Source of the DNA: Streptomyces sp. NBC_01471
GTDB lineage: Bacteria > Actinomycetota > Actinomycetes > Streptomycetales > Streptomycetaceae
Direction of reading: 5' to 3'
Assembly (NCBI RefSeq): GCF_041438865.1
Contig: NZ_CP109450.1
Span: 5,520,501 to 5,584,500 of the forward strand
DNA: 64,000 nucleotides
Part shown: positions 1 through 64,000 of the stretch, piece by piece
Layout: each line of letters starts with the position of its first letter
Position numbering within the stretch: the stretch's first letter is position 1
Notes under the pieces: generated by a model
Database searches by the model: none
Told to the model about the DNA's origin: nothing
The model's input: only the letters and a program-made list of their open reading frames with translations
Translations under genes and position numbers: made by a program

Positions 1-60
1 TCCGTGGCGGGCAAGACCGTCTGGGTCCAACTCGCCACCCGGGGCGGTGGCGATGCGTAA
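1..60 (+). CDS. C-terminal end of an upstream gene (partial)
   Basis: The first frame reads 19 codons and then TAA at 58-60, ending in GGGDA. The next start (ATG 53) lies inside this stop region, as expected for two coupled genes of one operon. Too little is visible to name the product. Confidence 0.35.
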   Translation, partial: SVAGKTVWVQLATRGGGDA

Positions 61-442
61 CGTCAGTCTGCTGCACCGGCCGTCCGGTGGGCCCGTGTGC
101 CCCGGCTGGTGGTGCGAAGTGCGTTCCCCCGGTACGTCGTTCACGTGCCGGGCCGACCGTCCTGAGCGGGTGCTCGTCTGGATGCGCATCGAAGTCCGGC
201 TGCTGCTCTGGGAGTTCGGAGCCGACGAACGGGCGCGGGCGTACCGCTGGCTGGATCACGGGCAGTGGGAGGCCCTCTACCGGCTGCGCGCGGGGGAGCC
301 GTACGCCTTCACCGCGGCCGGTGTGGTCTGGGCGGCCCGGCCGGTGCTCTTCCTGACGTGCCCGGCGGCGGCCCGGCCGGCTTCCGCGGGCCTGTCCGCG
401 GTCTGTGGCCCCGGCGGGTACGCGCACGCAGAAGACAAGTAA
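53..442 (+). CDS. Uncharacterised protein, about 129 aa
   Basis: Not recognised. The reading frame is open from GTG 47 or ATG 53 to TAA 440-442. ATG 53 is preferred because a GGGG run at 41-44 lies 8 nt upstream, whereas it is only 2 nt from GTG 47. The protein is Trp- and Arg-rich and begins VSLLHRPSG after the start. The middle (about 45-100) looks like a small mixed alpha/beta domain. I see no signal peptide or convincing membrane helix. It overlaps the end of the preceding gene by 8 bp and may be translationally coupled to it. An iron box begins at its stop codon, so the next gene has its own promoter. Confidence 0.4.
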   Translation: MRNVSLLHRPSGGPVCPGWWCEVRSPGTSFTCRADRPERVLVWMRIEVRLLLWEFGADERARAYRWLDHGQWEALYRLRAGEPYAFTAAGVVWAARPVLFLTCPAAARPASAGLSAVCGPGGYAHAEDK

Positions 443-458
443 GGTAAGCCTAACCATG
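440..458 (+). promoter_or_regulatory. Iron box (DmdR/IdeR-type operator) before the PPOX gene
   Basis: The 19-bp window matches about 14 positions of the actinobacterial iron-box consensus TTAGGTTAGGCTAACCTAA, with the core AGGTAAGCCTAACC. Known role: DmdR/IdeR bound to Fe2+ represses siderophore and iron uptake genes. It lies 48 nt upstream of the favoured start of the flavoprotein gene. Confidence 0.7.
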
Positions 459-506
459 CCTGGTCAGCGTCCCGCTGTGGCAGCCTCTCACGGTACGGAG
501 CACCCC

Positions 507-1196
507 TTGTCGTACGTCGCGTCCCCGCTCGCCCCGGCCCCCGTCGTCCCCGCCGCGCACGGTCCGCTCGCCGGAGCCGTGCCCGTGCGGTCGGCCGACG
601 AGCTGCGCGACATCCTCGGGGTGCCCCACCCCATCGTCATCGACAAGGTGCACGACCGGCTCATCGATGAGGATCTGGACCTGCTGGCGCGATCCCCCCT
701 CTGCGCCCTGTCCACCTGCGACGCGGCCGGGAACTGTGACGTCTCCCCGCGCGGTGACGCACCCGGTTTCACCCACGTACTCGACGAGCGCACCCTGGTC
801 CTGCCCGACCGTCCGGGCAACCGGCGCGGCGACAGCTTCCACAACGTCCTGTCCAACCCGCATGTGGGACTGCTCTATCTGATACCCGGTGTGATGGACG
901 TGCTGCGCGTCAACGGTCGCGCCCAACTCCTCAGGGACGCCCCGTTCTTCGACGCGATGACCGTCAAGGGGCGGCGTCCGGAACTCGCCCTGGTTGTCGA
1001 GATCGAGGAGATCTTCCGGCACTGCCCGGCCTCGCTCCGCCGCTCGGGCGTGTGGTCCCCGGAGACCTGGGAGCGCGCCACCGGACCGGCATCCGCCCGA
1101 CGCGCGCCCCTCACCACCGCGGGCTGCCCGGCTACCCCTCCGCCCTGGCCCGCCACAGCAGCCACCCGAAGTACGGGGCGCCGATCACCGCGGTGA
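507..1196 (+). CDS. PPOX-class (pyridoxamine 5'-phosphate oxidase-like) flavoprotein, iron regulated
   Basis: A split-barrel FMN/heme-binding protein of the MSMEG_1061-like PPOX family. The domain starts at VRSADELRDILG and continues through the family motif CDVSPRGDAPGF and a DRPGNRRGDSFHN segment that contacts FMN phosphate. TTG 507 is chosen because GGAG at 497-500 lies 6 nt upstream and the iron box lies before it; a start at ATG 456 would sit inside the operator. The last 30 or so residues are Ala/Pro/Arg-rich, unlike the family, and overlap the convergent permease gene by 65 bp, so the original stop may have been lost. The iron box and the neighbouring siderophore transporter suggest a role in siderophore or heme iron handling (inference). 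Confidence 0.7.
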   Translation: MSYVASPLAPAPVVPAAHGPLAGAVPVRSADELRDILGVPHPIVIDKVHDRLIDEDLDLLARSPLCALSTCDAAGNCDVSPRGDAPGFTHVLDERTLVLPDRPGNRRGDSFHNVLSNPHVGLLYLIPGVMDVLRVNGRAQLLRDAPFFDAMTVKGRRPELALVVEIEEIFRHCPASLRRSGVWSPETWERATGPASARRAPLTTAGCPATPPPWPATAATRSTGRRSPR

Positions 1197-3270
1197 CGAC
1201 TCCCACGGGGATCTGCGCGGGCGCGATGACCGTACGGCCGAGGGTGTCCGCGACCACCACCAGCAGGGCGCCCATCAGCGCGGCGACCGGAAGGACCCGG
1301 GCATGCCGCCGGCCCACCAGGGCGCGTGCCGCGTGCGGTGCCACGAGGCCGACGAATCCGATGACACCGACCGCCGCGACCGCCGCCGCGGTGAGCACGA
1401 CGGAGACCCCGAGCAGCGTCAGACGCGTGGCGCCGAGCCGGATCCCGAGGAGTCGTGGTGTGTCGCCGTCCAGGCCGATGATGTCGAGGTCGCGCCGCAT
1501 CACGGCAAGGACCGGCAGACATACGACGAGCGTCGCGAGCACCGGGAGGACCTCGGGGAACGTACGCCCGTACGTCGAGCCGGAGAGCCACACGAGCGCC
1601 TTGGTCCCGTTGTTCGGATCGGTCAGGACGATCAGCAGGCTGACCAAAGCCGCCGCGCCCGCGGACACCCCGATACCGATCAGGACCAGCCGGTTCTGCT
1701 CAAGGCCGTGCCGCGCCGCGAGCCCGAAGACCAGCGCGGTGGCGGCCGCCGCCCCGGCGAGCGCGGATCCGCCGATCAGCCAGAACCCGGCGAGCGGGAC
1801 GGCCGTCAGCGTGATGACGGCGCCCACCCCGGCCCCGCCGACCACTCCGAGGATGCCCGGCTCGGCAAGCGGGTTCCGCGAGACCGCCTGTACCACCGTG
1901 CCCGCCGTGGCGAGGGCTGCCCCGGCGAGCAGCGCCGCGGCGATCCGCGGCACCCGGGTGTCGAGCACGAAGGTCACGAGCCGCCCCGACCGGCCGGTGA
2001 GCCAGTTCCCCACGTCGCCGAGCAGCAGGGTGGTATCGCCCAGGAGGGTCGCCGCGACGACCGCGGCGACGAGGGCGACGGCCGTCACCGCGAGGGTGAG
2101 GACGAAGGCGCGGTGGCTGCGCAGCCGGGCGAAGGCCGCGTCGGGACGGGTGGAGCCCCCGTCCCGGGCCCGGTGCGCCAGGAGGACGAGCACCACGGCG
2201 CCGAAGAAACTGGTCACGATTCCGGTCGGTACGGCCGTGCCCGCCTGGGCCCCGAAGAGGGCCCGCAGGAGGACGTCGGCGCCGAGCACCACGAGGACGC
2301 CCGCCAGCGCCGACGCGGGGACGAACACCCGGTGGCGCAGGAGCGCGGGCACGCGGGTGCCGATGAGCCGGACGACCGCGGGCGCGCACAGCCCGACGAA
2401 GCCGATGGGCCCGGCGACGGTGACGGACACAGCGGAGAGGACCACGGCGAGGACGACGGCGACGGCCCTGGTCAGGCGTGGGTTGACCCCGACCACCCGG
2501 GCCTCGTCGTCACCGAGCCCGAGGATGTCGAGCCGCCTGCCGAGGGCGACCAGCCCCAGCAGCGCCACGAGTGCGACCGGGGCGAGCGGTTCGATGGTCT
2601 GCATGCCGATCTGCGCGAGCGAGCCGTTGCCCCAGGCGTAGAGGCCGGTGGTCTGCTGGGTGCGCAGCAGGAGGAGCATCTGACTCAGACCGCTGAGCCC
2701 GAGAGTGAGGGCCGAGCCCGCCAGGACGAGCCGGGTGGACCCGGTCCCGGCTCGGGCGAGGCCCAGCACGCAGCCGGCTGCGAGCAGTCCGCCGGCCAGC
2801 GCCGTGCCGCCGGCCGGGAAGGCGGGCAGGGTGATGCCGAACGCGGCGACGGCGACGACCGCCAGATAGGCGCCCGCGTTCACGGCGAGCGTGTCGGGCG
2901 AGGCCAGGACATTGCGCGACACCGACTGCAGTACGGCTCCGGCCGCACCCAGGGTGCAGCCGACGACCAGCCCGGCGGCGAGCCGCGGCAGCCGCGAGGC
3001 CACGAGCACGGCGTCCGCCCGGCCCGAACTGCCGTGGCCGGTCCACAGGGTGGTGAAGGCGCGCCAGAGGGCGTGCGGTCCGACGGACGCCGTGCCCTGG
3101 CCGATATGCACGACCGACAGGGCGAGCAGCGCGAGGAGCGCCCCGAGCAGGAGAAGGGCGAGAGCGCCGCGGTGCGCGGGCCGGCCGGCCCCCGGGGAGG
3201 GCGGCGACTCCTCCACCGGGGCCGTCGACGGCGTACGTACGGCCTCCGCCGGGCGGGTGGTCACGTTCAC
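1132..3270 (-). CDS. Fused FecCD/FhuB-type iron-siderophore ABC permease
   Basis: An inner-membrane permease of 712 aa carrying two FecCD domains in tandem, as in FhuB; ordinary FecCD proteins are about 330 aa. Both halves show the family pattern: RLPRLAAGLVVGC with SVSRNVLASPD in the first, RVPRIAAALLAG with AVSRNPLAEPG in the second. Each half also has a cytoplasmic coupling segment (GPIGFVGLCAP and GVIGFVGLVAP). About 18-20 membrane helices are expected. GTG 3270 is chosen because its first bases form a GTGA overlap with the TGA of the upstream binding-protein gene, indicating translational coupling. It is the last gene of the ATPase-lipoprotein-permease operon controlled by the iron box at 5218. 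Confidence 0.9.
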   Translation of the reverse strand: MNVTTRPAEAVRTPSTAPVEESPPSPGAGRPAHRGALALLLLGALLALLALSVVHIGQGTASVGPHALWRAFTTLWTGHGSSGRADAVLVASRLPRLAAGLVVGCTLGAAGAVLQSVSRNVLASPDTLAVNAGAYLAVVAVAAFGITLPAFPAGGTALAGGLLAAGCVLGLARAGTGSTRLVLAGSALTLGLSGLSQMLLLLRTQQTTGLYAWGNGSLAQIGMQTIEPLAPVALVALLGLVALGRRLDILGLGDDEARVVGVNPRLTRAVAVVLAVVLSAVSVTVAGPIGFVGLCAPAVVRLIGTRVPALLRHRVFVPASALAGVLVVLGADVLLRALFGAQAGTAVPTGIVTSFFGAVVLVLLAHRARDGGSTRPDAAFARLRSHRAFVLTLAVTAVALVAAVVAATLLGDTTLLLGDVGNWLTGRSGRLVTFVLDTRVPRIAAALLAGAALATAGTVVQAVSRNPLAEPGILGVVGGAGVGAVITLTAVPLAGFWLIGGSALAGAAAATALVFGLAARHGLEQNRLVLIGIGVSAGAAALVSLLIVLTDPNNGTKALVWLSGSTYGRTFPEVLPVLATLVVCLPVLAVMRRDLDIIGLDGDTPRLLGIRLGATRLTLLGVSVVLTAAAVAAVGVIGFVGLVAPHAARALVGRRHARVLPVAALMGALLVVVADTLGRTVIAPAQIPVGVVTAVIGAPYFGWLLWRARAEG

Positions 3271-4283
3271 TTGGTCAGCGCGTGCACGACGGCGTCGATG
3301 TACTGCGTCATCGACGCCGTACCACCGAACATCCAGATGCCGTCCGGGAGCCGGTGGACGCCGCCCTTCTTGACGAAGGGCAGCGACTTCCACACCGCGT
3401 TGTCCTTGAGCCCGCCGGCGAACGGGTCCTCGCCGTCAGCGGTGTTCGTGATGTAGACGAACTGGGCGTCGCCGATCCTGGTGAGACCCTCCACGTCCGT
3501 CGCCGCCAGGCCGTACCCCTTGTCCCCCTTCATGGTCCAGGGGCTGACCAGGCCGAGTTCGGTGTTGACGTCGGTGATCAGCGCGCCCTTCACGTAGGGG
3601 CGTACGGAGACCTGGCTGCCTTCCTTCCACCCGTCGGCGAAGGCGACCTTCTCACCGTCGAGCCCGGCGGCGGCGAGTTCCTTCCGGCCCGCAGTGATCT
3701 TCTTGCGGAAGGCGGCGAGTTCGGTCCTGGCCCTGTCCTCGGTGCCGGTGGCCCTGGCGATGAGGTTGACGTTGTCGGTCAGTTGACCGATCTGCCGGCC
3801 GGCGTCCGCGGACCGCACCACGATGACGGGCGCCACCTTGGAGAGTTGCTTGACGGCCGAGTCCGACAGGTCGTCCGTCGCGACGATCAGATCGGGCTTC
3901 AGGGCGGCGACGGTGTCCACGCTGGGCTCGCCGCGGGTGCCTATGTCCTTGACGCCGCTGGGCAGCGGAGCTGCGGTGTCGTACGCCTTGTACCCCTTCA
4001 CATCCGCGGCGCCGACCGGGTCGACGCCCAGCGAGACGAGGGATTCGACGACGTTCCACTCGGTGCCGACGACGCGTTTGGCCGGTCCGTGGAGTGTCAC
4101 CTTCTTGCCGCGTGAATCGGTGAGCGTCAGCTTGGCGGCCGGGGCGGATTCCTTCGTGGGCGCCTCGGACGTGCCGCAGCCGACGAGGGCGATCGCGGCG
4201 GTCCCGACGAGCAGGGGCCATGCCCAGTGCCTGGTCGCGGGCTTGACCGTCATGGGCTTGGCCGTCATGAGCTTGGTCGTCAT
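3267..4283 (-). CDS. Iron-siderophore ABC transporter substrate-binding lipoprotein
   Basis: A FecB/FepB-type periplasmic-binding-protein class III lipoprotein of 338 aa. The signal peptide ends in a lipobox ALVGC with Cys36 as lipidation site. The mature part has the family pattern TDSRGKKVTLHGPAKRVV at the start, then the PEVDTV-like segment PSVDTVAALKPDLIVA. It captures ferric siderophore outside the membrane and feeds the fused permease, whose start overlaps this gene's stop. The N-terminus is odd: three tandem 15-bp repeats each carry an in-frame ATG (codons 1, 6 and 11), so the exact start is ambiguous; the first is annotated, 8 bp downstream of the ATPase stop. Confidence 0.9.
   Translation of the reverse strand: MTTKLMTAKPMTVKPATRHWAWPLLVGTAAIALVGCGTSEAPTKESAPAAKLTLTDSRGKKVTLHGPAKRVVGTEWNVVESLVSLGVDPVGAADVKGYKAYDTAAPLPSGVKDIGTRGEPSVDTVAALKPDLIVATDDLSDSAVKQLSKVAPVIVVRSADAGRQIGQLTDNVNLIARATGTEDRARTELAAFRKKITAGRKELAAAGLDGEKVAFADGWKEGSQVSVRPYVKGALITDVNTELGLVSPWTMKGDKGYGLAATDVEGLTRIGDAQFVYITNTADGEDPFAGGLKDNAVWKSLPFVKKGGVHRLPDGIWMFGGTASMTQYIDAVVHALTK
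4239..4283 (-). repeat. Three 15-bp tandem repeats at the start of the lipoprotein gene
   Basis: On the minus strand the sequence repeats the pattern ATGACGNCCAAGCNC three times without a gap, encoding MT(T/A/V)K(L/P). Each unit offers an alternative start codon. Unit number could change without breaking the frame. Confidence 0.9.
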
Positions 4284-4291
4284 GAGATGTT

Positions 4292-5212
4292 TCAGGGCCT
4301 TTCGGGGCGATGGTGGTGTCTTCCCACCGCGCGGGTGCGGGGGATGCCCGTAGTCGGGTCGGCTTCGACCTCGATACGGATGCCGTAGGTGTCGGTCAGC
4401 AACTCGGCGTCGTACACCTGCGCCGGGGTCCCGGCCGCGGCGACGCGGCCCGAGGAGAGCAGGACGACCTGGTCCGCCACGGCGGCGGCCTGGTCCAGGT
4501 CGTGCAGGACGACGCCGATGGTCACGCCGTGCGTGTCGGCGAGTTCCCGGACGAGGTCGAGGATCTCCACCTGGTAGCGCAGGTCGAGATAGGTCGTCGG
4601 TTCGTCGAGGAGCAGCACTTCGGTGTCCTGGGCCAGGCAGCAGGCGAACCAGACGCGTTGGAGCTGCCCCCCGGAGAGGCTCTCGACGCCCCGGTCGGCG
4701 AGTTCGGTGACGTTGGTGACGGCCAGGGCGTGCTCGACGAGCCGCGCACCGTCCGGATCGCTTCCCCTCAGCCGGCTGCGGTACGGATGCCGCCCGAAGG
4801 CGACCACGTCGCGGACGCTGAGACCGGCCGGGGTCGTACGGCTCTGGGCGAGGAGCGTGATGCGCCGGGCGAAGTCCGTACGCGAGAGGGCGAGCGCGTC
4901 GACGGTGTCCCCGCCGTCGGCGCCCAGGGTCACCTGGCCGGCGCGGGCCCGGTGCAGACGGGCGACGGCCCTCAACAGGGTTGATTTTCCACTGCCGTTC
5001 GGGCCGATGAGTGCGGTGACCTGTCCGCGCGGAAGGCGGAGGTCTGCTGTGTGTACGACATCGACGCCGTCGTAGGCGACCGTGATTCCGGTGGCGGCGA
5101 GTCCGGACGGGACGCCGGCGCTCTCGGCGCATTCGGCGGATGTGCCGGGGCCATCTGCCGTGGTGCGGCGGGGCCGTTGGGCGTCTTCTCGGTCGGGTGC
5201 AGTCGCGATCAC
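4292..5212 (-). CDS. Iron-siderophore ABC transporter ATPase
   Basis: A FepC/FhuC-type ATPase of 306 aa. Walker A GPNGSGKST at 70-78, Q-loop near 123, signature LSGGQLQR at 179-186, Walker B LLLDEP at 200-205 and H-loop His237 are all present. The first 40 residues are a low-complexity extension beyond the usual 260-aa family length. GTG 5212 lies only 5 bp from the iron box and has no Shine-Dalgarno sequence, which fits a leaderless transcript; no better start is visible downstream. It heads the operon with the lipoprotein and the fused permease and energises uptake of ferric siderophores. Confidence 0.9.
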   Translation of the reverse strand: MIATAPDREDAQRPRRTTADGPGTSAECAESAGVPSGLAATGITVAYDGVDVVHTADLRLPRGQVTALIGPNGSGKSTLLRAVARLHRARAGQVTLGADGGDTVDALALSRTDFARRITLLAQSRTTPAGLSVRDVVAFGRHPYRSRLRGSDPDGARLVEHALAVTNVTELADRGVESLSGGQLQRVWFACCLAQDTEVLLLDEPTTYLDLRYQVEILDLVRELADTHGVTIGVVLHDLDQAAAVADQVVLLSSGRVAAAGTPAQVYDAELLTDTYGIRIEVEADPTTGIPRTRAVGRHHHRPERP

Positions 5213-5217
5213 CCAAT

Positions 5218-5236
5218 GAAGGTTAGCCTAACCTAA
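5218..5236 (-). promoter_or_regulatory. Iron box controlling the siderophore uptake operon
   Basis: The core AGGTTAGCCTAACCT is a near-perfect palindrome and matches 16 of 19 positions of the DmdR/IdeR consensus. It is adjacent to the start codon of the ATPase gene. Confidence 0.85.
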
Positions 5237-5327
5237 GTGATGGTCGGTAACCGGCCTCCATCTCCGGCAGTGGCCGAAAACGGGGGCCGGTGGGGGAGCG
5301 GCGGCTCGGAGCGGCTCGGAGCCGGGC

Positions 5328-6641
5328 TCAGAGCGCCGGCTCCGCGTTCTGTCGGGGTGCCGGGGTGGTGGTCGGGGGTGCGGTCGGCAGCTCGCGGGCG
5401 CGGCGGATCGGGGAGAAGAAGAGCAGTGACGCGGCGAGGGGGAGCCCGGCGATGGTGATCCACAGTGCGGTACGCGTCCCGAGCCCCTCGCCGAGCGCGC
5501 CGCCGATGACCGCCCCGAGCGGGATGGTGCCGTAGTTGAGGAACGCCGCCGAAGCGGAGATCCGGCCCAGCATGTCCTTGGGGCAGTACTGCTGACGGAA
5601 GGTCGAGGAGATGATGTTCGCCGCGATCACCCCGATGGACACCGAGGTGTAGCCGATCACGAAGAGCACCAGACCGAACCCCGGTGTGGTCAGCGGGATG
5701 AGCAGCGCGAGCGAGGGCACCGCCAGCTGGAAGAGGATCAGGGCGCGGGCGCTGCCGATCCGGGCGGCGACCCGGCGGGCGGCGAAGGCGCCGACGATGC
5801 CCCCGATGCCGCCTGCCGTCATCAGCGCGCCGATGGTCCCCGACGAGAGGTGCACCTCGCGGACCAGGAAGACCACCAGGATCGACTGATACGCCATCAG
5901 CGCCAGATTGGAGGCGCCACCCGAGACGGCGAGGGCGCGCAGGTACGGATCGCCGAAGGTCAGCCGCAGTCCCGCACGGATCTCCCGGCCGAGCGCCCCG
6001 CGCGCACGTGCGACCACCGGGCCGCGCGGCTCGCGGTGCCTGATGCGCAGGACGCAGAGGAAGGACACCGCGAACGTCGCCGCGTTCACGAACAGCCCGT
6101 TCGCGGCGCCGACCGCCTGCACCAGGAAGCCGCCCGAGCCGAATCCGGCGAGCTGGGCCGCCGACTCGCTGCCGTGCAGCTTGGAGTTGCCCTCCGCCTG
6201 GTCGCCGGGGGCGACGAGGTGGGGGAGCAGTGCGGTGTACGCGGTCTGGAAGAAGACGGTCGCCGTGCCGGCCAGGACCGCCGTGGCGAGCAGGTAGCCG
6301 ATCGAGAGCAGCCCCAGCCCGGCGGCGACGGGTATCCCGGCGAAGAGCAGCAGTGCGGCGGCGTCGGCGGTGAGCATGACCGGGCGGCGCGGCAGCCGGT
6401 CCACCCAGGCGCCGGCGGGCAGGCCGATGAGCAGCCAGGGCAGCCAGGCCGCGGCGGTGAGCAGGCCCACCTGGAAGGTGGAGGCGTGCAGCAGCGTGAC
6501 CGCGATCAGGGGCAGGGCGACCGAGGTGACCGATGCGCCGTACTTCCCGGTGGTCGACCCCGTCCAGAGGAGGCGGAAATCGCGGTTGCGCAGCAGGAGG
6601 CTGCGTGGGGTGGAGCGCGTTGGCGTACCCGGAGTCGGCAT
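5328..6641 (-). CDS. MFS efflux transporter
   Basis: A major facilitator protein of 437 aa with about 12 predicted helices. The N-terminus RNRDFRLLWTGSTTGKYGAS and the loop 2-3 motif GAWVDRLPRRP are typical of macrolide/TMC-type drug exporters (MFS_3). ATG 6641 is the first good start after the paired palindromes at 6657-6702. The upstream ArsR-type gene on the same strand is its likely regulator. Substrate unknown. Confidence 0.85.
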   Translation of the reverse strand: MPTPGTPTRSTPRSLLLRNRDFRLLWTGSTTGKYGASVTSVALPLIAVTLLHASTFQVGLLTAAAWLPWLLIGLPAGAWVDRLPRRPVMLTADAAALLLFAGIPVAAGLGLLSIGYLLATAVLAGTATVFFQTAYTALLPHLVAPGDQAEGNSKLHGSESAAQLAGFGSGGFLVQAVGAANGLFVNAATFAVSFLCVLRIRHREPRGPVVARARGALGREIRAGLRLTFGDPYLRALAVSGGASNLALMAYQSILVVFLVREVHLSSGTIGALMTAGGIGGIVGAFAARRVAARIGSARALILFQLAVPSLALLIPLTTPGFGLVLFVIGYTSVSIGVIAANIISSTFRQQYCPKDMLGRISASAAFLNYGTIPLGAVIGGALGEGLGTRTALWITIAGLPLAASLLFFSPIRRARELPTAPPTTTPAPRQNAEPAL

Positions 6642-6656
6642 GCGTATGAAGATAGC

Positions 6657-6702
6657 TTGCAGAGGACTCTCTGCAAAGGGGTTTGCAGAGAGTCCTCTGC
6701 AA
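6657..6702. promoter_or_regulatory. Doubled palindromic operator between the ArsR and MFS genes
   Basis: TTGCAGAGGACTCTCTGCAA at 6657-6676 and its exact reverse complement at 6683-6702 are separated by 6 bp. Each 20-mer is itself a palindrome, TTGCAGAG-N4-CTCTGCAA, so two dimeric regulator sites lie side by side 16 bp upstream of the MFS start. The neighbouring winged-helix regulator is the obvious candidate ligand (inference). Confidence 0.75.
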
Positions 6703-6766
6703 CAGTCGGAAGGGGTCTGCACTATTCGGAAGAGGTGGCTTCGGAAGAGGTGGAACGGACCGTGTC

Positions 6767-7348
6767 TCAGCCCCTGCCCTCGGGGCGCGCGAACGACTGG
6801 ATCTGGATACTGATCGGCAGCGATCCGGGCGCGGCGGGCTCGCCGTCCGCCGGGTAGTACTTGTCGACCACGGCCATCAGCTCGTCGTTCAGCTCCCGCA
6901 GCCGCGCCGGGGTCAGTCGCAGATCGTCCCAGTTGGCGATGGTGCCCGCGCTCTCCCACTCGGCGGGCCACTCCTGCGCCGCGTACGCGGACGCCCGCTG
7001 GAAGTACAGCTGGATGAGCTCCTGCACGTACGCGTCCACGGCGACGCGCGCCGAGGGGTCCTCCTTGCTCAACTGCGCGGTGTGCAGCACCTGGCGGTCC
7101 TCCACCGCCCGCCACCAGCGCTCCCGCCTGGTGCCCCGCTCCACGTCCTCCTCGATGAAGCGGTGCTCGGCGAGCTGCCGCAGATGCCAGCTCACGGTGC
7201 CGGTGCTCTCGCCGAACTCCCCGGCCAGTGTGGTCGACGTCGCGGGGCCGTCGCGGCGCAGCGACTCCATGATGCGCACCCGCAGCGGGTGCGCGAGGGC
7301 GCGCAGACTTCGGGCGTCGATCGTCCGTACGGGCTTGTGGCTGGCCAT
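6767..7348 (-). CDS. ArsR-family winged-helix transcriptional regulator
   Basis: 193 aa. The N-terminus RSLRALAHPLRVRIMESLRR followed by TSTTLAGEFGESTGTVSWHL is the HTH_20/ArsR winged helix (about 10-90). The C-terminal half is helical and carries no obvious Cys metal site, so it is probably not a metal sensor. It precedes the MFS gene with the doubled palindrome in the 125-bp gap. Two direct repeats of TTCGGAAGAGGTGG (about 6725-6752) lie just downstream of its stop. A local repressor of the exporter is the simplest reading. Confidence 0.85.
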   Translation of the reverse strand: MASHKPVRTIDARSLRALAHPLRVRIMESLRRDGPATSTTLAGEFGESTGTVSWHLRQLAEHRFIEEDVERGTRRERWWRAVEDRQVLHTAQLSKEDPSARVAVDAYVQELIQLYFQRASAYAAQEWPAEWESAGTIANWDDLRLTPARLRELNDELMAVVDKYYPADGEPAAPGSLPISIQIQSFARPEGRG

Positions 7349-7395
7349 ACCGGCAGCGTAACCGGGCCCACGGCGGGGGCCCGTACACGGACCGG

Positions 7396-7989
7396 TCACC
7401 GGGACCTGAGGCCGCCCAGCAGCAGATTCCGTACGGCGGTGAAGTCGTCCTCGATGCCGGGGCGGCTCCACTCCGCCGCGTACACCGGGTCGTGGAAGCG
7501 GCCCGTGGCGTGGAAGACCGCGCGGGCCGGCGTTGTGAAGTCCCCCTCGACCGGGGCGAATTCGCCCCGGTCGCAGCCGTCCTCGATGATCCGGGCGAGC
7601 TGCCCGACGAGCACCCCGATATGGGTCTCCACGACTCCGCTGTCCTCCCCGGTCAGCACCCCGAAGGTGGCGAACAGCTCGGGATCGGCGCCCGCCTTCT
7701 CGCGCTTCGCCGCGAAGAGGGCCGCCAGCCAGTTCTTCAGCCGGGTGGTCGCGGAGCCCTCCCGGTCGTCGGCGAACCGGGCCAGTTCGGCCTCCGACCG
7801 GTGCAGCCAGCGCTCGGTGACGGCCTCACGCAGCGCCGCCTTGGTGCGGAAGTGGCGGTAGACGCTGCCGTGGCTGACCCCGAGCGCCCGCGCCACGTCG
7901 ACCACCGTGGCCTTGGCCGGGCCGTACCGGCGCAGCACATCCTCGGTCGCCTCAAGGATGCGTTCGGGTGTCAGGGCTTCGGGCGTCAT
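7396..7989 (-). CDS. TetR-family transcriptional regulator
   Basis: 197 aa. The N-terminal helix-turn-helix reads ATVVDVARALGVSHGSVYRH at about 27-46, the classic TetR signature; the helical C-terminal ligand domain follows. It lies 47 bp upstream of the ArsR gene on the same strand and downstream of the aldo/keto reductase gene. Its ligand and targets are unknown. Confidence 0.9.
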   Translation of the reverse strand: MTPEALTPERILEATEDVLRRYGPAKATVVDVARALGVSHGSVYRHFRTKAALREAVTERWLHRSEAELARFADDREGSATTRLKNWLAALFAAKREKAGADPELFATFGVLTGEDSGVVETHIGVLVGQLARIIEDGCDRGEFAPVEGDFTTPARAVFHATGRFHDPVYAAEWSRPGIEDDFTAVRNLLLGGLRSR

Positions 7990-8079
7990 CGCGTCTGCGC
8001 TGCCTTTCGGTGCGGCGCTGCCTTGCGGCGGACGCGCTGCCGTGCGGGGGAGTGGAGCGCTACCGACGGTACCGGGGGG

Positions 8080-9099
8080 TCAGTGCTCGCTGTCCAGGTG
8101 GGCCATCTGGCCGGCCGGGTAGCGGTCGCCCGCGGCGGATCCCGCCGGGACGGCTTCCTCGATGGCGGCGATGTCCGCCGCGTCGAGTGTGACGTCGAGC
8201 GAGCCGAGGGCCTCGGCCAGCCGGTCGCGGGTCCGGGCGCCGATCAGCGGAACGATGTCCTCGCCGCGGGCCGCGACCCAGGCGATGGCGGTCTGGGCGA
8301 CGGAAGCGCCCTTCTGCTCGGCGACCTTCCGCAGCGCGTCGACCAGGTCCAGATTGTGCTGGAGGTTCTCGCCCTGGAAGCGGGGGCTCATGCCCCGGAA
8401 GTCGCCGGGGCCCAGCTCGCGGTCGCGGGTGAAGTGGCCGCTGATCAGGCCGCGGGAGAGCACCCCGTACGCGGTGATGCCGATGCCCAGCTCGCGGGTG
8501 GTGGGCAGGATCTCCGTCTCGATGCCCCGGGAGATCAGCGAGTACTCGATCTGGAGGTCCGCGATCGGCGTGGTGGCCGCGGCCCTGCGGATGGTCCCGG
8601 CGCCCACTTCGGAGAGGCCCACGTGCCGCACATGGCCCGCTTCGACCAGTTCGGCGATGGCGCCGACGGTCTCCTCGATCGGCACGTCCGGGTCGACACG
8701 GGCGATCCGGTAGATGTCGATGTGGTCGGTGCCGAGCCGCTGGAGCGAGTACGCGGCGAAGTTCTTGACGGCGTTCGGGCGGCCGTCGTAGCCGGTGAAA
8801 CCTCCGTCGACGGTCCGCAGTGCACCGAACTTGACGCTGGTGAGGGCCTGTTCGCGGCGGGCGGCCGGGGCGGTGCGCAGGGCTTCGCCGATCAGCAGCT
8901 CGTTGTGGCCCATGCCGTAGAAGTCGCCCGTGTCGAGCAGCGTGACCCCGGCGTCGAGGGCGGCGTGGATGGTCGCGATCGACTCGGCGCGGTCGGCGGC
9001 GCCGTACATCGCGGACATTCCCATGCAGCCGAGGCCGAGGACGGAGGTCAGCGGTCCTGTGGTGCCCAGGGTGCGGACGGGGACGGGAGTGGTGGCCAT
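8080..9099 (-). CDS. Aldo/keto reductase
   Basis: 339 aa TIM-barrel NADPH-dependent oxidoreductase. Asp56, Tyr61 (DTGDFYGMG) and Lys90 (TSVKFG) of the catalytic tetrad are visible. The usual His before RVDPDVPIEET is replaced: the sequence reads IYRIARVDP where related enzymes have YQHRVDP. I recall a streptomycete subfamily with the same change, so it need not be dead. ATG 9099 has AGGAG 7-8 nt upstream. A 16-bp inverted repeat lies 56 bp upstream of the start. Substrate unknown. Confidence 0.88.
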   Translation of the reverse strand: MATTPVPVRTLGTTGPLTSVLGLGCMGMSAMYGAADRAESIATIHAALDAGVTLLDTGDFYGMGHNELLIGEALRTAPAARREQALTSVKFGALRTVDGGFTGYDGRPNAVKNFAAYSLQRLGTDHIDIYRIARVDPDVPIEETVGAIAELVEAGHVRHVGLSEVGAGTIRRAAATTPIADLQIEYSLISRGIETEILPTTRELGIGITAYGVLSRGLISGHFTRDRELGPGDFRGMSPRFQGENLQHNLDLVDALRKVAEQKGASVAQTAIAWVAARGEDIVPLIGARTRDRLAEALGSLDVTLDAADIAAIEEAVPAGSAAGDRYPAGQMAHLDSEH

Positions 9100-9154
9100 G
9101 AGGGCTCCTTCGCCGGAACAGAAGCTGACAGAAGTCGATCCATGGCGACTATGG

Positions 9155-9194
9155 CATGACGGGTGACAGATTTCAATTTCTGTCACCCGTCATG
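9155..9194. promoter_or_regulatory. 16-bp perfect inverted repeat upstream of the aldo/keto reductase
   Basis: CATGACGGGTGACAGA at 9155-9170 and its complement at 9179-9194 flank an 8-bp AT-rich centre. It lies between the stop of the Lrp gene and the start of the reductase gene, both on the minus strand. No T tract follows in that direction, so an operator is as likely as a terminator. Confidence 0.6.
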
Positions 9195-9242
9195 GCGTCA
9201 TGTGTGCTGTCTCCCCGGGAGAGGGCGGCGACCGCTGGGGCG

Positions 9243-9698
9243 CTACGCGGGCGAGCCCGAGCTGAACCGGCGTACGAGCGGGGACAACACGAGCACGGAC
9301 TTGGTGCGTTCGACGAACGGCTCGCCCGCGATGCGCTCCAGCACCCGCTCGAAGTGCCGTACGTCCTCGGCGTAGATCTGGATGACCGCGTCCGCGTCGC
9401 CGGTGACGGTCGAGGCGGACGCCACCTCCGGGTACCGCGCCATACCGCGGCGGATGTCCTCCGGGGAGGTGTTGTGACGGCAGTGGATCTCGACGAACGC
9501 CTCGGTCTCCCAGCCCAGCGCCGCCGGGTCCACCCGCACGGTGAAGCCGGTGATGGCGCCGGACGCGAGCAGCCGGTCGACTCTGCGTTTCACGGCGGGG
9601 GCGGACAGACCGACCCGGGCGCCGATGTCGGCGTAGGAGCGGCGGGCGTCCTCGGCGAGGGCGTGGACGATACGTTCGTCGAGATCGTTCAGTCGCAA
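9243..9698 (-). CDS. Lrp/AsnC-family transcriptional regulator
   Basis: 151 aa. The HTH (LNDLDERIVHALAEDARRSY then VGLSAPAVKRRVDRL) at about 3-50 is followed by the RAM/AsnC ligand domain with VTGDADAVIQIYAEDVRHFE. TTG 9698 is the only reasonable start in frame. It is 37 bp downstream of an amino acid permease gene on the same strand, so it probably senses an amino acid and controls that transporter (inference). Confidence 0.9.
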   Translation of the reverse strand: MRLNDLDERIVHALAEDARRSYADIGARVGLSAPAVKRRVDRLLASGAITGFTVRVDPAALGWETEAFVEIHCRHNTSPEDIRRGMARYPEVASASTVTGDADAVIQIYAEDVRHFERVLERIAGEPFVERTKSVLVLSPLVRRFSSGSPA

Positions 9699-9735
9699 GG
9701 CGGGTGGGTCACACTTCTTCTCGGGCGGACCTGTC

Positions 9736-11229
9736 TCAGCGGACGGGCACGTCTTCGCGGGCGAGCTGGGAGCGGCGCATGCCGTAGCCGAAGTAGAGCA
9801 CGAGCCCGGCGGCCATCCAGATTCCGAACCACACCCAGGTCTTGGCGCCGAGGCTGGTCATCATCCACAGGCACAGGGCGAAGCCGATGGCCGGGGTCAC
9901 CGGCGAGAACGCCACCCGGAAGTTCCGCGGCATGTCGGGCCGGGTCCGGCGAAGCACGATGACAGCGACGTTGACCAGCGCGAACGCGAAGAGCGTGCCG
10001 ATGCTGGTGGCGTTGGCCAGCTCGCCGAGCGGGACGACGGCGGCGAGGATGCCGCAGAACAGCGAGACGATCACCGTGTTGGCGACGGGCGCGCCGGTCC
10101 GCGGGCCGACCTTGGCGAACACCTTGGGCACCAGGCCGTCACGGGCCATCGAGAACAGGATGCGGGTCTGTCCGTAGAGCACGGTCAGCACCACACTGGC
10201 GATGGCGATGACCGCCCCGGCGGCGAGCAGCACGGCCCAGAAGCTCTGGCCGGTGACGTCCCGCATGATCTGGGCGAGGGCGGCGTCCGCGTTGTGGAAG
10301 TGCTGCCACGGCATGGCACCGACGGCGATGAGGGCCACCAGGCAGTACAGGGCGGTGACGATCAGCAGCGAGAGCATGATCGCGCGCGGCATGTCGCGCT
10401 TGGGGTCACGCGCCTCCTCCCCGGCGGTGGAGGCGGCGTCGAAGCCGATGTACGAGAAGAACAGGCTGGCGCCGGCCGCGCTGACGCCGGTCATGCCGAG
10501 CGGCATGAAGGGCTTGTAGTTGCCCGCCTTGATGCCCGATGCGGCCACCGCGCAGAACAGGATCAGTGAGGCGATCTTCACGACCACCATGATCGTGTTG
10601 GCGCGGGCGCTCTCCTTGGCGCCGCCCAGCAGGAAGGCCATGGCCAGCAGGACGACGAGCAGGGCGGGGATGTTGACGATGCCGCCGTCGCCGGGCGGTG
10701 CGGACAGCGCGGTGGGGATCGTGACCCCGATCGTGCCGTCCAGGAACTCGTTGAGGTACTGGCCCCAGCCGACGGCCACGGCCGCGACGGACACCCCGTA
10801 CTCCAGCATCAGACACCAGCCGCAGATCCAGGCGATGAACTCGCCCATCGTGGCGTAGGTGTACGAGTACGAGGAGCCGGAGACCGGGATGGTGCCCGCC
10901 AGCTCCGCGTACGACAGCGCGGAGAAGAGGGCGGTGAGCCCGGCGATCACGAAGGAGATCACGACGGCGGGTCCGGCCTTGGGGACCGCCTCGCCGAGGA
11001 CCACGAAGATGCCGGTGCCCAGGGTGGCCCCGATGCTGATCATGGTCAGCTGCCACATGCCCAGCGAGCGCCTGAGCTGTCCGCCCTCGCCCTGACCGCC
11101 CTCGGCGATCAGCCGCTCGACGGGCTTGCGGCGCATCAGCCGGGTACCCATGCCACCACCGCCGGACCCGGGACCGGGACCCGGGCCGGCACGGTCCCGG
11201 GTGGTCGGTGCTGCGTCAGGTCGTGCCAC
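9736..11229 (-). CDS. APC-superfamily amino acid permease (cationic amino acid type)
   Basis: 497 aa with about 12 membrane helices after a 50-residue Gly/Arg-rich cytoplasmic N-terminus. The first helix motif SIGATLGTGIFVVLGEA and the later SYIGFDAASTAGEEARDPKR are hallmarks of the CAT/YfnA group. GTG 11229 has AAGGAG 8 nt upstream. It is followed by an Lrp-type regulator gene. It probably imports basic or branched amino acids by proton-coupled exchange; the precise substrate cannot be read from sequence. Confidence 0.88.
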   Translation of the reverse strand: MARPDAAPTTRDRAGPGPGPGSGGGGMGTRLMRRKPVERLIAEGGQGEGGQLRRSLGMWQLTMISIGATLGTGIFVVLGEAVPKAGPAVVISFVIAGLTALFSALSYAELAGTIPVSGSSYSYTYATMGEFIAWICGWCLMLEYGVSVAAVAVGWGQYLNEFLDGTIGVTIPTALSAPPGDGGIVNIPALLVVLLAMAFLLGGAKESARANTIMVVVKIASLILFCAVAASGIKAGNYKPFMPLGMTGVSAAGASLFFSYIGFDAASTAGEEARDPKRDMPRAIMLSLLIVTALYCLVALIAVGAMPWQHFHNADAALAQIMRDVTGQSFWAVLLAAGAVIAIASVVLTVLYGQTRILFSMARDGLVPKVFAKVGPRTGAPVANTVIVSLFCGILAAVVPLGELANATSIGTLFAFALVNVAVIVLRRTRPDMPRNFRVAFSPVTPAIGFALCLWMMTSLGAKTWVWFGIWMAAGLVLYFGYGMRRSQLAREDVPVR

Positions 11230-11534
11230 GGTGAGGCTCCTTCATCGCTGCCTGCTCCGGCGGCGGCGACCCGCGCGGACGGCACCGACCAGGGGTGCGC
11301 GTCCCGGCGCACAGCAGGAGGGGACCGCCGAGCCTGGGGTCTCCACCGCTCCACGTACAGGGCAGAACACTACGAGGCGTGCGTAGCGGGCCGTAATGCA
11401 GGTTCCTTGTCCATCTGCGGCGATTCATTGCGCGCATCCGCGGGGAACGGCTGATCGTGACACCCGGCCGGAGTCCGGTGCGGCCGGGAAAATGCGGTGC
11501 GCCCCCCAGTGGTGCGCCCGGTACTCTGACCGGC
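11230..11534. other. Divergent intergenic region, no gene seen
   Basis: 305 bp between the permease (minus) and the small DUF6243-like gene (plus). It must hold both promoters. The less GC-rich segment around 11380-11450, containing ATTCATTGCGCGC, is the likeliest regulatory stretch. I see no convincing open frame or RNA. Confidence 0.5.
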
Positions 11535-11732
11535 ATGGCAAAGAGTCGCAACAACCTTCTTGGCGTGGGCGGGCAGCGCAAGAAGATGCCCCGCTCCGGA
11601 GCACAGAGCTCGGCCGCCGCCGGAGCCGAGGACCGCAGGTCGGCCGCTGACCAGAAGCAGGAACTGCTGCAGAAGATGCGCGAGCGCGCGGAGGGGACCG
11701 GAGCCGCCGGAACCCCCGACGCCGAGGGCTGA
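11535..11732 (+). CDS. Small conserved streptomycete protein (DUF6243-like)
   Basis: 65 aa, beginning MAKSRNNLLGVGGQRKK, basic at the front and helical and charged at the back (QKQELLQKMRERAEG). From memory this matches the short Streptomyces family DUF6243; function unknown. ATG 11535 follows a GC-rich promoter region. A 34-bp tandem repeat and a strong hairpin follow. Confidence 0.7.
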   Translation: MAKSRNNLLGVGGQRKKMPRSGAQSSAAAGAEDRRSAADQKQELLQKMRERAEGTGAAGTPDAEG

Positions 11733-11756
11733 CGCCACCCGGCAGAAGCCCGCACC

Positions 11757-11824
11757 CGAGCAGCACACGGCACGGAGCAGGACACAGCACCGAGCAGTAC
11801 ACGGCACGGAGCGGTACCCAGCAC
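11757..11824 (+). repeat. 34-bp tandem duplication
   Basis: Two adjacent 34-bp units (11757-11790 and 11791-11824) begin CGAGCAG and share the core ACACGGCACGGAGC, differing at a few positions. Noncoding, between the small gene and its terminator. Confidence 0.85.
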
Positions 11825-11827
11825 AGC

Positions 11828-11867
11828 ACGGTGGGCCCGGATCGTCTCCACGATCCGGGCCCACCGT
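11828..11867. terminator. Strong bidirectional hairpin between convergent genes
   Basis: An 18-bp perfect stem (11828-11845 with 11850-11867) around loop CTCC separates the small plus-strand gene from the convergent MFS gene. No U-tract, as is common for streptomycete terminators. Confidence 0.75.
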
Positions 11868-11896
11868 CATGTCCGCCCCCGGTCACCGCACCCCGG

Positions 11897-13372
11897 TCAC
11901 CGCACCGTGCGCGGCAGCCGCAGGCTGAGCAGCGCCGTCACGGCGACCGCGGCCAGCTGCAGCAGCAGCGTCACCGCCAGCGCCTCCCGCATCCCCAGCG
12001 ACGTGGTCAGCGACAGGAAGAGCGTGCCGAGGGTCGCGACCCCCAGCGCGAGCGACGCCTGCTGCGTCGTGGTCATCACGCCGCCGCCGACCCCGGCCCG
12101 CTCCGCCGGTACGTCGGAGAGCACGATCCGGAACAGCACCGGCAGCTGGAGCCCCTGGCCGAACCCGGCCAGCGCCGTGCCGGGCGCCAGGGCCGCGATG
12201 CCGAGCCCCGGCCAGTCCCACCACACGGTCGCCGCGAGCACCGCGACACCCACGGCCTGGATCACCCCGCCCGCCGTCACGACCCGGCTCGCATACCTGC
12301 CGACCAGCCGCGGGCCCGCCAGCGACGCGGTGAAGAACGCCGCCGCCATCGGTACGAGCGCGAGCCCCGCCGCCACCGGACCCATCCGCAGCCCCTGCTG
12401 CAGCGCGACCGCGATGACGAACATGAACCCGCCGAATCCGATCGAGAACGGCACCACCAGCGTGAGCCCGCGCCGCAGCGAGTCGAGGCGCAGCAGGCTC
12501 GGCGGCACCAGCGGTACTTCGCCCCTGCGGTCGGCCGCCCGCTCGGTGAAGAAGAAGGCCGCCGCGGCGAACGGGAAGACCCCCAGCGAGATCCAGGTCC
12601 ACAGCGGCCACCCGGCGGCCCGGCCCTCGGTCAGCGGCGCGAGGAGCGTCACCAGCGAGAGTGCGAGCAGCAGGGTGCCGGATATGTCGACCGGCGCGGG
12701 CTTCTCCGACCGGGTCTCCGGTACGGAGCGGACCGCCAGCACCAGACCGAGCAGCGCCACCGGAACGTTGACGAGGAAGATCGACCGCCAGCCGGTGCCC
12801 GCCACGTCGGCGGCGACCAGGACGCCGCCGAGGATCTGCCCGGCGACCATCGAGAGCCCCGCCGTGGCTCCGTAGAGCCCCATCGCCTTCGCCCGGCGCG
12901 GCCCCGCCGTGGTGGCCTGGATGGTGGCGAGCACCTGCGGGAGCATCAGCGCCGACGACGCGCCCTGCGCCACCCGTGCGCCGACCAGCGTCCAGGCGGT
13001 GGGCGAGAGACCGCAGGCCAGCGAGGTGAGACCGAAGGCGGCCATACCGAGCAGGAAGAGCCTGCGCCGCCCGGCCATGTCCCCGAGTCGGCCGCCGAGC
13101 ACGAGCAGCACCGCGTAGGCGACGCCGTATCCGGCGACGACCAGCTCCAGCATCGCGGGGCCCGCGGCCAGGTCGTGGTCGATGGTGGGCAGGGCGACGT
13201 TGACGATGAAGAAGTCGATCAGCGGCAGCGCCGCCCCGAGCAGCACCGTGAACAGCCCCAGCGTGCCGAGCACCGGGGTGGGGTGATCGTGCCGGCGGCC
13301 CGTACCGGATCGGTGGACCGTACCGGGGAGGGTGGATGAAGTCCGTACTGTCGTGCCTGTCGTATTGCTCAC
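11897..13372 (-). CDS. MFS drug exporter (DHA2 family)
   Basis: 491 aa, about 14 helices. FIVNVALPTID in helix 1, GGRLGDMAGRRR in loop 2-3 and the motif C-like segment in helix 5 mark a proton-driven EmrB/QacA-type exporter. GTG 13372 is chosen because GGAGGA lies 11 nt upstream; the open frame runs further but without a binding site. It is transcribed divergently from an XRE/MmyB regulator that likely controls it through the TGGTAC repeats between them. Confidence 0.88.
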   Translation of the reverse strand: MSNTTGTTVRTSSTLPGTVHRSGTGRRHDHPTPVLGTLGLFTVLLGAALPLIDFFIVNVALPTIDHDLAAGPAMLELVVAGYGVAYAVLLVLGGRLGDMAGRRRLFLLGMAAFGLTSLACGLSPTAWTLVGARVAQGASSALMLPQVLATIQATTAGPRRAKAMGLYGATAGLSMVAGQILGGVLVAADVAGTGWRSIFLVNVPVALLGLVLAVRSVPETRSEKPAPVDISGTLLLALSLVTLLAPLTEGRAAGWPLWTWISLGVFPFAAAAFFFTERAADRRGEVPLVPPSLLRLDSLRRGLTLVVPFSIGFGGFMFVIAVALQQGLRMGPVAAGLALVPMAAAFFTASLAGPRLVGRYASRVVTAGGVIQAVGVAVLAATVWWDWPGLGIAALAPGTALAGFGQGLQLPVLFRIVLSDVPAERAGVGGGVMTTTQQASLALGVATLGTLFLSLTTSLGMREALAVTLLLQLAAVAVTALLSLRLPRTVR

Positions 13373-13397
13373 GGAGACGAGAATCCTCCGTCGCTCA

Positions 13398-13442
13398 GGC
13401 TGGTACCAGAGTCTTCTTATCCTGGTACAAGGAGTACCTGGC
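13398..13442. promoter_or_regulatory. TGGTAC-repeat operator between MFS exporter and regulator
   Basis: The 100-bp divergent region contains CTGGTACCAG, then CCTGGTAC, then the inverted GTACCTGG within about 45 bp. Repeated half-sites in a shared promoter suggest binding of the adjacent XRE regulator. Confidence 0.5.
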
Positions 13443-13473
13443 AATGGGCTGCCCGGTACCGCACCCTGGAACC

Positions 13474-14328
13474 ATGACGACAGTCGCGCCGGAGACGGAC
13501 GTACGCAGACACGAACTCGCCGACTTCCTGCGCAGCCGCCGCGAGCGCATCACGCCCGAGCAGGCGGGGCTGCCGCGCGGGGCCAGGCGCCGGACACCCG
13601 GGCTGCGCCGCGAGGAGGTCGCCCAGCTCTCCGCGGTGGGCGTCACCTGGTACACGTGGCTGGAGCAGGCACGCGACATCACGGTCTCCCCGCAGGTCCT
13701 CGACGCCATCGCCCGCGCGCTCCTGCTCGACCTGCACGAGCGCGCGCACCTGTTCTCGCTGGCCGGTGCGGTCGACCCGTCGCCCGGCGCGGTCTGCCCG
13801 TCCATCACGCCGGCGCTCTCGTCCCTGATCGAGCAGCTGGACCCCGTCCCGGCCTGCATCCAGAACAGCCGCTACGACATCCTCGCGTACAACCGGACGT
13901 ACGGACGGCTGCTCTGCGACCTCGACGCCGTCGCCCCCGAGGACCGCAACTGCATGCTGCTCTCGTACACGAACGAGGACTGGCGGTCATCGGTCGTCGA
14001 CCTCGACGCCATGTGCCGGGTGATGGCCGCCAAGTTCCGTGCGTCGATGGCCGGACATCTGGCGGAGCCCGCCTGGAAGGCGCTGCTCAGACGGCTGGAG
14101 GCGGCTTCGCCCGAGTTCCGCGAGATCTGGGCGCGGCACGAGATCGTCGGCCCCGGCAGCAGGACCAAGCGCTTCCACAACCGGCACGTCGGGGCGCTGC
14201 TCGTGGACCACACCGACCTGTGGCTCGGCCCCGCCCCCGGCCCGCGCCTGGTGACCTACGTACCGGCCAACGCCGAGTCCCGGGAGCGGCTCGGGCAGCT
14301 CTACGCCCTGGCGTCCGCCACCGTCTGA
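13474..14328 (+). CDS. XRE-family regulator with MmyB-like ligand domain
   Basis: 284 aa. N-terminal HTH_3 (ELADFLRSRRERITPEQAGL, then TPGLRREEVAQLSAVGVTWY) at about 10-75, then an MmyB-like PAS-type domain (SRYDILAYNRTYGRLLCDL) typical of several hundred Streptomyces regulators placed opposite the gene they control. ATG 13474 begins MTTVAPETDVRRHELADF. Its 3' end overlaps the convergent second MFS gene by 28 bp. Confidence 0.88.
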   Translation: MTTVAPETDVRRHELADFLRSRRERITPEQAGLPRGARRRTPGLRREEVAQLSAVGVTWYTWLEQARDITVSPQVLDAIARALLLDLHERAHLFSLAGAVDPSPGAVCPSITPALSSLIEQLDPVPACIQNSRYDILAYNRTYGRLLCDLDAVAPEDRNCMLLSYTNEDWRSSVVDLDAMCRVMAAKFRASMAGHLAEPAWKALLRRLEAASPEFREIWARHEIVGPGSRTKRFHNRHVGALLVDHTDLWLGPAPGPRLVTYVPANAESRERLGQLYALASATV

Positions 14329-15755
14329 GCCGTCTCGGGCGCGTCCAGCCGCTCCGCGGTCCGCCGGGCCGAGCGCTGCGCCCACTTCCCGCTGGTCAGC
14401 AGCCCGAAGACCAGGACGGCCAGACCGCATCCGGTGATGATCCACCAGGCGGTACGGCTGGCTCCGGCGAAGCCTTCGGTGTGCGCGGCGCCGCTCACAC
14501 CCGAGGCCAGCACGGCCCCGATCACGGCGACACCCAGCGTCGATCCGATCTGCCGGCTGGTCGACGCGACGGCCGCGGCCACCCCGGCCTGTGCGCGGGG
14601 CATCCCGGAGACGGCGGTGTTGGTGATCGGCGCGTTCACCATGCCGAAGCCGATCCCGAACAGGACGTATCCGGCGAAGAGCAGCGGCATGTGCTTCTCC
14701 GCGTCGAGCACGGCGAAGACCAGGCCGCTCAGCGCCATCGCCACCCCGGCTGCCAGCAGCGAGACCCGCGGCCCCCGGTTGCCCACCAGCCGCCCCGACA
14801 GCGGGGCGCAGACAAGGGTGAGCGCCGCCATCGGCAGCATGTAGAGACCGGCGTGCAGGGCTGAGAGGCCGCGGACGTCCTGGAGATAGAGCGTGTTGAG
14901 GAAGAGGAAGCCGCCGAGCGCGGCGAAGCCGCAGACCGCGATGACGGTGGCTCCGCTGAACGGCGCGCTGCGGAAGAAGCGCAGGTCGATCAGTGGCTCG
15001 GGGCGCCTGGGCTCGTACAGCAGCAGTCCCGCCAGCGCCAGCAGGGCCACCCCCGCGAAGGACAGGATCAGCGGCGAGGTCCACCCGGCCGACGGCGCCT
15101 CGATGATCGCGTACGTCACCGAGCCCAGCAGTGCGATCACGAGCAGCTGGCCCACCGGGTCCGGCCTGCGGCCCTTCGGGGCGCGCGACTCCGGTACGTA
15201 ACGCCAGGTGAGCAGCAGCGCGGCCAGGCCCACCGGGAGATTGATCCAGAAGATCGAACGCCAGCCGACCGAGTCCACCAGGAGGCCGCCGACGATCGGG
15301 CCCGCGGCCATCGAGATCCCGACGACGCCGCCCCAGACGCCGATGGCGCGGGCGCGTTCACGCGGTTCGGTGAAGGTGTTGGTGATGATCGACATCGCGA
15401 CCGGGTTGAGCATCGAGCCGCCGATGGCCTGCACCATCCGGAAGACGACCAGCGACTCCAGGTTCGGTGCGATCGAGCAGAGTGCGGAGCCGAGGGTGAA
15501 TATCACCAGCCCCGCCTTGAAGACCCTGCGGCGGCCGATCCGGTCGGCCGTCGAGCCAGCCAGCATCAGCAGCGAGGCCAGGACCAGGGTGTATGCGTCG
15601 ATCGTCCACTGGAGTCCGGAGACCGATGCGCGCAGCTCCTTCTGCATCGAGGGGAGGGCGACGTTCAGGACGGTGTTGTCGAGGCTCACGATCAGCAGGC
15701 TCATGCAGCAGATCGCGAGCACCAGCATCCGCCGGCGGTGGTTGAGCTCGGGCAT
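14301..15755 (-). CDS. MFS drug exporter (DHA2 / EmrB-QacA family)
   Basis: 484 aa, 14-helix DHA2 exporter. LDNTVLNVALPSMQKEL in helix 1, GSTADRIGRRRVF in loop 2-3 and GPIVGGLLVDSVGWRSIFWI in helix 5 are the diagnostic motifs. ATG 15755 is the first start. It ends 28 bp inside the XRE regulator's 3' end (antisense overlap) and is divergent from dusB. Substrate unknown. Confidence 0.88.
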   Translation of the reverse strand: MPELNHRRRMLVLAICCMSLLIVSLDNTVLNVALPSMQKELRASVSGLQWTIDAYTLVLASLLMLAGSTADRIGRRRVFKAGLVIFTLGSALCSIAPNLESLVVFRMVQAIGGSMLNPVAMSIITNTFTEPRERARAIGVWGGVVGISMAAGPIVGGLLVDSVGWRSIFWINLPVGLAALLLTWRYVPESRAPKGRRPDPVGQLLVIALLGSVTYAIIEAPSAGWTSPLILSFAGVALLALAGLLLYEPRRPEPLIDLRFFRSAPFSGATVIAVCGFAALGGFLFLNTLYLQDVRGLSALHAGLYMLPMAALTLVCAPLSGRLVGNRGPRVSLLAAGVAMALSGLVFAVLDAEKHMPLLFAGYVLFGIGFGMVNAPITNTAVSGMPRAQAGVAAAVASTSRQIGSTLGVAVIGAVLASGVSGAAHTEGFAGASRTAWWIITGCGLAVLVFGLLTSGKWAQRSARRTAERLDAPETAQTVADARA

Positions 15756-15806
15756 GCATGAATAGTACGGCTAACTAACGACTTCGGTGTACGCGACAAT
15801 GGGTGC

Positions 15807-16934
15807 ATGACCACGCTCTCCATCGGCCCGCACTCCGTGCAGCCGCCCGTCGTGCTCGCCCCCATGGCGGGTATCACCAACGCCCCCTTCCGCACGCTCT
15901 GCCGCGAATTCAGCGGCGGGAAGGGCCTGTTCGTCAGCGAGATGATCACGACGCGGGCGCTGGTGGAGCGCAACGCCAAGACCATGCAGCTGATCCACTT
16001 CGACAAGACCGAGACACCGCGCTCGATTCAGCTGTACGGAGTGGATCCCGTCACGGTCGGCAAGGCGGTCCGGATGATCGTGGACGAGGACCTGGCCGAC
16101 CACATCGACCTGAACTTCGGCTGCCCGGTCCCCAAGGTCACCCGCAAGGGAGGCGGCTCGGCGCTCCCGTTCAAGCGGCCGCTGCTGCGCGCGATCCTGC
16201 ACGAGGCGGTCTCCAACGCGGGCGCCCTCCCGGTCACCATCAAGATGCGCAAGGGCATCAACGACGACCACCTCACCTATCTCGACGCGGGCCGGATCGC
16301 GGTCGACGAGGGCGTGACGGCCGTCGCGCTGCACGGCAGGACCGCCGCCCAGCACTACGGCGGGACCGCCGACTGGGACGCCATCGCCCGGCTCAAGGAG
16401 CACGTCCCGGAGATCCCCGTCCTCGGCAACGGTGACATCTGGTGCGCGGACGACGCGCTGCGGATGATGCGCGAGACCGGCTGCGACGGTGTGGTGGTCG
16501 GGCGCGGCTGCCTCGGGCGGCCCTGGCTCTTCGCCGACCTGGTGAGCGGCTTCGAGGGGACGCCGACCCGGCAGGCGCCGACGCTGCGGGAGGTCGCGAC
16601 GGTGATGCTGCGGCACGCGACGCTGCTGGGGGAGTGGATCGGCGACGAGACCCGTGGCGTGATCGACTTCCGCAAGCACGTGGCCTGGTACCTGAAGGGG
16701 TTCTCGGTCGGCTCCGAGATGCGCAAGAGGCTCGCGGTCACCTCGTCGCTGGACGAGCTGGGCAGTCAGCTGCACGAGCTGAACCTGGACCAGCCGTGGC
16801 CGGACGGTGCGGACGGGCCGCGCGGGCGCACATCGGGCAACAACCGGGTCGTGCTCCCCGACGGCTGGCTGAAGGACCCGTACGACTGCTCGGGTGTGAG
16901 CGCGGACGCCGAGCTGAACACCTCGGGCGGCTGA
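15807..16934 (+). CDS. dusB: tRNA dihydrouridine synthase
   Basis: 375 aa FMN-dependent enzyme that reduces uridines in the tRNA D-loop. The TIM barrel opens with LAPMAGITNAPFR; DLNFGCPVPKVTRKGGGSAL carries the catalytic Cys; HGRTAAQHYGG and GNGDIW with VVGRGCLGRPW bind FMN phosphate. Length fits bacterial DusB. ATG 15807 is close to the divergent MFS start, so the two promoters share about 50 bp. A terminator-like hairpin follows. Confidence 0.95.
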   Translation: MTTLSIGPHSVQPPVVLAPMAGITNAPFRTLCREFSGGKGLFVSEMITTRALVERNAKTMQLIHFDKTETPRSIQLYGVDPVTVGKAVRMIVDEDLADHIDLNFGCPVPKVTRKGGGSALPFKRPLLRAILHEAVSNAGALPVTIKMRKGINDDHLTYLDAGRIAVDEGVTAVALHGRTAAQHYGGTADWDAIARLKEHVPEIPVLGNGDIWCADDALRMMRETGCDGVVVGRGCLGRPWLFADLVSGFEGTPTRQAPTLREVATVMLRHATLLGEWIGDETRGVIDFRKHVAWYLKGFSVGSEMRKRLAVTSSLDELGSQLHELNLDQPWPDGADGPRGRTSGNNRVVLPDGWLKDPYDCSGVSADAELNTSGG

Positions 16935-16978
16935 GAGCGGCCCGGTCCGGCTCGCCGCGCCCCCTCGCCACCCGGCAT

Positions 16979-17034
16979 CCTCCGCCCCTTGGCCTCCGCT
17001 CATAAGAGCGCGGGCGAGGGGCGGAGGGCTTTTC
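16979..17034 (+). terminator. Terminator after dusB
   Basis: A 10-bp outer stem (CCTCCGCCCC at 16979-16988 with GGGGCGGAGG at 17018-17027) encloses a smaller CGCTC/GAGCG hairpin and is followed by GCTTTTC. Confidence 0.75.
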
Positions 17035-17517
17035 GCCAGCGGAGAGCGCCTGTCCGGGTGCCTCAGGACCGATACGGGCGCGGCACTGAGTGCACACTGC
17101 ACCGCTATGCGCGGATGGCTGTCCGGCTGACGAACCCGGAGGGTCCGAATGGTGGCCTCTGAGCCGGGCGAGTGGCGTGATTCTCGCCACCTCTGATCGC
17201 GGTGTTGCTCAGATGAGCGATTAAACATGGGGTGTACTTCTCAAAGGCTGGCACTGGGTGCCAGTCGCCAATCGTTCCTGCTGTGAACCCGATATCGCCA
17301 AGCGTGGCCGAAATTGCACTCACGTTGCTACGCACAGCTGTGATGTCTTCAGGAGTTGAACCAATGGGGTGGTGAACCCCGATCTTCTGATCGCTTTCGA
17401 TCTGCTGGCAGACGAGTGGTTACGGCCGTACGACGACCAGGTGGACGTACCCAGGAGCCTTCGATCTGGGTATGTTCCTCGCCGTCAGGGCAGCCAGTCC
17501 GCGAGGAGTCGAGTCCC
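17035..17517 (+). other. Long leader/promoter region of ppdK
   Basis: About 480 bp, less GC-rich than its surroundings. It contains an operator-like inverted repeat CTGGCAC-N3-GTGCCAG at 17248-17264. A weak open frame from GTG 17369 (starting MVNPDLLIAFDLLADEW, with one TTA codon) overlaps the ppdK start; its codon use is poor, so I do not call it a gene. No RNA gene recognised. Confidence 0.5.
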
Positions 17518-20262
17518 GTGCCGGAATCGAAGAACGCAGAACCCCACGTAACTCAGGCGCAAGCGCCGCAGAAGTTCGTTTATGACTTCACCGAAGGCAA
17601 CCGCAACCTCAAGGACCTGCTCGGCGGGAAGGGTGCCAACCTCGCCGAGATGACCAACCTCGGTCTGCCCGTCCCTCCGGGCTTCACCATCACCACCGAG
17701 GCGTGCAAGACGTACCTCGACAGCGGGGACGAGCCCGTCGAACTCCGCGACGAGGTGAGTGCGCACCTCGCCGCCCTGGAGAAGACGATGGGCAAGGAAC
17801 TCGGCCAGCCCGACAACCCGCTGCTCGTCTCGGTCCGTTCGGGCGCCAAGTTCTCCATGCCGGGCATGATGGACACCGTTCTGAACATCGGCCTCTCGGA
17901 CAAGTCCGTGGCCGGTCTCACCCGGCAGTCCGGCGACGAGCGCTTCGCCTGGGACTCCTACCGCCGGCTCATCCAGATGTTCGGCAAGACCGTGCTCGAC
18001 GTCGATGGCGAACTCTTCGAAGAGGCCCTGGAGGCCGCGAAGAAGAGCAAGAAGGTCAGTGTCGACACCGACCTCGAAGCCGCCGACCTGAAGAAGCTGG
18101 TCACCCGCTTCAAGAAGATCGTCAAGCACTCGGCCGGCCGGGACTTCCCGCAGGATCCGCGCGAACAGATGGACCTCGCCATAAGGGCCGTCTTCGAGTC
18201 GTGGAACACCGACCGGGCCAAGCTCTACCGGCGCCAGGAGCGCATCCCCGGCGACCTCGGCACCGCGGTCAACATCTGCTCGATGGTCTTCGGCAACCTC
18301 GGCCCCGACTCCGGTACGGGTGTCGCCTTCACCCGCGACCCGGCCAGCGGGCACCAGGGCGTCTACGGCGACTACCTGCAGAACGCGCAGGGTGAGGATG
18401 TCGTCGCGGGCATCCGCAACACCGTGGCGCTCGCCGATCTGGAGCGGATCGACAAGAAGTCGTACGACCAGCTCATGCAGATCATGGAGACCCTGGAGAC
18501 CCACTACAAGGATCTCTGCGACATCGAATTCACCATTGAGCGCGGCCAGTTGTGGATGCTCCAGACCCGCGTCGGCAAGCGCACCGCCGGTGCCGCGTTC
18601 CGGATCGCGACCCAGCTCGTCGACCAGGGGCTCATCGACGAGGCCGAGGCGCTCCAGCGGGTCAACGGGGCCCAGCTCGCCCAGCTGATGTTCCCGCGCT
18701 TCGACGGCCAGGCCAAGGCGGACCTGCTCGGCCGCGGCATCGCCGCGTCGCCGGGCGCGGCGGTCGGCAAGGCGGTCTTCGACTCGTACACCGCGATCAA
18801 GTGGTCGCGCTCGGGCGAGAAGGTCATCCTGATCCGCCGCGAGACCAACCCGGACGACCTCGACGGCATGATCGCCGCCGAGGGCATCCTCACCTCGCGC
18901 GGCGGCAAGACCTCGCACGCGGCCGTGGTGGCACGCGGCATGGGCAAGACCTGTGTCTGCGGCGCCGAGGAGATCGAGGTCGACACCAAGCGCCGCCGGC
19001 TGACCGCGCCGAACGGCGTGGTCATCGAGGAGGGCGACGTCGTCTCGATCGACGGCTCGTCCGGCAAGGTGTACGCGGGTGAGGTGCCGGTCGTCCCGTC
19101 ACCGGTCGTGGAGTACTTCGAGGGCCGGATGCACGCGGGCGCCGACGACGCGGACGAGCTGGTCGAGGCCGTCCACCGGATCATGGCGTACGCGGACCGG
19201 CGCCGCCGGCTGCGGGTGCGGGCCAACGCGGACAACGCCGAGGACGCCCTGCGCGCCCGGCGGTTCGGCGCCCAGGGCATCGGGCTCTGCCGGACGGAGC
19301 ACATGTTCCTGGGTGAGCGCCGCGAGCTGGTCGAGCGGCTGATCCTGGCCGACACGGACGACGAGCGCGACAAGGCACTCGGCGCGCTGCTGCCGCTCCA
19401 GAAGAAGGACTTCATCGAGCTGTTCGAGGCGATGGACGGGCTTCCCGTCACGGTCCGCCTCCTCGACCCGCCGCTGCACGAGTTCCTTCCGGACATCACC
19501 GAACTCTCGGTGCGCGTGGCCCTCGCGGAGTCCCGCAAGGACGCCAACGAGAACGATCTGCGCCTCCTCCAGGCGGTGCACAAGCTCCACGAGCAGAACC
19601 CGATGCTGGGGCTGCGCGGAGTGCGTCTCGGTCTTGTCATCCCGGGCCTGTTCGCCATGCAGGTCAAGGCCATCGCCGAGGCGGCGGCCGCCCGCAAGGC
19701 CGCCAAGGGCGACCCGCGTGCGGAGATCATGATTCCGCTGGTGGGCACCGTGCAGGAGCTGGAGATCGTCCGCGAGGAGGCCGACCGCGTCATCGCTGAG
19801 GTGGAGGCCGCCACCGGCACGGAGCTGATACTGACCATCGGCACCATGATCGAACTGCCGCGCGCCGCGCTGACGGCGGGCCAGATCGCCGAGGCCGCGC
19901 AGTTCTTCTCCTTCGGCACGAACGACCTCACCCAGACGGTCTGGGGCTTCTCCCGCGACGATGTGGAGGCGTCGTTCTTCACCGCGTACCTGGAGAAGGG
20001 CATCTTCGGGGTCTCCCCGTTCGAGACGATCGACCGTGACGGGGTCGGCGCCCTGGTCCGCAGCGCCTGCGAAGCGGGCCGCGCGACCCGCCCCGACCTC
20101 AAACTGGGGGTCTGCGGCGAACACGGCGGCGACCCGGAGTCGGTGCACTTCTTCCACCAGGTGGGCCTGGACTACGTCTCGTGCTCACCGTTCCGCATCC
20201 CGGTGGCCAGGCTCGAAGCGGGCCGGGCGGCGGCCCAGTCGGACGGCAGCGACAGCCGCTGA
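17518..20262 (+). CDS. ppdK: Pyruvate, phosphate dikinase
   Basis: 914 aa enzyme interconverting pyruvate, ATP and Pi with PEP, AMP and PPi. N-terminal ATP-grasp domain begins FTEGNRNLKDLLGGKGANLA; the swivelling His domain has GGKTSHAAVVARGMGK with the phosphorylated His; the C-terminal barrel has FGTNDLTQTVWG and the catalytic Cys in LGVCGEHGGDP. GTG 17518 is chosen because GAGGAG lies about 9 nt upstream; the frame is open further but lacks a binding site. Length matches bacterial PPDKs (about 880-910 aa). A rho-independent terminator follows. Confidence 0.97.
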   Translation: MPESKNAEPHVTQAQAPQKFVYDFTEGNRNLKDLLGGKGANLAEMTNLGLPVPPGFTITTEACKTYLDSGDEPVELRDEVSAHLAALEKTMGKELGQPDNPLLVSVRSGAKFSMPGMMDTVLNIGLSDKSVAGLTRQSGDERFAWDSYRRLIQMFGKTVLDVDGELFEEALEAAKKSKKVSVDTDLEAADLKKLVTRFKKIVKHSAGRDFPQDPREQMDLAIRAVFESWNTDRAKLYRRQERIPGDLGTAVNICSMVFGNLGPDSGTGVAFTRDPASGHQGVYGDYLQNAQGEDVVAGIRNTVALADLERIDKKSYDQLMQIMETLETHYKDLCDIEFTIERGQLWMLQTRVGKRTAGAAFRIATQLVDQGLIDEAEALQRVNGAQLAQLMFPRFDGQAKADLLGRGIAASPGAAVGKAVFDSYTAIKWSRSGEKVILIRRETNPDDLDGMIAAEGILTSRGGKTSHAAVVARGMGKTCVCGAEEIEVDTKRRRLTAPNGVVIEEGDVVSIDGSSGKVYAGEVPVVPSPVVEYFEGRMHAGADDADELVEAVHRIMAYADRRRRLRVRANADNAEDALRARRFGAQGIGLCRTEHMFLGERRELVERLILADTDDERDKALGALLPLQKKDFIELFEAMDGLPVTVRLLDPPLHEFLPDITELSVRVALAESRKDANENDLRLLQAVHKLHEQNPMLGLRGVRLGLVIPGLFAMQVKAIAEAAAARKAAKGDPRAEIMIPLVGTVQELEIVREEADRVIAEVEAATGTELILTIGTMIELPRAALTAGQIAEAAQFFSFGTNDLTQTVWGFSRDDVEASFFTAYLEKGIFGVSPFETIDRDGVGALVRSACEAGRATRPDLKLGVCGEHGGDPESVHFFHQVGLDYVSCSPFRIPVARLEAGRAAAQSDGSDSR

Positions 20263-20335
20263 CCAGACCCCCGGAGCCGCCGTCGGGTTCACCCCGACCC
20301 TCACCGACCCCGCCGGCGGCTCCGGTGCACCGGAC

Positions 20336-20380
20336 GGAGGGGCGGCACCCGTGCGGGGATGCCGTCCCTCCTGGTTTTTT
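20336..20380 (+). terminator. Rho-independent terminator of ppdK
   Basis: Stem GGAGGGGCGGCA (20336-20347) with TGCCGTCCCTCC (20360-20371), one mismatch, 12-nt loop, then TGGTTTTTT. Confidence 0.9.
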
Positions 20381-20387
20381 CGGGGGC

Positions 20388-20624
20388 TCAGAGGTCGCCG
20401 CAGTCGGCTGCCTCAGCAGCGTCCTCCCCGTAGGTACGGAGCCGTCGGCCCCGGCTCTCGGCGATCCGGAGTGTGTCACGGAGCGATTCGGTCAGCCGGC
20501 CAGCCAGGTAGCGCAACTCATCGGCAGATAACCCCTGTTCGGCGACCGGAGCACGCGCGTGGCCGAGGAGTTGGGCGCTCATGCCGAGCTGGACTGCTTC
20601 CATGCTGCCGGCGAGCCGGGCCAC
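20388..20624 (-). CDS. Small helical protein, probably detached C-terminal part of a GntR-locus gene
   Basis: 78 aa from GTG 20624, with AGAGG 4 nt upstream. Sequence such as SMEAVQLGMSAQLLGHA and DELRYLAGRLTESLRDTLRI predicts a long helical protein. It overlaps the 3' end of the GntR HTH gene in another frame by about 45 bp. Either it is a separate translationally coupled protein or it was once fused to the upstream HTH. Function unknown. Confidence 0.5.
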   Translation of the reverse strand: MARLAGSMEAVQLGMSAQLLGHARAPVAEQGLSADELRYLAGRLTESLRDTLRIAESRGRRLRTYGEDAAEAADCGDL

Positions 20625-20887
20625 GGGGCCTCTGCCGTCGGTCGACAGAGTTGGTTCGCGACGCGGCGGATCGGTTGGAAGTCCCGCACGTACGTACCGG
20701 ATCCGGGACGCGCGTAGGCGATACCCTCGGCGATCAGCAGCTTCAGCGCTCCGCCCGCGGTCATCTTGGCCACGCCGTACTGCTGGACGAGCGCCGGCTC
20801 ACCGGGCAGCCGGGAACCGGCCCCGAACTCCCCGGAGGTGATGCGTGCCCGCAGGTCGTCAGCGATCTGGCGGGCTGTCTGGGGCAT
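20579..20887 (-). CDS. Truncated GntR-family regulator (HTH only)
   Basis: 102 aa. The winged helix is intact: QIADDLRARITSGEFGAGSR, GEPALVQQYGVAKMTAGGAL, then IAEGIAYARPGSGTYVRDF. After the family phrase QPIRRVANQ the sequence becomes low-complexity and stops, so the usual effector domain is missing. The next frame (20388-20624) continues as a helical protein. A deletion/frameshift or a genuinely short regulator are both possible. Confidence 0.65.
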   Translation of the reverse strand: MPQTARQIADDLRARITSGEFGAGSRLPGEPALVQQYGVAKMTAGGALKLLIAEGIAYARPGSGTYVRDFQPIRRVANQLCRPTAEAPWPGSPAAWKQSSSA

Positions 20888-21015
20888 TGCGCGTTCTCCG
20901 GTATCTCCTTGGGGTGTCTACGCCCAGACACCCTAACTTCCGGGCCGGTACTCCGGCTGTCGCCCCTGCGCCCCGTCGCGAAAAGGTCTGACCGGCCGGC
21001 AGGGTCGGCGCGGGG

Positions 21016-21936
21016 TCAGCCGCGCGCCTTCGCCATGGCCTCGACCGCCTTGACGACGACATCCGGGCGGTCGGTCGGAATCTCGTGTGAGCTTCCCTTC
21101 GCGACGAGGTACGTCCGGTTGGTGGCAGCCTTCGCGAACTGGGTCTGGGCGTCCCGCCACAGCTGTGCGTCGTCGGGCGTACCGAAAGGCGTCTTCGACG
21201 ACGCGATCACGGTGGCGGGGACACTCTGCGGCCAGGAGATCCGGTGGTAGGCGTGGTGCATCGGGCCGTAGTTGTCCGCTGTCGCCAGCAGTTGGCGGAC
21301 CGGCTTCGTCGAGAGCGTGCCGTCGAGCTGCGCCACCTGCGCCTGGTTCGCGGCCACGATCCTCGCCGTTTCGGTGTCCGTATAGAAGTTCGGCAGACTG
21401 GCGTCGACCAGGACGGCGCCGGAAACCCACTTCGGGTGCTTCTTCGCGAAGTACGTGGCGACCTCGCCCGCCTGGGAGTGCGAGACGAGGACCACGTCAT
21501 GGGTGACGCCCAGCTTGGTGAGGCCGGCCTCCAGGTCCGATGCGGCGTTCTCCGCGTTCCAGGCGCCGACGACCTCGTCGCTCTTCCCGATTCCGGCACG
21601 GTCGTACGTGATGATCTCGGATCCGGTCTGCTCGGCCAGGGCAGGAGCTATCTTCTGCCACTGTGACGCGCCCTCCCCGCCGCCCGCATCCAGGACGATG
21701 GCAGGCAGGTGGCCGGGCTTGACATGGAAGGCGAGCCTGTGGCCGTTGTTCGAGATCATGTGGAGCGAAGGACCAGCGACGGCGGAGGCCGAAGGACCGC
21801 TTGACCGTGCAGGTGCCGCCGCGGCGGAAGCGGCGGAGTTCCCGCAGGCCACCAGGGCTCCGGTCACGACCGTGGCCAGGGCCGCTGTCGCGAGCACTGC
21901 CGTACGGCGACGTGGTGTGGTGGTGCGTGCACTCAT
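21016..21936 (-). CDS. Secreted alpha/beta-hydrolase lipoprotein
   Basis: 306 aa. The signal peptide (RRRTAVLATAALATVVTGAL) ends in lipobox ALVAC with Cys31, followed by an Ala/Ser linker and an alpha/beta-hydrolase domain. The nucleophile elbow reads VLVSHSQAGE (family GxSxG with the first Gly replaced by Ser), the oxyanion region is LDAGGGEGASQW and the catalytic His lies in KGSSHEIPTDRPDVV. ATG 21936 has AGGAG 6 nt upstream. Substrate unknown; an extracellular esterase or peptidase-like role is possible. Confidence 0.82.
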   Translation of the reverse strand: MSARTTTPRRRTAVLATAALATVVTGALVACGNSAASAAAAPARSSGPSASAVAGPSLHMISNNGHRLAFHVKPGHLPAIVLDAGGGEGASQWQKIAPALAEQTGSEIITYDRAGIGKSDEVVGAWNAENAASDLEAGLTKLGVTHDVVLVSHSQAGEVATYFAKKHPKWVSGAVLVDASLPNFYTDTETARIVAANQAQVAQLDGTLSTKPVRQLLATADNYGPMHHAYHRISWPQSVPATVIASSKTPFGTPDDAQLWRDAQTQFAKAATNRTYLVAKGSSHEIPTDRPDVVVKAVEAMAKARG

Positions 21937-22132
21937 GGCTGGCTCCTGAAGGCGGGGAATACCGTGCGCCGGGCGGCTTGGTACCGGCTTTCGGCGGGTT
22001 CTGGTGAACGCCTTCAGTCTTGTTGGATCCGGGCCGGTGGACGATGGGGCTGGCGGGTGAGCACGGGTGTACGTGAACTCCGAACCTTTGGTGGTGCCAG
22101 CCCCCCCCAACCGGGGAGGCGCAGGATCGCCC

Positions 22133-22952
22133 TCAGTCGTCGATCCCCGACCGCTCCACCCCCGCCACGATGTGCCGTTGCAGCAGCAGGAACACCAGCA
22201 GCAGCGGCACGATCGACACTGCCGCCGCGATGAACAGTTCGTGGATGTTGACCACTTGGCCCGTCGTGAAGGTCGACAGTGCCACCTGTACCGTCCACGC
22301 GTTCTTGTCCTGGCCGATCACCAGCGGCCAGAGGAAGGCGTTCCACGCGCCGATGAAGACGATCGTGCCGACCGCCGCGAAGACCGGGCCGGAGTTGGGG
22401 ACCACGATGCGCCAGTACTTCCTGCGGGAAGCCCAGGAAGTACTGGCGGAAGATGAAGCAGGCGAACGCCGAGAACAGCGTCGGGATGATCAGGCCGCGC
22501 AGGGTGGAGATCCAGCCGAGCGTGGACACCAGGACGAAGCTCGGTACGAAGGTCACCGCCGCCGGGACCATCAGGGTGCCCAGGATCGCGTAGAACACCT
22601 TGTTCGCGTGGCGGTACGGGATGCGGGCCAGGCCGTACCCGGCCAGGGAGGCCAGCAGGACCGTGCCGAGGGTCGTGGTCACCGCGATCAGGGCCGAGTT
22701 CAGCAGCGAGCGGGCCATCGGGACCGCCGGGTCGTCGAACAGTTCGCGGATGTTCGACCACTGGAGGTGGGCGGGGAAGAACGTCCACGCGGGTGACGTG
22801 ATGTCCTGCTCCCTGGAAAGCCCGTTCCGCAGCAGCAGATAGAACGGGATGAGGAAGAGCGCCGCCAGCGCGATCACCAGGACGGTGCGCAGTGCGCGCC
22901 CGGCCCGTACCAGGGCGTCGTCACGGCGGGGTGCGCCGGTGCTGAGAGGCAT
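22133..22952 (-). pseudogene. Sugar ABC transporter permease (MalG-type), disrupted
   Basis: The N-terminal part (from ATG 22952) reads a normal permease through FRQYFLGFPQE; the C-terminal part continues in another frame from YWRIVVPNSGPVFAAVG to VERSGIDD and a stop at 22133. About 16 residues, exactly the EAA coupling motif expected at this point (EEAARxDG...), are missing and the frame is shifted. The junction coincides with a 39-bp hairpin at 22410-22448. Without the EAA loop the protein should not dock with its ATPase. Either a true inactivating deletion or an assembly/sequencing error at a hairpin. It is the third gene of a binding protein-permease-permease operon. Confidence 0.8.
22410..22448. 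repeat. Perfect 15-bp inverted repeat at the permease break
   Basis: CGCCAGTACTTCCTG at 22410-22424 and CAGGAAGTACTGGCG at 22434-22448 flank 9 bp. It lies exactly where coding sequence is missing. Confidence 0.9.
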
Positions 22953-22953
22953 G

Positions 22954-23904
22954 TCAGTCCTCCGTCCTGCCGAGCCCGAACCAGCGGGCCTGGACGATCG
23001 TCACCACCGCGATGATCAGGGCGAGAATGACCGCGCCCGCACTGCCGAGACCGAGGTTCTGCCCCTGCCCGAGCGCCGTGTAGTAGAGGTACACGAGCGG
23101 TGGCCGCGCGTACGGCGGATAGCCCCGGGCATCGCTCAGCAGGTTGTAGAACTCGTCGAACGCCTGGAACGCGTTGATCACGAGCAGCAGCACCACGGCG
23201 ACCGAGGTCGCCCGCAGCTGCGGGAACGTGATGTGCCGGAAGACCTGCCAGCCGGGGCGCGCACCGTCGACGGCGGCCGCCTCGTACAGCTGTGGAGCGA
23301 TCCGCTGGAGCCCGGCGAGGAACAGCACCATGTAGAACCCCGCCTGGAGCCAGAGCCGCAGGGTCACGATCACCAGCCAGTACCAGGGCGGGTGGGTCGT
23401 CGAGAGCCACGCGGTCTGGTCCTCGCCGAACCAGCCGAGCACGGTGTTCGCCAGCCCGAACCGCACCCCGTTGAAGATCGAGAGCTTCCAGACCATCGAG
23501 GCCACCACATAGGAGCAGGCCGCCGGGAGGAAGAAGACCGACCGGAAGAAGGACTGCGCGAACCGCAGGCGGTTCACCATCAGCGCCAGGGCGAGTGAGA
23601 GCGCGTACGTCGCCGGGACGATGAACAGCGAGAAGACCGCGAACGTCCACAGGCTGGAGGTGAACGCGCCGTCGGTCAGCATCGACGTGTAGTTGTCGAG
23701 CCCCACGAACTTCGTCGGCGAGACCGTGTTGTGGGCGTCGAAGAAGCTCAGACAGAGACTCCACAGCAGCGGGACGTACGTGAAGAGCGCGAGGCCGGCG
23801 GCGAAGGGGCCGACGAAGATCCAGAACCAGAGCGTGCGGTGTCGCACCGGTCCCGCACGACGGGCCCAGCGGTGTTCCACCGGTCCCTCACGACGGCCCG
23901 TCAC
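22954..23904 (-). CDS. Sugar ABC transporter permease (MalF-type)
   Basis: 316 aa, six or so membrane helices. The EAA motif is intact: LQRIAPQLYEAAAVDGARPG, followed by FRHITFPQLR. GTG 23904 overlaps the TGA of the binding-protein gene (GTGA), and its own stop is 1 nt before the start of the broken MalG-type permease. No ATPase gene is present; streptomycete CUT1 importers often share the MsiK ATPase encoded elsewhere (established for several systems). Confidence 0.9.
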   Translation of the reverse strand: MTGRREGPVEHRWARRAGPVRHRTLWFWIFVGPFAAGLALFTYVPLLWSLCLSFFDAHNTVSPTKFVGLDNYTSMLTDGAFTSSLWTFAVFSLFIVPATYALSLALALMVNRLRFAQSFFRSVFFLPAACSYVVASMVWKLSIFNGVRFGLANTVLGWFGEDQTAWLSTTHPPWYWLVIVTLRLWLQAGFYMVLFLAGLQRIAPQLYEAAAVDGARPGWQVFRHITFPQLRATSVAVVLLLVINAFQAFDEFYNLLSDARGYPPYARPPLVYLYYTALGQGQNLGLGSAGAVILALIIAVVTIVQARWFGLGRTED

Positions 23905-25172
23905 GACTTCTTCTTCTGGACCCGCCGCAGCTCACCGTTGGTCTTGCGGACGACCGCTCTGACCTCGTTCTCCGGGTTGGCGCCGTCCTTGATGATCCGG
24001 TTGAGGGCGTCCTGGTACGCGACCTGGCAGGCGGGCGTCCACAGCAGCGGCTGGGCCCAGCCGTTGTCGGTGGCGTACCGGACCGCGTCCGCCGCCGCTC
24101 CCTCCCGCAGCTTCGCCGCCTTCTTGGCGAGGGAGATCCGGGCCGGGATGTGGAATCCGTACGAGAGGGCGAAGTCCTCCTGGTACGCGGTCCGGTCGAT
24201 CCACAGCCACTTGACGAACGCCTTGGCCTCGGCGCGGTGCTTGCCGCGTGCGTTGACCGCCGAGCTGTACGCGCCGACCGGGACGGAGGGCTTTCCGGCC
24301 GCGCCGTCCTCGGGGAAGGGCAGGACGCCGAAGTCGTCGCCCAGCGCCTTCTTGACCGCGGGGAGCGCCCACAAACCGCACCACTGCATCGCGGTGAGGC
24401 CCTGGACGAAGGCCGACGGGTCGGACCAGTCGGCCGGGGCGCCGAGCAGCAGTGACTTGTCGGCGTACAACCGGTGGAACTTGGCCAGGGTGCGAGCAGC
24501 CGCCGGATCGTCGAAGCCGGTCTTCCCGTCCTCGGTGACGAGGCTGAGCCCGGCCGCGTAGAGCGGGGTGCCGCCGAGGACGCCCGCGCCGCCGTCGTTG
24601 CCGAGGAACAGGCCCTTGACCTTCTTGTCGGTCAACGCCCTTGCCGCGTCCACGAGTTCGTCGAGCGTCCGCGGCGGCTGGATGTTCGCGTCCTTGAGCA
24701 GGCTCTTGCGGTAGTAGAGGAGCTGGGTGTCGATGGTCTGCGGGATGCCCCAGATCTTCCCGCCGTAGGTCTTCGGGGCGAGCACCGCCTGGTTGAAGTC
24801 GTCCTTCACCCCGTCGAACAGGTCGGTCAGATCGACGACCTGGCCACCCTGGATCTGGTCGAGGGCGGGGCCGTTGACCTCGAAGACGTCGGGGCCCGAC
24901 GAGGACAGCAGCGCGGCGGCGGTCTGCTGGTCGTAATTGCCCGGCCGCCACTGGATCTTGACGGTCGCCTCGCGGTAGGCGGCCGCGTACCGCCGCACGG
25001 CCTGCTCGGTCCCGGCCTCGCCGTACTGGTGGTACCACTGCTGGAACGTGGGTCCGCTGCCGCCCGAACTGTCCTTGCCCCGACCGGTGTTGGACCCGCA
25101 CGCGGCGGCGAGTGCCCCGGTCAGTGCGAGGCTGCCCCCTGTGGCGAGCAGTCGCCTGCGGCTGATGGTCAT
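23901..25172 (-). CDS. Sugar ABC transporter substrate-binding lipoprotein
   Basis: 423 aa extracellular solute-binding protein, family 1. The signal sequence MTISRRRLLATGGSLALTGA resembles a Tat signal and ends with lipobox LAAAC (Cys25). The mature protein has the family segments FEVNGPALDQIQGGQVVDLT, GKIWGIPQTIDTQLLYYRK and a C-terminal WTPACQVAYQDALNRII. ATG 25172 is taken as the first Met before the twin-Arg region. It heads the operon with two permeases, the second of which is disrupted, so import may be impaired. Confidence 0.9.
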   Translation of the reverse strand: MTISRRRLLATGGSLALTGALAAACGSNTGRGKDSSGGSGPTFQQWYHQYGEAGTEQAVRRYAAAYREATVKIQWRPGNYDQQTAAALLSSSGPDVFEVNGPALDQIQGGQVVDLTDLFDGVKDDFNQAVLAPKTYGGKIWGIPQTIDTQLLYYRKSLLKDANIQPPRTLDELVDAARALTDKKVKGLFLGNDGGAGVLGGTPLYAAGLSLVTEDGKTGFDDPAAARTLAKFHRLYADKSLLLGAPADWSDPSAFVQGLTAMQWCGLWALPAVKKALGDDFGVLPFPEDGAAGKPSVPVGAYSSAVNARGKHRAEAKAFVKWLWIDRTAYQEDFALSYGFHIPARISLAKKAAKLREGAAADAVRYATDNGWAQPLLWTPACQVAYQDALNRIIKDGANPENEVRAVVRKTNGELRRVQKKKS

Positions 25173-25393
25173 GGTGCGTCCCCCTGGCTCCGGCCGGCGT
25201 CGTTCCTCAGGTCTCCCGTTGTACGCCCTAACGATCAACCATGGTGCGGGATTGCGACAGAGGTGTTGCGCGGGTGTGTCGGCCCGGACGGGTTTTCGTA
25301 CGACCGATGAGTTTCCGGGGACCCCGCCGTCTATACATCCGAAAGGCGCGCCGCTCGGCGGGCCACCAGGCTGACATGAGAGAAGAGCTCCCA

Positions 25394-25798
25394 ATGCCCC
25401 AGATGATCTTCGTCAATCTGCCGGTCAAGGACCTTGAGGTCTCCAAGTCCTTCTTCGCCGGGCTCGGATACACGATCAACCCCCAGTTCACCGACGAGAA
25501 CGCGGCCTGCGTCGTGATCAGCGAATCGATCTTCACGATGCTGATCACGGAGCCGTTCTTCAAGCAGTTCACCAAGAAGGAGATCGCCGACGCGACCAGG
25601 ACCACCGAGGTGCTGGTCTGTCTCAGCGCGGAGAGCAGAGCCGACGTCGACCGGCTGGTCGACACCGCGCTGGCCTCGGGCGGCTCGCCCGCGAACGAGA
25701 CCCAGGAGCAGGGCCCGATGTACGGGCGCTCCTTCCAGGACCCGGACGGCCACATCTGGGAGGTCATGTGGATGGACCCCGCCGCGGTCCAGGGCTGA
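25394..25798 (+). CDS. VOC (glyoxalase/bleomycin-resistance-like) family protein
   Basis: 134 aa. Starts MPQMIFVNLPVKDLEVSKSF and ends with MYGRSFQDPDGHIWEVMWMD, the beta-alpha-beta-beta-beta halves of a VOC fold; the terminal Glu in HIWEVMWMD is the usual metal ligand. ATG 25394 is chosen with AGAAGAG 6 nt upstream; ATG 25376 in frame would add six residues. Function unknown; homologues are annotated as glyoxalases. Confidence 0.88.
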   Translation: MPQMIFVNLPVKDLEVSKSFFAGLGYTINPQFTDENAACVVISESIFTMLITEPFFKQFTKKEIADATRTTEVLVCLSAESRADVDRLVDTALASGGSPANETQEQGPMYGRSFQDPDGHIWEVMWMDPAAVQG

Positions 25799-25996
25799 CC
25801 GGATCCGGAGCTGACCGAAGTCCGGGGTGATGCCGCAGGGTGGGCGCCGGGTGCCGGTGCAAGGGCGGGGGAGAGGGGGGCGTGCCGTGTCGTGCCGCTC
25901 CCTCTCACCCGCCGCTGCATCCAGCGGTCACGTCGGTCCGTCGGAACGGCCCGTCGGATCGGCCCGTCGGGTCTGCGCTTCAGTGGGTGGGTCCGG

Positions 25997-26953
25997 TCAG
26001 GCGTTGCCGCGCCCCGGGGCGCCCAGGGTGTCGAGGCCCTGGTACGTCACCCCGGTGAGCTGCTCGGACGCCGTCCAGAGCCGCTCACCCGCCACGTCGT
26101 TCGTCGTCCACTTCATCCGCAGGGACGGGCCGGGGGTTCCGCGCCAGCCCAGGAACCTCGGTCCGGTGAAGGAATCCGGCAGGACGCAGGGTGCGGTGGC
26201 GGCGTAGAGCGTGGGCAGCGCACCGGTCTCGGCCGGCTGGGCGAACACCCGGTTGCCCAGTTCCGCAAGCCGCTCGGCCCCCTTGCGGCCCTCCATCTTC
26301 GCCCCGGCCGTCTGGAGGTTGGTGGCCGCGTACCCGGGGTGCGAAGCGGCCGCGACGAGGCCGGACCCGACCGTGGCGAGGCGTCGTGTCAGTTCGTGGA
26401 CGAAGAGGAGATTCGCCGTCTTGGAGCGGCCGTAGGCGATCCAACGGCGGTAGTTCCGCTCGCTGTTGAGGTCGTCGATGTCGATATTGGCGACGGCGTG
26501 GAGGCCACTGGACAGGCTCACCACCCGGGCGCCCGGTGTGGCCAGCAGCTTCGGGATCAGCAGCCCGGTCAGGGCGAAATGCCCGAGATGGTTCACGCCG
26601 AACTGCGTCTCGAACCCGTCGGTTGTCGTCCCGTACGGCAGGGCCATGACGCCCGCGTTGTTGATGAGCAGATCGAGGCGCTCGGCCCGGACGGCGGACG
26701 CGAACTCCCGGACGGACGACAGGTCCGCGAGGTCCAGTCGTACGAACTCGACCTCTGCGTCCGGGACGTCGCCCCGGATCACGGCCTCCGCCTCCTGGCC
26801 GCGCACCTCGCTGCGGCAGGCGAGGATCACCCGTGCGCCCCGCCGGGCCAGCTCACGTGCGGTGACGAGGCCGATGCCGCTGTTGGCACCGGTGACCACC
26901 GCGGTGCGCCCGCTCTGGTCGGGGATGTCGCTCGCGTTCCAGCCCTTGGTCAT
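25997..26953 (-). CDS. Short-chain dehydrogenase/reductase (retinol dehydrogenase-like)
   Basis: 318 aa NAD(P)-dependent Rossmann enzyme. Cofactor motif TGANSGIG at about 21-28, LLINNAGVMALP, the FGVNHLGHFALTGLL helix and catalytic AYGRSKTANLLF (YxxxK) are all present, as in the RDH/WWOX-like SDR group. ATG 26953. Immediately upstream on the same strand is the remnant of a different SDR gene. Substrate unknown. Confidence 0.9.
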   Translation of the reverse strand: MTKGWNASDIPDQSGRTAVVTGANSGIGLVTARELARRGARVILACRSEVRGQEAEAVIRGDVPDAEVEFVRLDLADLSSVREFASAVRAERLDLLINNAGVMALPYGTTTDGFETQFGVNHLGHFALTGLLIPKLLATPGARVVSLSSGLHAVANIDIDDLNSERNYRRWIAYGRSKTANLLFVHELTRRLATVGSGLVAAASHPGYAATNLQTAGAKMEGRKGAERLAELGNRVFAQPAETGALPTLYAATAPCVLPDSFTGPRFLGWRGTPGPSLRMKWTTNDVAGERLWTASEQLTGVTYQGLDTLGAPGRGNA

Positions 26954-26980
26954 GATTCCAGCGTACGACCGGGGCCACGG

Positions 26981-27127
26981 TCAGGCAGCCGCTCCACCGT
27001 CGAGCACCGTAGGGGTCCGCCCCGGCCACGGCCGCGGCGTCCTGCGAGGCCGGATGGAGCACGGCCGCCGCGACCTCGGCGGTGGACGCGACCCGGCCGA
27101 GCGGCGACTGCCCCTTCAGCTGTCCGG
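26981..27127 (-). pseudogene. C-terminal remnant of a second SDR gene
   Basis: The minus strand reads LKGQSPLGRVASTAEVAAAV followed by LHPASQDAAAVAGAD, the standard SDR C-terminus; then the frame must shift to read TVLDGGAAA and a TGA at 26981-26983. No N-terminal part is present, because the frame abuts the stop of the neighbouring binding-protein-like gene at 27133. A decayed fragment. Confidence 0.7.
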
Positions 27128-27132
27128 GAGGG

Positions 27133-27855
27133 CTATGCGGGCGGGGCGACCAAGGTGTCCGATTGCTGTGCGCGCCGCAGTGCGTCCGCGACGAAGCCGG
27201 CGGCCTTCAGTTCCTCGACGAGATCCCGGAGGAACCGGACCGTCTCCGGCCGACGGGCCCTGGTCGTGCCCACCGCCTGCCGGATCTCCATGAACCGGTC
27301 CTCGATCAGCCGGACTTCGGGGTGGTTCGCGGCGTACGCGGTCATCGGCTGCCTGATCCCAGCCGCGGCCTCCAGGCCCTGGGTGCGGAACTCGTCGACC
27401 CCCTCCTCCCCCCGTGCGACGCTCGCGTACTGAAGGGTGCGGGTGAGGAACAGGTCGTAGGCCGAACCGCGCTTCACGCCGATGCGTACGCCTGCCCGGT
27501 CGACGTCGGCGGCCGTGGTGAAGGCCGATGTGCGGGGCACGGCGAAGACGCCCTCGATCACGACGTACGGGGCGGTGAAGGCGACCTCGGCCTCCCGTGC
27601 CGGTTCGACGGCCAGGAAGCAGATGTCGGCCCGGTCCGCCGCCATCGCCTCGTACGACTTCCGTGCCGCGTCGAAGCAGAGGAGTTCCACCGGCACCTCC
27701 AGCCGGGCGCCGATCTCCCGCGCGATGTCCACCGTGACCCCGGCGGGCGCGGTCGGCAGGCCCTGGGCCAGTACCGGATTGCCCAGATTGATCGAGGCCC
27801 GCAACGCGCCGGTGGGCGCCAGATCCTGGGCGATGGCAGCAGTGGTGATGCTCAT
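27133..27855 (-). CDS. PBP-II-like substrate-binding-domain protein without signal peptide
   Basis: 240 aa. The fold of amino-acid-type periplasmic binding proteins is recognisable: SINLGNPVLAQG, GVTVDIAREIGARLEVPVEL, DICFLAVEPAREAEVAFTAP, GVRIGVKRGSAYDLFLTR. No signal peptide or lipobox precedes it, so it is probably cytoplasmic and not a transporter subunit, perhaps a sensor-like or enzymatic derivative. ATG 27855. Function unknown. Confidence 0.75.
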   Translation of the reverse strand: MSITTAAIAQDLAPTGALRASINLGNPVLAQGLPTAPAGVTVDIAREIGARLEVPVELLCFDAARKSYEAMAADRADICFLAVEPAREAEVAFTAPYVVIEGVFAVPRTSAFTTAADVDRAGVRIGVKRGSAYDLFLTRTLQYASVARGEEGVDEFRTQGLEAAAGIRQPMTAYAANHPEVRLIEDRFMEIRQAVGTTRARRPETVRFLRDLVEELKAAGFVADALRRAQQSDTLVAPPA

Positions 27856-27954
27856 GCGGCGGAGTGTAGGGCACCCTCGCGGCCGGCCGGCCGCGAGGTC
27901 GTGCGGGACGGCAGGGCCGGGATCCGTCCGCTGTGGCGGGCGTCGGCATCGCGA

Positions 27955-28725
27955 CTACGCCAGCGCCGGGATCTCTTCCCATGGTGTTGACGCGTAGACC
28001 TCCGCCACCCGCCGCATCAGCTCCTCGTCGACCATGAACTCCGTGGAGTCGATCCGGTGCACCGGGCTGATGCCCTGCGAGTTGGTCACGAAGGCCGACC
28101 GGTACGCGCCCAGGTCGCCCAGCGTCACCCGGCGGCGTGCCGACGGCAGACCCGGCCCGATCAGTGCCATGGTGATCCCGGTCAGCGCGGGCGCGTCCGG
28201 CCAGACCACCGAAGTGCCGTCCCAGAAGGCGATGTTGGTGACCGCCCCCTCCGAGACCACCCCGCCGGGGCCGGTCAGCAGCGCGCCGTCGAAGCCCGCA
28301 CGGACAGCGGCCCTGCCGTAGTGGATCTGGGCGAAACCGCCGAGGTGCTTGATGTGGGGAACCGGCCGCTGGTACGGGACGGACATCAGGCTCAGCGGTT
28401 CACCGGACGGTGCGGCGGGCGGCCGCACGGTGACCGTGACGGTGGCGGCCTCGTCCCCGTCGGGCCAGTGCACGTACACCCGCGTCGACGCGTCCCGTAC
28501 GCCCGCCCCCTCCAGCGCGTGCCGGATCAGGCGGCGGACGTGGCCGCCGTCGAGCCCCGCGCCGAACAGTTCGCGGGTCGCCGAATCCAGCCTGGCCAGA
28601 TGCCGAGCGAGGCCGCGTACCCGGTAGTCGCTGACCTGCATGGCGGTGAAATGGCCGTAGTTGAGGAAGGCGGGTGTGCTGAGGGACGTGTCGGTGACGG
28701 GCCGGCCGTCGATCTCGATATGCAT
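27955..28725 (-). CDS. PLP-dependent aminotransferase class IV
   Basis: 256 aa of the aminodeoxychorismate lyase/branched-chain aminotransferase fold type IV. It starts MHIEIDGRPV; the region around HIKHLGGFAQIHYGRAAVRA carries the PLP Lys, and VVSEGAVTNIAFWDG followed by PALTGITM is the cofactor-phosphate loop. ATG 28725. Substrate uncertain; homologues are commonly called aminotransferase IV or ADC lyase. Confidence 0.85.
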   Translation of the reverse strand: MHIEIDGRPVTDTSLSTPAFLNYGHFTAMQVSDYRVRGLARHLARLDSATRELFGAGLDGGHVRRLIRHALEGAGVRDASTRVYVHWPDGDEAATVTVTVRPPAAPSGEPLSLMSVPYQRPVPHIKHLGGFAQIHYGRAAVRAGFDGALLTGPGGVVSEGAVTNIAFWDGTSVVWPDAPALTGITMALIGPGLPSARRRVTLGDLGAYRSAFVTNSQGISPVHRIDSTEFMVDEELMRRVAEVYASTPWEEIPALA

Positions 28726-28828
28726 GGGATCACGGTACGGAGGGGGGCGTCCGCACGGACCGGTTTGGCCGGCTGGACCAGCTGGACCGGTTGGAGGGGG
28801 TTGGGAGGGGCGGATGCGCGACGCTTGA

Positions 28829-28846
28829 CCTCAATCATGGTTGAGG
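28829..28846. promoter_or_regulatory. SoxR-box-like palindrome before the FMN reductase
   Basis: CCTCAA-N6-TTGAGG, 18 bp, with a TTGACC hexamer overlapping at 28825. The spacing and arms match the SoxR box (E. coli soxS CCTCAAGTTAACTTGAGG). From memory, S. coelicolor SoxR controls a flavin-reductase-like gene in this chromosomal area (SCO2478). Confidence 0.65.
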
Positions 28847-28861
28847 TAAGAGGCTCTGGTC

Positions 28862-29452
28862 ATGGACATCACCACGCGCCCCTTGAAGCTGACCGTCGTC
28901 ATCGCCAGCAATCGCACCGGCCGTTTCGGCCCCACCGTCGCCGACTGGTTCCTCTCCCGTGCACGGCTCCGTGAAGACCTCGCCGTCGAAGTACTCGACC
29001 TCGCCGATGTCGAGCTGCCCACCGTGCTCTCCTTCAATCCGCCGCCCGCGGTGCGCGACGTGCTCGACCGGGTCAGCCCGCAGCTGGAGTCCGCCGACGC
29101 CTTCGTGGTCCTGACCCCCGAGTACAACCATTCCTTCCCCGCGTCCCTCAAGAACCTCATCGACTGGCACTACGGCCAGTGGCAGGCCAAACCGGTCGCG
29201 TTCGTCTCGTACGGCGGGATCTCCGGCGGGCTGCGCGCGGTCGAACAGCTCCGGCAGGTCTTCGCCGAGCTGCACGCGGTCACCGTCCGCGACACGGTGA
29301 GCTTCCACAACGCACACGGCCACTTCGACGAGGACGGCACCCACAAGGACCCCGAAGCGCCCGACGGGGCGGCCAAGGTCATGCTCGACCAGCTCGTCTG
29401 GTGGGGGCTGGCGCTGCGGGACGCGAAGGCGGTCCGCCCGTACGGGAAGTGA
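28862..29452 (+). CDS. NAD(P)H-dependent FMN reductase
   Basis: 196 aa flavodoxin-like reductase. KLTVVIASNRTGRFGPTVAD is the phosphate-binding start of the flavodoxin fold, VLTPEYNHSFPASLKNLIDW the family signature and FVSYGGISGGLRAVEQLR the third loop. ATG 28862 lies 15 bp past the SoxR-like box. Probably induced by redox-active compounds and reduces quinones or flavins (inference from the box and family). Confidence 0.9.
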   Translation: MDITTRPLKLTVVIASNRTGRFGPTVADWFLSRARLREDLAVEVLDLADVELPTVLSFNPPPAVRDVLDRVSPQLESADAFVVLTPEYNHSFPASLKNLIDWHYGQWQAKPVAFVSYGGISGGLRAVEQLRQVFAELHAVTVRDTVSFHNAHGHFDEDGTHKDPEAPDGAAKVMLDQLVWWGLALRDAKAVRPYGK

Positions 29453-29479
29453 CGAGGCCGGGCGGTGCGGGCCCGGCCG

Positions 29480-30199
29480 TCAGCGTTCGCCCAGCGCCCG
29501 CGCCACACCCTTCTCGCGGGGGCCGAGGAAGTGCGGGTCGGGCCGGAACGCCACGTCCAGGGCCGCCTTCCCCGCCGCCAGGATCTCGCGGGCGCCGCCG
29601 TAGTACCAGGTCACGTCGTGCGGGTCGGAGGCACCGACCCCGTACGACTCGATACCGGCCGACCGGCACAGCGCGATGGCCCTGCGGAGGTGGAAACCCT
29701 GGCTGACCAGGACGGCCCGCCGGACCCCGAACACCTTCCTGGCCCGGACGCACGAGTCCCAGGTGTCGAAACCGGCGAAGTCGCTGACCACTTTCCCGCC
29801 CGGCACCCCGTGCCGTACGAGATAGGCCCGCATCGCGTCCGGTTCGTCGTAGTCGGTCCGGCTGTTGTCACCGGTGACCAGGACCACCTTCACCGTGCCC
29901 GCCCGGTACAGACCGGCGGCGGCGTCGAGCCGGTGCGCGAGGTACGGCGAGGGACGGCCCTCCCACAGACCCGCCCCGAAGACCACGGCGACATCGGCCG
30001 GGGGCACGTCGGCCGCCGACCGCACCCGGTCGCTCGCGACGGCGAACATCCAGGTGGCAGGGGCGAGCGCCAGGACACAGCCGAGCATGACGGCCTGCAC
30101 GGCGCGGCGCCGGCCGCGCCTGGTCCTCGGCAGCCGCAGCGCGTGCGGCCAGGCGGGCGGGAGCAGCCGTCGTATGCGGGGCAGCGCGGGTGGGTGCAT
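29480..30199 (-). CDS. YdcF/SanA-like membrane-anchored protein (DUF218)
   Basis: 239 aa. A basic N-terminus and one membrane helix (AVMLGCVLALAPATWMFAV) are followed by a DUF218 domain: VAVVFGAGLWEGRPSPYLAH, VVLVTGDNSRTDYDEPDAMR and VLVSQGFHLRRAIALCRSAG. E. coli SanA/YdcF relatives affect envelope integrity; the biochemical role is unknown. ATG 30199. Confidence 0.85.
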   Translation of the reverse strand: MHPPALPRIRRLLPPAWPHALRLPRTRRGRRRAVQAVMLGCVLALAPATWMFAVASDRVRSAADVPPADVAVVFGAGLWEGRPSPYLAHRLDAAAGLYRAGTVKVVLVTGDNSRTDYDEPDAMRAYLVRHGVPGGKVVSDFAGFDTWDSCVRARKVFGVRRAVLVSQGFHLRRAIALCRSAGIESYGVGASDPHDVTWYYGGAREILAAGKAALDVAFRPDPHFLGPREKGVARALGER

Positions 30200-30305
30200 G
30201 GGTGGCCTTCCGACGCCGGACGTGTCGGAAGGTCGGACGCGTACAGGGGCCCATCCGGTTCGCCCGCCCGGCCCCTCGCGCCGGGCCACGCGCACGGCAG
30301 CCGCC

Positions 30306-30893
30306 TCAGCGCAGCGTGTACGTCAGATGGGTCACGCCGTTCCCCTCGATCACCGTGGGGCCCTCCAGCGCGCGCGGCGCGTCCCGCAGGTTGTCGAGGA
30401 AACGCACGCCCGAGCCGAGCAGCAGCGGCACCAGATCGATCTGCAGCTCGTCCAGCAGCCCGGCGTTGATGCACTGCTGGGTGAGTTCGGCGCTGCCGAT
30501 GGTGACCGTCTTCTCACCGGCCGTCGCCCTGGCCTGTGCGACAGCGCTCTCTACCCCGTCGGTGACGAAGGTCAGCGGGGTGTCGGCGCGGGGCCAGCCG
30601 TCCGGGATGCTGTGGCTGACGACGATCACCGGCTTGCCCATGGGGTGCCCGCCGATCCAGCCGCCCGCGTCGTCGAACGTACGCCGTCCGTAGACGAGCA
30701 CACCGGTCTCCGACAGCCCGCGGTTCAGCCGCTGGGCGCTGGCCTCCGACACCTGGAAGGTCATGTCCGGGTCCGCGGTCCTGACCGTGACGTCCCCGGC
30801 GCCGTACCAGCGGAACAGCTGGTCGATCCCGTCGGAGGGGTGGGAGACGAAGCCGTCCAGCGACATGGACATGTTGGCGGTCACCTTGGCCAT
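30306..30893 (-). CDS. Dihydrofolate reductase-like (RibD C-terminal domain) protein
   Basis: 195 aa. MAKVTANMSMSLDGFVSHPS at the start, LVYGRRTFDDAGGW in the middle and IGSAELTQQCINAGLLDELQ with a DLVPLLLGSGVRFL ending are typical of the DHFR/RibD_C family. It probably binds NADPH; true DHFR activity is not implied. ATG 30893 is followed closely upstream by a pentanucleotide repeat. Confidence 0.88.
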   Translation of the reverse strand: MAKVTANMSMSLDGFVSHPSDGIDQLFRWYGAGDVTVRTADPDMTFQVSEASAQRLNRGLSETGVLVYGRRTFDDAGGWIGGHPMGKPVIVVSHSIPDGWPRADTPLTFVTDGVESAVAQARATAGEKTVTIGSAELTQQCINAGLLDELQIDLVPLLLGSGVRFLDNLRDAPRALEGPTVIEGNGVTHLTYTLR

Positions 30894-30960
30894 CGGTTCT
30901 CTCCGCTCTGCTCGGCCGTCTCCCGTTCCACGTTCCTCCGGTACGGACGGTCCGGCGACC

Positions 30961-31015
30961 TGACCTGACCTGACCTGACCTGACCTGACCTGACCTGACC
31001 TGACCGGACCTGACC
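30961..31015 (+). repeat. Pentanucleotide microsatellite (TGACC)n
   Basis: Nine perfect TGACC copies at 30961-31005, then GGACC and TGACC. It lies between the divergent DHFR-like gene and dgt, in the promoter interval. Confidence 0.95.
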
Positions 31016-31136
31016 GGGCCCGACCAGACCCGGCGCCCCGGAGGCTTCGCCCGCGGTCTGCTCCGGCGCCGCGTCCTGAACCGCCGCCTGGCGGGCCCGG
31101 CGGCGTCCGGGGCCCGGGACTCAGTAGTGTCGGAGC

Positions 31137-32456
31137 ATGGAAGGCACCGCGTACACCCCGACCGACTGCGAGCGCTGGGACACCGAGCCGGACAAGAGGC
31201 CGGGCCGTACAGCCTTCCAGCGCGACCGTGCCCGCGTGCTGCACTCCGGTGCGCTGCGCCGGCTCGCGGGCAAGACCCAGGTGGTCACACCGGGCTCGCT
31301 GCCGCAGGCGCGCGGTGCCGTACGGGCGGGGGAGACCCCCTTCCAGATCTGGGACTCCAGCCCCCGCACCCGCCTCACCCACTCCCTGGAATGCGCCCAG
31401 GTCGGCAGGGAACTCGGCGCCGCGCTCGGCTGCGACCCCGATCTCGTGGAGACCGCCTGCCTCGCCCACGACCTGGGCCACCCGCCGTTCGGCCACAACG
31501 GCGAACTGGCGCTCAACGACTTCGCCCGGGACTGCGGCGGCTTCGAGGGCAACGCCCAGTCGCTGCGCCTGCTCACCCGTATCGAACCCAAGCGGTTCGT
31601 CCACTCGGAGACCACCGGCGAGCCGGTCAGCGTCGGCCTGAACCTCACCCGGGCCGCCCTCGACGCGGCCACCAAGTACCCGTGGCCGCGCGGCGCCCAC
31701 CCCACCGAGCCCGGCTCGGTGAAGTTCGGGGTGTACGAGGACGACCTGCCCGTCTTCGACTGGGCCAGGCTCGGCGCCCCGGCCGACCGCAAGTGCTTCG
31801 AGGCCCAGGTCATGGACTGGTCCGACGACGTCGCCTACTCCGTGCACGATGTCGAGGACGGGCTGCACGCCGGGCACATCGAACCCGGCTGTCTGACCTC
31901 CGGGCCGGAGCGGGACGCCATCATGGCGGTGGCCGTCGGCCGTTACGTATCCGGCGACACCGACCCCGCCGAGCTCACCGACGCACTCGACGGCCTCCTC
32001 GCCCAGGAGTGGTGGCCGCACGGCTATGACGGAACCGCCGTCGCGCAGGCCCGGCTGAAGGACGCCACCAGCCAGCTCATCGGCCGGTTCTGCCTGGCGG
32101 CCGAGAGTGCGACCCGGGCGTCGTACGGCGCGGGACCGCTCACCAGATACGCGGCGGAACTGGTCGTGCCACGGCGGGCGCGACTGGAGTGCGCCGTCCT
32201 CAAGGCCGTCGCCGACCGCTATGTGATGCAGCGCGAGGAGCAGGAGCGGCTCCGTATCGACCAGCGCGAAGTGCTCGCCGAACTGGCCGAGGCGCTCACG
32301 GCCCGAGCACCCGAAGGGCTCGACCCGCAGTTCCGCGCGCTGTTCGAGGCGGCACCCGGCGACCGCGACCGCAAACGGGTGATCGTCGACCAGATCGCCT
32401 CGCTCACGGACACCTCGGCGCGCTCGCTGCACGCGCGGCTGACCGTCCGTCACTGA
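31137..32456 (+). CDS. dgt: Deoxyguanosinetriphosphate triphosphohydrolase-like HD protein
   Basis: 439 aa. HD-domain residues are visible: [18 protein letters not shown] (His), [16 protein letters not shown] (HD) and, further on, [12 protein letters not shown] (Asp). The N-terminus [20 protein letters not shown] is the nucleotide-binding start of the dGTPase family. It hydrolyses dNTPs to nucleoside and triphosphate. ATG 31137. Located a short distance upstream of dnaG, as is common in actinobacteria. Confidence 0.93.
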
Positions 32457-32617
32457 GGTGACCGTCCGCGGTACGGCCGGGTACGGCTGTCCGCCGCCAT
32501 GCCATCATGACCGGCCATTCCTGACCGTGCGTGAGCCTCAACACCTCACACCTCTTCCCCCATCACACTCCGTGCGGGACGCTCGCAAGTGGCGCCAGCA
32601 CTCCAAGGAGGCATCAA

Positions 32618-33880
32618 GTGGTCGACGCACATCTGACGTTCGTCATCATCGGCGGAGGGCTCGCGGGGGCGAAGGCCGCCGAAACGCTCCGCACCGAAGG
32701 GTTCGCGGGCCGCGTGATCCTCATCGGTGACGAGCGCGACCACCCCTACGAACGCCCGCCCCTGTCGAAGGGGTTCCTGTCGGGCAAGGACGAGCGCGAC
32801 AGCGTCTACGTCCACGAGACCGCCTGGTACGCGCAGGCCGACATCGAGCTCCACCTGGGACAGACCGTCGTCTCCATCGACCGTGCCGTCAAGGTGGTAC
32901 GCCTCGGTGACGACACGGCCATCCACTACGACAAACTGCTGCTGGCGACCGGCGCCGAGCCGCACCGCCTCGACATCCCCGGCACCGGACTCGCGGGCGT
33001 GCACCACCTGCGCAGGCTCGCCCACGCCGACCGGCTGCGGAACGTCCTGGCCTCACTCGGCCGGGACAACGGCCACCTGGTGATCGCGGGAGCGGGCTGG
33101 ATCGGCCTGGAGGTCGCGGCGGCCGCGCGCGGCTACGGGGCCGAGGTCACCGTCGTCGAACCGCACCAGACCCCGCTGCACGCGGTCATCGGGCCGGAGC
33201 TCGGCCAGATCTTCACCGACCTGCACGCCGAGCACGGTGTCCGCTTCCACTTCGGCGCCCGCCTCACCGAGATCACCGGCCAGGACGGCATGGTCCTGGC
33301 CGTCCAGACCGACGACGGCGAGGAGCACCCGGCGCACGACGTGCTCGCCGCGATCGGCGCGGCCCCCCGTGTCTCCCTCGCCGAGGCAGCGGGGCTGGAA
33401 CTCGTCGACCGGGCGGACGGCGGCGGTATCGCCGTCGACTCCTCGCTGCGCACCTCCGACCCGGACATCTACGCGGCGGGCGACGTCGCGGCGGCCCGGC
33501 ACCCGCTGCTCGGCACCCGGCTGCGCGTCGAGCACTGGGCGAACGCGCTCAACGGCGGCCCGGCGGCGGCCCGCGCGATGCTCGGCCAAGGCGTGGCGTA
33601 CGACCGGATCCCGTACTTCTTCTCCGACCAGTACGACCTGGGCCTGGAGTACTCGGGATGGGCGCCGCCCGGCTCGTACGACCAGGTGCTCATCCGGGGC
33701 GACGCGGGGAAGCGGCAGTTCATCGCCTTCTGGATGAAGGACGGGCGGCTGCTGGCCGGGATGAACGTCAATGTGTGGGACGTCACCGAACAGCTCCAGC
33801 GGCTGATCCGCTCCGGCGCGACGCTGGACCCGGAGGCGCTCGCCGACCCGTCGGTCGACCTGGCCACGCTGGGCACCTGA
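32618..33880 (+). CDS. FAD-dependent pyridine-nucleotide oxidoreductase (ferredoxin reductase-like)
   Basis: 420 aa. Two Rossmann folds: FVIIGGGLAGAKAAETLR binds FAD near the start and LVIAGAGWIGLEVAAAA binds NAD(P)H near 150. SSLRTSDPDIYAAGDVAAAR is the second FAD contact; a reductase C-terminal domain (YFFSDQYDLGLEYSGW) completes it. GTG 32618 follows AAGGAGG by 7 nt, which decides the start. Probably passes electrons to a ferredoxin or Rieske protein; partner unknown. Confidence 0.92.
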   Translation: MVDAHLTFVIIGGGLAGAKAAETLRTEGFAGRVILIGDERDHPYERPPLSKGFLSGKDERDSVYVHETAWYAQADIELHLGQTVVSIDRAVKVVRLGDDTAIHYDKLLLATGAEPHRLDIPGTGLAGVHHLRRLAHADRLRNVLASLGRDNGHLVIAGAGWIGLEVAAAARGYGAEVTVVEPHQTPLHAVIGPELGQIFTDLHAEHGVRFHFGARLTEITGQDGMVLAVQTDDGEEHPAHDVLAAIGAAPRVSLAEAAGLELVDRADGGGIAVDSSLRTSDPDIYAAGDVAAARHPLLGTRLRVEHWANALNGGPAAARAMLGQGVAYDRIPYFFSDQYDLGLEYSGWAPPGSYDQVLIRGDAGKRQFIAFWMKDGRLLAGMNVNVWDVTEQLQRLIRSGATLDPEALADPSVDLATLGT

Positions 33881-34036
33881 GGCCGGGCGGGGCAGGAGGG
33901 GCGGCGGTCCGGCAGCCGGGGCAGGCGGGGCCGGGCCGCCCCCGGCCCGCCCGGGCGGCGGTCCGGCGCCGGGCGGGCCGCCGGTCGGGCGGGCAGGCCC
34001 GCACGGAGTGTCCGAGCCGGACCGTAGACTTCACCC
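33881..34036 (+). other. Very GC-rich spacer before dnaG
   Basis: 156 bp of overlapping GGCCGGGC/GCCCGGCC runs that can fold into several stems; no T tract and no clear terminator. Contains the dnaG promoter near its end. Confidence 0.4.
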
Positions 34037-35938
34037 GTGGCAGGCAGGATCAACGATGACGACGTGAAGGCGGTCCGGGACGCGGTCCCGATCGACGCCG
34101 TCGTGTCCGAGTACCTCCAGCTGCGGAACGGGGGCGGCGGGAACCTCAAGGGCCTCTGCCCCTTCCACGACGAGAAGTCCCCCTCCTTCCAGGTGAGCCC
34201 GGCCAAGGGCCTCTTCCACTGCTTCGGCTGCCAGGAGGGCGGGGACACCCTCGCCTTCATCATGAAGATCGACCACCTCTCGTTCAGCGAGGCGGTCGAG
34301 CGCCTCGCGGGCACGGCGGGCATCACCCTCCGGTACGAGGAGGGCGGCTACACCCCCAACAGCCAGCGCGGCGAGCGCATCCGGCTGGTCGAGGCGCACA
34401 AGGCGGCCGCGCAGTTCTACGTCGAGCAGCTCGCCGGCGCCGAGGCCGAGATCGGCCGGAAGTTCCTCGCCGAGCGCGGTTTCGACCAGGCCGCCGCCAC
34501 GCATTTCAGCGTCGGCTACAGCCCCGCGGGCTGGGACCACCTGACCCGCTACCTGCGCGGCAAGGGCTTCTCCGACAAGGAGCTCATCACCTCCGGCCTC
34601 TCCCAGGAGGCGCGCGGCGGCAAGCCCATCGACCGCTTCCGCGGCCGGCTGATGTGGCCGATCCGCGACATCAGCGGCGAGGTCGTCGGCTTCGGCGCGC
34701 GCAAGCTCCGCGACGACGACAACGGGCCGAAGTACCTCAACACCCCCGAGACCTCGATCTACAAGAAGTCCCAGGTCCTCTACGGAATCGACCTGGCCAA
34801 GAAGGACATCGCCAAGTCGAGCAGGGCCGTCGTCGTCGAGGGGTACACCGACGTCATGGCCTGCCACCTGGCCGGTGTGACCACCGCGGTCGCCACCTGC
34901 GGCACGGCCTTCGGCACCGACCACATCAAGATCCTCCGCCGTCTGCTGATGGACAACGGCAGCGCCCGTGTGATCTTCACCTTCGACGGTGACGCGGCCG
35001 GGCAGAAGGCCGCCCTGCGGGCCTTCGAGGACGACCAGAAGTTCGCAGCCGAGACCTACATCGCCATCGCCCCCGACGGGATGGACCCCTGCGATCTGCG
35101 GCTCGCGCAGGGCGACGAGTCCGTGCGCGGCCTGGTCGAACCCCGCACCCCGCTCTTCGAGTTCGCGCTCCGTCAGATCATCTCGCGCTACGACCTGGAG
35201 ACCCCGGCGGGCCGGGCGGCGGCGCTCGACGAGGCCGCGCCGGTGGTGGCCCGGATCAAGAACAGCGCCTCGCAGCACGAGGTCGCCGTGCAGCTGGCCG
35301 GCATGGTCGGCATCCTCGACACCCAGTTCGTGGTCAAGCGCATCAGCCAGCTCGCGCAGTGGGCCCGCGGAAGGGGCAACGCACCGGGGCCCTCGCGCGG
35401 CGGCCGCCCCCCGCAGCAGACCGAGGCGCCACGCCCCCCGTCGAGCGGCCCCGCGCTGAACCTCCGCAGCCCCGCCCACCGCACCGAACGCGAGCTGCTG
35501 AAGCTGGCGCTCCAGCGCCCCGAGCTGGTCTCCCCGGCCTTCGACGCCTACGGGGCCGACGAGTTCACCGCCCCGCCGTACGCCGCCGTACGCGAGGCGA
35601 TCATGGAGGCGGGCGGCGCCGAGGAGGGCATCACCGACTCCTTCGAGTACCTCACCCGGGTCCGCGCGGCGGCGCCGAACGACACGGCCCGGGCCGTGGT
35701 CACCGAGCTGGCCGTGGAGCCGATCATGCGCCGCACGGTCGACGAGCTGTACGCGGGCGAGCAGCTGGTCCACGTCCGGCTGCGCGCGGTCGACCGCCGG
35801 ATCGCGGACGTCCAGGGCACGCTGGCGCGGGCCTCCACACAGGGCGACGCGGAGCAGTACGCGGCGGTCCAGAGCGAGTTGTGGACCCTCCAGCAGTACG
35901 GCCAGTCCCTGCGCAACCACGGCGCCGCCGCGCTCTGA
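34037..35938 (+). CDS. dnaG: DNA primase
   Basis: 633 aa primase synthesising RNA primers at the replication fork. CHC2 zinc site Cys41, His44, Cys62, Cys65 ([10 protein letters not shown] ... HCFGC), catalytic core beginning about 120, Toprim motif [13 protein letters not shown] and [12 protein letters not shown], and a C-terminal helicase-binding region. GTG 34037. Complete, with no anomalies. Confidence 0.97.
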
Positions 35939-36200
35939 GCCGGGCCGGCTGCCGCCCGCCGCCCGCCGCCGGACGGGTCCGCAGGGCTCCCGGCGGCCCG
36001 GTGGCGTTCCCGTAACCGCCGGGTCACGAAGCGGACTCAGAAAGTCACCGCACACCTCTCGTGGCCGTGCTGTGTCGTACCCCACACTGGACAGCGGTGG
36101 CCCGAGACCGACCGCCACCCGGGGGACGGAAGGCGGCCCCGCCGCCGCCGTCCCGCTGCCGCACGCCCCCGATCCGGCAGTCATCCTGGAGGCCGCCCCC
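35939..36200 (+). other. Spacer between dnaG and the sigma factor
   Basis: 262 bp. The sigma-factor frame is open back to GTG 36072, but that codon has no Shine-Dalgarno sequence. No terminator or RNA recognised. Confidence 0.4.
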
Positions 36201-37286
36201 GTGCAGACCCGGACCCTGACCGAAACCGATGTGGCCCCGGCAATCCCTCAGCAGGGCCCGGCCGCAGGCCATCCCGAGACCGTCCCCGGCCCGGGACGTC
36301 CCGAGCCCGAGGTCGTCGTGGAGGACCCGGACGAAGCGCCCGCACCCGCGCGCACCCGCGCCGCGGACACCGGGGGCCCGTCGTCGGACCTCTTCCGCCA
36401 GTACTTACGGGAGATCGGCCGCATCCCGCTGCTCACGGCTGCCGACGAGGTCGACCTCGCCCGCTGTGTGGAGGCGGGCCTCTTCGCCGAGGAACGGCTG
36501 GGGAGTTCGTCCGATCCCGACTCCCGCCTCGCCGCCGACCTGGACCGCCTCGTGGTGCTCGGCCGGATGGCCAAACGGCGGCTGATCGAGGCCAACCTCC
36601 GCCTCGTGGTCTCCGTCGCCAAGCGGTACGTGGGCCGCGGGCTGACCATGCTCGACCTGGTCCAGGAGGGAAACCTCGGCCTGATCCGGGCGGTGGAGAA
36701 GTTCGACTACGCCCGCGGCTACAAGTTCTCCACGTACGCGACCTGGTGGATCCGCCAGGCGATGTCCCGCGCCCTGGCGGACCAGGCCCGGACGATACGG
36801 GTCCCGGTCCACGTGGTCGAGCTGATCAACCGCGTGGTGCGGGTCCAGCGCCGGATGGTCCAGGAACGCGGGTACGAACCGACGCCCGAGGAGGTCGCGG
36901 CCCAGCTCGAACTCACCCCGGAACGCGTGGGGGAGGTGCTGCGGCTGGCCCAGGAACCGGTGTCCCTGCACGCCCCGGTGGGGGAGGAGGACGAGGTGGC
37001 GCTGGGTGACCTCATCGAGGACGGCGACGCGGCGTCCCCGGTGGAGTCGGCGGCGTTCCTGCTGCTGCGCCAGCACCTGGAGGCGGTGCTCTCCACACTG
37101 GGCGAACGTGAACGCAAGGTCGTCCAGCTCCGCTACGGCCTGGTGGACGGCCGGCCCCGCACGCTGGAGGAGATCGGACGGATCTTCGGGGTGACGCGTG
37201 AGCGGATCCGCCAGATCGAGTCCAAGACACTGAACAAGCTGCGCGACCACGCCTTGGCGGACCAGCTGCGGGGCTATCTGGACTGA
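36201..37286 (+). CDS. hrdA: RNA polymerase sigma-70 factor, HrdA-like
   Basis: 361 aa group 1/2 sigma factor. Region 1.2 ([19 protein letters not shown]), region 2 with [19 protein letters not shown] and [20 protein letters not shown], region 3, and region 4 with [20 protein letters not shown] are complete. GTG 36201 is chosen because TGGAGG lies 8 nt upstream; GTG 36072 would give 404 aa, closer to the length I remember for S. coelicolor HrdA, so the longer form cannot be excluded. Position after dnaG supports HrdA, a non-essential principal-like sigma factor. Confidence 0.85.
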
Positions 37287-37367
37287 GCGCCGGTGACGGG
37301 AACGGACGGGGTACGGGGAGCAGTTACCCCGCACCCCGCACCCCGCACCCCGCACCCCCGGGTGGAC

Positions 37368-39335
37368 CTAGTCCACCTCCACCACGGCCTGGGCGAACTG
37401 CGCCGCGTAGAGCCGCGCGTAAGCCCCGTCCGCAGCCAGCAACTCCTCGTGCGAACCCTGCTCCACGATCGACCCGTTCTCCATCACCAGAATCACATCC
37501 GCGTCCCGGATCGTGGAGAGCCGGTGCGCGATGACGAAGCTGGTGCGGCCGTGCGCCAGACGGGCCATCGCCTTCTGGATCAGCACCTCGGTACGGGTGT
37601 CGACGGAGCTGGTCGCCTCGTCGAGCACCAGGATCACCGGATCGGAGAGGAAGGCCCGCGCGATCGTGATCAGCTGCTTCTCGCCCGCGCTCACCCCCGT
37701 ACCCTCGTCGTCGATGACCGTGTCGTAGCCCTCGGGCAGGGTGCGGATGAACCGGTCGGCATGGGCCGCCCGCGCCGCCTCCTCGACCTCCTCGCGGGTC
37801 ACGGCGTGCGACGAGCCGTACGCGATGTTCTCCGCGATGGTGCCGCCGAAGAGCCAGGTGTCCTGGAGCACCATGCCTATCCCGGAGCGCAGTTCCTCTC
37901 GCGTCATCCTGGCGATGTCGGTCCCGTCGAGCGTGATCCGCCCGCCGGTGACCTCGTAGAACCGCATGAGCAGGTTGACCAGCGTCGTCTTGCCCGCGCC
38001 GGTCGGTCCGACGATCGCGACCGTGTGGCCCGGTTCGACCGCGAGCGACAGGTCGTCGATGAGCGGCTTGTCGGCCTCGTACCGGAAGGAGACCTTCTCC
38101 AGCGCGATGCTGCCGCGGACCGCCACCGGGTGCACGGCCGTGCCGACGCCGGATTCCGCGCCGGATTCCGTGCCGGAAGCGGAGGCGTCGGCGTCGGGCG
38201 TCTGCTCCTCCGCGTCGAGCAGCTCGAAGATCCGCTCGGCGGACGCCACACCCGACTGCACCAGGTTCGCCATCGAGGCGACCTGGGTCAGCGGCTGCGA
38301 GAACTGCCGCGAGTACTGGATGAACGCCTGCACATCACCGATCGACAGCGTGCCGGAAGCGACCCGCAGCCCGCCGATGACCGCCACCAGCACATAGTTG
38401 AGGTTGGAGACGAACATCATCAGCGGCTGCATGATGCCGCTGTTGAACTGGGCCTTGAACCCGGCCTCGTACAGCGCGTCGTTCTGCTCGCGGAAGGCCT
38501 CGGCCGACTCCGCCTGCCGCCCGAAGATCTTGACCAGGGCGTGCCCGGTGTACATCTCCTCGACGTGGGCGTTGAGCTTGCCGGTGACCTTCCACTGCTG
38601 CACGAACTGCGGCTGGGACCGCTTGCCGACGCGCGTGGCCACCAGCACCGAGAGCGGTACGGTCACCAGCGCGACCAGCGCCAGGATCCAGGAGATCCAG
38701 AACATCATCGCCAGCACGCCGATGATGGTCAGCAGCGAGTTCATGAGCTGGCCCATGGTCTGCTGCATCGTCTGGCCGATGTTGTCGACGTCGTTGGTCG
38801 TCCGGCTGAGCACCTCGCCGCGCTTCGCCCTGTCGAAGTACGACAGCGGCAGCCGCGACAGCTTCGCCTGGATCTCCTCACGCATCCGGTACATGGCCTG
38901 GTTGATGATCCGGGCCGCGAGCCGGGTGGTGACGAGCATCAGCAGCCCCGCACAGGCGAAGGCCACCAGCGCGAGCAGCAGGATCTCGCCCACCTGGGAG
39001 AAGTCGATGCCCTTGCCCGGGGTGAAGTCCACACCGGAGAGCATGTCGGCCATCGCGCCCTGGCCCTTGGCGTGCAGGGCCTTCAGGGCCTGCGCCTTCG
39101 TCGTGCCCGCGGGCAGCTGCCGGCCGATGATCCCCGCGAAGATCAGGTCGGTGGCCCGGCCCAGGATCTTCGGTCCGACGACCGAGAGCGCGACGCTGCC
39201 GACGACCGCCGCCAGCATCGTGAACAGTGCCGCGCGGTCCTGCGACAGCTGCCGCAGCAGCCGCTTGGCCGACCCCTTGAAGTCCATGGACTTCTGGGTC
39301 GGTCCTGCCATCATGCGTCCACCAGGACCGGCCAT
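37368..39335 (-). CDS. ABC exporter half-transporter (heterodimer subunit 2)
   Basis: 655 aa: six-helix exporter domain then ATPase. Walker A GPTGAGKTT, Walker B ILVLDEATSSVD and H-loop AHRLS are present; the signature reads VSAGEKQLI rather than LSGGQ. An Asp-rich linker (about 380-400) separates the domains. ATG 39335 overlaps the stop of the partner gene (TGATG), so the two are coupled and should form one heterodimeric multidrug exporter. Confidence 0.9.
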   Translation of the reverse strand: MAGPGGRMMAGPTQKSMDFKGSAKRLLRQLSQDRAALFTMLAAVVGSVALSVVGPKILGRATDLIFAGIIGRQLPAGTTKAQALKALHAKGQGAMADMLSGVDFTPGKGIDFSQVGEILLLALVAFACAGLLMLVTTRLAARIINQAMYRMREEIQAKLSRLPLSYFDRAKRGEVLSRTTNDVDNIGQTMQQTMGQLMNSLLTIIGVLAMMFWISWILALVALVTVPLSVLVATRVGKRSQPQFVQQWKVTGKLNAHVEEMYTGHALVKIFGRQAESAEAFREQNDALYEAGFKAQFNSGIMQPLMMFVSNLNYVLVAVIGGLRVASGTLSIGDVQAFIQYSRQFSQPLTQVASMANLVQSGVASAERIFELLDAEEQTPDADASASGTESGAESGVGTAVHPVAVRGSIALEKVSFRYEADKPLIDDLSLAVEPGHTVAIVGPTGAGKTTLVNLLMRFYEVTGGRITLDGTDIARMTREELRSGIGMVLQDTWLFGGTIAENIAYGSSHAVTREEVEEAARAAHADRFIRTLPEGYDTVIDDEGTGVSAGEKQLITIARAFLSDPVILVLDEATSSVDTRTEVLIQKAMARLAHGRTSFVIAHRLSTIRDADVILVMENGSIVEQGSHEELLAADGAYARLYAAQFAQAVVEVD

Positions 39336-41068
39336 CAGGCTGCCTCCGCCTCGGTCAGCTGGGAGAGCACGATCTCCCGGTATGTCTCATTGCCGTCCAT
39401 CAGCTCGTGGTGCCTGCCGGTCCCGACGACCCGGCCCTCGTCCATGACGACGATCCGGTCCGCGTCGCGGATGGTCGAGACGCGCTGGGCGACGATCACC
39501 ACGGTCGCCCGGGCGGTCTCGCGCCGCAGCGCGGTCCGCAGCGCCGCGTCGGTCGCGTAGTCCAGCGCCGAGAACGAGTCGTCGAAGAGATAGATCTCCG
39601 GCTGCTGGACCAGCGTCCTGGCGATCGCCAGCCGCTGCCGCTGCCCGCCGGAGACATTGGTACCGCCCTGGGCGATCGGCGCGTTGAGCCCGCCCTCCAG
39701 CTTCTCGACGAACCCCTTGGCCTGCGCCACGTCCAGCGCGTGCCACAGCTCCTCATCGGTCGCGTCCGGGTTCCCGTAGCGAAGGTTCGTCGCGACGGTC
39801 CCGGAGAAGAGATACGGCTTCTGCGGCACCAGGGACACGGTCTTCGCCAGCAGGACGGGGTCGAGTTCCCGTACGTCGGTGCCGTCCACCAGCACCTCGC
39901 CGCCCGTGGCGTCGAACAGCCGGGGTACGAGACCGAGCAGCGTCGACTTCCCGCTGCCGGTCGATCCGATCACCGCGGTGGTCTCACCCGGCAGCGCCTC
40001 CAGGGCGACCTCCCGCAGCACCGACGCCTCGGCGCCCGGGTACTTGAACCCGGCCCCGCGGATCTCCAGATGGCCGTGCCTGGCCAGCTCGGTGACGGGA
40101 CGGACCGGCGGCACCACGCTGGAGTCGGTGCCGAGCACCTCCTGGATCCGCTCGGCGCAGACCTCCGCGCGCGGCACCATCATGAACATGAAGGTGGCCA
40201 TCATCACGGACATCACGATCTGCATCAGATAGGAGAGGAACGCGGTGAGCGCCCCGATCTGCATCGCGCCGCTGTCGATCCGGTGCGCGCCGAACCAGAC
40301 CACCGCGATCGACGACACGTTCACCACGGTCATCACCGTCGGGAACATCAGGGCCATCAGCCGCGCGGTCCCCAGGGAGACATCGGTCAGCTCGGTGTTG
40401 GCGCCCTTGAAGCGCTCCTTCTCGTACGCGTCCTTCACGAAGGCGCGGATGACGCGGTTGCCGGTGATCTGCTCACGCAGCACCCGGTTCACCGTGTCGA
40501 GCCGGACCTGCATCTTCCGGAAGAGCGGCCGCATCCGCCGGACGATCAGGGAGACCAGCACGAGCATGACCGGGACGACCGCGATCAGTACGAGCGAGAG
40601 CGGCACGTCCTGGCCGAGCGCCAGCACGATGGCGCCCACGCACATGATCGGCGCCGAGGCCATCAGGGTGAACGACATCAGGACCAGCATCTGGATCTGC
40701 TGGACGTCATTGGTCGTCCGGGTGATGAGGGACGGGGCGCCGAAGTGCCCGACCTCGCGGGCGGAGAACGACTGCACCCGGTCGAAGACGCCGGCACGGA
40801 TGTCCCGGCCGAGTGCGGACGCGGTCCTGGCACCGAAGTAGACGGCGCCCATGTTGCAGATCACCTGCACCACGCTGATGGCGATCATGAGCCCGCCGAA
40901 ACTCAGGATGTAACCCGAGTCACCCTTCACGACACCGTTGTCGATGATGTCCGCGTTGAGCGTCGGCAGATAGAGGGTGGCGCAGGTCTGGAGCAGCTGA
41001 AGCAGCGCCAGCAGAGCCATGGGTTTCTTGTACGGGCGCACATAGGTCCGCAGAAGTGTTATGAGCAC
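39335..41068 (-). CDS. ABC exporter half-transporter (heterodimer subunit 1)
   Basis: 577 aa. Exporter domain (ITRTTNDVQQIQMLVLMSF) and ATPase with Walker A GSTGSGKST and signature NVSGGQRQR; the residue after Walker B is Asp (IYLFDDSFSALD) instead of the catalytic Glu, so this subunit carries the degenerate ATP site, as in TmrAB/BmrCD heterodimers. GTG 41068 is used, beginning MLITLLRTYVRPYKKP. Likely exports hydrophobic compounds or lipids; substrate unknown. Confidence 0.9.
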   Translation of the reverse strand: MLITLLRTYVRPYKKPMALLALLQLLQTCATLYLPTLNADIIDNGVVKGDSGYILSFGGLMIAISVVQVICNMGAVYFGARTASALGRDIRAGVFDRVQSFSAREVGHFGAPSLITRTTNDVQQIQMLVLMSFTLMASAPIMCVGAIVLALGQDVPLSLVLIAVVPVMLVLVSLIVRRMRPLFRKMQVRLDTVNRVLREQITGNRVIRAFVKDAYEKERFKGANTELTDVSLGTARLMALMFPTVMTVVNVSSIAVVWFGAHRIDSGAMQIGALTAFLSYLMQIVMSVMMATFMFMMVPRAEVCAERIQEVLGTDSSVVPPVRPVTELARHGHLEIRGAGFKYPGAEASVLREVALEALPGETTAVIGSTGSGKSTLLGLVPRLFDATGGEVLVDGTDVRELDPVLLAKTVSLVPQKPYLFSGTVATNLRYGNPDATDEELWHALDVAQAKGFVEKLEGGLNAPIAQGGTNVSGGQRQRLAIARTLVQQPEIYLFDDSFSALDYATDAALRTALRRETARATVVIVAQRVSTIRDADRIVVMDEGRVVGTGRHHELMDGNETYREIVLSQLTEAEAA

Positions 41069-41211
41069 GTGCAGTCTCTCGGGTCGGCGGTCCGGCGGGG
41101 CTTCCGGCAGGGCAGGGCAAGGCAGGGGACGGTGTCCGGCCAACCCAGTTTCCGGCACCGCGCAACCTGATACGAACCGTTTTCCTCAAACCGAGGTCAA
41201 GAACACGGCTG

Positions 41212-42675
41212 TCAGGACGGCGTGCCGAACGCTCCCGGATGGATCTGGTCACGCGTTGCCTCGTACTGCTTACGGACCGCCTGGCCCACCGGGAGGTCGT
41301 CGCCCGGTTCGAATACCTGCGCGGCGGCGCCCTGCCAGGCGGGCGGCGTCTGCGGATCCAGTGTCCCCTCGGAGACCCCGAGTGCCCAGGCCGCCTGCCG
41401 GGCCGCACCGACCGCCGCGTAGTCGGCGGGCTGCGGGACGACGACCTGCGCGCCCAAGATGCCGGGGGCGGCGGCCTGGACGGCGGGCAGTTCGGCGGCG
41501 GCGCCCAGCAGGAACACCCGGCGCACCTCGACGCCGCGGTCCCGCAGCACGTCCATGGCGTCCGCCAGCGAGCAGAGCATGCCCTCGAAGGCGGCCCGCG
41601 CCACGTGCTCGCGCTTCATCGACTCGCGCCGCAGCCCGGACAGGGTGCCCGCGGTGTGCGGCAGCTGCGGGGTGCGCTCGCCCTCCAGATACGGCAGCAG
41701 CACCACCCCGGACGCGCCGGGGGTGGAGGTCAGGGCGAGCGCCGACAGGGCCTCCAGGTCCTCGGCGCCCAGCAGTTCGGCGGTGCCGCGCAGCGCCCGT
41801 ACGGCGTTGACCGTGTGGACCACCGGCAGATGCATCCCGGTGGCGTCGGCGAACGAGGTGATCATCCCGGACGGGTCGGACAGCGCCTCGTGGTGCACGG
41901 CCATCACCGAACCCGAGGCTCCCAGCGACACGACCACGTCGCCGACCGAGACCCCGAGCCCGAAGGCGGCGGCCATCGTCTCGCCGGTGCCGGCCGAGAT
42001 GAGCAGCCCCTCGGGGGTGGTCCCCGCCGAGTCGGACGGGCCGAGCACCTCGGGCAGCGCGGCCGTGTGCCCGAGAGCAAGCTCCACCAGGTCGGGGCGG
42101 TAGGCGCCGGTCGCCGCCGACCAGTAGCCGGAGCCCGACGCGGCGCCCCGGTCGGTGATCCGCCGGGCGGGCCGCCCGAGCAACTGCCACACGAGCCAGT
42201 CGTGCGGCTGGAGCAGCGAGGCGATCTTCGCGGCCGCCTCCGGCTCCTCCCGCACCAGCCAGCGCAGCTTCGCCACCGGCTGGGCGGCCTGCGGTACGGA
42301 GCCGACGGCCTCGGCCCACGCGGACCGGCCGCCGAGCGAATCGATCAGATCCGCCGCGGCGACCTGCGCCCGCTTGTCATTGCCGATCAGCGCGGGCCGT
42401 ACGAGATTGCCCTGCCGGTCCAGCGGCACCAGGCCGTGCTGCTGGGCGGACACGCCAATGGCCTGCACGCCTTCCAGCAGCCCGCCGGACGCCGCCTCAC
42501 CGAGCGAGAGCAGCCAGCTCTGCGGATCGGCTTCGTACTTATTGGTCTCTTCACCCGCCTCACCCGTCTGCGGATGGGGCGCATACCCCTGGCGCAGCAC
42601 GGCACCCGTGTCCGTGTCGCACACGACGATGCGCGTGAAGGCGGCTGAGCTGTCAAGACCGGCGACTATCCCCAT
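41212..42675 (-). CDS. xylB: FGGY-family sugar kinase (xylulokinase-like)
   Basis: 487 aa ASKHA-fold kinase. VAGLDSSAAFTRIVVCDTDT is the phosphate 1 loop; VQAIGVSAQQHGLVPLD is the xylulokinase substrate signature; GDVVVSLGASGSVMAV and VFLLGAAAELPAVQAAAPGI are the later nucleotide motifs. The phosphate 1 loop is less canonical than in E. coli XylB. It likely phosphorylates D-xylulose or a related ketose. ATG 42675. Confidence 0.8.
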   Translation of the reverse strand: MGIVAGLDSSAAFTRIVVCDTDTGAVLRQGYAPHPQTGEAGEETNKYEADPQSWLLSLGEAASGGLLEGVQAIGVSAQQHGLVPLDRQGNLVRPALIGNDKRAQVAAADLIDSLGGRSAWAEAVGSVPQAAQPVAKLRWLVREEPEAAAKIASLLQPHDWLVWQLLGRPARRITDRGAASGSGYWSAATGAYRPDLVELALGHTAALPEVLGPSDSAGTTPEGLLISAGTGETMAAAFGLGVSVGDVVVSLGASGSVMAVHHEALSDPSGMITSFADATGMHLPVVHTVNAVRALRGTAELLGAEDLEALSALALTSTPGASGVVLLPYLEGERTPQLPHTAGTLSGLRRESMKREHVARAAFEGMLCSLADAMDVLRDRGVEVRRVFLLGAAAELPAVQAAAPGILGAQVVVPQPADYAAVGAARQAAWALGVSEGTLDPQTPPAWQGAAAQVFEPGDDLPVGQAVRKQYEATRDQIHPGAFGTPS

Positions 42676-42704
42676 ACGGCCCGATTGTGCCGCACGCGAG
42701 AACG

Positions 42705-43004
42705 TCAGGTGTTGGTGGTGCCCCAGTCGTCCTCAACGGCTCCGTTCCGCTCGCGCAGCGACCGGACCCGGTGGGCCATCGCGTCGGGCATCCTGTCGCC
42801 CATCTTCTCGCTCACGGTGTGGAGCGCCTTGCCCGCGACATCCCGCCCGTTCTGCGCGGCGGCCTCCGCCGCGTTGCGCACGGCCGGGTTCTCCGCGACC
42901 TGGCGGGCGGACTTCTTCAACTGCTCGTAACGCTCCCGACCGGCACGTGTGCCGATCACATAACCGAGAGCGAGTCCTACGACGAACGTCAGCTTGTACC
43001 GCAT
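42705..43004 (-). CDS. YtxH-like small membrane-associated protein
   Basis: 99 aa. MRYKLTFVVGLALGYVIGTR gives one N-terminal membrane helix; the rest is an amphipathic Ala/Glu-rich helix (KKSARQVAENPAVRNAAEAA), as in YtxH-type stress proteins. ATG 43004; 29 bp upstream of the kinase stop side. Function unknown. Confidence 0.8.
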   Translation of the reverse strand: MRYKLTFVVGLALGYVIGTRAGRERYEQLKKSARQVAENPAVRNAAEAAAQNGRDVAGKALHTVSEKMGDRMPDAMAHRVRSLRERNGAVEDDWGTTNT

Positions 43005-43171
43005 GGCTGCCTTCCCTTGTGCCGGTGCTTCCCGCCTACCCGGCCGGCGCGTGATCACCCGGGGCGGAACCGATTGGCGGAGCACCCCCCTGCTTGCGCT
43101 AATGTATGTGTCGCAGCGAGCACACGCCCCCTGGGAACGGTCCGGTGGGTACGTTCGGTGCACAGCAGCAA

Positions 43172-43244
43172 TCCCCTGTAGCTCAATTGGCAGAGCAGCC
43201 GGCTGTTAACCGGCAGGTTACTGGTTCGAGTCCAGTCGGGGGAG
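43172..43244 (+). tRNA. tRNA-Asn (GTT)
   Basis: 73-nt cloverleaf: acceptor TCCCCTG/CGGGGGA, anticodon stem GCCGG/CCGGC with loop CTGTTAA (anticodon GTT), T-arm ACTGGTTCGAGTCCAGT. CCA not encoded. Confidence 0.95.
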
Positions 43245-43249
43245 CGCGG

Positions 43250-43322
43250 TCCCCTGTAGCTCAATTGGCAGAGCATTCGGCTGTTAACCGGAGGGTTACT
43301 GGTTCGAGTCCAGTCGGGGGAG
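43250..43322 (+). tRNA. tRNA-Asn (GTT), second copy
   Basis: Same acceptor, D- and T-arms as the first copy 5 bp upstream; the anticodon stem is TTCGG/CCGGA with one G-U pair. Tandem duplicate, probably one transcript. Confidence 0.95.
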
Positions 43323-43335
43323 CACATGACGGAAG

Positions 43336-43357
43336 AGGGCCCTCAGGGGCCCTTTTT
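43336..43357 (+). terminator. Terminator of the tRNA-Asn pair
   Basis: AGGGCCC-TCAG-GGGCCCT followed by five T residues; a classic rho-independent terminator 14 bp after the second tRNA. Confidence 0.9.
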
Positions 43358-43501
43358 CGTGTTGTTTTCCGCTGGGGTGGAACCGTCCCGTCGACGGCGC
43401 AGTCCTCATGGTCAGCGATGCCGACCATCCGAGGCAGGAGATCGTATGAGCGGCTATGCTGCGGCAGACGGCGCGCACACGTGTACGCGCCACGCCGTAA
43501 T

Positions 43502-43575
43502 GGGGCGGTAGCTCAGCCGGTTAGAGCAGCGGACTCATAATCCGTCGGCCGTGGGTTCGAGTCCCACCCGCCCCA
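43502..43575 (+). tRNA. tRNA with CAT anticodon (Met elongator or Ile2); likely attB
   Basis: 74-nt cloverleaf: acceptor GGGGCGG/CCGCCCC, discriminator A, anticodon loop CTCATAA, T-arm GTGGGTTCGAGTCCCAC. A CAT loop of this type serves either elongator Met or lysidine-modified Ile2; I cannot separate them by eye. An integrase gene starts 103 bp downstream, so the 3' half is the probable attachment site. Confidence 0.92.
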
Positions 43576-43678
43576 CACAGAAGAAACGTCGTGACCTGCG
43601 GATACGCTTCGTCAAGCGTACCGCGGTCAAGGCGTTCGCCACACAAACGCCACACCGAAGCCCCGTACGATTTCTTCC

Positions 43679-44917
43679 ATGGCTTCGATCAAGACCAACT
43701 CCCGGCTGTCCGGAGACCCTTCTTATACCGTCGTATGGCGGGCCGGTGGCTCCCGGACGGGGTGCTGGTGCCGTGAGACCTTCGACGATGAGGACCAGGC
43801 GAAACGTTTCCGCGACCTGGTCAACGGTCACGGACAGCAATGGCCCCCGGGGTGGGTCAAGGGGGAGGGGTTTGTCGAGCCGAGTGAGCCGGACGTGAGT
43901 GACGCGGAAATGTTCCCGCTGTTCGCGCACAACTACGTGGGGCTGCTGACCGACATATCGGACCACACGAGAATCAACTACACGAGGTTCATCGATAATC
44001 ACATGGTGCCGTGGTTCGGGAAGCTCTCCGTTTCGGACCGCGGCAGCAGGATCACCCGTGACCATGTCAGCCGGTGGATCCTGGATCTCAAGGACGGTCG
44101 CCCCGGCCCCCTGCACGCGCCGGGGACCGCACGCCGCGCGTATGCGGCGAAGACGATTGCCAACCTCCATGGCCTGCTCTTCAGTATCTTGCAGTCGGCC
44201 GTGGAGTCCGATCCGGCGCTCCGCGACTCGAACCCCTGCGCGCACACCCGGCTGCCTAGGAGCGGTGACGCCGAGGACGACGAGGTATTCCTCGAACCTG
44301 AGGAGTACGCCCTCCTCCGTGCGCACCTCCGGCCGGATGCGGTGGACATCATCGATGTCCTCGTGAGCACGGGGCTCCGGTGGGGCGAGGTGACGGCGCT
44401 ACAGCCGAAGGACTTCACTCTGGCCTCCAAGCGGCCGACGCTGCGGGTCCAGCGGGCGTGGAAGCGTCGTGGTGAGGGCGGGACGTTCCTCGGCGCTCCG
44501 AAGACGAAGAAGTCACGCCGCACCCTCGTGCTGACGTCGGATCAAGTAGAGATGTTCCAGCGGCTCTGCCGGGGCAAGAAGCCGAACGACCTCGTCTTCA
44601 CCGCGCCTGAAGGCGGCGCCTGGCACTCCGGGGTGTTCCATGCTCACCGATGGAAGCCCGCCCTGAAGGGCGCCAATGCCGCAGGCCTCACCAAGCAACC
44701 CCGGATTCACGATCTCCGCCACACTCATGCGTCCTGGCTGATAGCCAGTAGGGTCCCGCTGCCGGTTATCCAGGCTCGCCTTGGCCACGAGTCGATCACG
44801 ACGACTGTGGACCGGTACGGGCATCTCCTGGAGTCCTCGGATGACGAGGTCGTGGCAGCCGTCAAATGGGCTATGGGTGCTGCTGCTGTGAAGCGTGATC
44901 TCTCCAGGGTGGCCTGA
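43679..44917 (+). CDS. int: Tyrosine-type integrase of the tRNA-linked element
   Basis: 412 aa. N-terminal AP2-like DNA-binding part (about 1-70), SAM-like core-binding domain (about 75-180), catalytic domain with Arg234 (TGLRWGEV), His344-x-x-Arg347 (HDLRHTHASW), His370 (LGHES) and nucleophile Tyr380 (VDRYGHL); the full R-H-R-H-Y set is present. ATG 43679. It should catalyse integration into the upstream tRNA. No excisionase gene is visible next to it. Confidence 0.93.
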   Translation: MASIKTNSRLSGDPSYTVVWRAGGSRTGCWCRETFDDEDQAKRFRDLVNGHGQQWPPGWVKGEGFVEPSEPDVSDAEMFPLFAHNYVGLLTDISDHTRINYTRFIDNHMVPWFGKLSVSDRGSRITRDHVSRWILDLKDGRPGPLHAPGTARRAYAAKTIANLHGLLFSILQSAVESDPALRDSNPCAHTRLPRSGDAEDDEVFLEPEEYALLRAHLRPDAVDIIDVLVSTGLRWGEVTALQPKDFTLASKRPTLRVQRAWKRRGEGGTFLGAPKTKKSRRTLVLTSDQVEMFQRLCRGKKPNDLVFTAPEGGAWHSGVFHAHRWKPALKGANAAGLTKQPRIHDLRHTHASWLIASRVPLPVIQARLGHESITTTVDRYGHLLESSDDEVVAAVKWAMGAAAVKRDLSRVA

Positions 44918-45051
44918 GAGCCGTTTGGAGTCAGCAGACAGCACGAGAACGATGTCCTGCCCTAGAGCGCAGGCCGCGTCCCGGCCGTCCGTTCGCCTGC
45001 GCCAGGACGTGCCAGGGTAGGACGGTCGAAGGCGGACGGGGGAGATGTCAG

Positions 45052-45588
45052 GTGGACGCTAGCGTTGCAGCGATACTCGGCGCGGCGATCGGTGCCGTCG
45101 GCGGCCTTGGCGGTGGCTTGCTCACCCTCGGCGCACAGGTTCGGACCCTCGATGCTCAGCATCGTGCGGAGGAGAAGCGTTGGCTCGCGGACTTGCGTCG
45201 CGAGACCTACACGGGGTTCGTCACCTGTACGAAGCAGTTGTCCAATGCAGTCTGGAAGGCGTCCGATTCACTCCACAGTGAAGGCGCTGCAGAAGACTGG
45301 GAGGGCGCCTTCCGGAGCGTGCACGACGCCTGGACGCAGTTCAGTGCGGCCTCCGCGGCCGTCACCATGGCCGGCCCGCATGCTGTAGCGGCTGCCGCCG
45401 AGGATTTGCGCGGGTCCATGAGGCATTGGGAGATGCTGACTGGAGCCTGGATCCGCGCGGCGATCCAGCAGGGCACAGGGCGACTCAACGAGCATGACGT
45501 GCAGTTCATGGCGGCATTCGAGGCCAAGAGGCCCTTCGAGGAGGCGTTTCAGATCGCCGCGCGGCGCGCTCTGGGGACCGAAGCGTGA
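45052..45588 (+). CDS. Hypothetical protein with N-terminal membrane helix
   Basis: 178 aa. SVAAILGAAIGAVGGLGGGL is a Gly-zipper membrane helix; the remainder is helical and charged (RAEEKRWLADLRRETYTGF), probably cytoplasmic coiled-coil. GTG 45052 has GGGGGAG 7 nt upstream. Similar small membrane proteins are common in streptomycete accessory DNA; function unknown. Confidence 0.65.
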   Translation: MDASVAAILGAAIGAVGGLGGGLLTLGAQVRTLDAQHRAEEKRWLADLRRETYTGFVTCTKQLSNAVWKASDSLHSEGAAEDWEGAFRSVHDAWTQFSAASAAVTMAGPHAVAAAAEDLRGSMRHWEMLTGAWIRAAIQQGTGRLNEHDVQFMAAFEAKRPFEEAFQIAARRALGTEA

Positions 45589-45590
45589 GG

Positions 45591-45974
45591 TCACCAGAGG
45601 CTCAGCGGCCGGCCCTCCACGATTGCTGCGCTGATGCGGTCCGCGATTTCCTGACCTGATTCGTGGTTCGCCAGGCCCTCTCGGATGGTGGCACCGATCG
45701 CGCGGGAGCGTTCGGCCGGGCCGCGGAGGTCCGCAAGGGGGCTGCCGGGGTCTGTGCGGCGTGCCAGCCATTCGGCCCGGTTCTCCGCAGCCGTGCCCAA
45801 CCGGAGATGCGTTGGCTGCTGGCACGAGTGGTTGTCGCAGGTGTGGCAGACGGTCGGGCTGTCGGTTCCCCAGCCGAGTCGAGGGATGACACCATGCGCG
45901 AGTTGGTATCCGTACAGGTGGCCCGGCACCGTGCCCGTGCGTGTCCTGCCGGGCCGCGAGGCGGCCCTGAATAC
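45591..45974 (-). pseudogene. HNH endonuclease gene, C-terminal half (split by insertion)
   Basis: Reads VFRAASRPGRTRTGTVPGHL, then GVIPRLGW, the HNH segment VCHTCDNHSCQQPTHLRLGT and an ending RISAAIVEGRPLSLW. It matches the C-terminal two thirds of the intact HNH gene at 46534-47172, starting at the exact residue where the N-terminal fragment at 56092-56346 stops. A GTG at 45929 could restart translation of 112 aa that still contain the HNH core. Confidence 0.8.
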
Positions 45975-46064
45975 TGGTGGAGATCACTTATTGCTGGGCT
46001 GCGGTATTCAGACGGATCACGGGCCAACAAGGACCCAATGATCGTTGCCGTGTAGGTTCCCGCC

Positions 46065-46547
46065 ATGACGGATGACTGGCGTGAGGATCGGATCGGGAGT
46101 GCCGTGAGGGGCGAGAACCCCACTGTGCTGCGACGGCTGGAGGCTGGGTTCGCGGTGATCGGGGACGTCCAATTCCTTCCGGGGTATTCGGTGCTGTTGG
46201 CCGATGAACTGGATGTGCAACGGCTGTCGGATCTGCCAAAGCCGAAGCGGATGTCCTTCCTCTCCGACATGGATCGTCTCGGGGAAGCGGTCGAACGCGC
46301 TTGCCGCCGCCTGGACCCTGCCTTCAGGCGCGTGAATCTGGAGATCCTAGGCAACACCGACAGCTTCCTGCATGCCCACGTGTGGCCGCGGTTCGATTGG
46401 GAGCCCGGCGAGTTGGTGGGTAAGCCGGTGTGGCTGTATCCGAGTGAGCGATGGAGTGATGAGCGCTTCGCCCTCGGTTCGCAGCATGACGCGCTGCGGC
46501 AAGCGATCGGAGTGGAACTGGACGGGTTGTCCCTCACCACAGAGTGA
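46065..46547 (+). CDS. HIT-like (diadenosine tetraphosphate hydrolase-type) protein
   Basis: 160 aa. GFAVIGDVQFLPGYSVLLAD is the beta-hairpin start of the HIT fold and NLEILGNTDSFLHAHVWPRF ends in the catalytic HAHVW (HxH) motif. Proteins of this length and start (MTDDWREDRIG) are frequent in Streptomyces, annotated as Ap4A hydrolases. ATG 46065. Opposite strand to its neighbours and probably cargo of the element. Ends 13 bp inside the 3' end of the HNH gene. Confidence 0.8.
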   Translation: MTDDWREDRIGSAVRGENPTVLRRLEAGFAVIGDVQFLPGYSVLLADELDVQRLSDLPKPKRMSFLSDMDRLGEAVERACRRLDPAFRRVNLEILGNTDSFLHAHVWPRFDWEPGELVGKPVWLYPSERWSDERFALGSQHDALRQAIGVELDGLSLTTE

Positions 46548-47172
46548 GCGGTGCGCCGACGGTCCGGGCTTCACGGATCCGCCGTTCGATCTGCTCGGCG
46601 CTGTCCCCTGCCGTGATGCCGGCGCGGATAGCTGCCCCGACGGCTCGGGCACGGCCTGCGGCGCCCCGCAGGTCAGCGAGTGGCCCGTGAGGGTTGCGGT
46701 GACGCTGGGCCCACTCTGCGCGGTTCTCGGTGTTGGTGCCGAGGCGTAGGTGAGCTGGGTTGACGCATCCGGCTTCGTCGCAGCGGTGGCAGAGGCAAGG
46801 GTCGTCTTCCCCGGACCAGCCAAGTCGGGGGATCACCCCGTGTTCAAGCTGGTAGGCGAAGAGGTGCGCGGGGACGGTGCCGCGGCGGGAACGGCCAGGG
46901 AGGCTGGCGGCGCGGAAGCTTCCGTGACCGGTCGAGGAGATCCCCGCGGTCCATATCCAGCAGGCGGGTTCGGGACGCCTGTAGCGCTTGGTTTCAAAGC
47001 GCGCCACGATCGCCGGATCGTCCAGCCAGCTCTGCCAGAGTTCAGCGGGGATGCGGACGCGCTGAGGCTGTCCGAACAGGGCCAATTGATCGTCATGCTG
47101 AGTGCGCTCAGTGCCCGGCGACGGCATGAACGGCAGGACATCCTCCTGAAGCCTGGGGCTGTACTGGGGCAT
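46534..47172 (-). CDS. HNH endonuclease (intact paralogue)
   Basis: 212 aa. N-terminal segment DDQLALFGQPQRVRIPAELW, then CWIWTAGISSTGHGSFRAAS, VIPRLGW, and the HNH_3 core LCHRCDEAGCVNPAHLRLGT with metal-binding His/Asn. It is a paralogue of the split gene; both share the phrase GISSTGH at the break site of the latter. It follows the zinc-ribbon protein gene by 36 bp on the same strand, so it may travel with that module. Possible roles: homing-type nicking or restriction (inference). Confidence 0.8.
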   Translation of the reverse strand: MPQYSPRLQEDVLPFMPSPGTERTQHDDQLALFGQPQRVRIPAELWQSWLDDPAIVARFETKRYRRPEPACWIWTAGISSTGHGSFRAASLPGRSRRGTVPAHLFAYQLEHGVIPRLGWSGEDDPCLCHRCDEAGCVNPAHLRLGTNTENRAEWAQRHRNPHGPLADLRGAAGRARAVGAAIRAGITAGDSAEQIERRIREARTVGAPLTLW

Positions 47173-47208
47173 CGAGGATGGCCTCCCGTCCCTGGTGCTG
47201 GGGTGCTG

Positions 47209-49479
47209 TTACCCGTTGTCGGCGCGGGCTGCAAGGTAGCTGGTCCAGTCTCGCTTGACGAGTTTCGCCCAGCGGACAGCGGTTGTGATGTGGAGTCCGA
47301 GCAAGTCGGCGATCACCGAAGCGGGGAGGTCGGCAGCCATGGAACACAGGGCACTGTTGCGGGCGGGGCGGACGCGGATACCGAGGGCGTTGAGCTGATG
47401 GGTGAGGCGGCCGTGGTCCATGGAGGCGCCGGGACGTGCGCCGGGGAACAGCAACCCACTACCTGGGGCAAGGTCTCGGATGATGGGGCGGCGACTGAAC
47501 GGCTCTGCAGTAGCGAGCCGTTGGACGATCTCAGCGAGCGGAGGCGGCAACAGCACGGGGTGCCGGTCGAGAGTGAGATACGTGTACTCGCCTCGCATGG
47601 TGATGTGGGAGCGGGTGAGCGTGACGATGCGCTGTGGCCGCTGGCCGTAGAGCAGCACGAGAGCGCCAGCGACACGCTGGTGGAGCGGGATGCCCTCTTC
47701 GGTGAAGCAGCGTCGCAGCAGTCGCCACCGCTCGTGGTCATCGAGGACGTCACCGGGTTCGTCCCGGCTGCCAAGCCAGGGGACATAGAGGTCGGGAGCG
47801 AGACGGCGGCTGTGGGCCCAGCGCAGGAAGTCGCGGAGGCGGTGGTGGGTGTCGGTGCCGGCGTCCAGCCAGCCGTCGATGTGTGCCTGGGTGACCGTGG
47901 CCAGCGTCAACTGCTGTTCATCGAGCCAGGTCAGGAAGCGGACGGAGATGAGGATGCGCGAGCGGGCGTACTTGCGGACGCTCGGGGTCGAGGCTCGTCG
48001 CATGCTGCGTCCGCGGGCCCGGCTCAGTACGGACCAGGACGCGTAGGGGCGGATGAGTATGGTGATGTGCGGTGGCTGAGTGGCGAGGAGGGTATCGAGC
48101 CAGCCCGGGATGCCGTCGAGGTGTTCGTCGCGGGCAGGCAGCACGCCGGCCGTCACCAGGACCGTGCGCAGGTATTGGACGGGCTTGTGGTGGGAGGGAA
48201 ACGAGTCGAGGAGCTCGTGGGTGATCTCTTCGTGGTCGCTGGCGAGGCGGCCAAGGAGGTCGCCCCAGCCGGAGCGGTAGAGCCAGAGCAGGATCTGGTA
48301 GGGATCTGATTCGGCGTCGAGCAGGCCGATCAAGGGGGCCAACTGGGGCCGGACGTTCCCGTCCGGGCCGGACAACAGTTGATGTACGCGGTCGTGGGCG
48401 ACGCAGCGTGGGCAAAGGCCGTCGGAGAAGAGGGCATCGAAGCGACCGCATCGGCCGCAGTTCCACTCCCGGTCATCGCCCGCGCAGGGTCCGCAGATCA
48501 GTTGCCCGGCGGTGCCGATGCCGATGAGGGGGCGGGCGGCGTCGCACTGGCCGCAGGGCTCGGCATTTCGACGAATCTTCGTGTGGCAGGGGGCGCAGAC
48601 GTCCCCGAGCGGGAGCCGCGAGTGGATGCGCTGGGACTTTCCGCAGCGAACGCAGGGGCGCCGCGGGCGTCTGCGGGCGCGGCAGCTGCTGCAGCGTGGT
48701 TCGCCCGTCTTCAGCCCGCGTGGACAGGGCTTCTGCTGACCGCAGTCGACGCAGGTCAGCACAGGCGGGTTCCAGCAGCGCTCGCAGACCAGTTTCCCGG
48801 ACTCCCGGTCTCGGCGGCGGTTTGCTGTTACCCGGCCGCAGTCCGCGCACTCCGCAGCCTTCGACCGCTGGTAACAGCTTCCGCAGAGGGGACCTTGGTC
48901 GGTGTAGGCCCTTACCGGCTGGTCGCGGTCGCAGGCGGAACAGATCTGTGGCCGTTTGGGAAGGCAGGTCTGGCAGAGCGGCTGTCCGTCACGGCGGGCG
49001 ACGACCGGTGCCGACTTGCCGCAGACGCAGCATTCTCGCCAGAAGGACGTGTCCCGGCGCTTGCACTTGGGGCAGACGGCTCCGCCGTCCGTCTGACGCA
49101 GGGCGACCTCGCGTAGATCGCCGCAGCGGACACACGTCTCGACGTGCTGACGGCTGTAGCAGCTGACGCAGGCCCTGCCGTCATCCACACGGTGCCGCAG
49201 CGTCTTGGCCCGCTGGCAGCGGATGCATCGGGCCCGCTCGACCAGGGGATGTTCGGCGGCGAGGACATCCAGAAGCCGGAGCCGGGCGGCTGGCCCTCCG
49301 GAGTGGCCCGAGAACAGCGCATCCGGGGAGTTTGCGAGGTGCCCCAGCAGTTCACCGGCGGCAGAGCGGCGGAGCCGCAAGCTCGCGACATGAGCGGACA
49401 GAGCATCGCTGTCCGCCCCGGGCAGGGCTCGCCGTAGCAACTCAACGATTGCGTCTGTCACCTCCGGCGGAACTGTCAC
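47209..49479 (-). CDS. Zinc-ribbon array protein with recombinase-like C-terminus (module B)
   Basis: 756 aa. After about 80 helical residues comes a run of about 18 CxxC pairs (residues 85-365: CIRC, CVSC, CVRC, CPKC, CCVC, CQTC, CSAC, CGSC and so on), i.e. about nine tandem zinc ribbons. The C-terminal 300 residues resemble a tyrosine-recombinase core: SAM-like LISVRFLTWLDEQQLTLATV, then GALVLLYGQRPQRIVTLTRS, but the HxxR box and nucleophile Tyr are absent. GTG 49479 overlaps the upstream HTH gene by 4 bp. Paralogue of 50841-53252. Probably an architectural or targeting partner of the active recombinases (inference). Confidence 0.7.
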   Translation of the reverse strand: MTVPPEVTDAIVELLRRALPGADSDALSAHVASLRLRRSAAGELLGHLANSPDALFSGHSGGPAARLRLLDVLAAEHPLVERARCIRCQRAKTLRHRVDDGRACVSCYSRQHVETCVRCGDLREVALRQTDGGAVCPKCKRRDTSFWRECCVCGKSAPVVARRDGQPLCQTCLPKRPQICSACDRDQPVRAYTDQGPLCGSCYQRSKAAECADCGRVTANRRRDRESGKLVCERCWNPPVLTCVDCGQQKPCPRGLKTGEPRCSSCRARRRPRRPCVRCGKSQRIHSRLPLGDVCAPCHTKIRRNAEPCGQCDAARPLIGIGTAGQLICGPCAGDDREWNCGRCGRFDALFSDGLCPRCVAHDRVHQLLSGPDGNVRPQLAPLIGLLDAESDPYQILLWLYRSGWGDLLGRLASDHEEITHELLDSFPSHHKPVQYLRTVLVTAGVLPARDEHLDGIPGWLDTLLATQPPHITILIRPYASWSVLSRARGRSMRRASTPSVRKYARSRILISVRFLTWLDEQQLTLATVTQAHIDGWLDAGTDTHHRLRDFLRWAHSRRLAPDLYVPWLGSRDEPGDVLDDHERWRLLRRCFTEEGIPLHQRVAGALVLLYGQRPQRIVTLTRSHITMRGEYTYLTLDRHPVLLPPPLAEIVQRLATAEPFSRRPIIRDLAPGSGLLFPGARPGASMDHGRLTHQLNALGIRVRPARNSALCSMAADLPASVIADLLGLHITTAVRWAKLVKRDWTSYLAARADNG

Positions 49480-49814
49480 AGCCCCTCCGGGCGCCGGATG
49501 GACGTGCGGCGTACTTGCGGAACGGTCGGGCTGCTATCTCCCGTGCCGGTCTTGCGGACCTGCTGGTTGACCACGGTGATCTCGATGAGGTCCTGGACCT
49601 GGCAGTCGAGGATGTCGCAGAGCGCCGCCAGGGTGTCCATCGACATGCGCTGCGGTGGCTGAGTCACCAGGCGGAAGACCTGTTCCCGCGACAGGTGCAC
49701 GCCGCGCTCGGCGAGCAGGGGCACAAGGTCCGTGGTGGCGAACATCCCGTGGTCGGCCATGATCTTGCGCAGGTGCCACTCGTAGCCCATCTTGCGGATC
49801 ACGACACGCTCCAT
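49476..49814 (-). CDS. Small HTH-like partner protein (module B)
   Basis: 112 aa. YEWHLRKIMADHGMFATTDL, then LSREQVFRLVTQPPQRMSMD and LAALCDILDCQVQDLIEI is an XRE/Cro-type HTH, close to the HTH_26 family (short regulators with a CDILDC-type segment). The basic tail is Arg/Thr-rich. It overlaps the zinc-ribbon gene by GTGA. Paralogue of 53249-53599, so the pair HTH plus zinc-ribbon protein is a conserved module. Confidence 0.8.
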   Translation of the reverse strand: MERVVIRKMGYEWHLRKIMADHGMFATTDLVPLLAERGVHLSREQVFRLVTQPPQRMSMDTLAALCDILDCQVQDLIEITVVNQQVRKTGTGDSSPTVPQVRRTSIRRPEGL

Positions 49815-49882
49815 CGGTCAGCCTGGCGGTTCAGGGAGCGCTGGAGTAGCCGGTTGCGGTACTCGTCGCTCACCCCTAATGG
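49799..49882 (-). pseudogene. C-terminal remnant of a module-B tyrosine recombinase
   Basis: The minus strand reads GVSDEYRNRLLQRSLNRQ and stops at 49799-49801, overlapping the start of the HTH gene. It lines up with the last residues of the complete recombinase at 53617 (HVSDDFMNTSLHKALAPA), in the same place before the HTH gene. The rest of the recombinase is gone. Confidence 0.6.
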
Positions 49883-50025
49883 TGGAGTCGGGTATTGGAA
49901 CTGCCTGAATACCTGTCTGATCTATGCCATGTGTGCCTTGTGGCGGCTAGGTCTCCGCGTGTGACTGTGGCAGCGACCGGGAAAATCGGGTGCCGTGCGA
50001 AGGGTGGCCCGCCAGGATGAGGATC

Positions 50026-50823
50026 ATGACTGGTGAGACGCCCTTGGGGAGACGGCAGCACGTGGGAGAAGCGGGGCGCCCGCTTGCCTTGGTCACGGGG
50101 GCGGGCCGTTCGGCGGGGATCGCGGCGGCCGTGGTGCTGAATCTGGCCCGGGCCGGGTGGGATGTGGCCTTCACGTACTGGACTCCGTATGACGCGCGGA
50201 TGCAGTGGGGCCTGGAGCCGGGTGCGCCCGAAGAGCTGCAGAAGAAGGTGGCGTCGCTCGGGGCGAGAACGCTTGCGGTCGAGGCGGACCTGAGCGACCC
50301 GGCCGTGCCGGCTCAGCTCTTCGACAGAGTCGAGCGTGAACTGGGAAACGTCACCGCGCTGGTGCTCTGCCATTGCGAGTCGGTCGACTCCGGCTTGTTG
50401 GACACCACGGTGGAGAGCTTCGACCTGCATTTCGCAGTCAATGCGCGGGCAACCTGGCTGTTGATCCGGGAGTACGGGCTGCGGTTCCGCGGACAGCACG
50501 GCAGCGGGCGGATCGTCAGCCTGACCAGCGACCACACGGCCGGCAACCTGCCTTATGGGGCAAGCAAGGGAGCGATGGACCGGATCACGCTGGCGGCCGC
50601 CCGTGAGCTCGCCCACCTGGGAGTGACCTGTAATGCGATCAATCCCGGACCGACCGACACGGGCTGGATGACCGAAGATCAGAAGGCGGACATGATCCGC
50701 TTCACGCCCCTGGGACGCCTCGGTGTGCCGCAGGACTGCGCGAATCTTGTCTCCTTCCTCTGCTCTGCAGAGGGCGGATGGATCAACGCCCAGCTTCTCC
50801 AGAGCAACGGCGGCATGGGTTAG
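50026..50823 (+). CDS. Short-chain dehydrogenase/reductase (cargo)
   Basis: 265 aa. ALVTGAGRSAGIAAAVVLNL is the cofactor loop, LVLCHCESVDSGLLDT replaces the usual NNAG strand, and NLPYGASKGAMDRITLAAAR contains the YxxxK pair; ending LLQSNGGMG is the SDR C-terminus. ATG 50026 is taken with AGGA 9 nt upstream. It lies on the opposite strand between the two recombinase modules. Substrate unknown; similar SDRs occur near resistance genes, but nothing here supports that specifically. Confidence 0.82.
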   Translation: MTGETPLGRRQHVGEAGRPLALVTGAGRSAGIAAAVVLNLARAGWDVAFTYWTPYDARMQWGLEPGAPEELQKKVASLGARTLAVEADLSDPAVPAQLFDRVERELGNVTALVLCHCESVDSGLLDTTVESFDLHFAVNARATWLLIREYGLRFRGQHGSGRIVSLTSDHTAGNLPYGASKGAMDRITLAAARELAHLGVTCNAINPGPTDTGWMTEDQKADMIRFTPLGRLGVPQDCANLVSFLCSAEGGWINAQLLQSNGGMG

Positions 50824-50840
50824 CAGCGCATGGCATTGGC

Positions 50841-53252
50841 TCACGGGCGGCTGGCGACGTCGGCTGCGTAGGCGGCCCAGTCTCCGGCGGCGGCTCGCTG
50901 CCATTTGACGGCGACGGTGATGTCGATGCCGAGGGTGCGGGCGAGGACTGCTGCGGGCAGTTCCGTGGCGAGCTGGAAAAGAGCAGTCGAGCGGGCTTCC
51001 GCGAGGCGGATGCCGAGTTTGCGGAGGCGTTCGCCCATGGCCCAGGCGCTGATCGGGCGGCCGGGCTGGCCGCCGGGGAAGAGCCAGGGTGAGTCCGTCC
51101 GGGCGAGGACGGCATGGCTGCGGCGGACCGCGACTTGGTGGAGGGCGAGTTCAGCGACGGGTGTCGGTAGTTCGACCGGGACGGCGCCGAGGTGGATACG
51201 GACGGCTGTGTCCGTCTCCTCGACGTGGTCGACGGTGAGCCGGGAGATCGTGGCGGGCCACTGGGCATAGAGGAGCAACAGCAGGCCGGCGAGGCGGTCT
51301 TCGGGCTTGAGGGCGTCGTCGTGCAGCAGGCGTCGCGCGGTGTCCCAGCGGGCCTCGTCGTCCATCGGCTGGGTGGGGCCGTTCCATCTGACGGCCGGGA
51401 AGCTGAGGTCGCGGGTGATCTTCTGGGCCAGGGCCCAGCGAACGAAGTGGCCTGCCTCTGTGCGAAGGAGGACGCCGTCGCTGGTCATCCAGCGATCAAG
51501 ATCGGCCTGTCGGCAGGTGGTCAGGGTCAGATTCTGTTCCTCGAGCCAGTCCAGGAGATAGACGGCCGCCCGCAGGTGCTGCCGCGCGGTCGCGAGCTGG
51601 TAGTGGGTGATCTCCTTGCCGCGGCTGCGTCGGCGAAGCCGACGTAGAAGGTGCCAAGTTGCGTACCGGTGCAGAATTTTGCGTCCCTCGACCGTCGTAT
51701 GGGAGGTGACGAGGTCCTTTACGTGCCGTTCGAGACGGATCATCTGCTCGTCTCGTTTAGGCAGGACTCCGGCGGCGACGAGAACGCTGCGGATGTGCTC
51801 CACGACCTTGCCTTCCGGGAGCTCATCCAGGGCCTGGTGGGTGAGAGGGCGGCGGCCGGAGCCAAGATCGGACAGGACGGTGGATACGATGCCTTTGGAG
51901 AGCCAGCTCATCGCGGTGCGGGCCCGTTCGGTGCTGGCCAGGGCGTCGTAGAGGGGCTGCAGCTTCGAGGGTATGGAGCCGGTATCGTCGGCGAGGAGAT
52001 CGTGGAGCCGCTGCTTGAGAGTGCAGCGAGGACACGGACCCGGCGCGTGCAGCCGCTCGGCTTGTCCGCAAGTGGGACATGGGCGCCAGAGCTCGGCGTC
52101 CGGTGTCGTGCACGGACCGCAGATGGGCGCGTCGGCGGTGCCGGAGTGGATGCCGCGGAGTCCTCCGCAGATGGTGCAGTGAGCTTGTCGTTGGAAACAG
52201 CCGCGGCAGCGGGGCAGGCCGGTGAGCTTCGAGAGTGTGCCGGGCGCGGTGCGGCCGCAGATCGCGCAGACCAGGACGGGCAGGGGGCAGCAGTTGGGGC
52301 AGAGGGGACCGTCGGCGGTGCGGTTCTGTACTCGGCGTCGTTCGCCGCAGCTGATGCAGACCTCGGTATTCGCGGGGTCGGTGATCAGGCAGTTCGGACA
52401 CAGCGGTCGCCCCTGGTCGTCGCGAGTGGCCGGCTCACGCCGGGCCCCGCAGCGTACGCATTCTTCGACGCGGGACTTGGCGATGCAGTTGCGGCAGACC
52501 CGCTGTCCGTCCAGCGGCTTGTCGATGCGGACCACCCGGCAGCAGCGAGGACAGGCAGGCCGGACGATCCCAGCGACACCGGCCTCGTGCAGCAGCTCGA
52601 TGAACTTCAAGATGGCGCGATGCGGCGCCAGGTAGCCCTCTCCGGTCAGCAGCCGGGGATTCTCCTCCAAGGCCCAGACCACTCGCTGGCGATAGTGGGG
52701 ACGGTCGGGCGCCGTCCGGCGGAGAGCCTCGGCGACCGCATCACGGTCGGCGCCCGGGGCGATCGCGGTGATCAGGTCCTGGACGACCGTGACAGGATCG
52801 CGGTGGTCGTGGTCGGGACACACCTTGAAGCGCGGCAGGCCCTTACGGTCGCGGAAGCCGACGCGACGGACGTTGCCGCAGGCGGTGCACTCGGCGGTTT
52901 CCTGCCCGCAGACTGAGCAGTACCAGTCCTGCCCCTTGCGTTGAAGAGTCCGCAGAATCTTGCCGCACTCGGCGCAGAGAGGTGGTGCGATCACCGAGGC
53001 GCCGGCCTTGCGGAGCTCGATGAGCAGATCGCCGATGGCCCGGGGCGCCGGGGACCGGCCGTCGGTGAGGACAGCGGGCCGTATGGCCAGGGCCTTGGCC
53101 AAGCTTCGTGACTTCGCTCGGCCGCCCGCGACCGCGGTGACCACGGCCCGGATCATCTCGATGCCGAGTTCCCTCTCGATGTCGGCGACGAGGTCGGTGA
53201 TCAAGCCGACCGGGTCTGTGACGGCGCGGTCGAGCTGGTCAGCCGTGGTCAT
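50841..53252 (-). CDS. Zinc-ribbon array protein with recombinase-like C-terminus (module A)
   Basis: 803 aa. Helical N-terminus, then about 15 CxxC pairs between residues 95 and 430 (CAEC, CSVC, CTAC, CPRC, CRNC, CVRC, CPNC, CISC, CAIC, CRGC, CTIC, CGPC, CPTC, CPRC), then a recombinase-like region (AAVYLLDWLEEQNLTLTTCR, LLLLYAQWPATISRLTVDHV, LFPGGQPGRPISAWAMGERL) that lacks HxxR and a nucleophile Tyr. Starts with ATG overlapping the TGA of the HTH gene. Together with the two upstream recombinases and the HTH gene it forms one operon. Confidence 0.72.
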   Translation of the reverse strand: MTTADQLDRAVTDPVGLITDLVADIERELGIEMIRAVVTAVAGGRAKSRSLAKALAIRPAVLTDGRSPAPRAIGDLLIELRKAGASVIAPPLCAECGKILRTLQRKGQDWYCSVCGQETAECTACGNVRRVGFRDRKGLPRFKVCPDHDHRDPVTVVQDLITAIAPGADRDAVAEALRRTAPDRPHYRQRVVWALEENPRLLTGEGYLAPHRAILKFIELLHEAGVAGIVRPACPRCCRVVRIDKPLDGQRVCRNCIAKSRVEECVRCGARREPATRDDQGRPLCPNCLITDPANTEVCISCGERRRVQNRTADGPLCPNCCPLPVLVCAICGRTAPGTLSKLTGLPRCRGCFQRQAHCTICGGLRGIHSGTADAPICGPCTTPDAELWRPCPTCGQAERLHAPGPCPRCTLKQRLHDLLADDTGSIPSKLQPLYDALASTERARTAMSWLSKGIVSTVLSDLGSGRRPLTHQALDELPEGKVVEHIRSVLVAAGVLPKRDEQMIRLERHVKDLVTSHTTVEGRKILHRYATWHLLRRLRRRSRGKEITHYQLATARQHLRAAVYLLDWLEEQNLTLTTCRQADLDRWMTSDGVLLRTEAGHFVRWALAQKITRDLSFPAVRWNGPTQPMDDEARWDTARRLLHDDALKPEDRLAGLLLLLYAQWPATISRLTVDHVEETDTAVRIHLGAVPVELPTPVAELALHQVAVRRSHAVLARTDSPWLFPGGQPGRPISAWAMGERLRKLGIRLAEARSTALFQLATELPAAVLARTLGIDITVAVKWQRAAAGDWAAYAADVASRP

Positions 53253-53599
53253 GACCGGTCAACACTCCTGATCCGAGCCCGCTTTGGCCGCAGCCCGCCA
53301 AGCCCCTCCACGGAAGGTGCCGAGCCACCGGCAGCGGCCTTCTTCGGCTTCTTCACGGCGCCGGCCGCCGCGATGGGCTCGATGAGGTCGTCCATGGTGC
53401 AGTCGAGGATGTCGAGCAGGGCCATGAGGATCTTCAGGCTCAGTCGCTCCGGTCGCTCGACGACAAGCCGGTAGACCTGGCTCGATGACAGGCTGATGCC
53501 GCGTTCCTTGAGCGGTGGGAGGAGGTCGGTGGTGGAGAACATCCCGCGGTCGGCCATGACTTTGCGCAGGTGCCAGTGGTAGTCGAGCTTGGCGGCCAT
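53249..53599 (-). CDS. Small HTH-like partner protein (module A)
   Basis: 116 aa. YHWHLRKVMADRGMFSTTDL, LSSSQVYRLVVERPERLSLK and LLDILDCTMDDLIEPI form the same XRE-type HTH as in module B, followed by a Lys/Arg-rich tail. ATG 53599, 17 bp after the recombinase stop; overlaps the zinc-ribbon gene by ATGA. By position it is analogous to the small TnpC of Tn554-type elements (inference, no homology claimed). Confidence 0.8.
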   Translation of the reverse strand: MAAKLDYHWHLRKVMADRGMFSTTDLLPPLKERGISLSSSQVYRLVVERPERLSLKILMALLDILDCTMDDLIEPIAAAGAVKKPKKAAAGGSAPSVEGLGGLRPKRARIRSVDRS

Positions 53600-53616
53600 C
53601 GCCGGATCCTTCCTCT

Positions 53617-54720
53617 TCAGGCTCCGGCGAACGCCGGGGCCAGTGCCTTGTGCAGGGAAGTGTTCATGAAGTCGTCGCTGACGTGCGTGTAGATGGCCAG
53701 GGAGCTGTCGCACTCGTGGCCGACCTGCTGCTGGATGAACCGGCGGTCGACTCCGTCCTCGGTCAGATGCGTGACGTAAGAATGTCGGATTGAGTGGGGA
53801 GTCAGGTCTTTTGGGAGCTTTAGAGCGTCTCGGTATGCCTCGAACCGGTCGTTGATGGAGCCGGGCTGGAGACGGCCCCCACGTTCCGTGATCCACAGAG
53901 CCGGGTGATCGGGGAACCCGAAACGAGGCCGAACGTTTTCGACGTAGTCGGCGACCGCCTCGACGGCCCAGTCCATCACCGACAGCACGTTCCGCCGCCG
54001 CGGCGGCTGGCCCTTCTTCGCCTTGCCGTAGCGGACGTTGAGCGTGCCGTACCGGCCGAACTGCCGGGCCTGCGGATTGCGTCCGAAGTCGACGACATCG
54101 AGCTTGGACGTCTCGGTCCGGCGAAGCCCCCACCCGTAGATGACCTTGAACAACGTGGCGTCGCGGTAGGCGGCGAGGGCCCCCTTGCGCTTGGCCTTCA
54201 CCGCGCGTGCGACCTGGTCGTCGGCGTAGTCGAGGAAGCGCTGCAGCTCTTCCCTTGTGAACGGCCTCGCCTCTGGATTGCCTTCGTAATCCTGCAGGTG
54301 AGGGAGGGTATTCCACTCATGGCAAATCGCCACCGGGAAGGTGCCGAAGGCTTCTTCGCACGCTGGGACCCAGCCGTATCGGGCATCGATGAGGAGCTCG
54401 GTGAACAGCCCAACGGTGCCCTGGTAGCTGCGGATCGTGGAGGGTGCCAGGCGCCTCTCGCTCGTCAGCGAGGCCGACCATTCGTCCAGATGGGAAGGCG
54501 TCCATCGCCAGGGGTACTCGTTGGTGAACTCCAGGAACCGGCGGATCAGCCGTTCCCTCGGGGCGATCGTCTCGTCCTTCAGCCCTCGCGACTTCTGCTG
54601 AGCACGCCAACCGCGCAGCATCGCGTCGAACATCGCGTCCTCGGGACGCAGCTGAACGACCCCGGAGACGAGCTCCATGTGGGCCGAGCCGGCCAGGGCC
54701 ACCTTGCGCTGATGCACCAC
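53617..54720 (-). CDS. Tyrosine recombinase (second of the pair)
   Basis: 367 aa. Core-binding domain about 30-130 (FLEFTNEYPWRWTPSHLDEW), catalytic domain with Arg200 (YGWGLRRTE), His309-x-x-Arg312 (HSIRHSY), His335 (VGHECDSS) and Tyr344 (AIYTHVS). All catalytic residues are present. Starts ATG/GTG 54720, 65 bp downstream of the first recombinase, whose sequence it resembles closely, and 17 bp upstream of the HTH gene. Confidence 0.9.
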   Translation of the reverse strand: MVHQRKVALAGSAHMELVSGVVQLRPEDAMFDAMLRGWRAQQKSRGLKDETIAPRERLIRRFLEFTNEYPWRWTPSHLDEWSASLTSERRLAPSTIRSYQGTVGLFTELLIDARYGWVPACEEAFGTFPVAICHEWNTLPHLQDYEGNPEARPFTREELQRFLDYADDQVARAVKAKRKGALAAYRDATLFKVIYGWGLRRTETSKLDVVDFGRNPQARQFGRYGTLNVRYGKAKKGQPPRRRNVLSVMDWAVEAVADYVENVRPRFGFPDHPALWITERGGRLQPGSINDRFEAYRDALKLPKDLTPHSIRHSYVTHLTEDGVDRRFIQQQVGHECDSSLAIYTHVSDDFMNTSLHKALAPAFAGA

Positions 54721-54785
54721 TCCAGACCATCCCTTCTGGAGAGCAGATCATGCATCAGAAGGGATCAACTCGGCAACATCCCTGT

Positions 54786-55949
54786 TCAGGAGGCCAGTTC
54801 GTAGAGGCTATGGACTCCTTCCGTTTCCCCCCACGACCAGGCGACCTGCGGTTTCTCGCCCGTCTGATGCAATTCCGGAGGGTTGGTGTAGAGCGCGGTG
54901 GTGGACGCGTATTCGTGGCCGACCTGGTCTTGGACGAACCGCTCCGGGTAGTCGAACTCGATCAGGTGCGTGACGTAGGAGTGGCGCAGGCAGTGCAGGT
55001 CGAGCTCCACAGGCAGGCCGGCCGCGTCGCGGGCCTCCTCGAACGCCTCGTTCAACGAGCGGCGCGAGAGTCGGCTCTGACGCTCGGTCACCCACAACGC
55101 CGGGAGTCGGCCAGGGCCGAAGGCAGGCCGGATCTCGTCCAGCCACTGCTCCAGCACCGGAACGATCCAGTCCATCTCCGGGACCGTGAGCACCGTTCGC
55201 CGCTTGGGCGGGCTGCCCTTGGACGACTTGCCCCAGCGGACGTAGAGCGCGCCGCATCGGCCGTACTGGTGGGCCTTGGGATTGTGCCGGAAGTCAGGCA
55301 GGTCCAAGCCCCACGCTTCCCTGCGGCGCAGACCGTAGGCGTAGACGGTCTTGAGGACCATGGCGTCACGCATTGCGGCAAGCGCCCCTTTGCGCCGCCG
55401 GGCCCTGATCTCCTCCACCCGGCCGTCCGCAGCGTCGAACAGCGCCTGAACCTCGTCGTAGGTCAGCGGGCGGCGGCGGGGATCGCCTTCGTACTCGGTG
55501 ACATGCGCGACGGTGTTCCACTCGTGCAGGATCTGCACCGGCGCCTGTCCGAACTTCTCCTCACACTCCCGCGGCCACGCATAGCGGGCATCGGTGATGT
55601 ACTCCATGAACAGCCGCAACGTGTTCTGGTAGCCGCGGGCCGTGGAGACCACGATCGGTCGTGCCCCCGACCGCAGGTGGTCGATGAACGCCTCCACCTC
55701 GGCTGGTCGCCACTGCCACGGATACTCGTTGGTGAACGCTGCGAAGCGCCGCACCAGATCGATGCGGGATTGAATCGTTTCCGCCTTCAGGAACCGGGTC
55801 CGCTGCTGCATCGACCAACCGTCCATCATCGCGGCGAAGACCGCGGGCGCTGGGTCGAGGTGTACGACCCCCGAGGCCAGCACGAGCGAGGCCGCACCCG
55901 GCAGTTCAGCTGCTCTCGTCACGATGCATTCAACGCAACATCGATGCAT
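54786..55949 (-). CDS. Tyrosine recombinase (first of the pair)
   Basis: 387 aa. FAAFTNEYPWQWRPAEVEAF in the core-binding domain; Arg208 (YAYGLRRRE), His319-x-x-Arg322 (HCLRHSYVTHL), His345 (VGHEYAST) and Tyr354 (ALYTNPP) in the catalytic domain. ATG 55949 lies inside the second of two direct CGATGCATT repeats; GTG at codon 10 is an alternative start. First gene of the recombinase-recombinase-HTH-zinc-ribbon operon. Confidence 0.9.
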   Translation of the reverse strand: MHRCCVECIVTRAAELPGAASLVLASGVVHLDPAPAVFAAMMDGWSMQQRTRFLKAETIQSRIDLVRRFAAFTNEYPWQWRPAEVEAFIDHLRSGARPIVVSTARGYQNTLRLFMEYITDARYAWPRECEEKFGQAPVQILHEWNTVAHVTEYEGDPRRRPLTYDEVQALFDAADGRVEEIRARRRKGALAAMRDAMVLKTVYAYGLRRREAWGLDLPDFRHNPKAHQYGRCGALYVRWGKSSKGSPPKRRTVLTVPEMDWIVPVLEQWLDEIRPAFGPGRLPALWVTERQSRLSRRSLNEAFEEARDAAGLPVELDLHCLRHSYVTHLIEFDYPERFVQDQVGHEYASTTALYTNPPELHQTGEKPQVAWSWGETEGVHSLYELAS

Positions 55950-55950
55950 T
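55922..55950. promoter_or_regulatory. Direct repeats at the recombinase operon start
   Basis: CGATGCATT at 55922-55930 and 55942-55950, 20 bp apart (two helical turns), each with a palindromic ATGCAT core. The second contains the annotated start codon. Could be a regulator or recombinase binding site. Confidence 0.45.
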
Positions 55951-55990
55951 GGTTACGTCGTGGTCGACATCACTGCAGGCCGGTAACAGC

Positions 55991-56025
55991 AGAGAGGGAG
56001 CCAACCCTTGGTTGGCTCCCTCTCT
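55991..56025. terminator. Perfect 16-bp hairpin between HNH fragment and recombinases
   Basis: AGAGAGGGAGCCAACC and its complement flank CTT. No T tract. It separates transcription of the HNH N-terminal fragment from the recombinase operon, or marks the element edge. Confidence 0.6.
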
Positions 56026-56058
56026 CACGTGCTGGTCAACGACCTCAGCAACGGGTGC

Positions 56059-56346
56059 TCAATGATGCAGCAGATGCAATTCCGCTCGTTTGCTGGCGTG
56101 GCCGGTGCTGGAGATCCCGCCGAGGAAGAACCAGCAGTCCTCGGTTGACGAGGTCCGGTAGACCTTGGCCCAGTACCGGGCCCGAACGGACTCATCGGCC
56201 AGCCAGACCAGCCACTCAACGGCTGGTATCCGCACGGTCGTTGGCTCACCGATGAGGGCAAGCTGTTCGTCAACGTGAGCGGGCCCGGCCCCGTTCACCG
56301 CCGCGAGCGGGAAGAGGCCGGGCCCGAGGTCGTTTTCAGGCGGCAT
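56059..56346 (-). pseudogene. HNH endonuclease gene, N-terminal half (split by insertion)
   Basis: 95 aa from ATG 56346: HVDEQLALIGEPTTVRIPAV, then CWFFLGGISSTGHAS, after which homology to the intact paralogue ends at 56092 and an unrelated tail KRAELHLLHH runs to the stop. The HNH catalytic core is missing; it lies 10 kb away at 45591-45974. ATG 56346 overlaps the stop of the upstream 149-aa gene by 11 bp, so the two were coupled. Confidence 0.8.
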
Positions 56347-56785
56347 CAGCCCGGCTGCCGTCCGCCGTGACGATCGGGGCCGGGGCGTCCGAGACTGGAG
56401 AAGACGTCTCTGCCCCATCTGGCCGAGGCTTACGGCTTCGAGTGGAGCGGGGCCGCTCGGCGCGGGTCCGCAGCACTTCGATGATCTCCTTCGCCCGAGC
56501 GGCGGTAACAGGCTTCGCCTCACGTTCCAGGTCCTCCGCAGGCACACCCAGCAGCTCTGAGACCAACTCGGCGTCATTGTCGAACAGCCGCAGAACTACA
56601 GCAGCAGCTTCGCGCGCCGTGACGTCGGCCTCCTCCTTCGCCCTGGCCGCCTTCACCGCAGCCTCACGCGCGGTCAACGCGTTCGCAGCGGCCAACTCTC
56701 GCGTCTTCGCCTTCAGCGCTTCAGCAGCGCGAACCCGCCGCCGCAGCTCCGCCGCGCTCACTGGTCCTGCCGAAGTGGTGCTCAC
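56336..56785 (-). CDS. Hypothetical helical protein upstream of the HNH gene
   Basis: 149 aa. The first 60 residues are an Ala/Lys/Glu coiled coil (RAAEALKAKTRELAAANALT), followed by VVLRLFDNDAELVSELLGVP and EREAKPVTAARAKEIIEVLR, which has the look of a small helix-turn-helix. Proline-rich acidic tail. GTG 56785. Function unknown; gene order implies a partner of the HNH nuclease. Confidence 0.6.
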   Translation of the reverse strand: MSTTSAGPVSAAELRRRVRAAEALKAKTRELAAANALTAREAAVKAARAKEEADVTAREAAAVVLRLFDNDAELVSELLGVPAEDLEREAKPVTAARAKEIIEVLRTRAERPRSTRSRKPRPDGAETSSPVSDAPAPIVTADGSRADAA

Positions 56786-57228
56786 CCGTGCCCCCGGTTC
56801 TGTTCGAAATCACTGCTCATCGCACGCACCGTAGGCACAGGTCCGCGGACATCTCGAACCACCAGCTCATTGGGTGCCGGCGGGGGCGAAAAGGCTGCCT
56901 CCGGCGGGTCCTACTCGGAGGGAGTGGGGGCTGGTTGGTTGGGTGCGGGTTCGTTGTGGTGCGGGTGGTGGGGGCGGGGTTCCCTCCTCGGCCGGACACC
57001 CCAGGGGGCGTACCAGGAACCCGGGCGCGGTGTCCAGGCCGAGCCGCTGCGCGGTCGCTACGCGAGCCGGGACACCGCGCCCGGAACCCTGGTACGGCAG
57101 AGCTGTCCGACCGAGGAGGGAACCCCGCCCAGAGGCCTGTTGTGGCCGGGCCCGGCCGAGCGGGTGCGAGCCGGTGGTACGGGAAAATAGCAGGTCAGGG
57201 CCTATATTCGGGTTGACCCAACCCCTGT
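56786..57228. other. Noncoding divergent region with large palindrome
   Basis: About 440 bp between minus-strand and plus-strand genes of the element. Contains a 159-bp imperfect palindrome (56972-57130) and, at its right end, the first shared promoter. Similar phrases CGAAATCACTGCTCAT (about 56809) and CGAACCACCAGCTCAT (about 56856) near the minus-strand start may be operators. No convincing gene. Confidence 0.5.
56972..57130. repeat. 159-bp imperfect palindrome
   Basis: Left arm begins GGGCGGGGTTCCCTCCTCGG, right arm ends with its complement. Inside, GTACCAGG and CGGGCGCGGTGTCC pair with CCTGGTAC and GGACACCGCGCCCG. Only short bulges interrupt the arms of about 70 bp. Could be an origin, a structured RNA or a protein-binding locus. 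Confidence 0.85.
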
Positions 57229-57310
57229 AACATGGTTTAATTAGTGATGTCGGAAGGGGAGGGCAACACCCCAGCCGACACCGGTAGGCCGACCGGCCGC
57301 CGACAACCTC
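57213..57310 (+). promoter_or_regulatory. Shared promoter and structured leader, copy 1
   Basis: -35 TTGACC at 57213-57218, 17-bp spacer, -10 TTTAAT at 57236-57241 inside the conserved AACATGGTTTAATTA. The leader then forms GTCGG-aa-GGGG ... CCCC-ag-CCGAC (about 57249-57281) with loop AGGGCAACA, a second GGCC/GGCC hairpin, and CTCTCGCCAGGAG leading to the start codon. Confidence 0.75.
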
Positions 57311-57329
57311 TCTCGCCAGGAGAATGAAC

Positions 57330-58070
57330 GTGAGCACCACGAAGGCCCCCGCGAAGCTCGAAACCATCCGCGCCCTTCTCGCCAAGGCGGAGGACCCCCG
57401 TACGCCGGAGTCGGAGGCGGAGCTTGCCCGGAAGCGGGCGTTCCAGATGATGGCGAAGTACGGCGTCGAACAGGCCATGCTCAACGACGCCAACCCTGCC
57501 AGCGACGCCCCGGCGGACCGCAAGATCGTTCTGGACAACCCCTGGGCGATGGAGCGAGTCCGCCTCGTCAACCGCATCGCGCTTGCTCTCGGCTGCCAGC
57601 TCATCCACCTTGGCCGGGACGGTAGCGGCCCGGCCCGCCGGGTTCACGTCTTCGGGTACGTGAGCGACCTTCAGCGCGTCGAACTGCTCTACACCTCTCT
57701 ACTGCTTCAGATGAACAGCGGGCTGGCCGCTCAGTCGGTCCCGCCGGGCCAGGGCGCGCGTGCCTGGCGTCGGTCCTGGCTCCTCGGCTTCATCAACCGG
57801 GTTGGCGACCGCATCGAGGAGGCCGAGCGCGGCGCACGCGAAGAGGCCAGGGGGGGGACCAGCGCCACCGGGCGCAGCGCGGCCCTCGTGCTCGCGGACC
57901 GCAAGGCTGTCGTCTCCCGCAACTACCAGCAGGCATACCCGCGTTCACGGAAGGGCGGCACTACGACCATGACCGGCAACGGGTACGGGTCCGGATGGAT
58001 CGCGGGAAGCCGGGCCGACATCGGCGGTAAGTCGATCGGCCGCACCTCGGCTGGGTCCATAGCCGCGTAG
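57330..58070 (+). CDS. DUF2786-domain protein
   Basis: 246 aa. KLETIRALLAKAEDPRTPES, then ARKRAFQMMAKYGVEQAMLN is the DUF2786 signature (about 8-48); a DUF7168-like part follows with RVHVFGYVSDLQRVELLYTS and WRRSWLLGFINRVGDRIEEA. GTG 57330 is favoured because AGGAG at 57318-57322 is 7 nt upstream; ATG 57324 would be 1 nt from it. Such proteins occur in phages and mobile elements, role unknown. First gene under shared promoter copy 1. Confidence 0.85.
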   Translation: MSTTKAPAKLETIRALLAKAEDPRTPESEAELARKRAFQMMAKYGVEQAMLNDANPASDAPADRKIVLDNPWAMERVRLVNRIALALGCQLIHLGRDGSGPARRVHVFGYVSDLQRVELLYTSLLLQMNSGLAAQSVPPGQGARAWRRSWLLGFINRVGDRIEEAERGAREEARGGTSATGRSAALVLADRKAVVSRNYQQAYPRSRKGGTTTMTGNGYGSGWIAGSRADIGGKSIGRTSAGSIAA

Positions 58071-58140
58071 CCCCGTCAGGGCCGGGGGCGGCCGTCCGCC
58101 CCCGGCCGTCGAGCCCGCGACCAACCCAGGAGGCATGACC

Positions 58141-58596
58141 GTGCCGACACGAAAGCTCCCGGCCACCCCCGCCCGCATCCTCACCGCCGCCGCCGACCAC
58201 ATCGAACGAGTCGGGCTCTATCACGGTGACCACCTCTGGCAGCCCGGCCGGATGGGCGACACTGCCCCGTGCACCGTGCTGCATGCATGGGAACGAGGGG
58301 TGCGCTCCGTCCGGCCCCGCTGGTCCGTACGCGGTGAACCGTGGAACATCTTCCAACGCGCCCTGTTCGACTCCCTTGTGGTGCTCAGCAACCAGGTCAA
58401 CGGCCGTCCCGTGTCCAGGGTTCGGTGGCGAAAGCTGCGGCTCACGGAGGACGCCTACCGGCGCACCCTCCTGTGGTGCTGGGGCGACGAGCCCGAGCGA
58501 AACACCGCCGAGGCCGCCGCCATGATCCGCACCGCCGCGGCCCTGCACCCGAGTGACGGCGATCACAGCATCCTCGGTTCCCCGCTCTCCCGATAA
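58141..58596 (+). CDS. Hypothetical protein, 151 aa
   Basis: Not recognised. Begins MPTRKLPATPARILTAAADH; helical N-terminal part, then RALFDSLVVLSNQVNGRPVS and RLTEDAYRRTLLWCWGDEPE. GTG 58141 is favoured because AGGAGG at 58128-58133 is 7 nt upstream (ATG 58135 would be 1 nt away), the same arrangement as in the preceding gene. Proteins of this shape (a DUF6197-like look) are frequent in actinobacterial elements. Its stop codon TAA merges into the next shared promoter. Confidence 0.7.
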   Translation: MPTRKLPATPARILTAAADHIERVGLYHGDHLWQPGRMGDTAPCTVLHAWERGVRSVRPRWSVRGEPWNIFQRALFDSLVVLSNQVNGRPVSRVRWRKLRLTEDAYRRTLLWCWGDEPERNTAEAAAMIRTAAALHPSDGDHSILGSPLSR

Positions 58597-58690
58597 CATG
58601 GTTTAATTAATGATGCCGGAAGGGGGAGGGCAACCCCCCGACCGACACCGTCACCGGGCCGAACGGCCCGACGAACTCTCACCAGAAAGA
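58578..58690 (+). promoter_or_regulatory. Shared promoter and structured leader, copy 2
   Basis: -10 TTTAAT at 58602-58607 within AACATGGTTTAATTA; -35 weak (TTCCCC, 18-bp spacer). Hairpin CGG-aa-GGGGG-agggcaa-CCCCC-cga-CCG at about 58617-58646, then GGGCCG-AA-CGGCCC, then CTCTCACCAG before the ParB-like gene. Confidence 0.75.
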
Positions 58691-58699
58691 GAAGGACCG

Positions 58700-60472
58700 A
58701 TGACGAAAACCAAGACCCAGGCCAGCGTCCAGACCGCTCCTGCCCCGTGGCCGACCCTCACGGTCGCCGAGCTGGCCGCGCACCCCGGCAACGTCCGCGA
58801 TATCGAGGCCCCGGCCGATCTGCTGGCCGACGTGAAGGACATCGGCGTCATGGAGCCGCTGTACGTCGTGCGCACCAACGGCGACGTGCCGCAGATCATC
58901 GACGGGTTCCAGCGACTGGCCGCCGCCGTCGCCGCAGGGCTGGAGACCGTTCCGGTCACCCCGCGCCCCGTCATTCGGATCGACGCGCTCACCCCGCACC
59001 CGAAGAACGCCCGCGAAGACCTCGACCTCAACCCGCCGTTCGTGGAATCCCTCCGCGCCGAGGGGTGCCGCATCCCCGTCAAGATCCAGCGCCTTGACGG
59101 CGGAGTCCTCCAGATCAATGACGGAAACCGCCGCTACCACGCCGCGACGGACGCGGGCCTTACCCACCTGCCGTACGAGTGGGAGGACGACGACCGCGAC
59201 GCGGCCGGACAGTTCCTCGACATGATCACGACCGCTCAGCACCGCAAGAGCCTGAGCGCTTCCGAGATGAACCAGGCCATGTTCAGCGCCGCCGAGGCGG
59301 GCGCGCAGGTCGGCCGCATCGCCAAGGCCGCAGGCGTGCGGCAGAAGGACGTCAAGACGCTGGTCAAGGTCCGGTCCGACGAGAAGCTGTCGGCCGCCGT
59401 CAGCGGCGCGAGCAGCTATGAGTGGACGTTCGAGCACCTGGCCGCGCTCTCGGAGTTCGCGGACGACGCCGAAGCGCTCGCTGCGATCACCGAGGCCGCC
59501 GCCGACGATGACGCCGACGAGGGAGACGTTGACTGGGCCATCGCCGTCGAGCGGACCAAGCGCGACAAGCGGACCAAGGCCGAGGCCCACCGCGCGGATC
59601 TGGAGGCGGCCGGGCAGAAGATCCGGGACGCCGAGGAGCTGTCCGAGCGCGCCATGCCCGTGTGGCGGCTGCGTGGCATCAGCACCGAGGAGCACGCCGA
59701 CTGCGAGGGGCTGGTGTGGGTGTTCGACGAGCGGCGGGCAGACCGGTACGAGCCCTACTGCTCCGCCCCGGGCCTGTACGGGCACACGGTGCCCGAGGGC
59801 AGCAGCAGCGGCAGCGGCGGCACGAAGACCGCCGCCGAGGTAGAGGCCGAGCGCGCGGCCCGCGCCGCCGTCAAGAAGGGGAACATCGACTGGGACGCGG
59901 CCGAGGCCCTGCGCCGGAAGTGGATCACCGACCTGATCAAGCGGCGCAACCTCCCGAAGGCCACGACCAGCACCCTGATCGGTCACGTGAACAACGCTCT
60001 TCTGAACGCCAGTTGGGGACTCGATGATCTGACCAAGGAGCCGACGACCGAGATCCTTGCCGCCTTCCTGGGGCTGAGCACCGAGCAGGCCAAGGACCGG
60101 GGTAACTTCGCCGGGCACGTCGCCAAGGACCCCCGCAGGGCCCCGCAACTCCAGTTCGCCGCCATCGCCGCTGTACGGGAGAAGTGCGCGAACCGGTCCG
60201 CGTGGAGGACGGACAGCCAGCGCGCCCCGTGGACCCGGAAGCCCACCGGCCGGTGGTTCCAGGTGCTTGCGTCTCTCGGGTACTTGCTCACGCCCATTGA
60301 GCAGTCGGTCGTGGACGACGAGCCGTACGACCCGTCGAAGAAGAAGCCCCGCGCGATCACGTCCGGCAGCGAGCCGGAGGCCGAGCAGGAGCCCGGCACC
60401 GACGAGGAGGAGGGCGAGCCGGAGGCCGAGGAGGCCGACGACCCGGCCAGCGACGACGAAGCCACCGTCTAG
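58700..60472 (+). CDS. ParB/Srx-like protein with two ParB N-terminal repeats
   Basis: 590 aa. First ParB-like segment LTVAELAAHPGNVRDIEAPA to IIDGFQRLAAAVAAG (about 15-80); second ALTPHPKNAREDL to LQINDGNRRYHAATDAGL (about 90-160); then a KorB-like helical region with SASEMNQAMFSAAEAGAQVG, and an acidic Glu/Asp tail. ATG 58700 has AAGGA 5 nt upstream. Likely DNA-binding CTP/ATP-switch family protein for partition or regulation of the element; no ParA is visible in the window. Confidence 0.82.
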   Translation: MTKTKTQASVQTAPAPWPTLTVAELAAHPGNVRDIEAPADLLADVKDIGVMEPLYVVRTNGDVPQIIDGFQRLAAAVAAGLETVPVTPRPVIRIDALTPHPKNAREDLDLNPPFVESLRAEGCRIPVKIQRLDGGVLQINDGNRRYHAATDAGLTHLPYEWEDDDRDAAGQFLDMITTAQHRKSLSASEMNQAMFSAAEAGAQVGRIAKAAGVRQKDVKTLVKVRSDEKLSAAVSGASSYEWTFEHLAALSEFADDAEALAAITEAAADDDADEGDVDWAIAVERTKRDKRTKAEAHRADLEAAGQKIRDAEELSERAMPVWRLRGISTEEHADCEGLVWVFDERRADRYEPYCSAPGLYGHTVPEGSSSGSGGTKTAAEVEAERAARAAVKKGNIDWDAAEALRRKWITDLIKRRNLPKATTSTLIGHVNNALLNASWGLDDLTKEPTTEILAAFLGLSTEQAKDRGNFAGHVAKDPRRAPQLQFAAIAAVREKCANRSAWRTDSQRAPWTRKPTGRWFQVLASLGYLLTPIEQSVVDDEPYDPSKKKPRAITSGSEPEAEQEPGTDEEEGEPEAEEADDPASDDEATV

Positions 60473-60539
60473 CCGCCTTAGTCGCCCGACGCCGGGGGCG
60501 GGAATCCTCCCGCCCCCGGCCACCCCCAGGAGCCCCACA

Positions 60540-60968
60540 GTGACCCGTACAGCTCTGTTCGAGACCCACGCCGACGACCACGGTTGCGGATGCGTCCCCG
60601 CCCCCGCCGAGCCCGACCCCGGCACCACCGCCGACATCATGCAGGCCCGCGCCATCGCAGGCGGACTGGCGGAGTTCGGCATCGGGCCCCGCCGCTGGTC
60701 CGCCGCTTACGACCACCAGGCCGCCGCCGTTGTCCTGCGCGTGGACACCCCGCGCGGGCTGTACGCGCTCGCCATCCCGGCCCCGGCCAGCCGTTCCCCG
60801 TCCGCCACCGTGGCGAGCGCATCGGAGCGCTGGACTGCCGCCGCACGTACGGCACCGCCGACAGCTACACCGCCGCTCTGTTCGCCGCGTTCCTCCGCGA
60901 CCGCGCCGCACTCGACATCCCCGGCTGCCGGGGGGCTTGCCCCATGCCTCAAAACATGGTTTAATTAA
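60540..60968 (+). pseudogene. Small hypothetical gene with probable frameshift
   Basis: GTG 60540 has AGGAG 7 nt upstream. The frame reads MTRTALFETHADDHGCGC ... RGLYALAIPAPAS, then turns low-complexity. Around 60800-60830 a different frame begins protein-like sequence, ERIGALDCRRTYGTADSYTA then ALFAAFLRDRAALDIPGC, ending at 60962. A +1/-1 shift (or sequencing error, or recoding) would join both halves to about 140 aa. Function unknown. Confidence 0.6.
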
Positions 60969-61092
60969 TGATGTCGGAGGGGGAGGGCACCCCTCCTCCG
61001 ACACGACGGGCCGCCAGCCGGCCCGAGACCGGCCGTACGCGGAGGGCAACCCGCCCGGCCGGGCCCGCGATTCCTCTCTCACCAGCAGGAGC
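60937..61092 (+). promoter_or_regulatory. Shared promoter and structured leader, copy 3
   Basis: -35 TTGCCC at 60937-60942, 17-bp spacer, -10 TTTAAT at 60960-60965 within AACATGGTTTAATTA. Hairpin TGTCGGA-GGGG ... CCCC-tcc-TCCGACA at about 60972-61003, then GGGCCG/CGGCCC, then an extra GCGGAGGGCAACCCGC hairpin repeating the loop AGGGCAA, then CTCTCACCAG and AGGAG. Confidence 0.75.
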
Positions 61093-61099
61093 ACCCACG

Positions 61100-62317
61100 A
61101 TGACCAGCGCAGCCATGCGGTTTTCCATCCCCGCGACCGCTCAGTCCCGCGTCCGTCAGCTTGTCGAGGCGACCAACGCCCGCGCCGCCGTCCACCACCT
61201 CAGCGCGTACGCGATGGACATCTCCAAGCCGTTCCTTGCCGACTACCACGACATCGACGGCCGCCTGATCGGCCAGCGCCCCACCGTCACCGTGACGATC
61301 TCCGGTGACATCCCCCGTCACCACGGCTGGACCGTCATCGCCCGCCTGGACCACGACGAGGAGGGCGAGACGATAACCAGCCTGTTCCCCGGTCTGCCCG
61401 AGCAGGACGCCGAGGCCGCGCGCCAGTACCGCGCCATCGAGTCCTTCTGCCACGGGTGTGCCGTCGCCCGGCACCGCACCGCCACCTACCTTGCCCGCCA
61501 CGAGACCGGCGAGATGCGGCAGTTGGGCACGACGTGCGTCGAGCCGTACACCGGTCTGCCGATCAAGGGACTTGAGGCCCTGTGGCGGTTCGGCACGCTG
61601 AAGGACTCCGATTGGGACGGCGAAGAGGGCGGCATCCCGGCCGATCTCCGCGTGCCGGTGATCGAGGTGCTGCGGGTGACCGCCGCCATCGTGAACACCG
61701 AAGGCAGGTTCTACAGCCGGTCCGAGCAGTGGAAGAACACCCCGCCGACCGCCGACGGCGTCGAAGCGTACTTCTTCGACCGCAAGGCCCCGATGGAGTG
61801 GCGGGCCGGCATCGACGGCGACCCCGACGCGCCGACTACCGCCGTCGCCGTCCGGGCATGGGCCGTCCAGGGATACGGCAGCCTCTCCGACTACCGCCAC
61901 AAGGTGGGCCAGTTGGCGAAGGGTGAGACCGTCGATCCGCGCCACCTGCCGGCACTGGTGTCCGCCATCGCGGGTTGGTACCGCGACCAGGAGAAGGAGG
62001 CCAGCGAGCGGACCGCCCAGAACTCCCGGCCGCAGGGCACGGTGGGCGAGCGGATCACCACCGCCGCCACCGTCACCACCGTGATCGAGCTGGAGGGCCG
62101 GACGTACGGCTACCACACCCAGCGCCGCCGACTGGTGAAGTTCCAGGACCCGAGCGGCAATGTGTTCATCTGGTTCAGCTCCGCCGCCGACATCCCCGAC
62201 CAGGGCGACCAGGTCGAGCTGACCGGCACGGTCAAGGACCACAGCATCTACGGCGAGACCGCACAGACCGTGCTCACCCGGTGCCGCGTCGCCGCGCGAG
62301 AACCGGTCGCCGCGTAG
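61100..62317 (+). CDS. Hypothetical protein with C-terminal OB-fold-like domain
   Basis: 405 aa. N-terminal helices (RVRQLVEATNARAAVHHLSA), a Cys/His cluster (FCHGCAVARHRTATYLARHE, QLGTTCVEP) that may bind zinc, a middle helical region, and a C-terminal beta-rich part VVIELEGRTYGY-like through VFIWFSSAADIPDQGDQVEL and TGTVKDHSIYGETAQTVLTR, which has the rhythm of an OB fold. ATG 61100 with AGGAG 8 nt upstream. Possibly nucleic-acid binding; not recognised further. Sole gene directly after shared promoter copy 3. Confidence 0.7.
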   Translation: MTSAAMRFSIPATAQSRVRQLVEATNARAAVHHLSAYAMDISKPFLADYHDIDGRLIGQRPTVTVTISGDIPRHHGWTVIARLDHDEEGETITSLFPGLPEQDAEAARQYRAIESFCHGCAVARHRTATYLARHETGEMRQLGTTCVEPYTGLPIKGLEALWRFGTLKDSDWDGEEGGIPADLRVPVIEVLRVTAAIVNTEGRFYSRSEQWKNTPPTADGVEAYFFDRKAPMEWRAGIDGDPDAPTTAVAVRAWAVQGYGSLSDYRHKVGQLAKGETVDPRHLPALVSAIAGWYRDQEKEASERTAQNSRPQGTVGERITTAATVTTVIELEGRTYGYHTQRRRLVKFQDPSGNVFIWFSSAADIPDQGDQVELTGTVKDHSIYGETAQTVLTRCRVAAREPVAA

Positions 62318-62697
62318 CAGCAGCCCCGGCCGGGCGGGAGCCACCGTCCGGCCGGACCCAGGCCGCCGGGCGGTGGGGTGGGCGGCATCGAGCCGCCCAC
62401 CCCACGCTCCGCCCACCGCCGTTCGGGCACGCCCGCGTCGGCGGCCGGCCTCACTCACCGGCCCCCCCCGTACGAAGGGCGTCCCTCCGGGACGGCTCAG
62501 CCTGGCCCGGCTCGCAGCCGGACGGAACGTCCGGGCCGCGGGCGGCCCTCCCGTCCCGTCCGGACGCCGGGCCGAAGGGCGTGCCCTTCGGGCACGACGC
62601 CACTTTCCATCGCGCTCCGCACGATGACGGGCGGCATCTCCCCGACGCCGTACGGCACGCCGCCGACCGCACCACCGAAGTCCCGAGGAACACCCCT
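62318..62697 (+). other. GC-rich spacer with two related hairpins
   Basis: 380 bp. CGAAGGGCGTCCCTCCGGGA (62474 on) and CGAAGGGCGTGCCCTTCGGG (62573 on) each form a small stem (CGTCCC/GGGACG and CGTGCCC/GGGCACG). The first probably ends transcription after the OB-fold-like gene. No gene recognised. Confidence 0.5.
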
Positions 62698-63051
62698 ATG
62701 CCCGAGAACGCACCCGTCACCCCGCATCAGGTTGCCCACCCCGGAAACCCGTCCCCGCAGACCTGTATCCAGGTCGCCAGGCAGGCCGCGATCCGCGCCG
62801 TCACCGCAGCCGACGACGCCATGACCGCGATGTGCCGCAGCCGGTCCGGTGCCGCCGTCCGTCTGGAGGCGGCCATGTACGCGGCCCACAAGGAAGCCGT
62901 CGGAGCCGAGGGGCACGCGGACCGCGCCAAGCGGTACGCCGATGACCCCACCATGCCGAGCAGCGCCCCCTTGTACTGCGCCCGTGCGGCCGTCGGCCAC
63001 GCTGTTCGGGCTCAGTTGGCCGCCGGAGCCGAGACGACGGCTGTCCTTTGA
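62698..63051 (+). CDS. Hypothetical Ala-rich protein, 117 aa
   Basis: Not recognised. MPENAPVTPHQVAHPGNPSP then an Ala-rich helical body (AIRAVTAADDAMTAMCRSRS, AAMYAAHKEAVGAEGHADRA). ATG 62698 with AGGA 9 nt upstream. Codon use is normal for the element; it is the last gene of the plus-strand set before a less GC-rich gap. Confidence 0.55.
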   Translation: MPENAPVTPHQVAHPGNPSPQTCIQVARQAAIRAVTAADDAMTAMCRSRSGAAVRLEAAMYAAHKEAVGAEGHADRAKRYADDPTMPSSAPLYCARAAVGHAVRAQLAAGAETTAVL

Positions 63052-63270
63052 CGGCGAATTTAGTCGTGTGCAGCTCGCTGACCTGCGGCGACTGGATTGG
63101 ATGTCAACGAGTTGTCGGACGCGGGGGTGATGACGAAACACGCTGGACGGGGACCGGCCGCAGGGGCCGAGCTGGGACTGCCTTCAATTCGAAGGGCGAG
63201 TGACGGGGTGTGTGGTATGTTTGATGAGTTCGTGTTGATCCAGGTTGAGGATGAAAGGGAGGTGGGGCTG

Positions 63271-63339
63271 ATGACCGCACTCAAGGCCACTGCGATGCGC
63301 AGCGCCCGGACCGCCCTCACGTCCCGGGCGACGGTCTGA
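63271..63339 (+). CDS. Possible 22-aa leader peptide upstream of the GNAT gene
   Basis: ATG 63271 with GGGAGG 9 nt upstream; MTALKATAMRSARTALTSRA then TV and TGA 63337-63339. Ala/Thr/Arg-rich. The ribosome binding site is better than that of the following acetyltransferase, so a translated leader is plausible. Too short for confidence from sequence alone. Confidence 0.3.
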   Translation: MTALKATAMRSARTALTSRATV

Positions 63340-63422
63340 CCCGTCACTCCTGCCCCGCTGAGAGCGTGAGCTCGCGCGGCATTCCCTGCACGAACCTCAC
63401 CATGAAACGGATTCATCCCGTC

Positions 63423-63938
63423 ATGCGTACCCACAGCAACTGGATCACCCGCGCCGAGACCGGCGCCGACATCCCCACCATCCACGAGATCAACCTCGTT
63501 GCGTTCGAGACCGCGATGGAGGCCGACCTCGTCGACTCTCTGCGCGCCGACACCTCCTGGATCGACGGCCTCTCCCTTGTCTCCACCGACGAGGACGGCA
63601 CCCTCATCGGCCATGCCCTGCTGACTCGCTGCCACATCGGGGATATCCCGGCCTTGTGCCTGGCCCCCGTCGCCGTACGGCCCGAGTACCAGAAGAGTGG
63701 CGCCGGCTCGGCAGTCATCCGTGCAGCCCTCCAGGCTGCTAAGGAGATGGACGAGTACTACGTCACCGTCCTCGGACACCCGACGTACTACCCGCGCTTC
63801 GGCTTCACCCGCGCCTCAACTCATGGCATTGGCCTGACCATCGACGTCCCGGACGAGGCCATGATGGCCCTCACCCTGGACGAGGCCCACCCGCTGCCCA
63901 GCGGCACCGTCCGCTACGCAGCACCCTTCGGCATCTAA
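63423..63938 (+). CDS. GNAT-family N-acetyltransferase (YhbS-like)
   Basis: 171 aa. NWITRAETGADIPTIHEINL at the start; LAPVAVRPEYQKSGAGSAVI is motif A (acetyl-CoA pyrophosphate loop, normally Q/RxxGxG/A); YVTVLGHPTYYPRFGFTRAS is the YhbS signature. ATG 63423 is the usual family start; GTG 63366 and ATG 63402 are in frame but none has a strong binding site. Substrate unknown. Confidence 0.85.
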   Translation: MRTHSNWITRAETGADIPTIHEINLVAFETAMEADLVDSLRADTSWIDGLSLVSTDEDGTLIGHALLTRCHIGDIPALCLAPVAVRPEYQKSGAGSAVIRAALQAAKEMDEYYVTVLGHPTYYPRFGFTRASTHGIGLTIDVPDEAMMALTLDEAHPLPSGTVRYAAPFGI

Positions 63939-63954
63939 TAGCACGACCCGTCGT

Positions 63955-63980
63955 GCGAGGGGGGCTTCGGCCCCCCTCGC
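63955..63980 (+). terminator. Hairpin after the GNAT gene
   Basis: GCGAGGGGGGC-TTCG-GCCCCCCTCGC, an 11-bp perfect stem with a stable TTCG tetraloop, 16 bp past the stop; a smaller GCACGAC/GTCGTGC stem precedes it. Confidence 0.85.
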
Positions 63981-64000
63981 GCGGCCCACAACTTGAAGAA

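What the first reader, a model, noticed from the sequence alone, without database searches (positions are those of the whole stretch)
57213..61092. Three-copy promoter plus two-hairpin 5' leader defining a private regulon
At 57213, 58578 and 60937 the same block recurs: AACATGGTTTAATTA with -10 TTTAAT, then a hairpin with a compensated outer stem, an inner GGGG/CCCC stem and conserved loop AGGGCA, then a GGCC-type hairpin of varying sequence, then CTCTCNCCAG and the ribosome binding site. Stem sequence varies while pairing is kept, as in cis-regulatory RNA. I know of no named motif that matches. It could be a riboswitch-like or protein-bound leader controlling DUF2786, ParB-like and OB-fold genes together.
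Basis: partly seen in the sequence, partly recalled or inferred. Interest (0 to 1): 0.85.

Follow-up and report, generated by a model that had tools for sequence, protein, structure and literature searches.

The report
Hairpin-tagged leaders of plasmid establishment genes
A repeated promoter and RNA hairpin sits in front of many genes of a region that conjugative plasmids of Streptomyces and relatives probably send first into a new host, and each plasmid lineage looked at uses its own version of the hairpin loop, which suggests an undescribed shared control of plasmid establishment genes.

Summary
The own genome has six copies in 15 kb, three of them in the window. With sixteen other Streptomyces loci and a plasmid I count 80 distinct copies: TTGNCC-N17-TGGTTTAAT, then a hairpin at the expected RNA 5' end with loop AGGGCAAC; in the window copies a GGCC hairpin, CTCTCNCCAG and an SD follow. 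More divergent plasmids carry the same kind of hairpin also between genes without a promoter, nearly always sense to the downstream gene and mostly 50-70 nt before its start codon, with strongly covarying stems. Each plasmid compared has one main loop variant (AGGGCAAC, ACGGCAAC, ATGGCAG, CGGCAA) and one main pre-SD tag. No Rfam family matches. The genes look like a conjugative leading (establishment) region: ParB-like, DUF2786, DUF3560, OB-fold type and, in one plasmid, ArdC and a methylase. I read it as an RNA-level leader family coordinating these genes. A loop-reading factor encoded by the element is likely but unidentified. The riboswitch and ssDNA-promoter readings are not supported. Closest known: EGeRS1 of pLS20 plasmids, SAS/ESAS of cluster K phages, Frpo of F.

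The parts
57213..57243 (+). Promoter 1: TTGACC (57213-57218), 17-nt spacer with AACATGG, -10 TTTAAT (57236-57241); the -35 lies in the palindrome GGGTTG-ACC-CAACCC
57247..57281 (+). Hairpin A of leader 1 (loop AGGGCAACA between GGGG/CCCC)
   Evidence: R1 46 bits; fold
57282..57302 (+). Hairpin B (GGCC GACC GGCC type) of leader 1
   Evidence: fold
57310..57319 (+). Pre-SD tag CTCTCGCCAG, followed by GAG
57324..58070 (+). DUF2786/DUF7168 protein gene (GTG at 57330 is the better-spaced start)
58135..58596 (+). DUF6197 protein gene, second gene of unit 1
58578..58609 (+). Promoter 2 (-35 degenerate, GGTTCCCC; -10 TTTAAT 58602-58607)
58613..58648 (+). Hairpin A of leader 2 (loop AGGGCAAC)
   Evidence: R1 62 bits (seed row)
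58655..58670 (+). Hairpin B of leader 2 (CGGGCC GAAC GGCCCG)
   Evidence: fold
58676..58685 (+). Pre-SD tag CTCTCACCAG
58700..60472 (+). ParB-like protein gene (ParB_N), found in all six elements compared
60540..60968 (+). Hypothetical protein gene (142 aa), homologues in all six elements compared
60937..60967 (+). Promoter 3: TTGCCC (60937-60942), 17 nt, TTTAAT (60960-60965)
60971..61004 (+). Hairpin A of leader 3 (loop AGGGCACC, extended stem)
   Evidence: R1 36 bits
61007..61025 (+). Hairpin B of leader 3
   Evidence: fold
61029..61062 (+). Further hairpin of leader 3 with the canonical loop (GCGG AGGGCAAC CCGC)
   Evidence: fold; R1 part 61039-61054 at 15 bits
61076..61085 (+). Pre-SD tag CTCTCACCAG
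61100..62317 (+).
   Evidence: weak model with five C-terminal strands

Best explanation
The repeated block is the 5' end of the mRNAs of a leading-region (establishment) regulon of a relaxase/T4SS-type conjugative element of Streptomycetaceae. Shown by sequence: a promoter of extended -10 type places the RNA start at about the 5' base of hairpin A. Hairpin A has varying but covarying stems and a nearly fixed apical loop with core GGCA. It lies in the sense direction at a nearly fixed distance before the start codon, also between genes that have no such promoter. Between it and the SD lies a short C/A-rich tag. Loop and tag are nearly uniform within a plasmid and differ between plasmids. Inferred: the element acts as RNA on translation initiation and/or stability of each cistron. 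The loop is read in trans, most likely by a factor encoded by the same plasmid, so that the establishment genes are switched together, for example on in a fresh recipient that lacks the factor and off later.
For: Six copies in the own genome, all in one 15-kb stretch. Of 150 genomes searched, own included, four have matches, the three others with six copies each in one cluster. 80 distinct promoter-linked copies in 18 loci, chosen by the -10 region alone; 77 have the loop core at one mismatch or less. TTG at exactly 17 nt in 73 of 82, at most 2 at any other offset within 6 nt. Covariation: 8 of 9 pairs change on both sides, score 0.439 against 0.118 +/- 0.020 in shuffles (0 of 500 as high) and at most 0.116 slid (28 of the 33 rows were picked from hairpins with 4 or more contiguous and 7 or more of 9 pairs). 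Without choosing by pairing: arm swaps give native mean -24.97 against -17.88 +/- 0.67 kcal/mol for 35 hairpins of five plasmids, and -22.25 against -21.20 +/- 0.26 for 73 leaders of the window family; none of 300 permutations reaches either. Position: of 48 intergenic cores with a stem of 4 or more in five plasmid loci, 47 are on the array strand, 46 of them with an annotated downstream gene, to which they are sense; distance to start median 61 (IQR 51-71), to the upstream stop median 82 (IQR 35-284). One main loop and tag per plasmid. Loop frame relative to the leader start 37/27/5, so not coding conservation. ArdC (Pfam over cut-off) and methyltransferase genes carry the leader in the S. 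phaeochromogenes plasmid. Relaxase downstream of the array on the same strand in four elements.
Against: No trans factor was identified and nothing was measured. In the window the three copies alone show no compensation, and copy 2 has a mismatch and a weak -35. In the window family the arm-swap effect is small; single natives fold better than their mean chimera in only 42 of 73. Not every gene of an array has the hairpin (6 of 11 in L006, 3 of 10 in L046 by a strict criterion). The core with a stem of 4 or more also occurs inside genes, 9 times on the array strand and 4 on the other in the same five loci. Concerted evolution by recombination could make loops uniform without a cognate factor. 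'Leading region' rests on gene content and orientation; oriT was not located, and PLSDB types the plasmids of L048, L049, L050 and L092 as non-mobilizable, although L049's carries an annotated relaxase. The window element's own candidate for ArdC has no ArdC match. The OB-fold model is poor (mean pLDDT 55).
Confidence: 0.55

Rival explanations
1. Purely cis-acting hairpins: a 5'-terminal hairpin protects the mRNA from 5'-dependent decay, and intergenic hairpins protect processed ends or keep the SD region open (the C/A-rich tag as ribosome standby site). No trans factor.
For: Hairpin A starts 6 nt after the -10, about where the RNA should start; the tag is C/A-rich in the lineages looked at; pairing is kept while stem sequence changes.
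Against: Does not explain why the loop stays nearly fixed while stems change, nor why loop and tag differ from plasmid to plasmid.
Confidence: 0.25
2. Single-stranded-DNA element of the entering strand: a Frpo-like ssDNA promoter or a priming (ssi) hairpin.
For: The genes look like a leading region, where Frpo promoters are found (PMC11541004); the hairpin could also form in ssDNA (0.66 mean pairing probability).
Against: -35 and -10 lie 5' of the hairpin: mean pairing probability of the -10 in single-stranded DNA is 0.24 and 0.23 on the two strands, of the -35 0.50 and 0.48 (83 promoters). Intergenic copies have no such promoter. The nearly fixed distance to start codons has no reason in this model.
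Confidence: 0.08
3. Processive antitermination or attenuation element (put/nut-like, recalled) acting on RNA polymerase along the long arrays.
For: Promoter-proximal hairpins, long co-directional arrays.
Against: Sites recur before single genes and are placed relative to start codons; the terminator scan of 56900-61200 found 3 against 1.8 expected.
Confidence: 0.07
4. The repeats are only homogenised leftovers of duplicated promoters with no RNA function.
For: Promoter block very similar within a plasmid.
Against: Covariation and arm-swap results, loop kept on quite different stems between genes, leaders in four genera.
Confidence: 0.05

Closest known systems
EGeRS1, establishment gene regulatory sequences of pLS20-family Bacillus plasmids (PMC8708921, passages read)
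   Same: Repeated regulatory sequence with inverted repeats before several operons of establishment genes (each plasmid with an anti-restriction or methylase gene, many unknowns) of conjugative plasmids of Gram-positives; a structure in ssDNA or RNA is shown in its supplement (legend only seen); mechanism stated as unknown.
   Different: EGeRS1 is 400-600 bp and no strong sigma-A promoter was found upstream of pLS20 ardC; here about 85-135 nt with a promoter of extended -10 type, one-loop hairpins, and promoter-less copies between genes. No sequence comparison was made.
SAS/ESAS of cluster K mycobacteriophages (PMC3203893 and PMC12699233, passages read)
   Same: Short element just before start codons of many genes of one actinobacterial mobile genome, mostly in one orientation, about half with upstream 17-bp inverted repeats whose consensus differs between subclusters; function unknown. 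The hairpin core of the S. phaeochromogenes plasmid, GGGATGGCAGCCC, differs from the SAS consensus GGGATAGGAGCCC at two positions (10 places).
   Different: SAS sits at the start codon and contains AGGAG; the plasmid hairpin lies about 45-55 nt upstream. In ESAS the arms are the conserved part and the spacer varies; here the loop is conserved and the arms vary. The window family has no such match (none in L006).
Frpo/ssi single-strand promoters (PMC11541004, passages read)
   Same: Found in leading regions before establishment genes; structured.
   Different: In Frpo the folded strand itself forms the promoter; here the promoter is outside the hairpin.
EGeRS2/Reg of p576 (PMC8708921)
   Same: Similar promoters of one establishment regulon.
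   Different: Control by a ribbon-helix-helix repressor with operators flanking the promoter; the hairpins here lie in the transcript.

Membership tests
Rfam (any of 4227 families) | Covariance-model score at gathering threshold | tested here: not met
   Only three tRNAs in the window; none in L046-L049; permissive search of 57150-61120 gave two sub-threshold minus-strand hits outside the leaders
Riboswitch (general) | Ligand-binding pocket in the leader | not testable with these tools
   Ligand binding cannot be tested; the element is a single hairpin with lineage-specific loop, which speaks against it
Frpo/ssi ssDNA promoter | -35 and -10 inside the folded strand | tested here: not met
   -10 paired 0.24/0.23, -35 0.50/0.48, hairpin 0.66 (83 promoters)
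Establishment/leading-region regulon | Anti-restriction or methylase genes among the controlled genes | tested here: met
   S. phaeochromogenes plasmid: ArdC (L098:2936, ArdcN 30.3 bits, cut-off 22.6) and methyltransferase (L098:1146, N6_Mtase 21.9, cut-off 20.4), each behind the ATGGCAG leader. Not met for the window element itself: its gene at L006:9831 has no ArdC match, only its pMDJK44.2 relative a sub-threshold one
Establishment/leading-region regulon | Location next to oriT on the side that enters first | tested here: inconclusive
   Relaxase downstream of the array on the same strand in the own genome, pMDJK44.2, the S. europaeiscabiei and the NBC_00134 plasmid; oriT not located
Establishment/leading-region regulon | Transient expression in the recipient after transfer | not testable with these tools
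   needs experiment
EGeRS1 | 400-600 bp conserved region before establishment genes | tested here: not met
   Window leaders are about 85-135 nt from predicted start of RNA to start codon
SAS/ESAS | GGGATAGGAGCCC (up to two deviations) at the start codon | tested here: not met
   Scan of the window, L006, L030-L050 and five more plasmid stretches: 19 matches at 2 mismatches or less against 12 for the reversed consensus; 10 of the 19 are the GGGATGGCAGCCC hairpin of the S. phaeochromogenes plasmid, not at the start codon; none in L006

The most novel reading that the evidence does not exclude
Conjugative elements of Streptomycetaceae run their establishment genes as a post-transcriptional regulon: many cistrons carry the same kind of hairpin, and an element-encoded factor reads its loop. 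The loop (NGGCA type) and the pre-SD tag are a plasmid-specific barcode that keeps the circuits of co-resident plasmids apart and allows zygotic induction without a DNA repressor. The near-match of one lineage's hairpin core to the phage SAS consensus would hint that start-associated repeats of actinobacterial phages and plasmids share a principle.
Probability: 0.33. Interest if true: 0.82.

Novelty: new variant of a known kind. Interest (0 to 1): 0.66.

Why it matters
Establishment genes help a conjugative plasmid survive restriction and other defences in a new host, and how Gram-positive plasmids time their expression is partly open (the EGeRS1 mechanism is called unknown in PMC8708921). This gives an actinobacterial system with a compact, testable RNA element: one loop, one stem, one tag, with many natural variants. 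It also gives a simple handle (hairpin plus tag) for finding establishment genes of unknown function in Streptomycetaceae plasmids.

Tried and rejected
Riboswitch: not supported, see above. Coding conservation of the loop (leader peptide 'MSEGGGQPP'): rejected, the loop falls in frames 2, 0 and 1 in 37, 27 and 5 leaders. Frpo: rejected. Loop-tag pseudoknot (GAGGG with CUCUC): possible by eye in the window family, not in the Kitasatospora or NBC_00134 lineages, so dropped (reading, not computed). Phage origin: the ParB-like protein has no match in 50,697 phage records, and two promoter-hairpin patterns gave nothing in viral contigs; both patterns are those of the window family, so other lineages are not excluded there. 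Wide model search: R2 hit 6 of 295 genomes, own included, but only 26 candidates per genome were scored under strict filters, so absence there means little. OB-fold type protein as RNA binder: no PDB relative by sequence, structure too poor to search, left open. attR: the 28-nt tRNA-Met end pattern has one place in the genome at 2 mismatches, so the right border is unknown. More distant ParB neighbours: by eye no such hairpin before the 16 Streptosporangium and 10 Rhodococcus genes printed; the Microbacterium plasmid repeats AACAACACGGCAGACCA before two genes without an obvious stem. The MAFFT alignment of 55 leaders misaligned the arms and was not used for counts. Literature: nine of ten searches used; none listed a description of this element, but most subscription papers are not held. 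Own errors found on checking: my frame for the DUF6211 gene of L006 was off by one (corrected), and the stops flagged for L006 genes come from my coordinates (for two of the four checked: ends one codon too far; for one: wrong frame), so they say nothing about decay.
Full report
What is there. The window lies in a genome of 8.49 Mb (window = G000:C1:5520501-5584500) that is unnamed; its genus is Streptomyces by inference, since all 16 loci found through its ParB-like protein are Streptomyces and contigs of the same length as two of them occur among its 'same genus' relatives. AACATGGTTTAATTA is found exactly three times in the window against 0.01 expected. In the whole genome a pattern one base shorter is found five times at one mismatch or less, all on one strand within 9 kb, with none for the reversed control. 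A sixth, diverged copy lies 6 kb further on, at L006:16772, in front of a DUF6211 gene. Of 150 genomes searched, own included, four have matches; the three others have six copies each.

Anatomy. With the 16 further loci and plasmid pMDJK44.2 I collected 80 distinct promoter-linked copies from 18 loci, chosen by the -10 region alone; 77 have the loop core within one mismatch and three do not. Counts differ between scripts because different lengths were used to remove duplicates: 80, 81, 82, 83. TTG stands exactly 17 nt before TTTAAT in 73 of 82, and in at most 2 at any other offset within 6 nt. This gives TTGNCC-N17-TGGTTTAAT; TG one base before the -10 is the extended -10 motif (recalled). Hairpin A begins 6 nt after the -10 by the model's coordinates, about where transcription should start. 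It has an outer stem (GTCGG/CCGAC in the window family), a short internal loop, an inner G-rich/C-rich stem and the loop AGGGCAAC. In the window copies there follow a GGCC-type hairpin B, the tag CTCTCNCCAG, an SD and the start codon.

Beyond promoters. In plasmids with more distant ParB-like proteins (S. europaeiscabiei, Kitasatospora, Streptomyces NBC_00134, S. phaeochromogenes) the same type of hairpin stands before many genes, also where no such promoter is seen. Of 48 intergenic loop cores with a stem of at least four pairs in the five plasmid loci L046-L050, 47 are on the array strand; 46 of these have an annotated downstream gene and are sense to it, one lies beyond the last gene of the stretch, and one core is on the other strand. 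The loop core lies a median 61 nt before the start (quartiles 51 and 71; single ones reach 978), whereas the distance from the preceding stop varies more (quartiles 35 and 284). In genes, where more than two thirds of these loci lie on average, the same criterion gives 9 on the array strand and 4 on the other. So the element is tied to gaps before translation starts. Outside the arrays it is all but missing in the stretches I looked at: 0 in 32 kb of pMDJK44.2 and 0 in 31 kb of the NBC_00134 plasmid, 1 in 30 kb of the S. europaeiscabiei plasmid, and in 14 kb around the relaxase of the own genome only the site already counted.

RNA structure. In 33 hairpins of several lineages, 8 of 9 pairs show changes on both sides; the covariation score is 0.439 against 0.118 in shuffles (0 of 500 as high) and at most 0.116 for slid pairings. 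28 of these rows were picked from 50 with at least four contiguous pairs and seven of nine in all, which favours pairing. The arm-swap test does not have this fault: 35 plasmid hairpins chosen by loop and position only fold at -24.97 kcal/mol on average against -17.88 (sd 0.67) when arms are permuted, and 73 leaders of the window family at -22.25 against -21.20 (sd 0.26); no permutation of 300 reached the native mean in either. In the second set the effect is small because the arms are nearly alike, and single natives beat their mean chimera in only 42 of 73. The loop is not conserved as code.

A loop and a tag per plasmid. I counted the genes of each array (my choice of co-directional genes) that have a given loop with a stem of 4 or more within 130 nt upstream, and a given tag within 45 nt. 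Window element: [AC]GGGCAAC 6 of 11, CTCTCACCAG 8 of 11. pMDJK44.2: 3 of 10 and 6 of 10. S. europaeiscabiei plasmid: [AC]GGGCAAC 6 of 18 (plus CGGCACC 3) and CTTCACGA 7 of 18. Kitasatospora: [AC]GGGCAAC 10 of 21 (plus CGGCACC 2) and CACCAACA 11 of 21. NBC_00134: ACGGCAAC 7 of 10 and CTTCACA/GC 8 of 10. S. phaeochromogenes: A/GTGGCAG 7 of 12 and CTTCAA type 7 of 12. CdTB01: GCGGCAAC 5 of 17 and CACCA type 6 of 17. Off the diagonal, apart from CGGCACC, no loop was counted; of the tags, CACCAACA once in the S. europaeiscabiei plasmid and the loose CACCA type 1, 1, 2 and 12 times in the window element, pMDJK44.2, S. europaeiscabiei and Kitasatospora. The motifs were chosen after looking at these plasmids, so the table describes and does not test. 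A ParB profile found 15 of 394 genomes of the family, in 4 of 17 genera. Read by eye, a leader of this kind stands before the ParB-like gene in the 15 of 16 genes whose upstream region I read, with further loops UUGGCACC and CGGCAA; for the sixteenth (L082) I saw only a leader after the gene. The common core is GGCA.

What the genes are. The ParB-like protein and a 142-aa hypothetical protein have homologues in all six elements compared, the OB-fold type protein in five. DUF6211 is in four by BLAST and by Pfam also in the own genome and the S. phaeochromogenes plasmid; DUF6409 in several. Others are DUF2786 and DUF3560. In the S. phaeochromogenes plasmid an ArdC gene and a methyltransferase gene, both over a Pfam cut-off, each carry the leader. 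For the window element itself the gene at L006:9831 has no ArdC match; only its relative in pMDJK44.2 has a weak, sub-threshold one. A relaxase gene lies downstream of the array on the same strand in the own genome (TrwC domain at G000:C1:5597639), pMDJK44.2, and the S. europaeiscabiei and NBC_00134 plasmids; three of these plasmids also have a TraM-recognition protein annotated. PLSDB types the Kitasatospora, NBC_00134, S. phaeochromogenes and CdTB01 plasmids as non-mobilizable. The picture fits the leading or establishment region of conjugative plasmids as described in PMC11541004 and PMC8708921 (passages read). oriT was not located, so this is an inference from content and orientation.

Mechanism. 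Shown: promoter spacing, hairpin, covariation, strand and position, nearly uniform loop within a plasmid. Inferred: action as RNA, on translation or stability. A loop kept on quite different stems points to recognition by something; its change from plasmid to plasmid, not with host genus (the same AGGGCAAC in Streptomyces and Kitasatospora plasmids, different loops within Streptomyces), points to something the plasmid brings along. Homogenisation by recombination is the main alternative. I could not name the factor. The ParB-like, 142-aa and OB-fold type proteins are candidates by conservation only; the model of the last was too poor to use and no PDB relative was found by sequence. The ParB-like protein resembles ParB, Noc and KorB structures by sequence and may equally be a DNA-level regulator.

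Novelty. No Rfam family matches and the nine literature searches listed no description. The idea of one repeated regulatory sequence before many establishment genes is known (EGeRS1/2, Frpo), as are start-associated repeats in actinobacterial phages (SAS/ESAS). One lineage's hairpin core even lies two mismatches from the SAS consensus, which may be chance. Hence new variant of a known kind, with the loop-and-tag pattern as the unusual part.

Noticed in passing
window 43502-44917: tRNA-Met (43502-43576) followed directly by a phage-integrase-family gene (43679-44917; Pfam E 1e-18): probable left end of an integrated element. The 28-nt tRNA-end pattern has no second copy in the genome at 2 mismatches.
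   Followed up: partly
window 47209-55949, minus strand: Two integrase-family genes (53617-54720, 54786-55949; Pfam) next to two long cysteine-rich proteins without a Pfam match (47209-49479, 50841-53252), with 71-74% identical DNA blocks between members of each pair.
   Followed up: partly
window 57210-57224: Palindrome GGGTTG-ACC-CAACCC over the -35 of leader 1; kept or nearly so in DUF2786-type leaders of several relatives, not seen in window copies 2 and 3. Possible separate operator.
   Followed up: no
L050:7153, 7615, 8124, 9683, 11733, 14926; L098:1092, 2880, 4403, 5993: Hairpin core GGGATGGCAGCCC of the S. phaeochromogenes plasmid is two mismatches from the mycobacteriophage SAS consensus GGGATAGGAGCCC; both can be written as a GGG/CCC stem with a 7-base loop. 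Chance is not excluded (reversed consensus: 12 matches over all loci scanned).
   Followed up: partly
L006:14263-15138: Transposase-like ORF on the minus strand inside the downstream part of the array in the own genome (judged by eye).
   Followed up: no
L094:7905 and L094:11601 (Microbacterium plasmid MST3P): AACAACACGGCAGACCA repeated before the ParB-like and SSB genes, GGCA core without an obvious stem: perhaps a distant, hairpin-less relative.
   Followed up: no
L047:21433-25778 (S. europaeiscabiei plasmid): The second part of the array uses another hairpin (GGGGCGGCACCC) and another upstream sequence (TGCTGTAAAGTTGTTC), as if two such regulons sit in one plasmid.
   Followed up: partly
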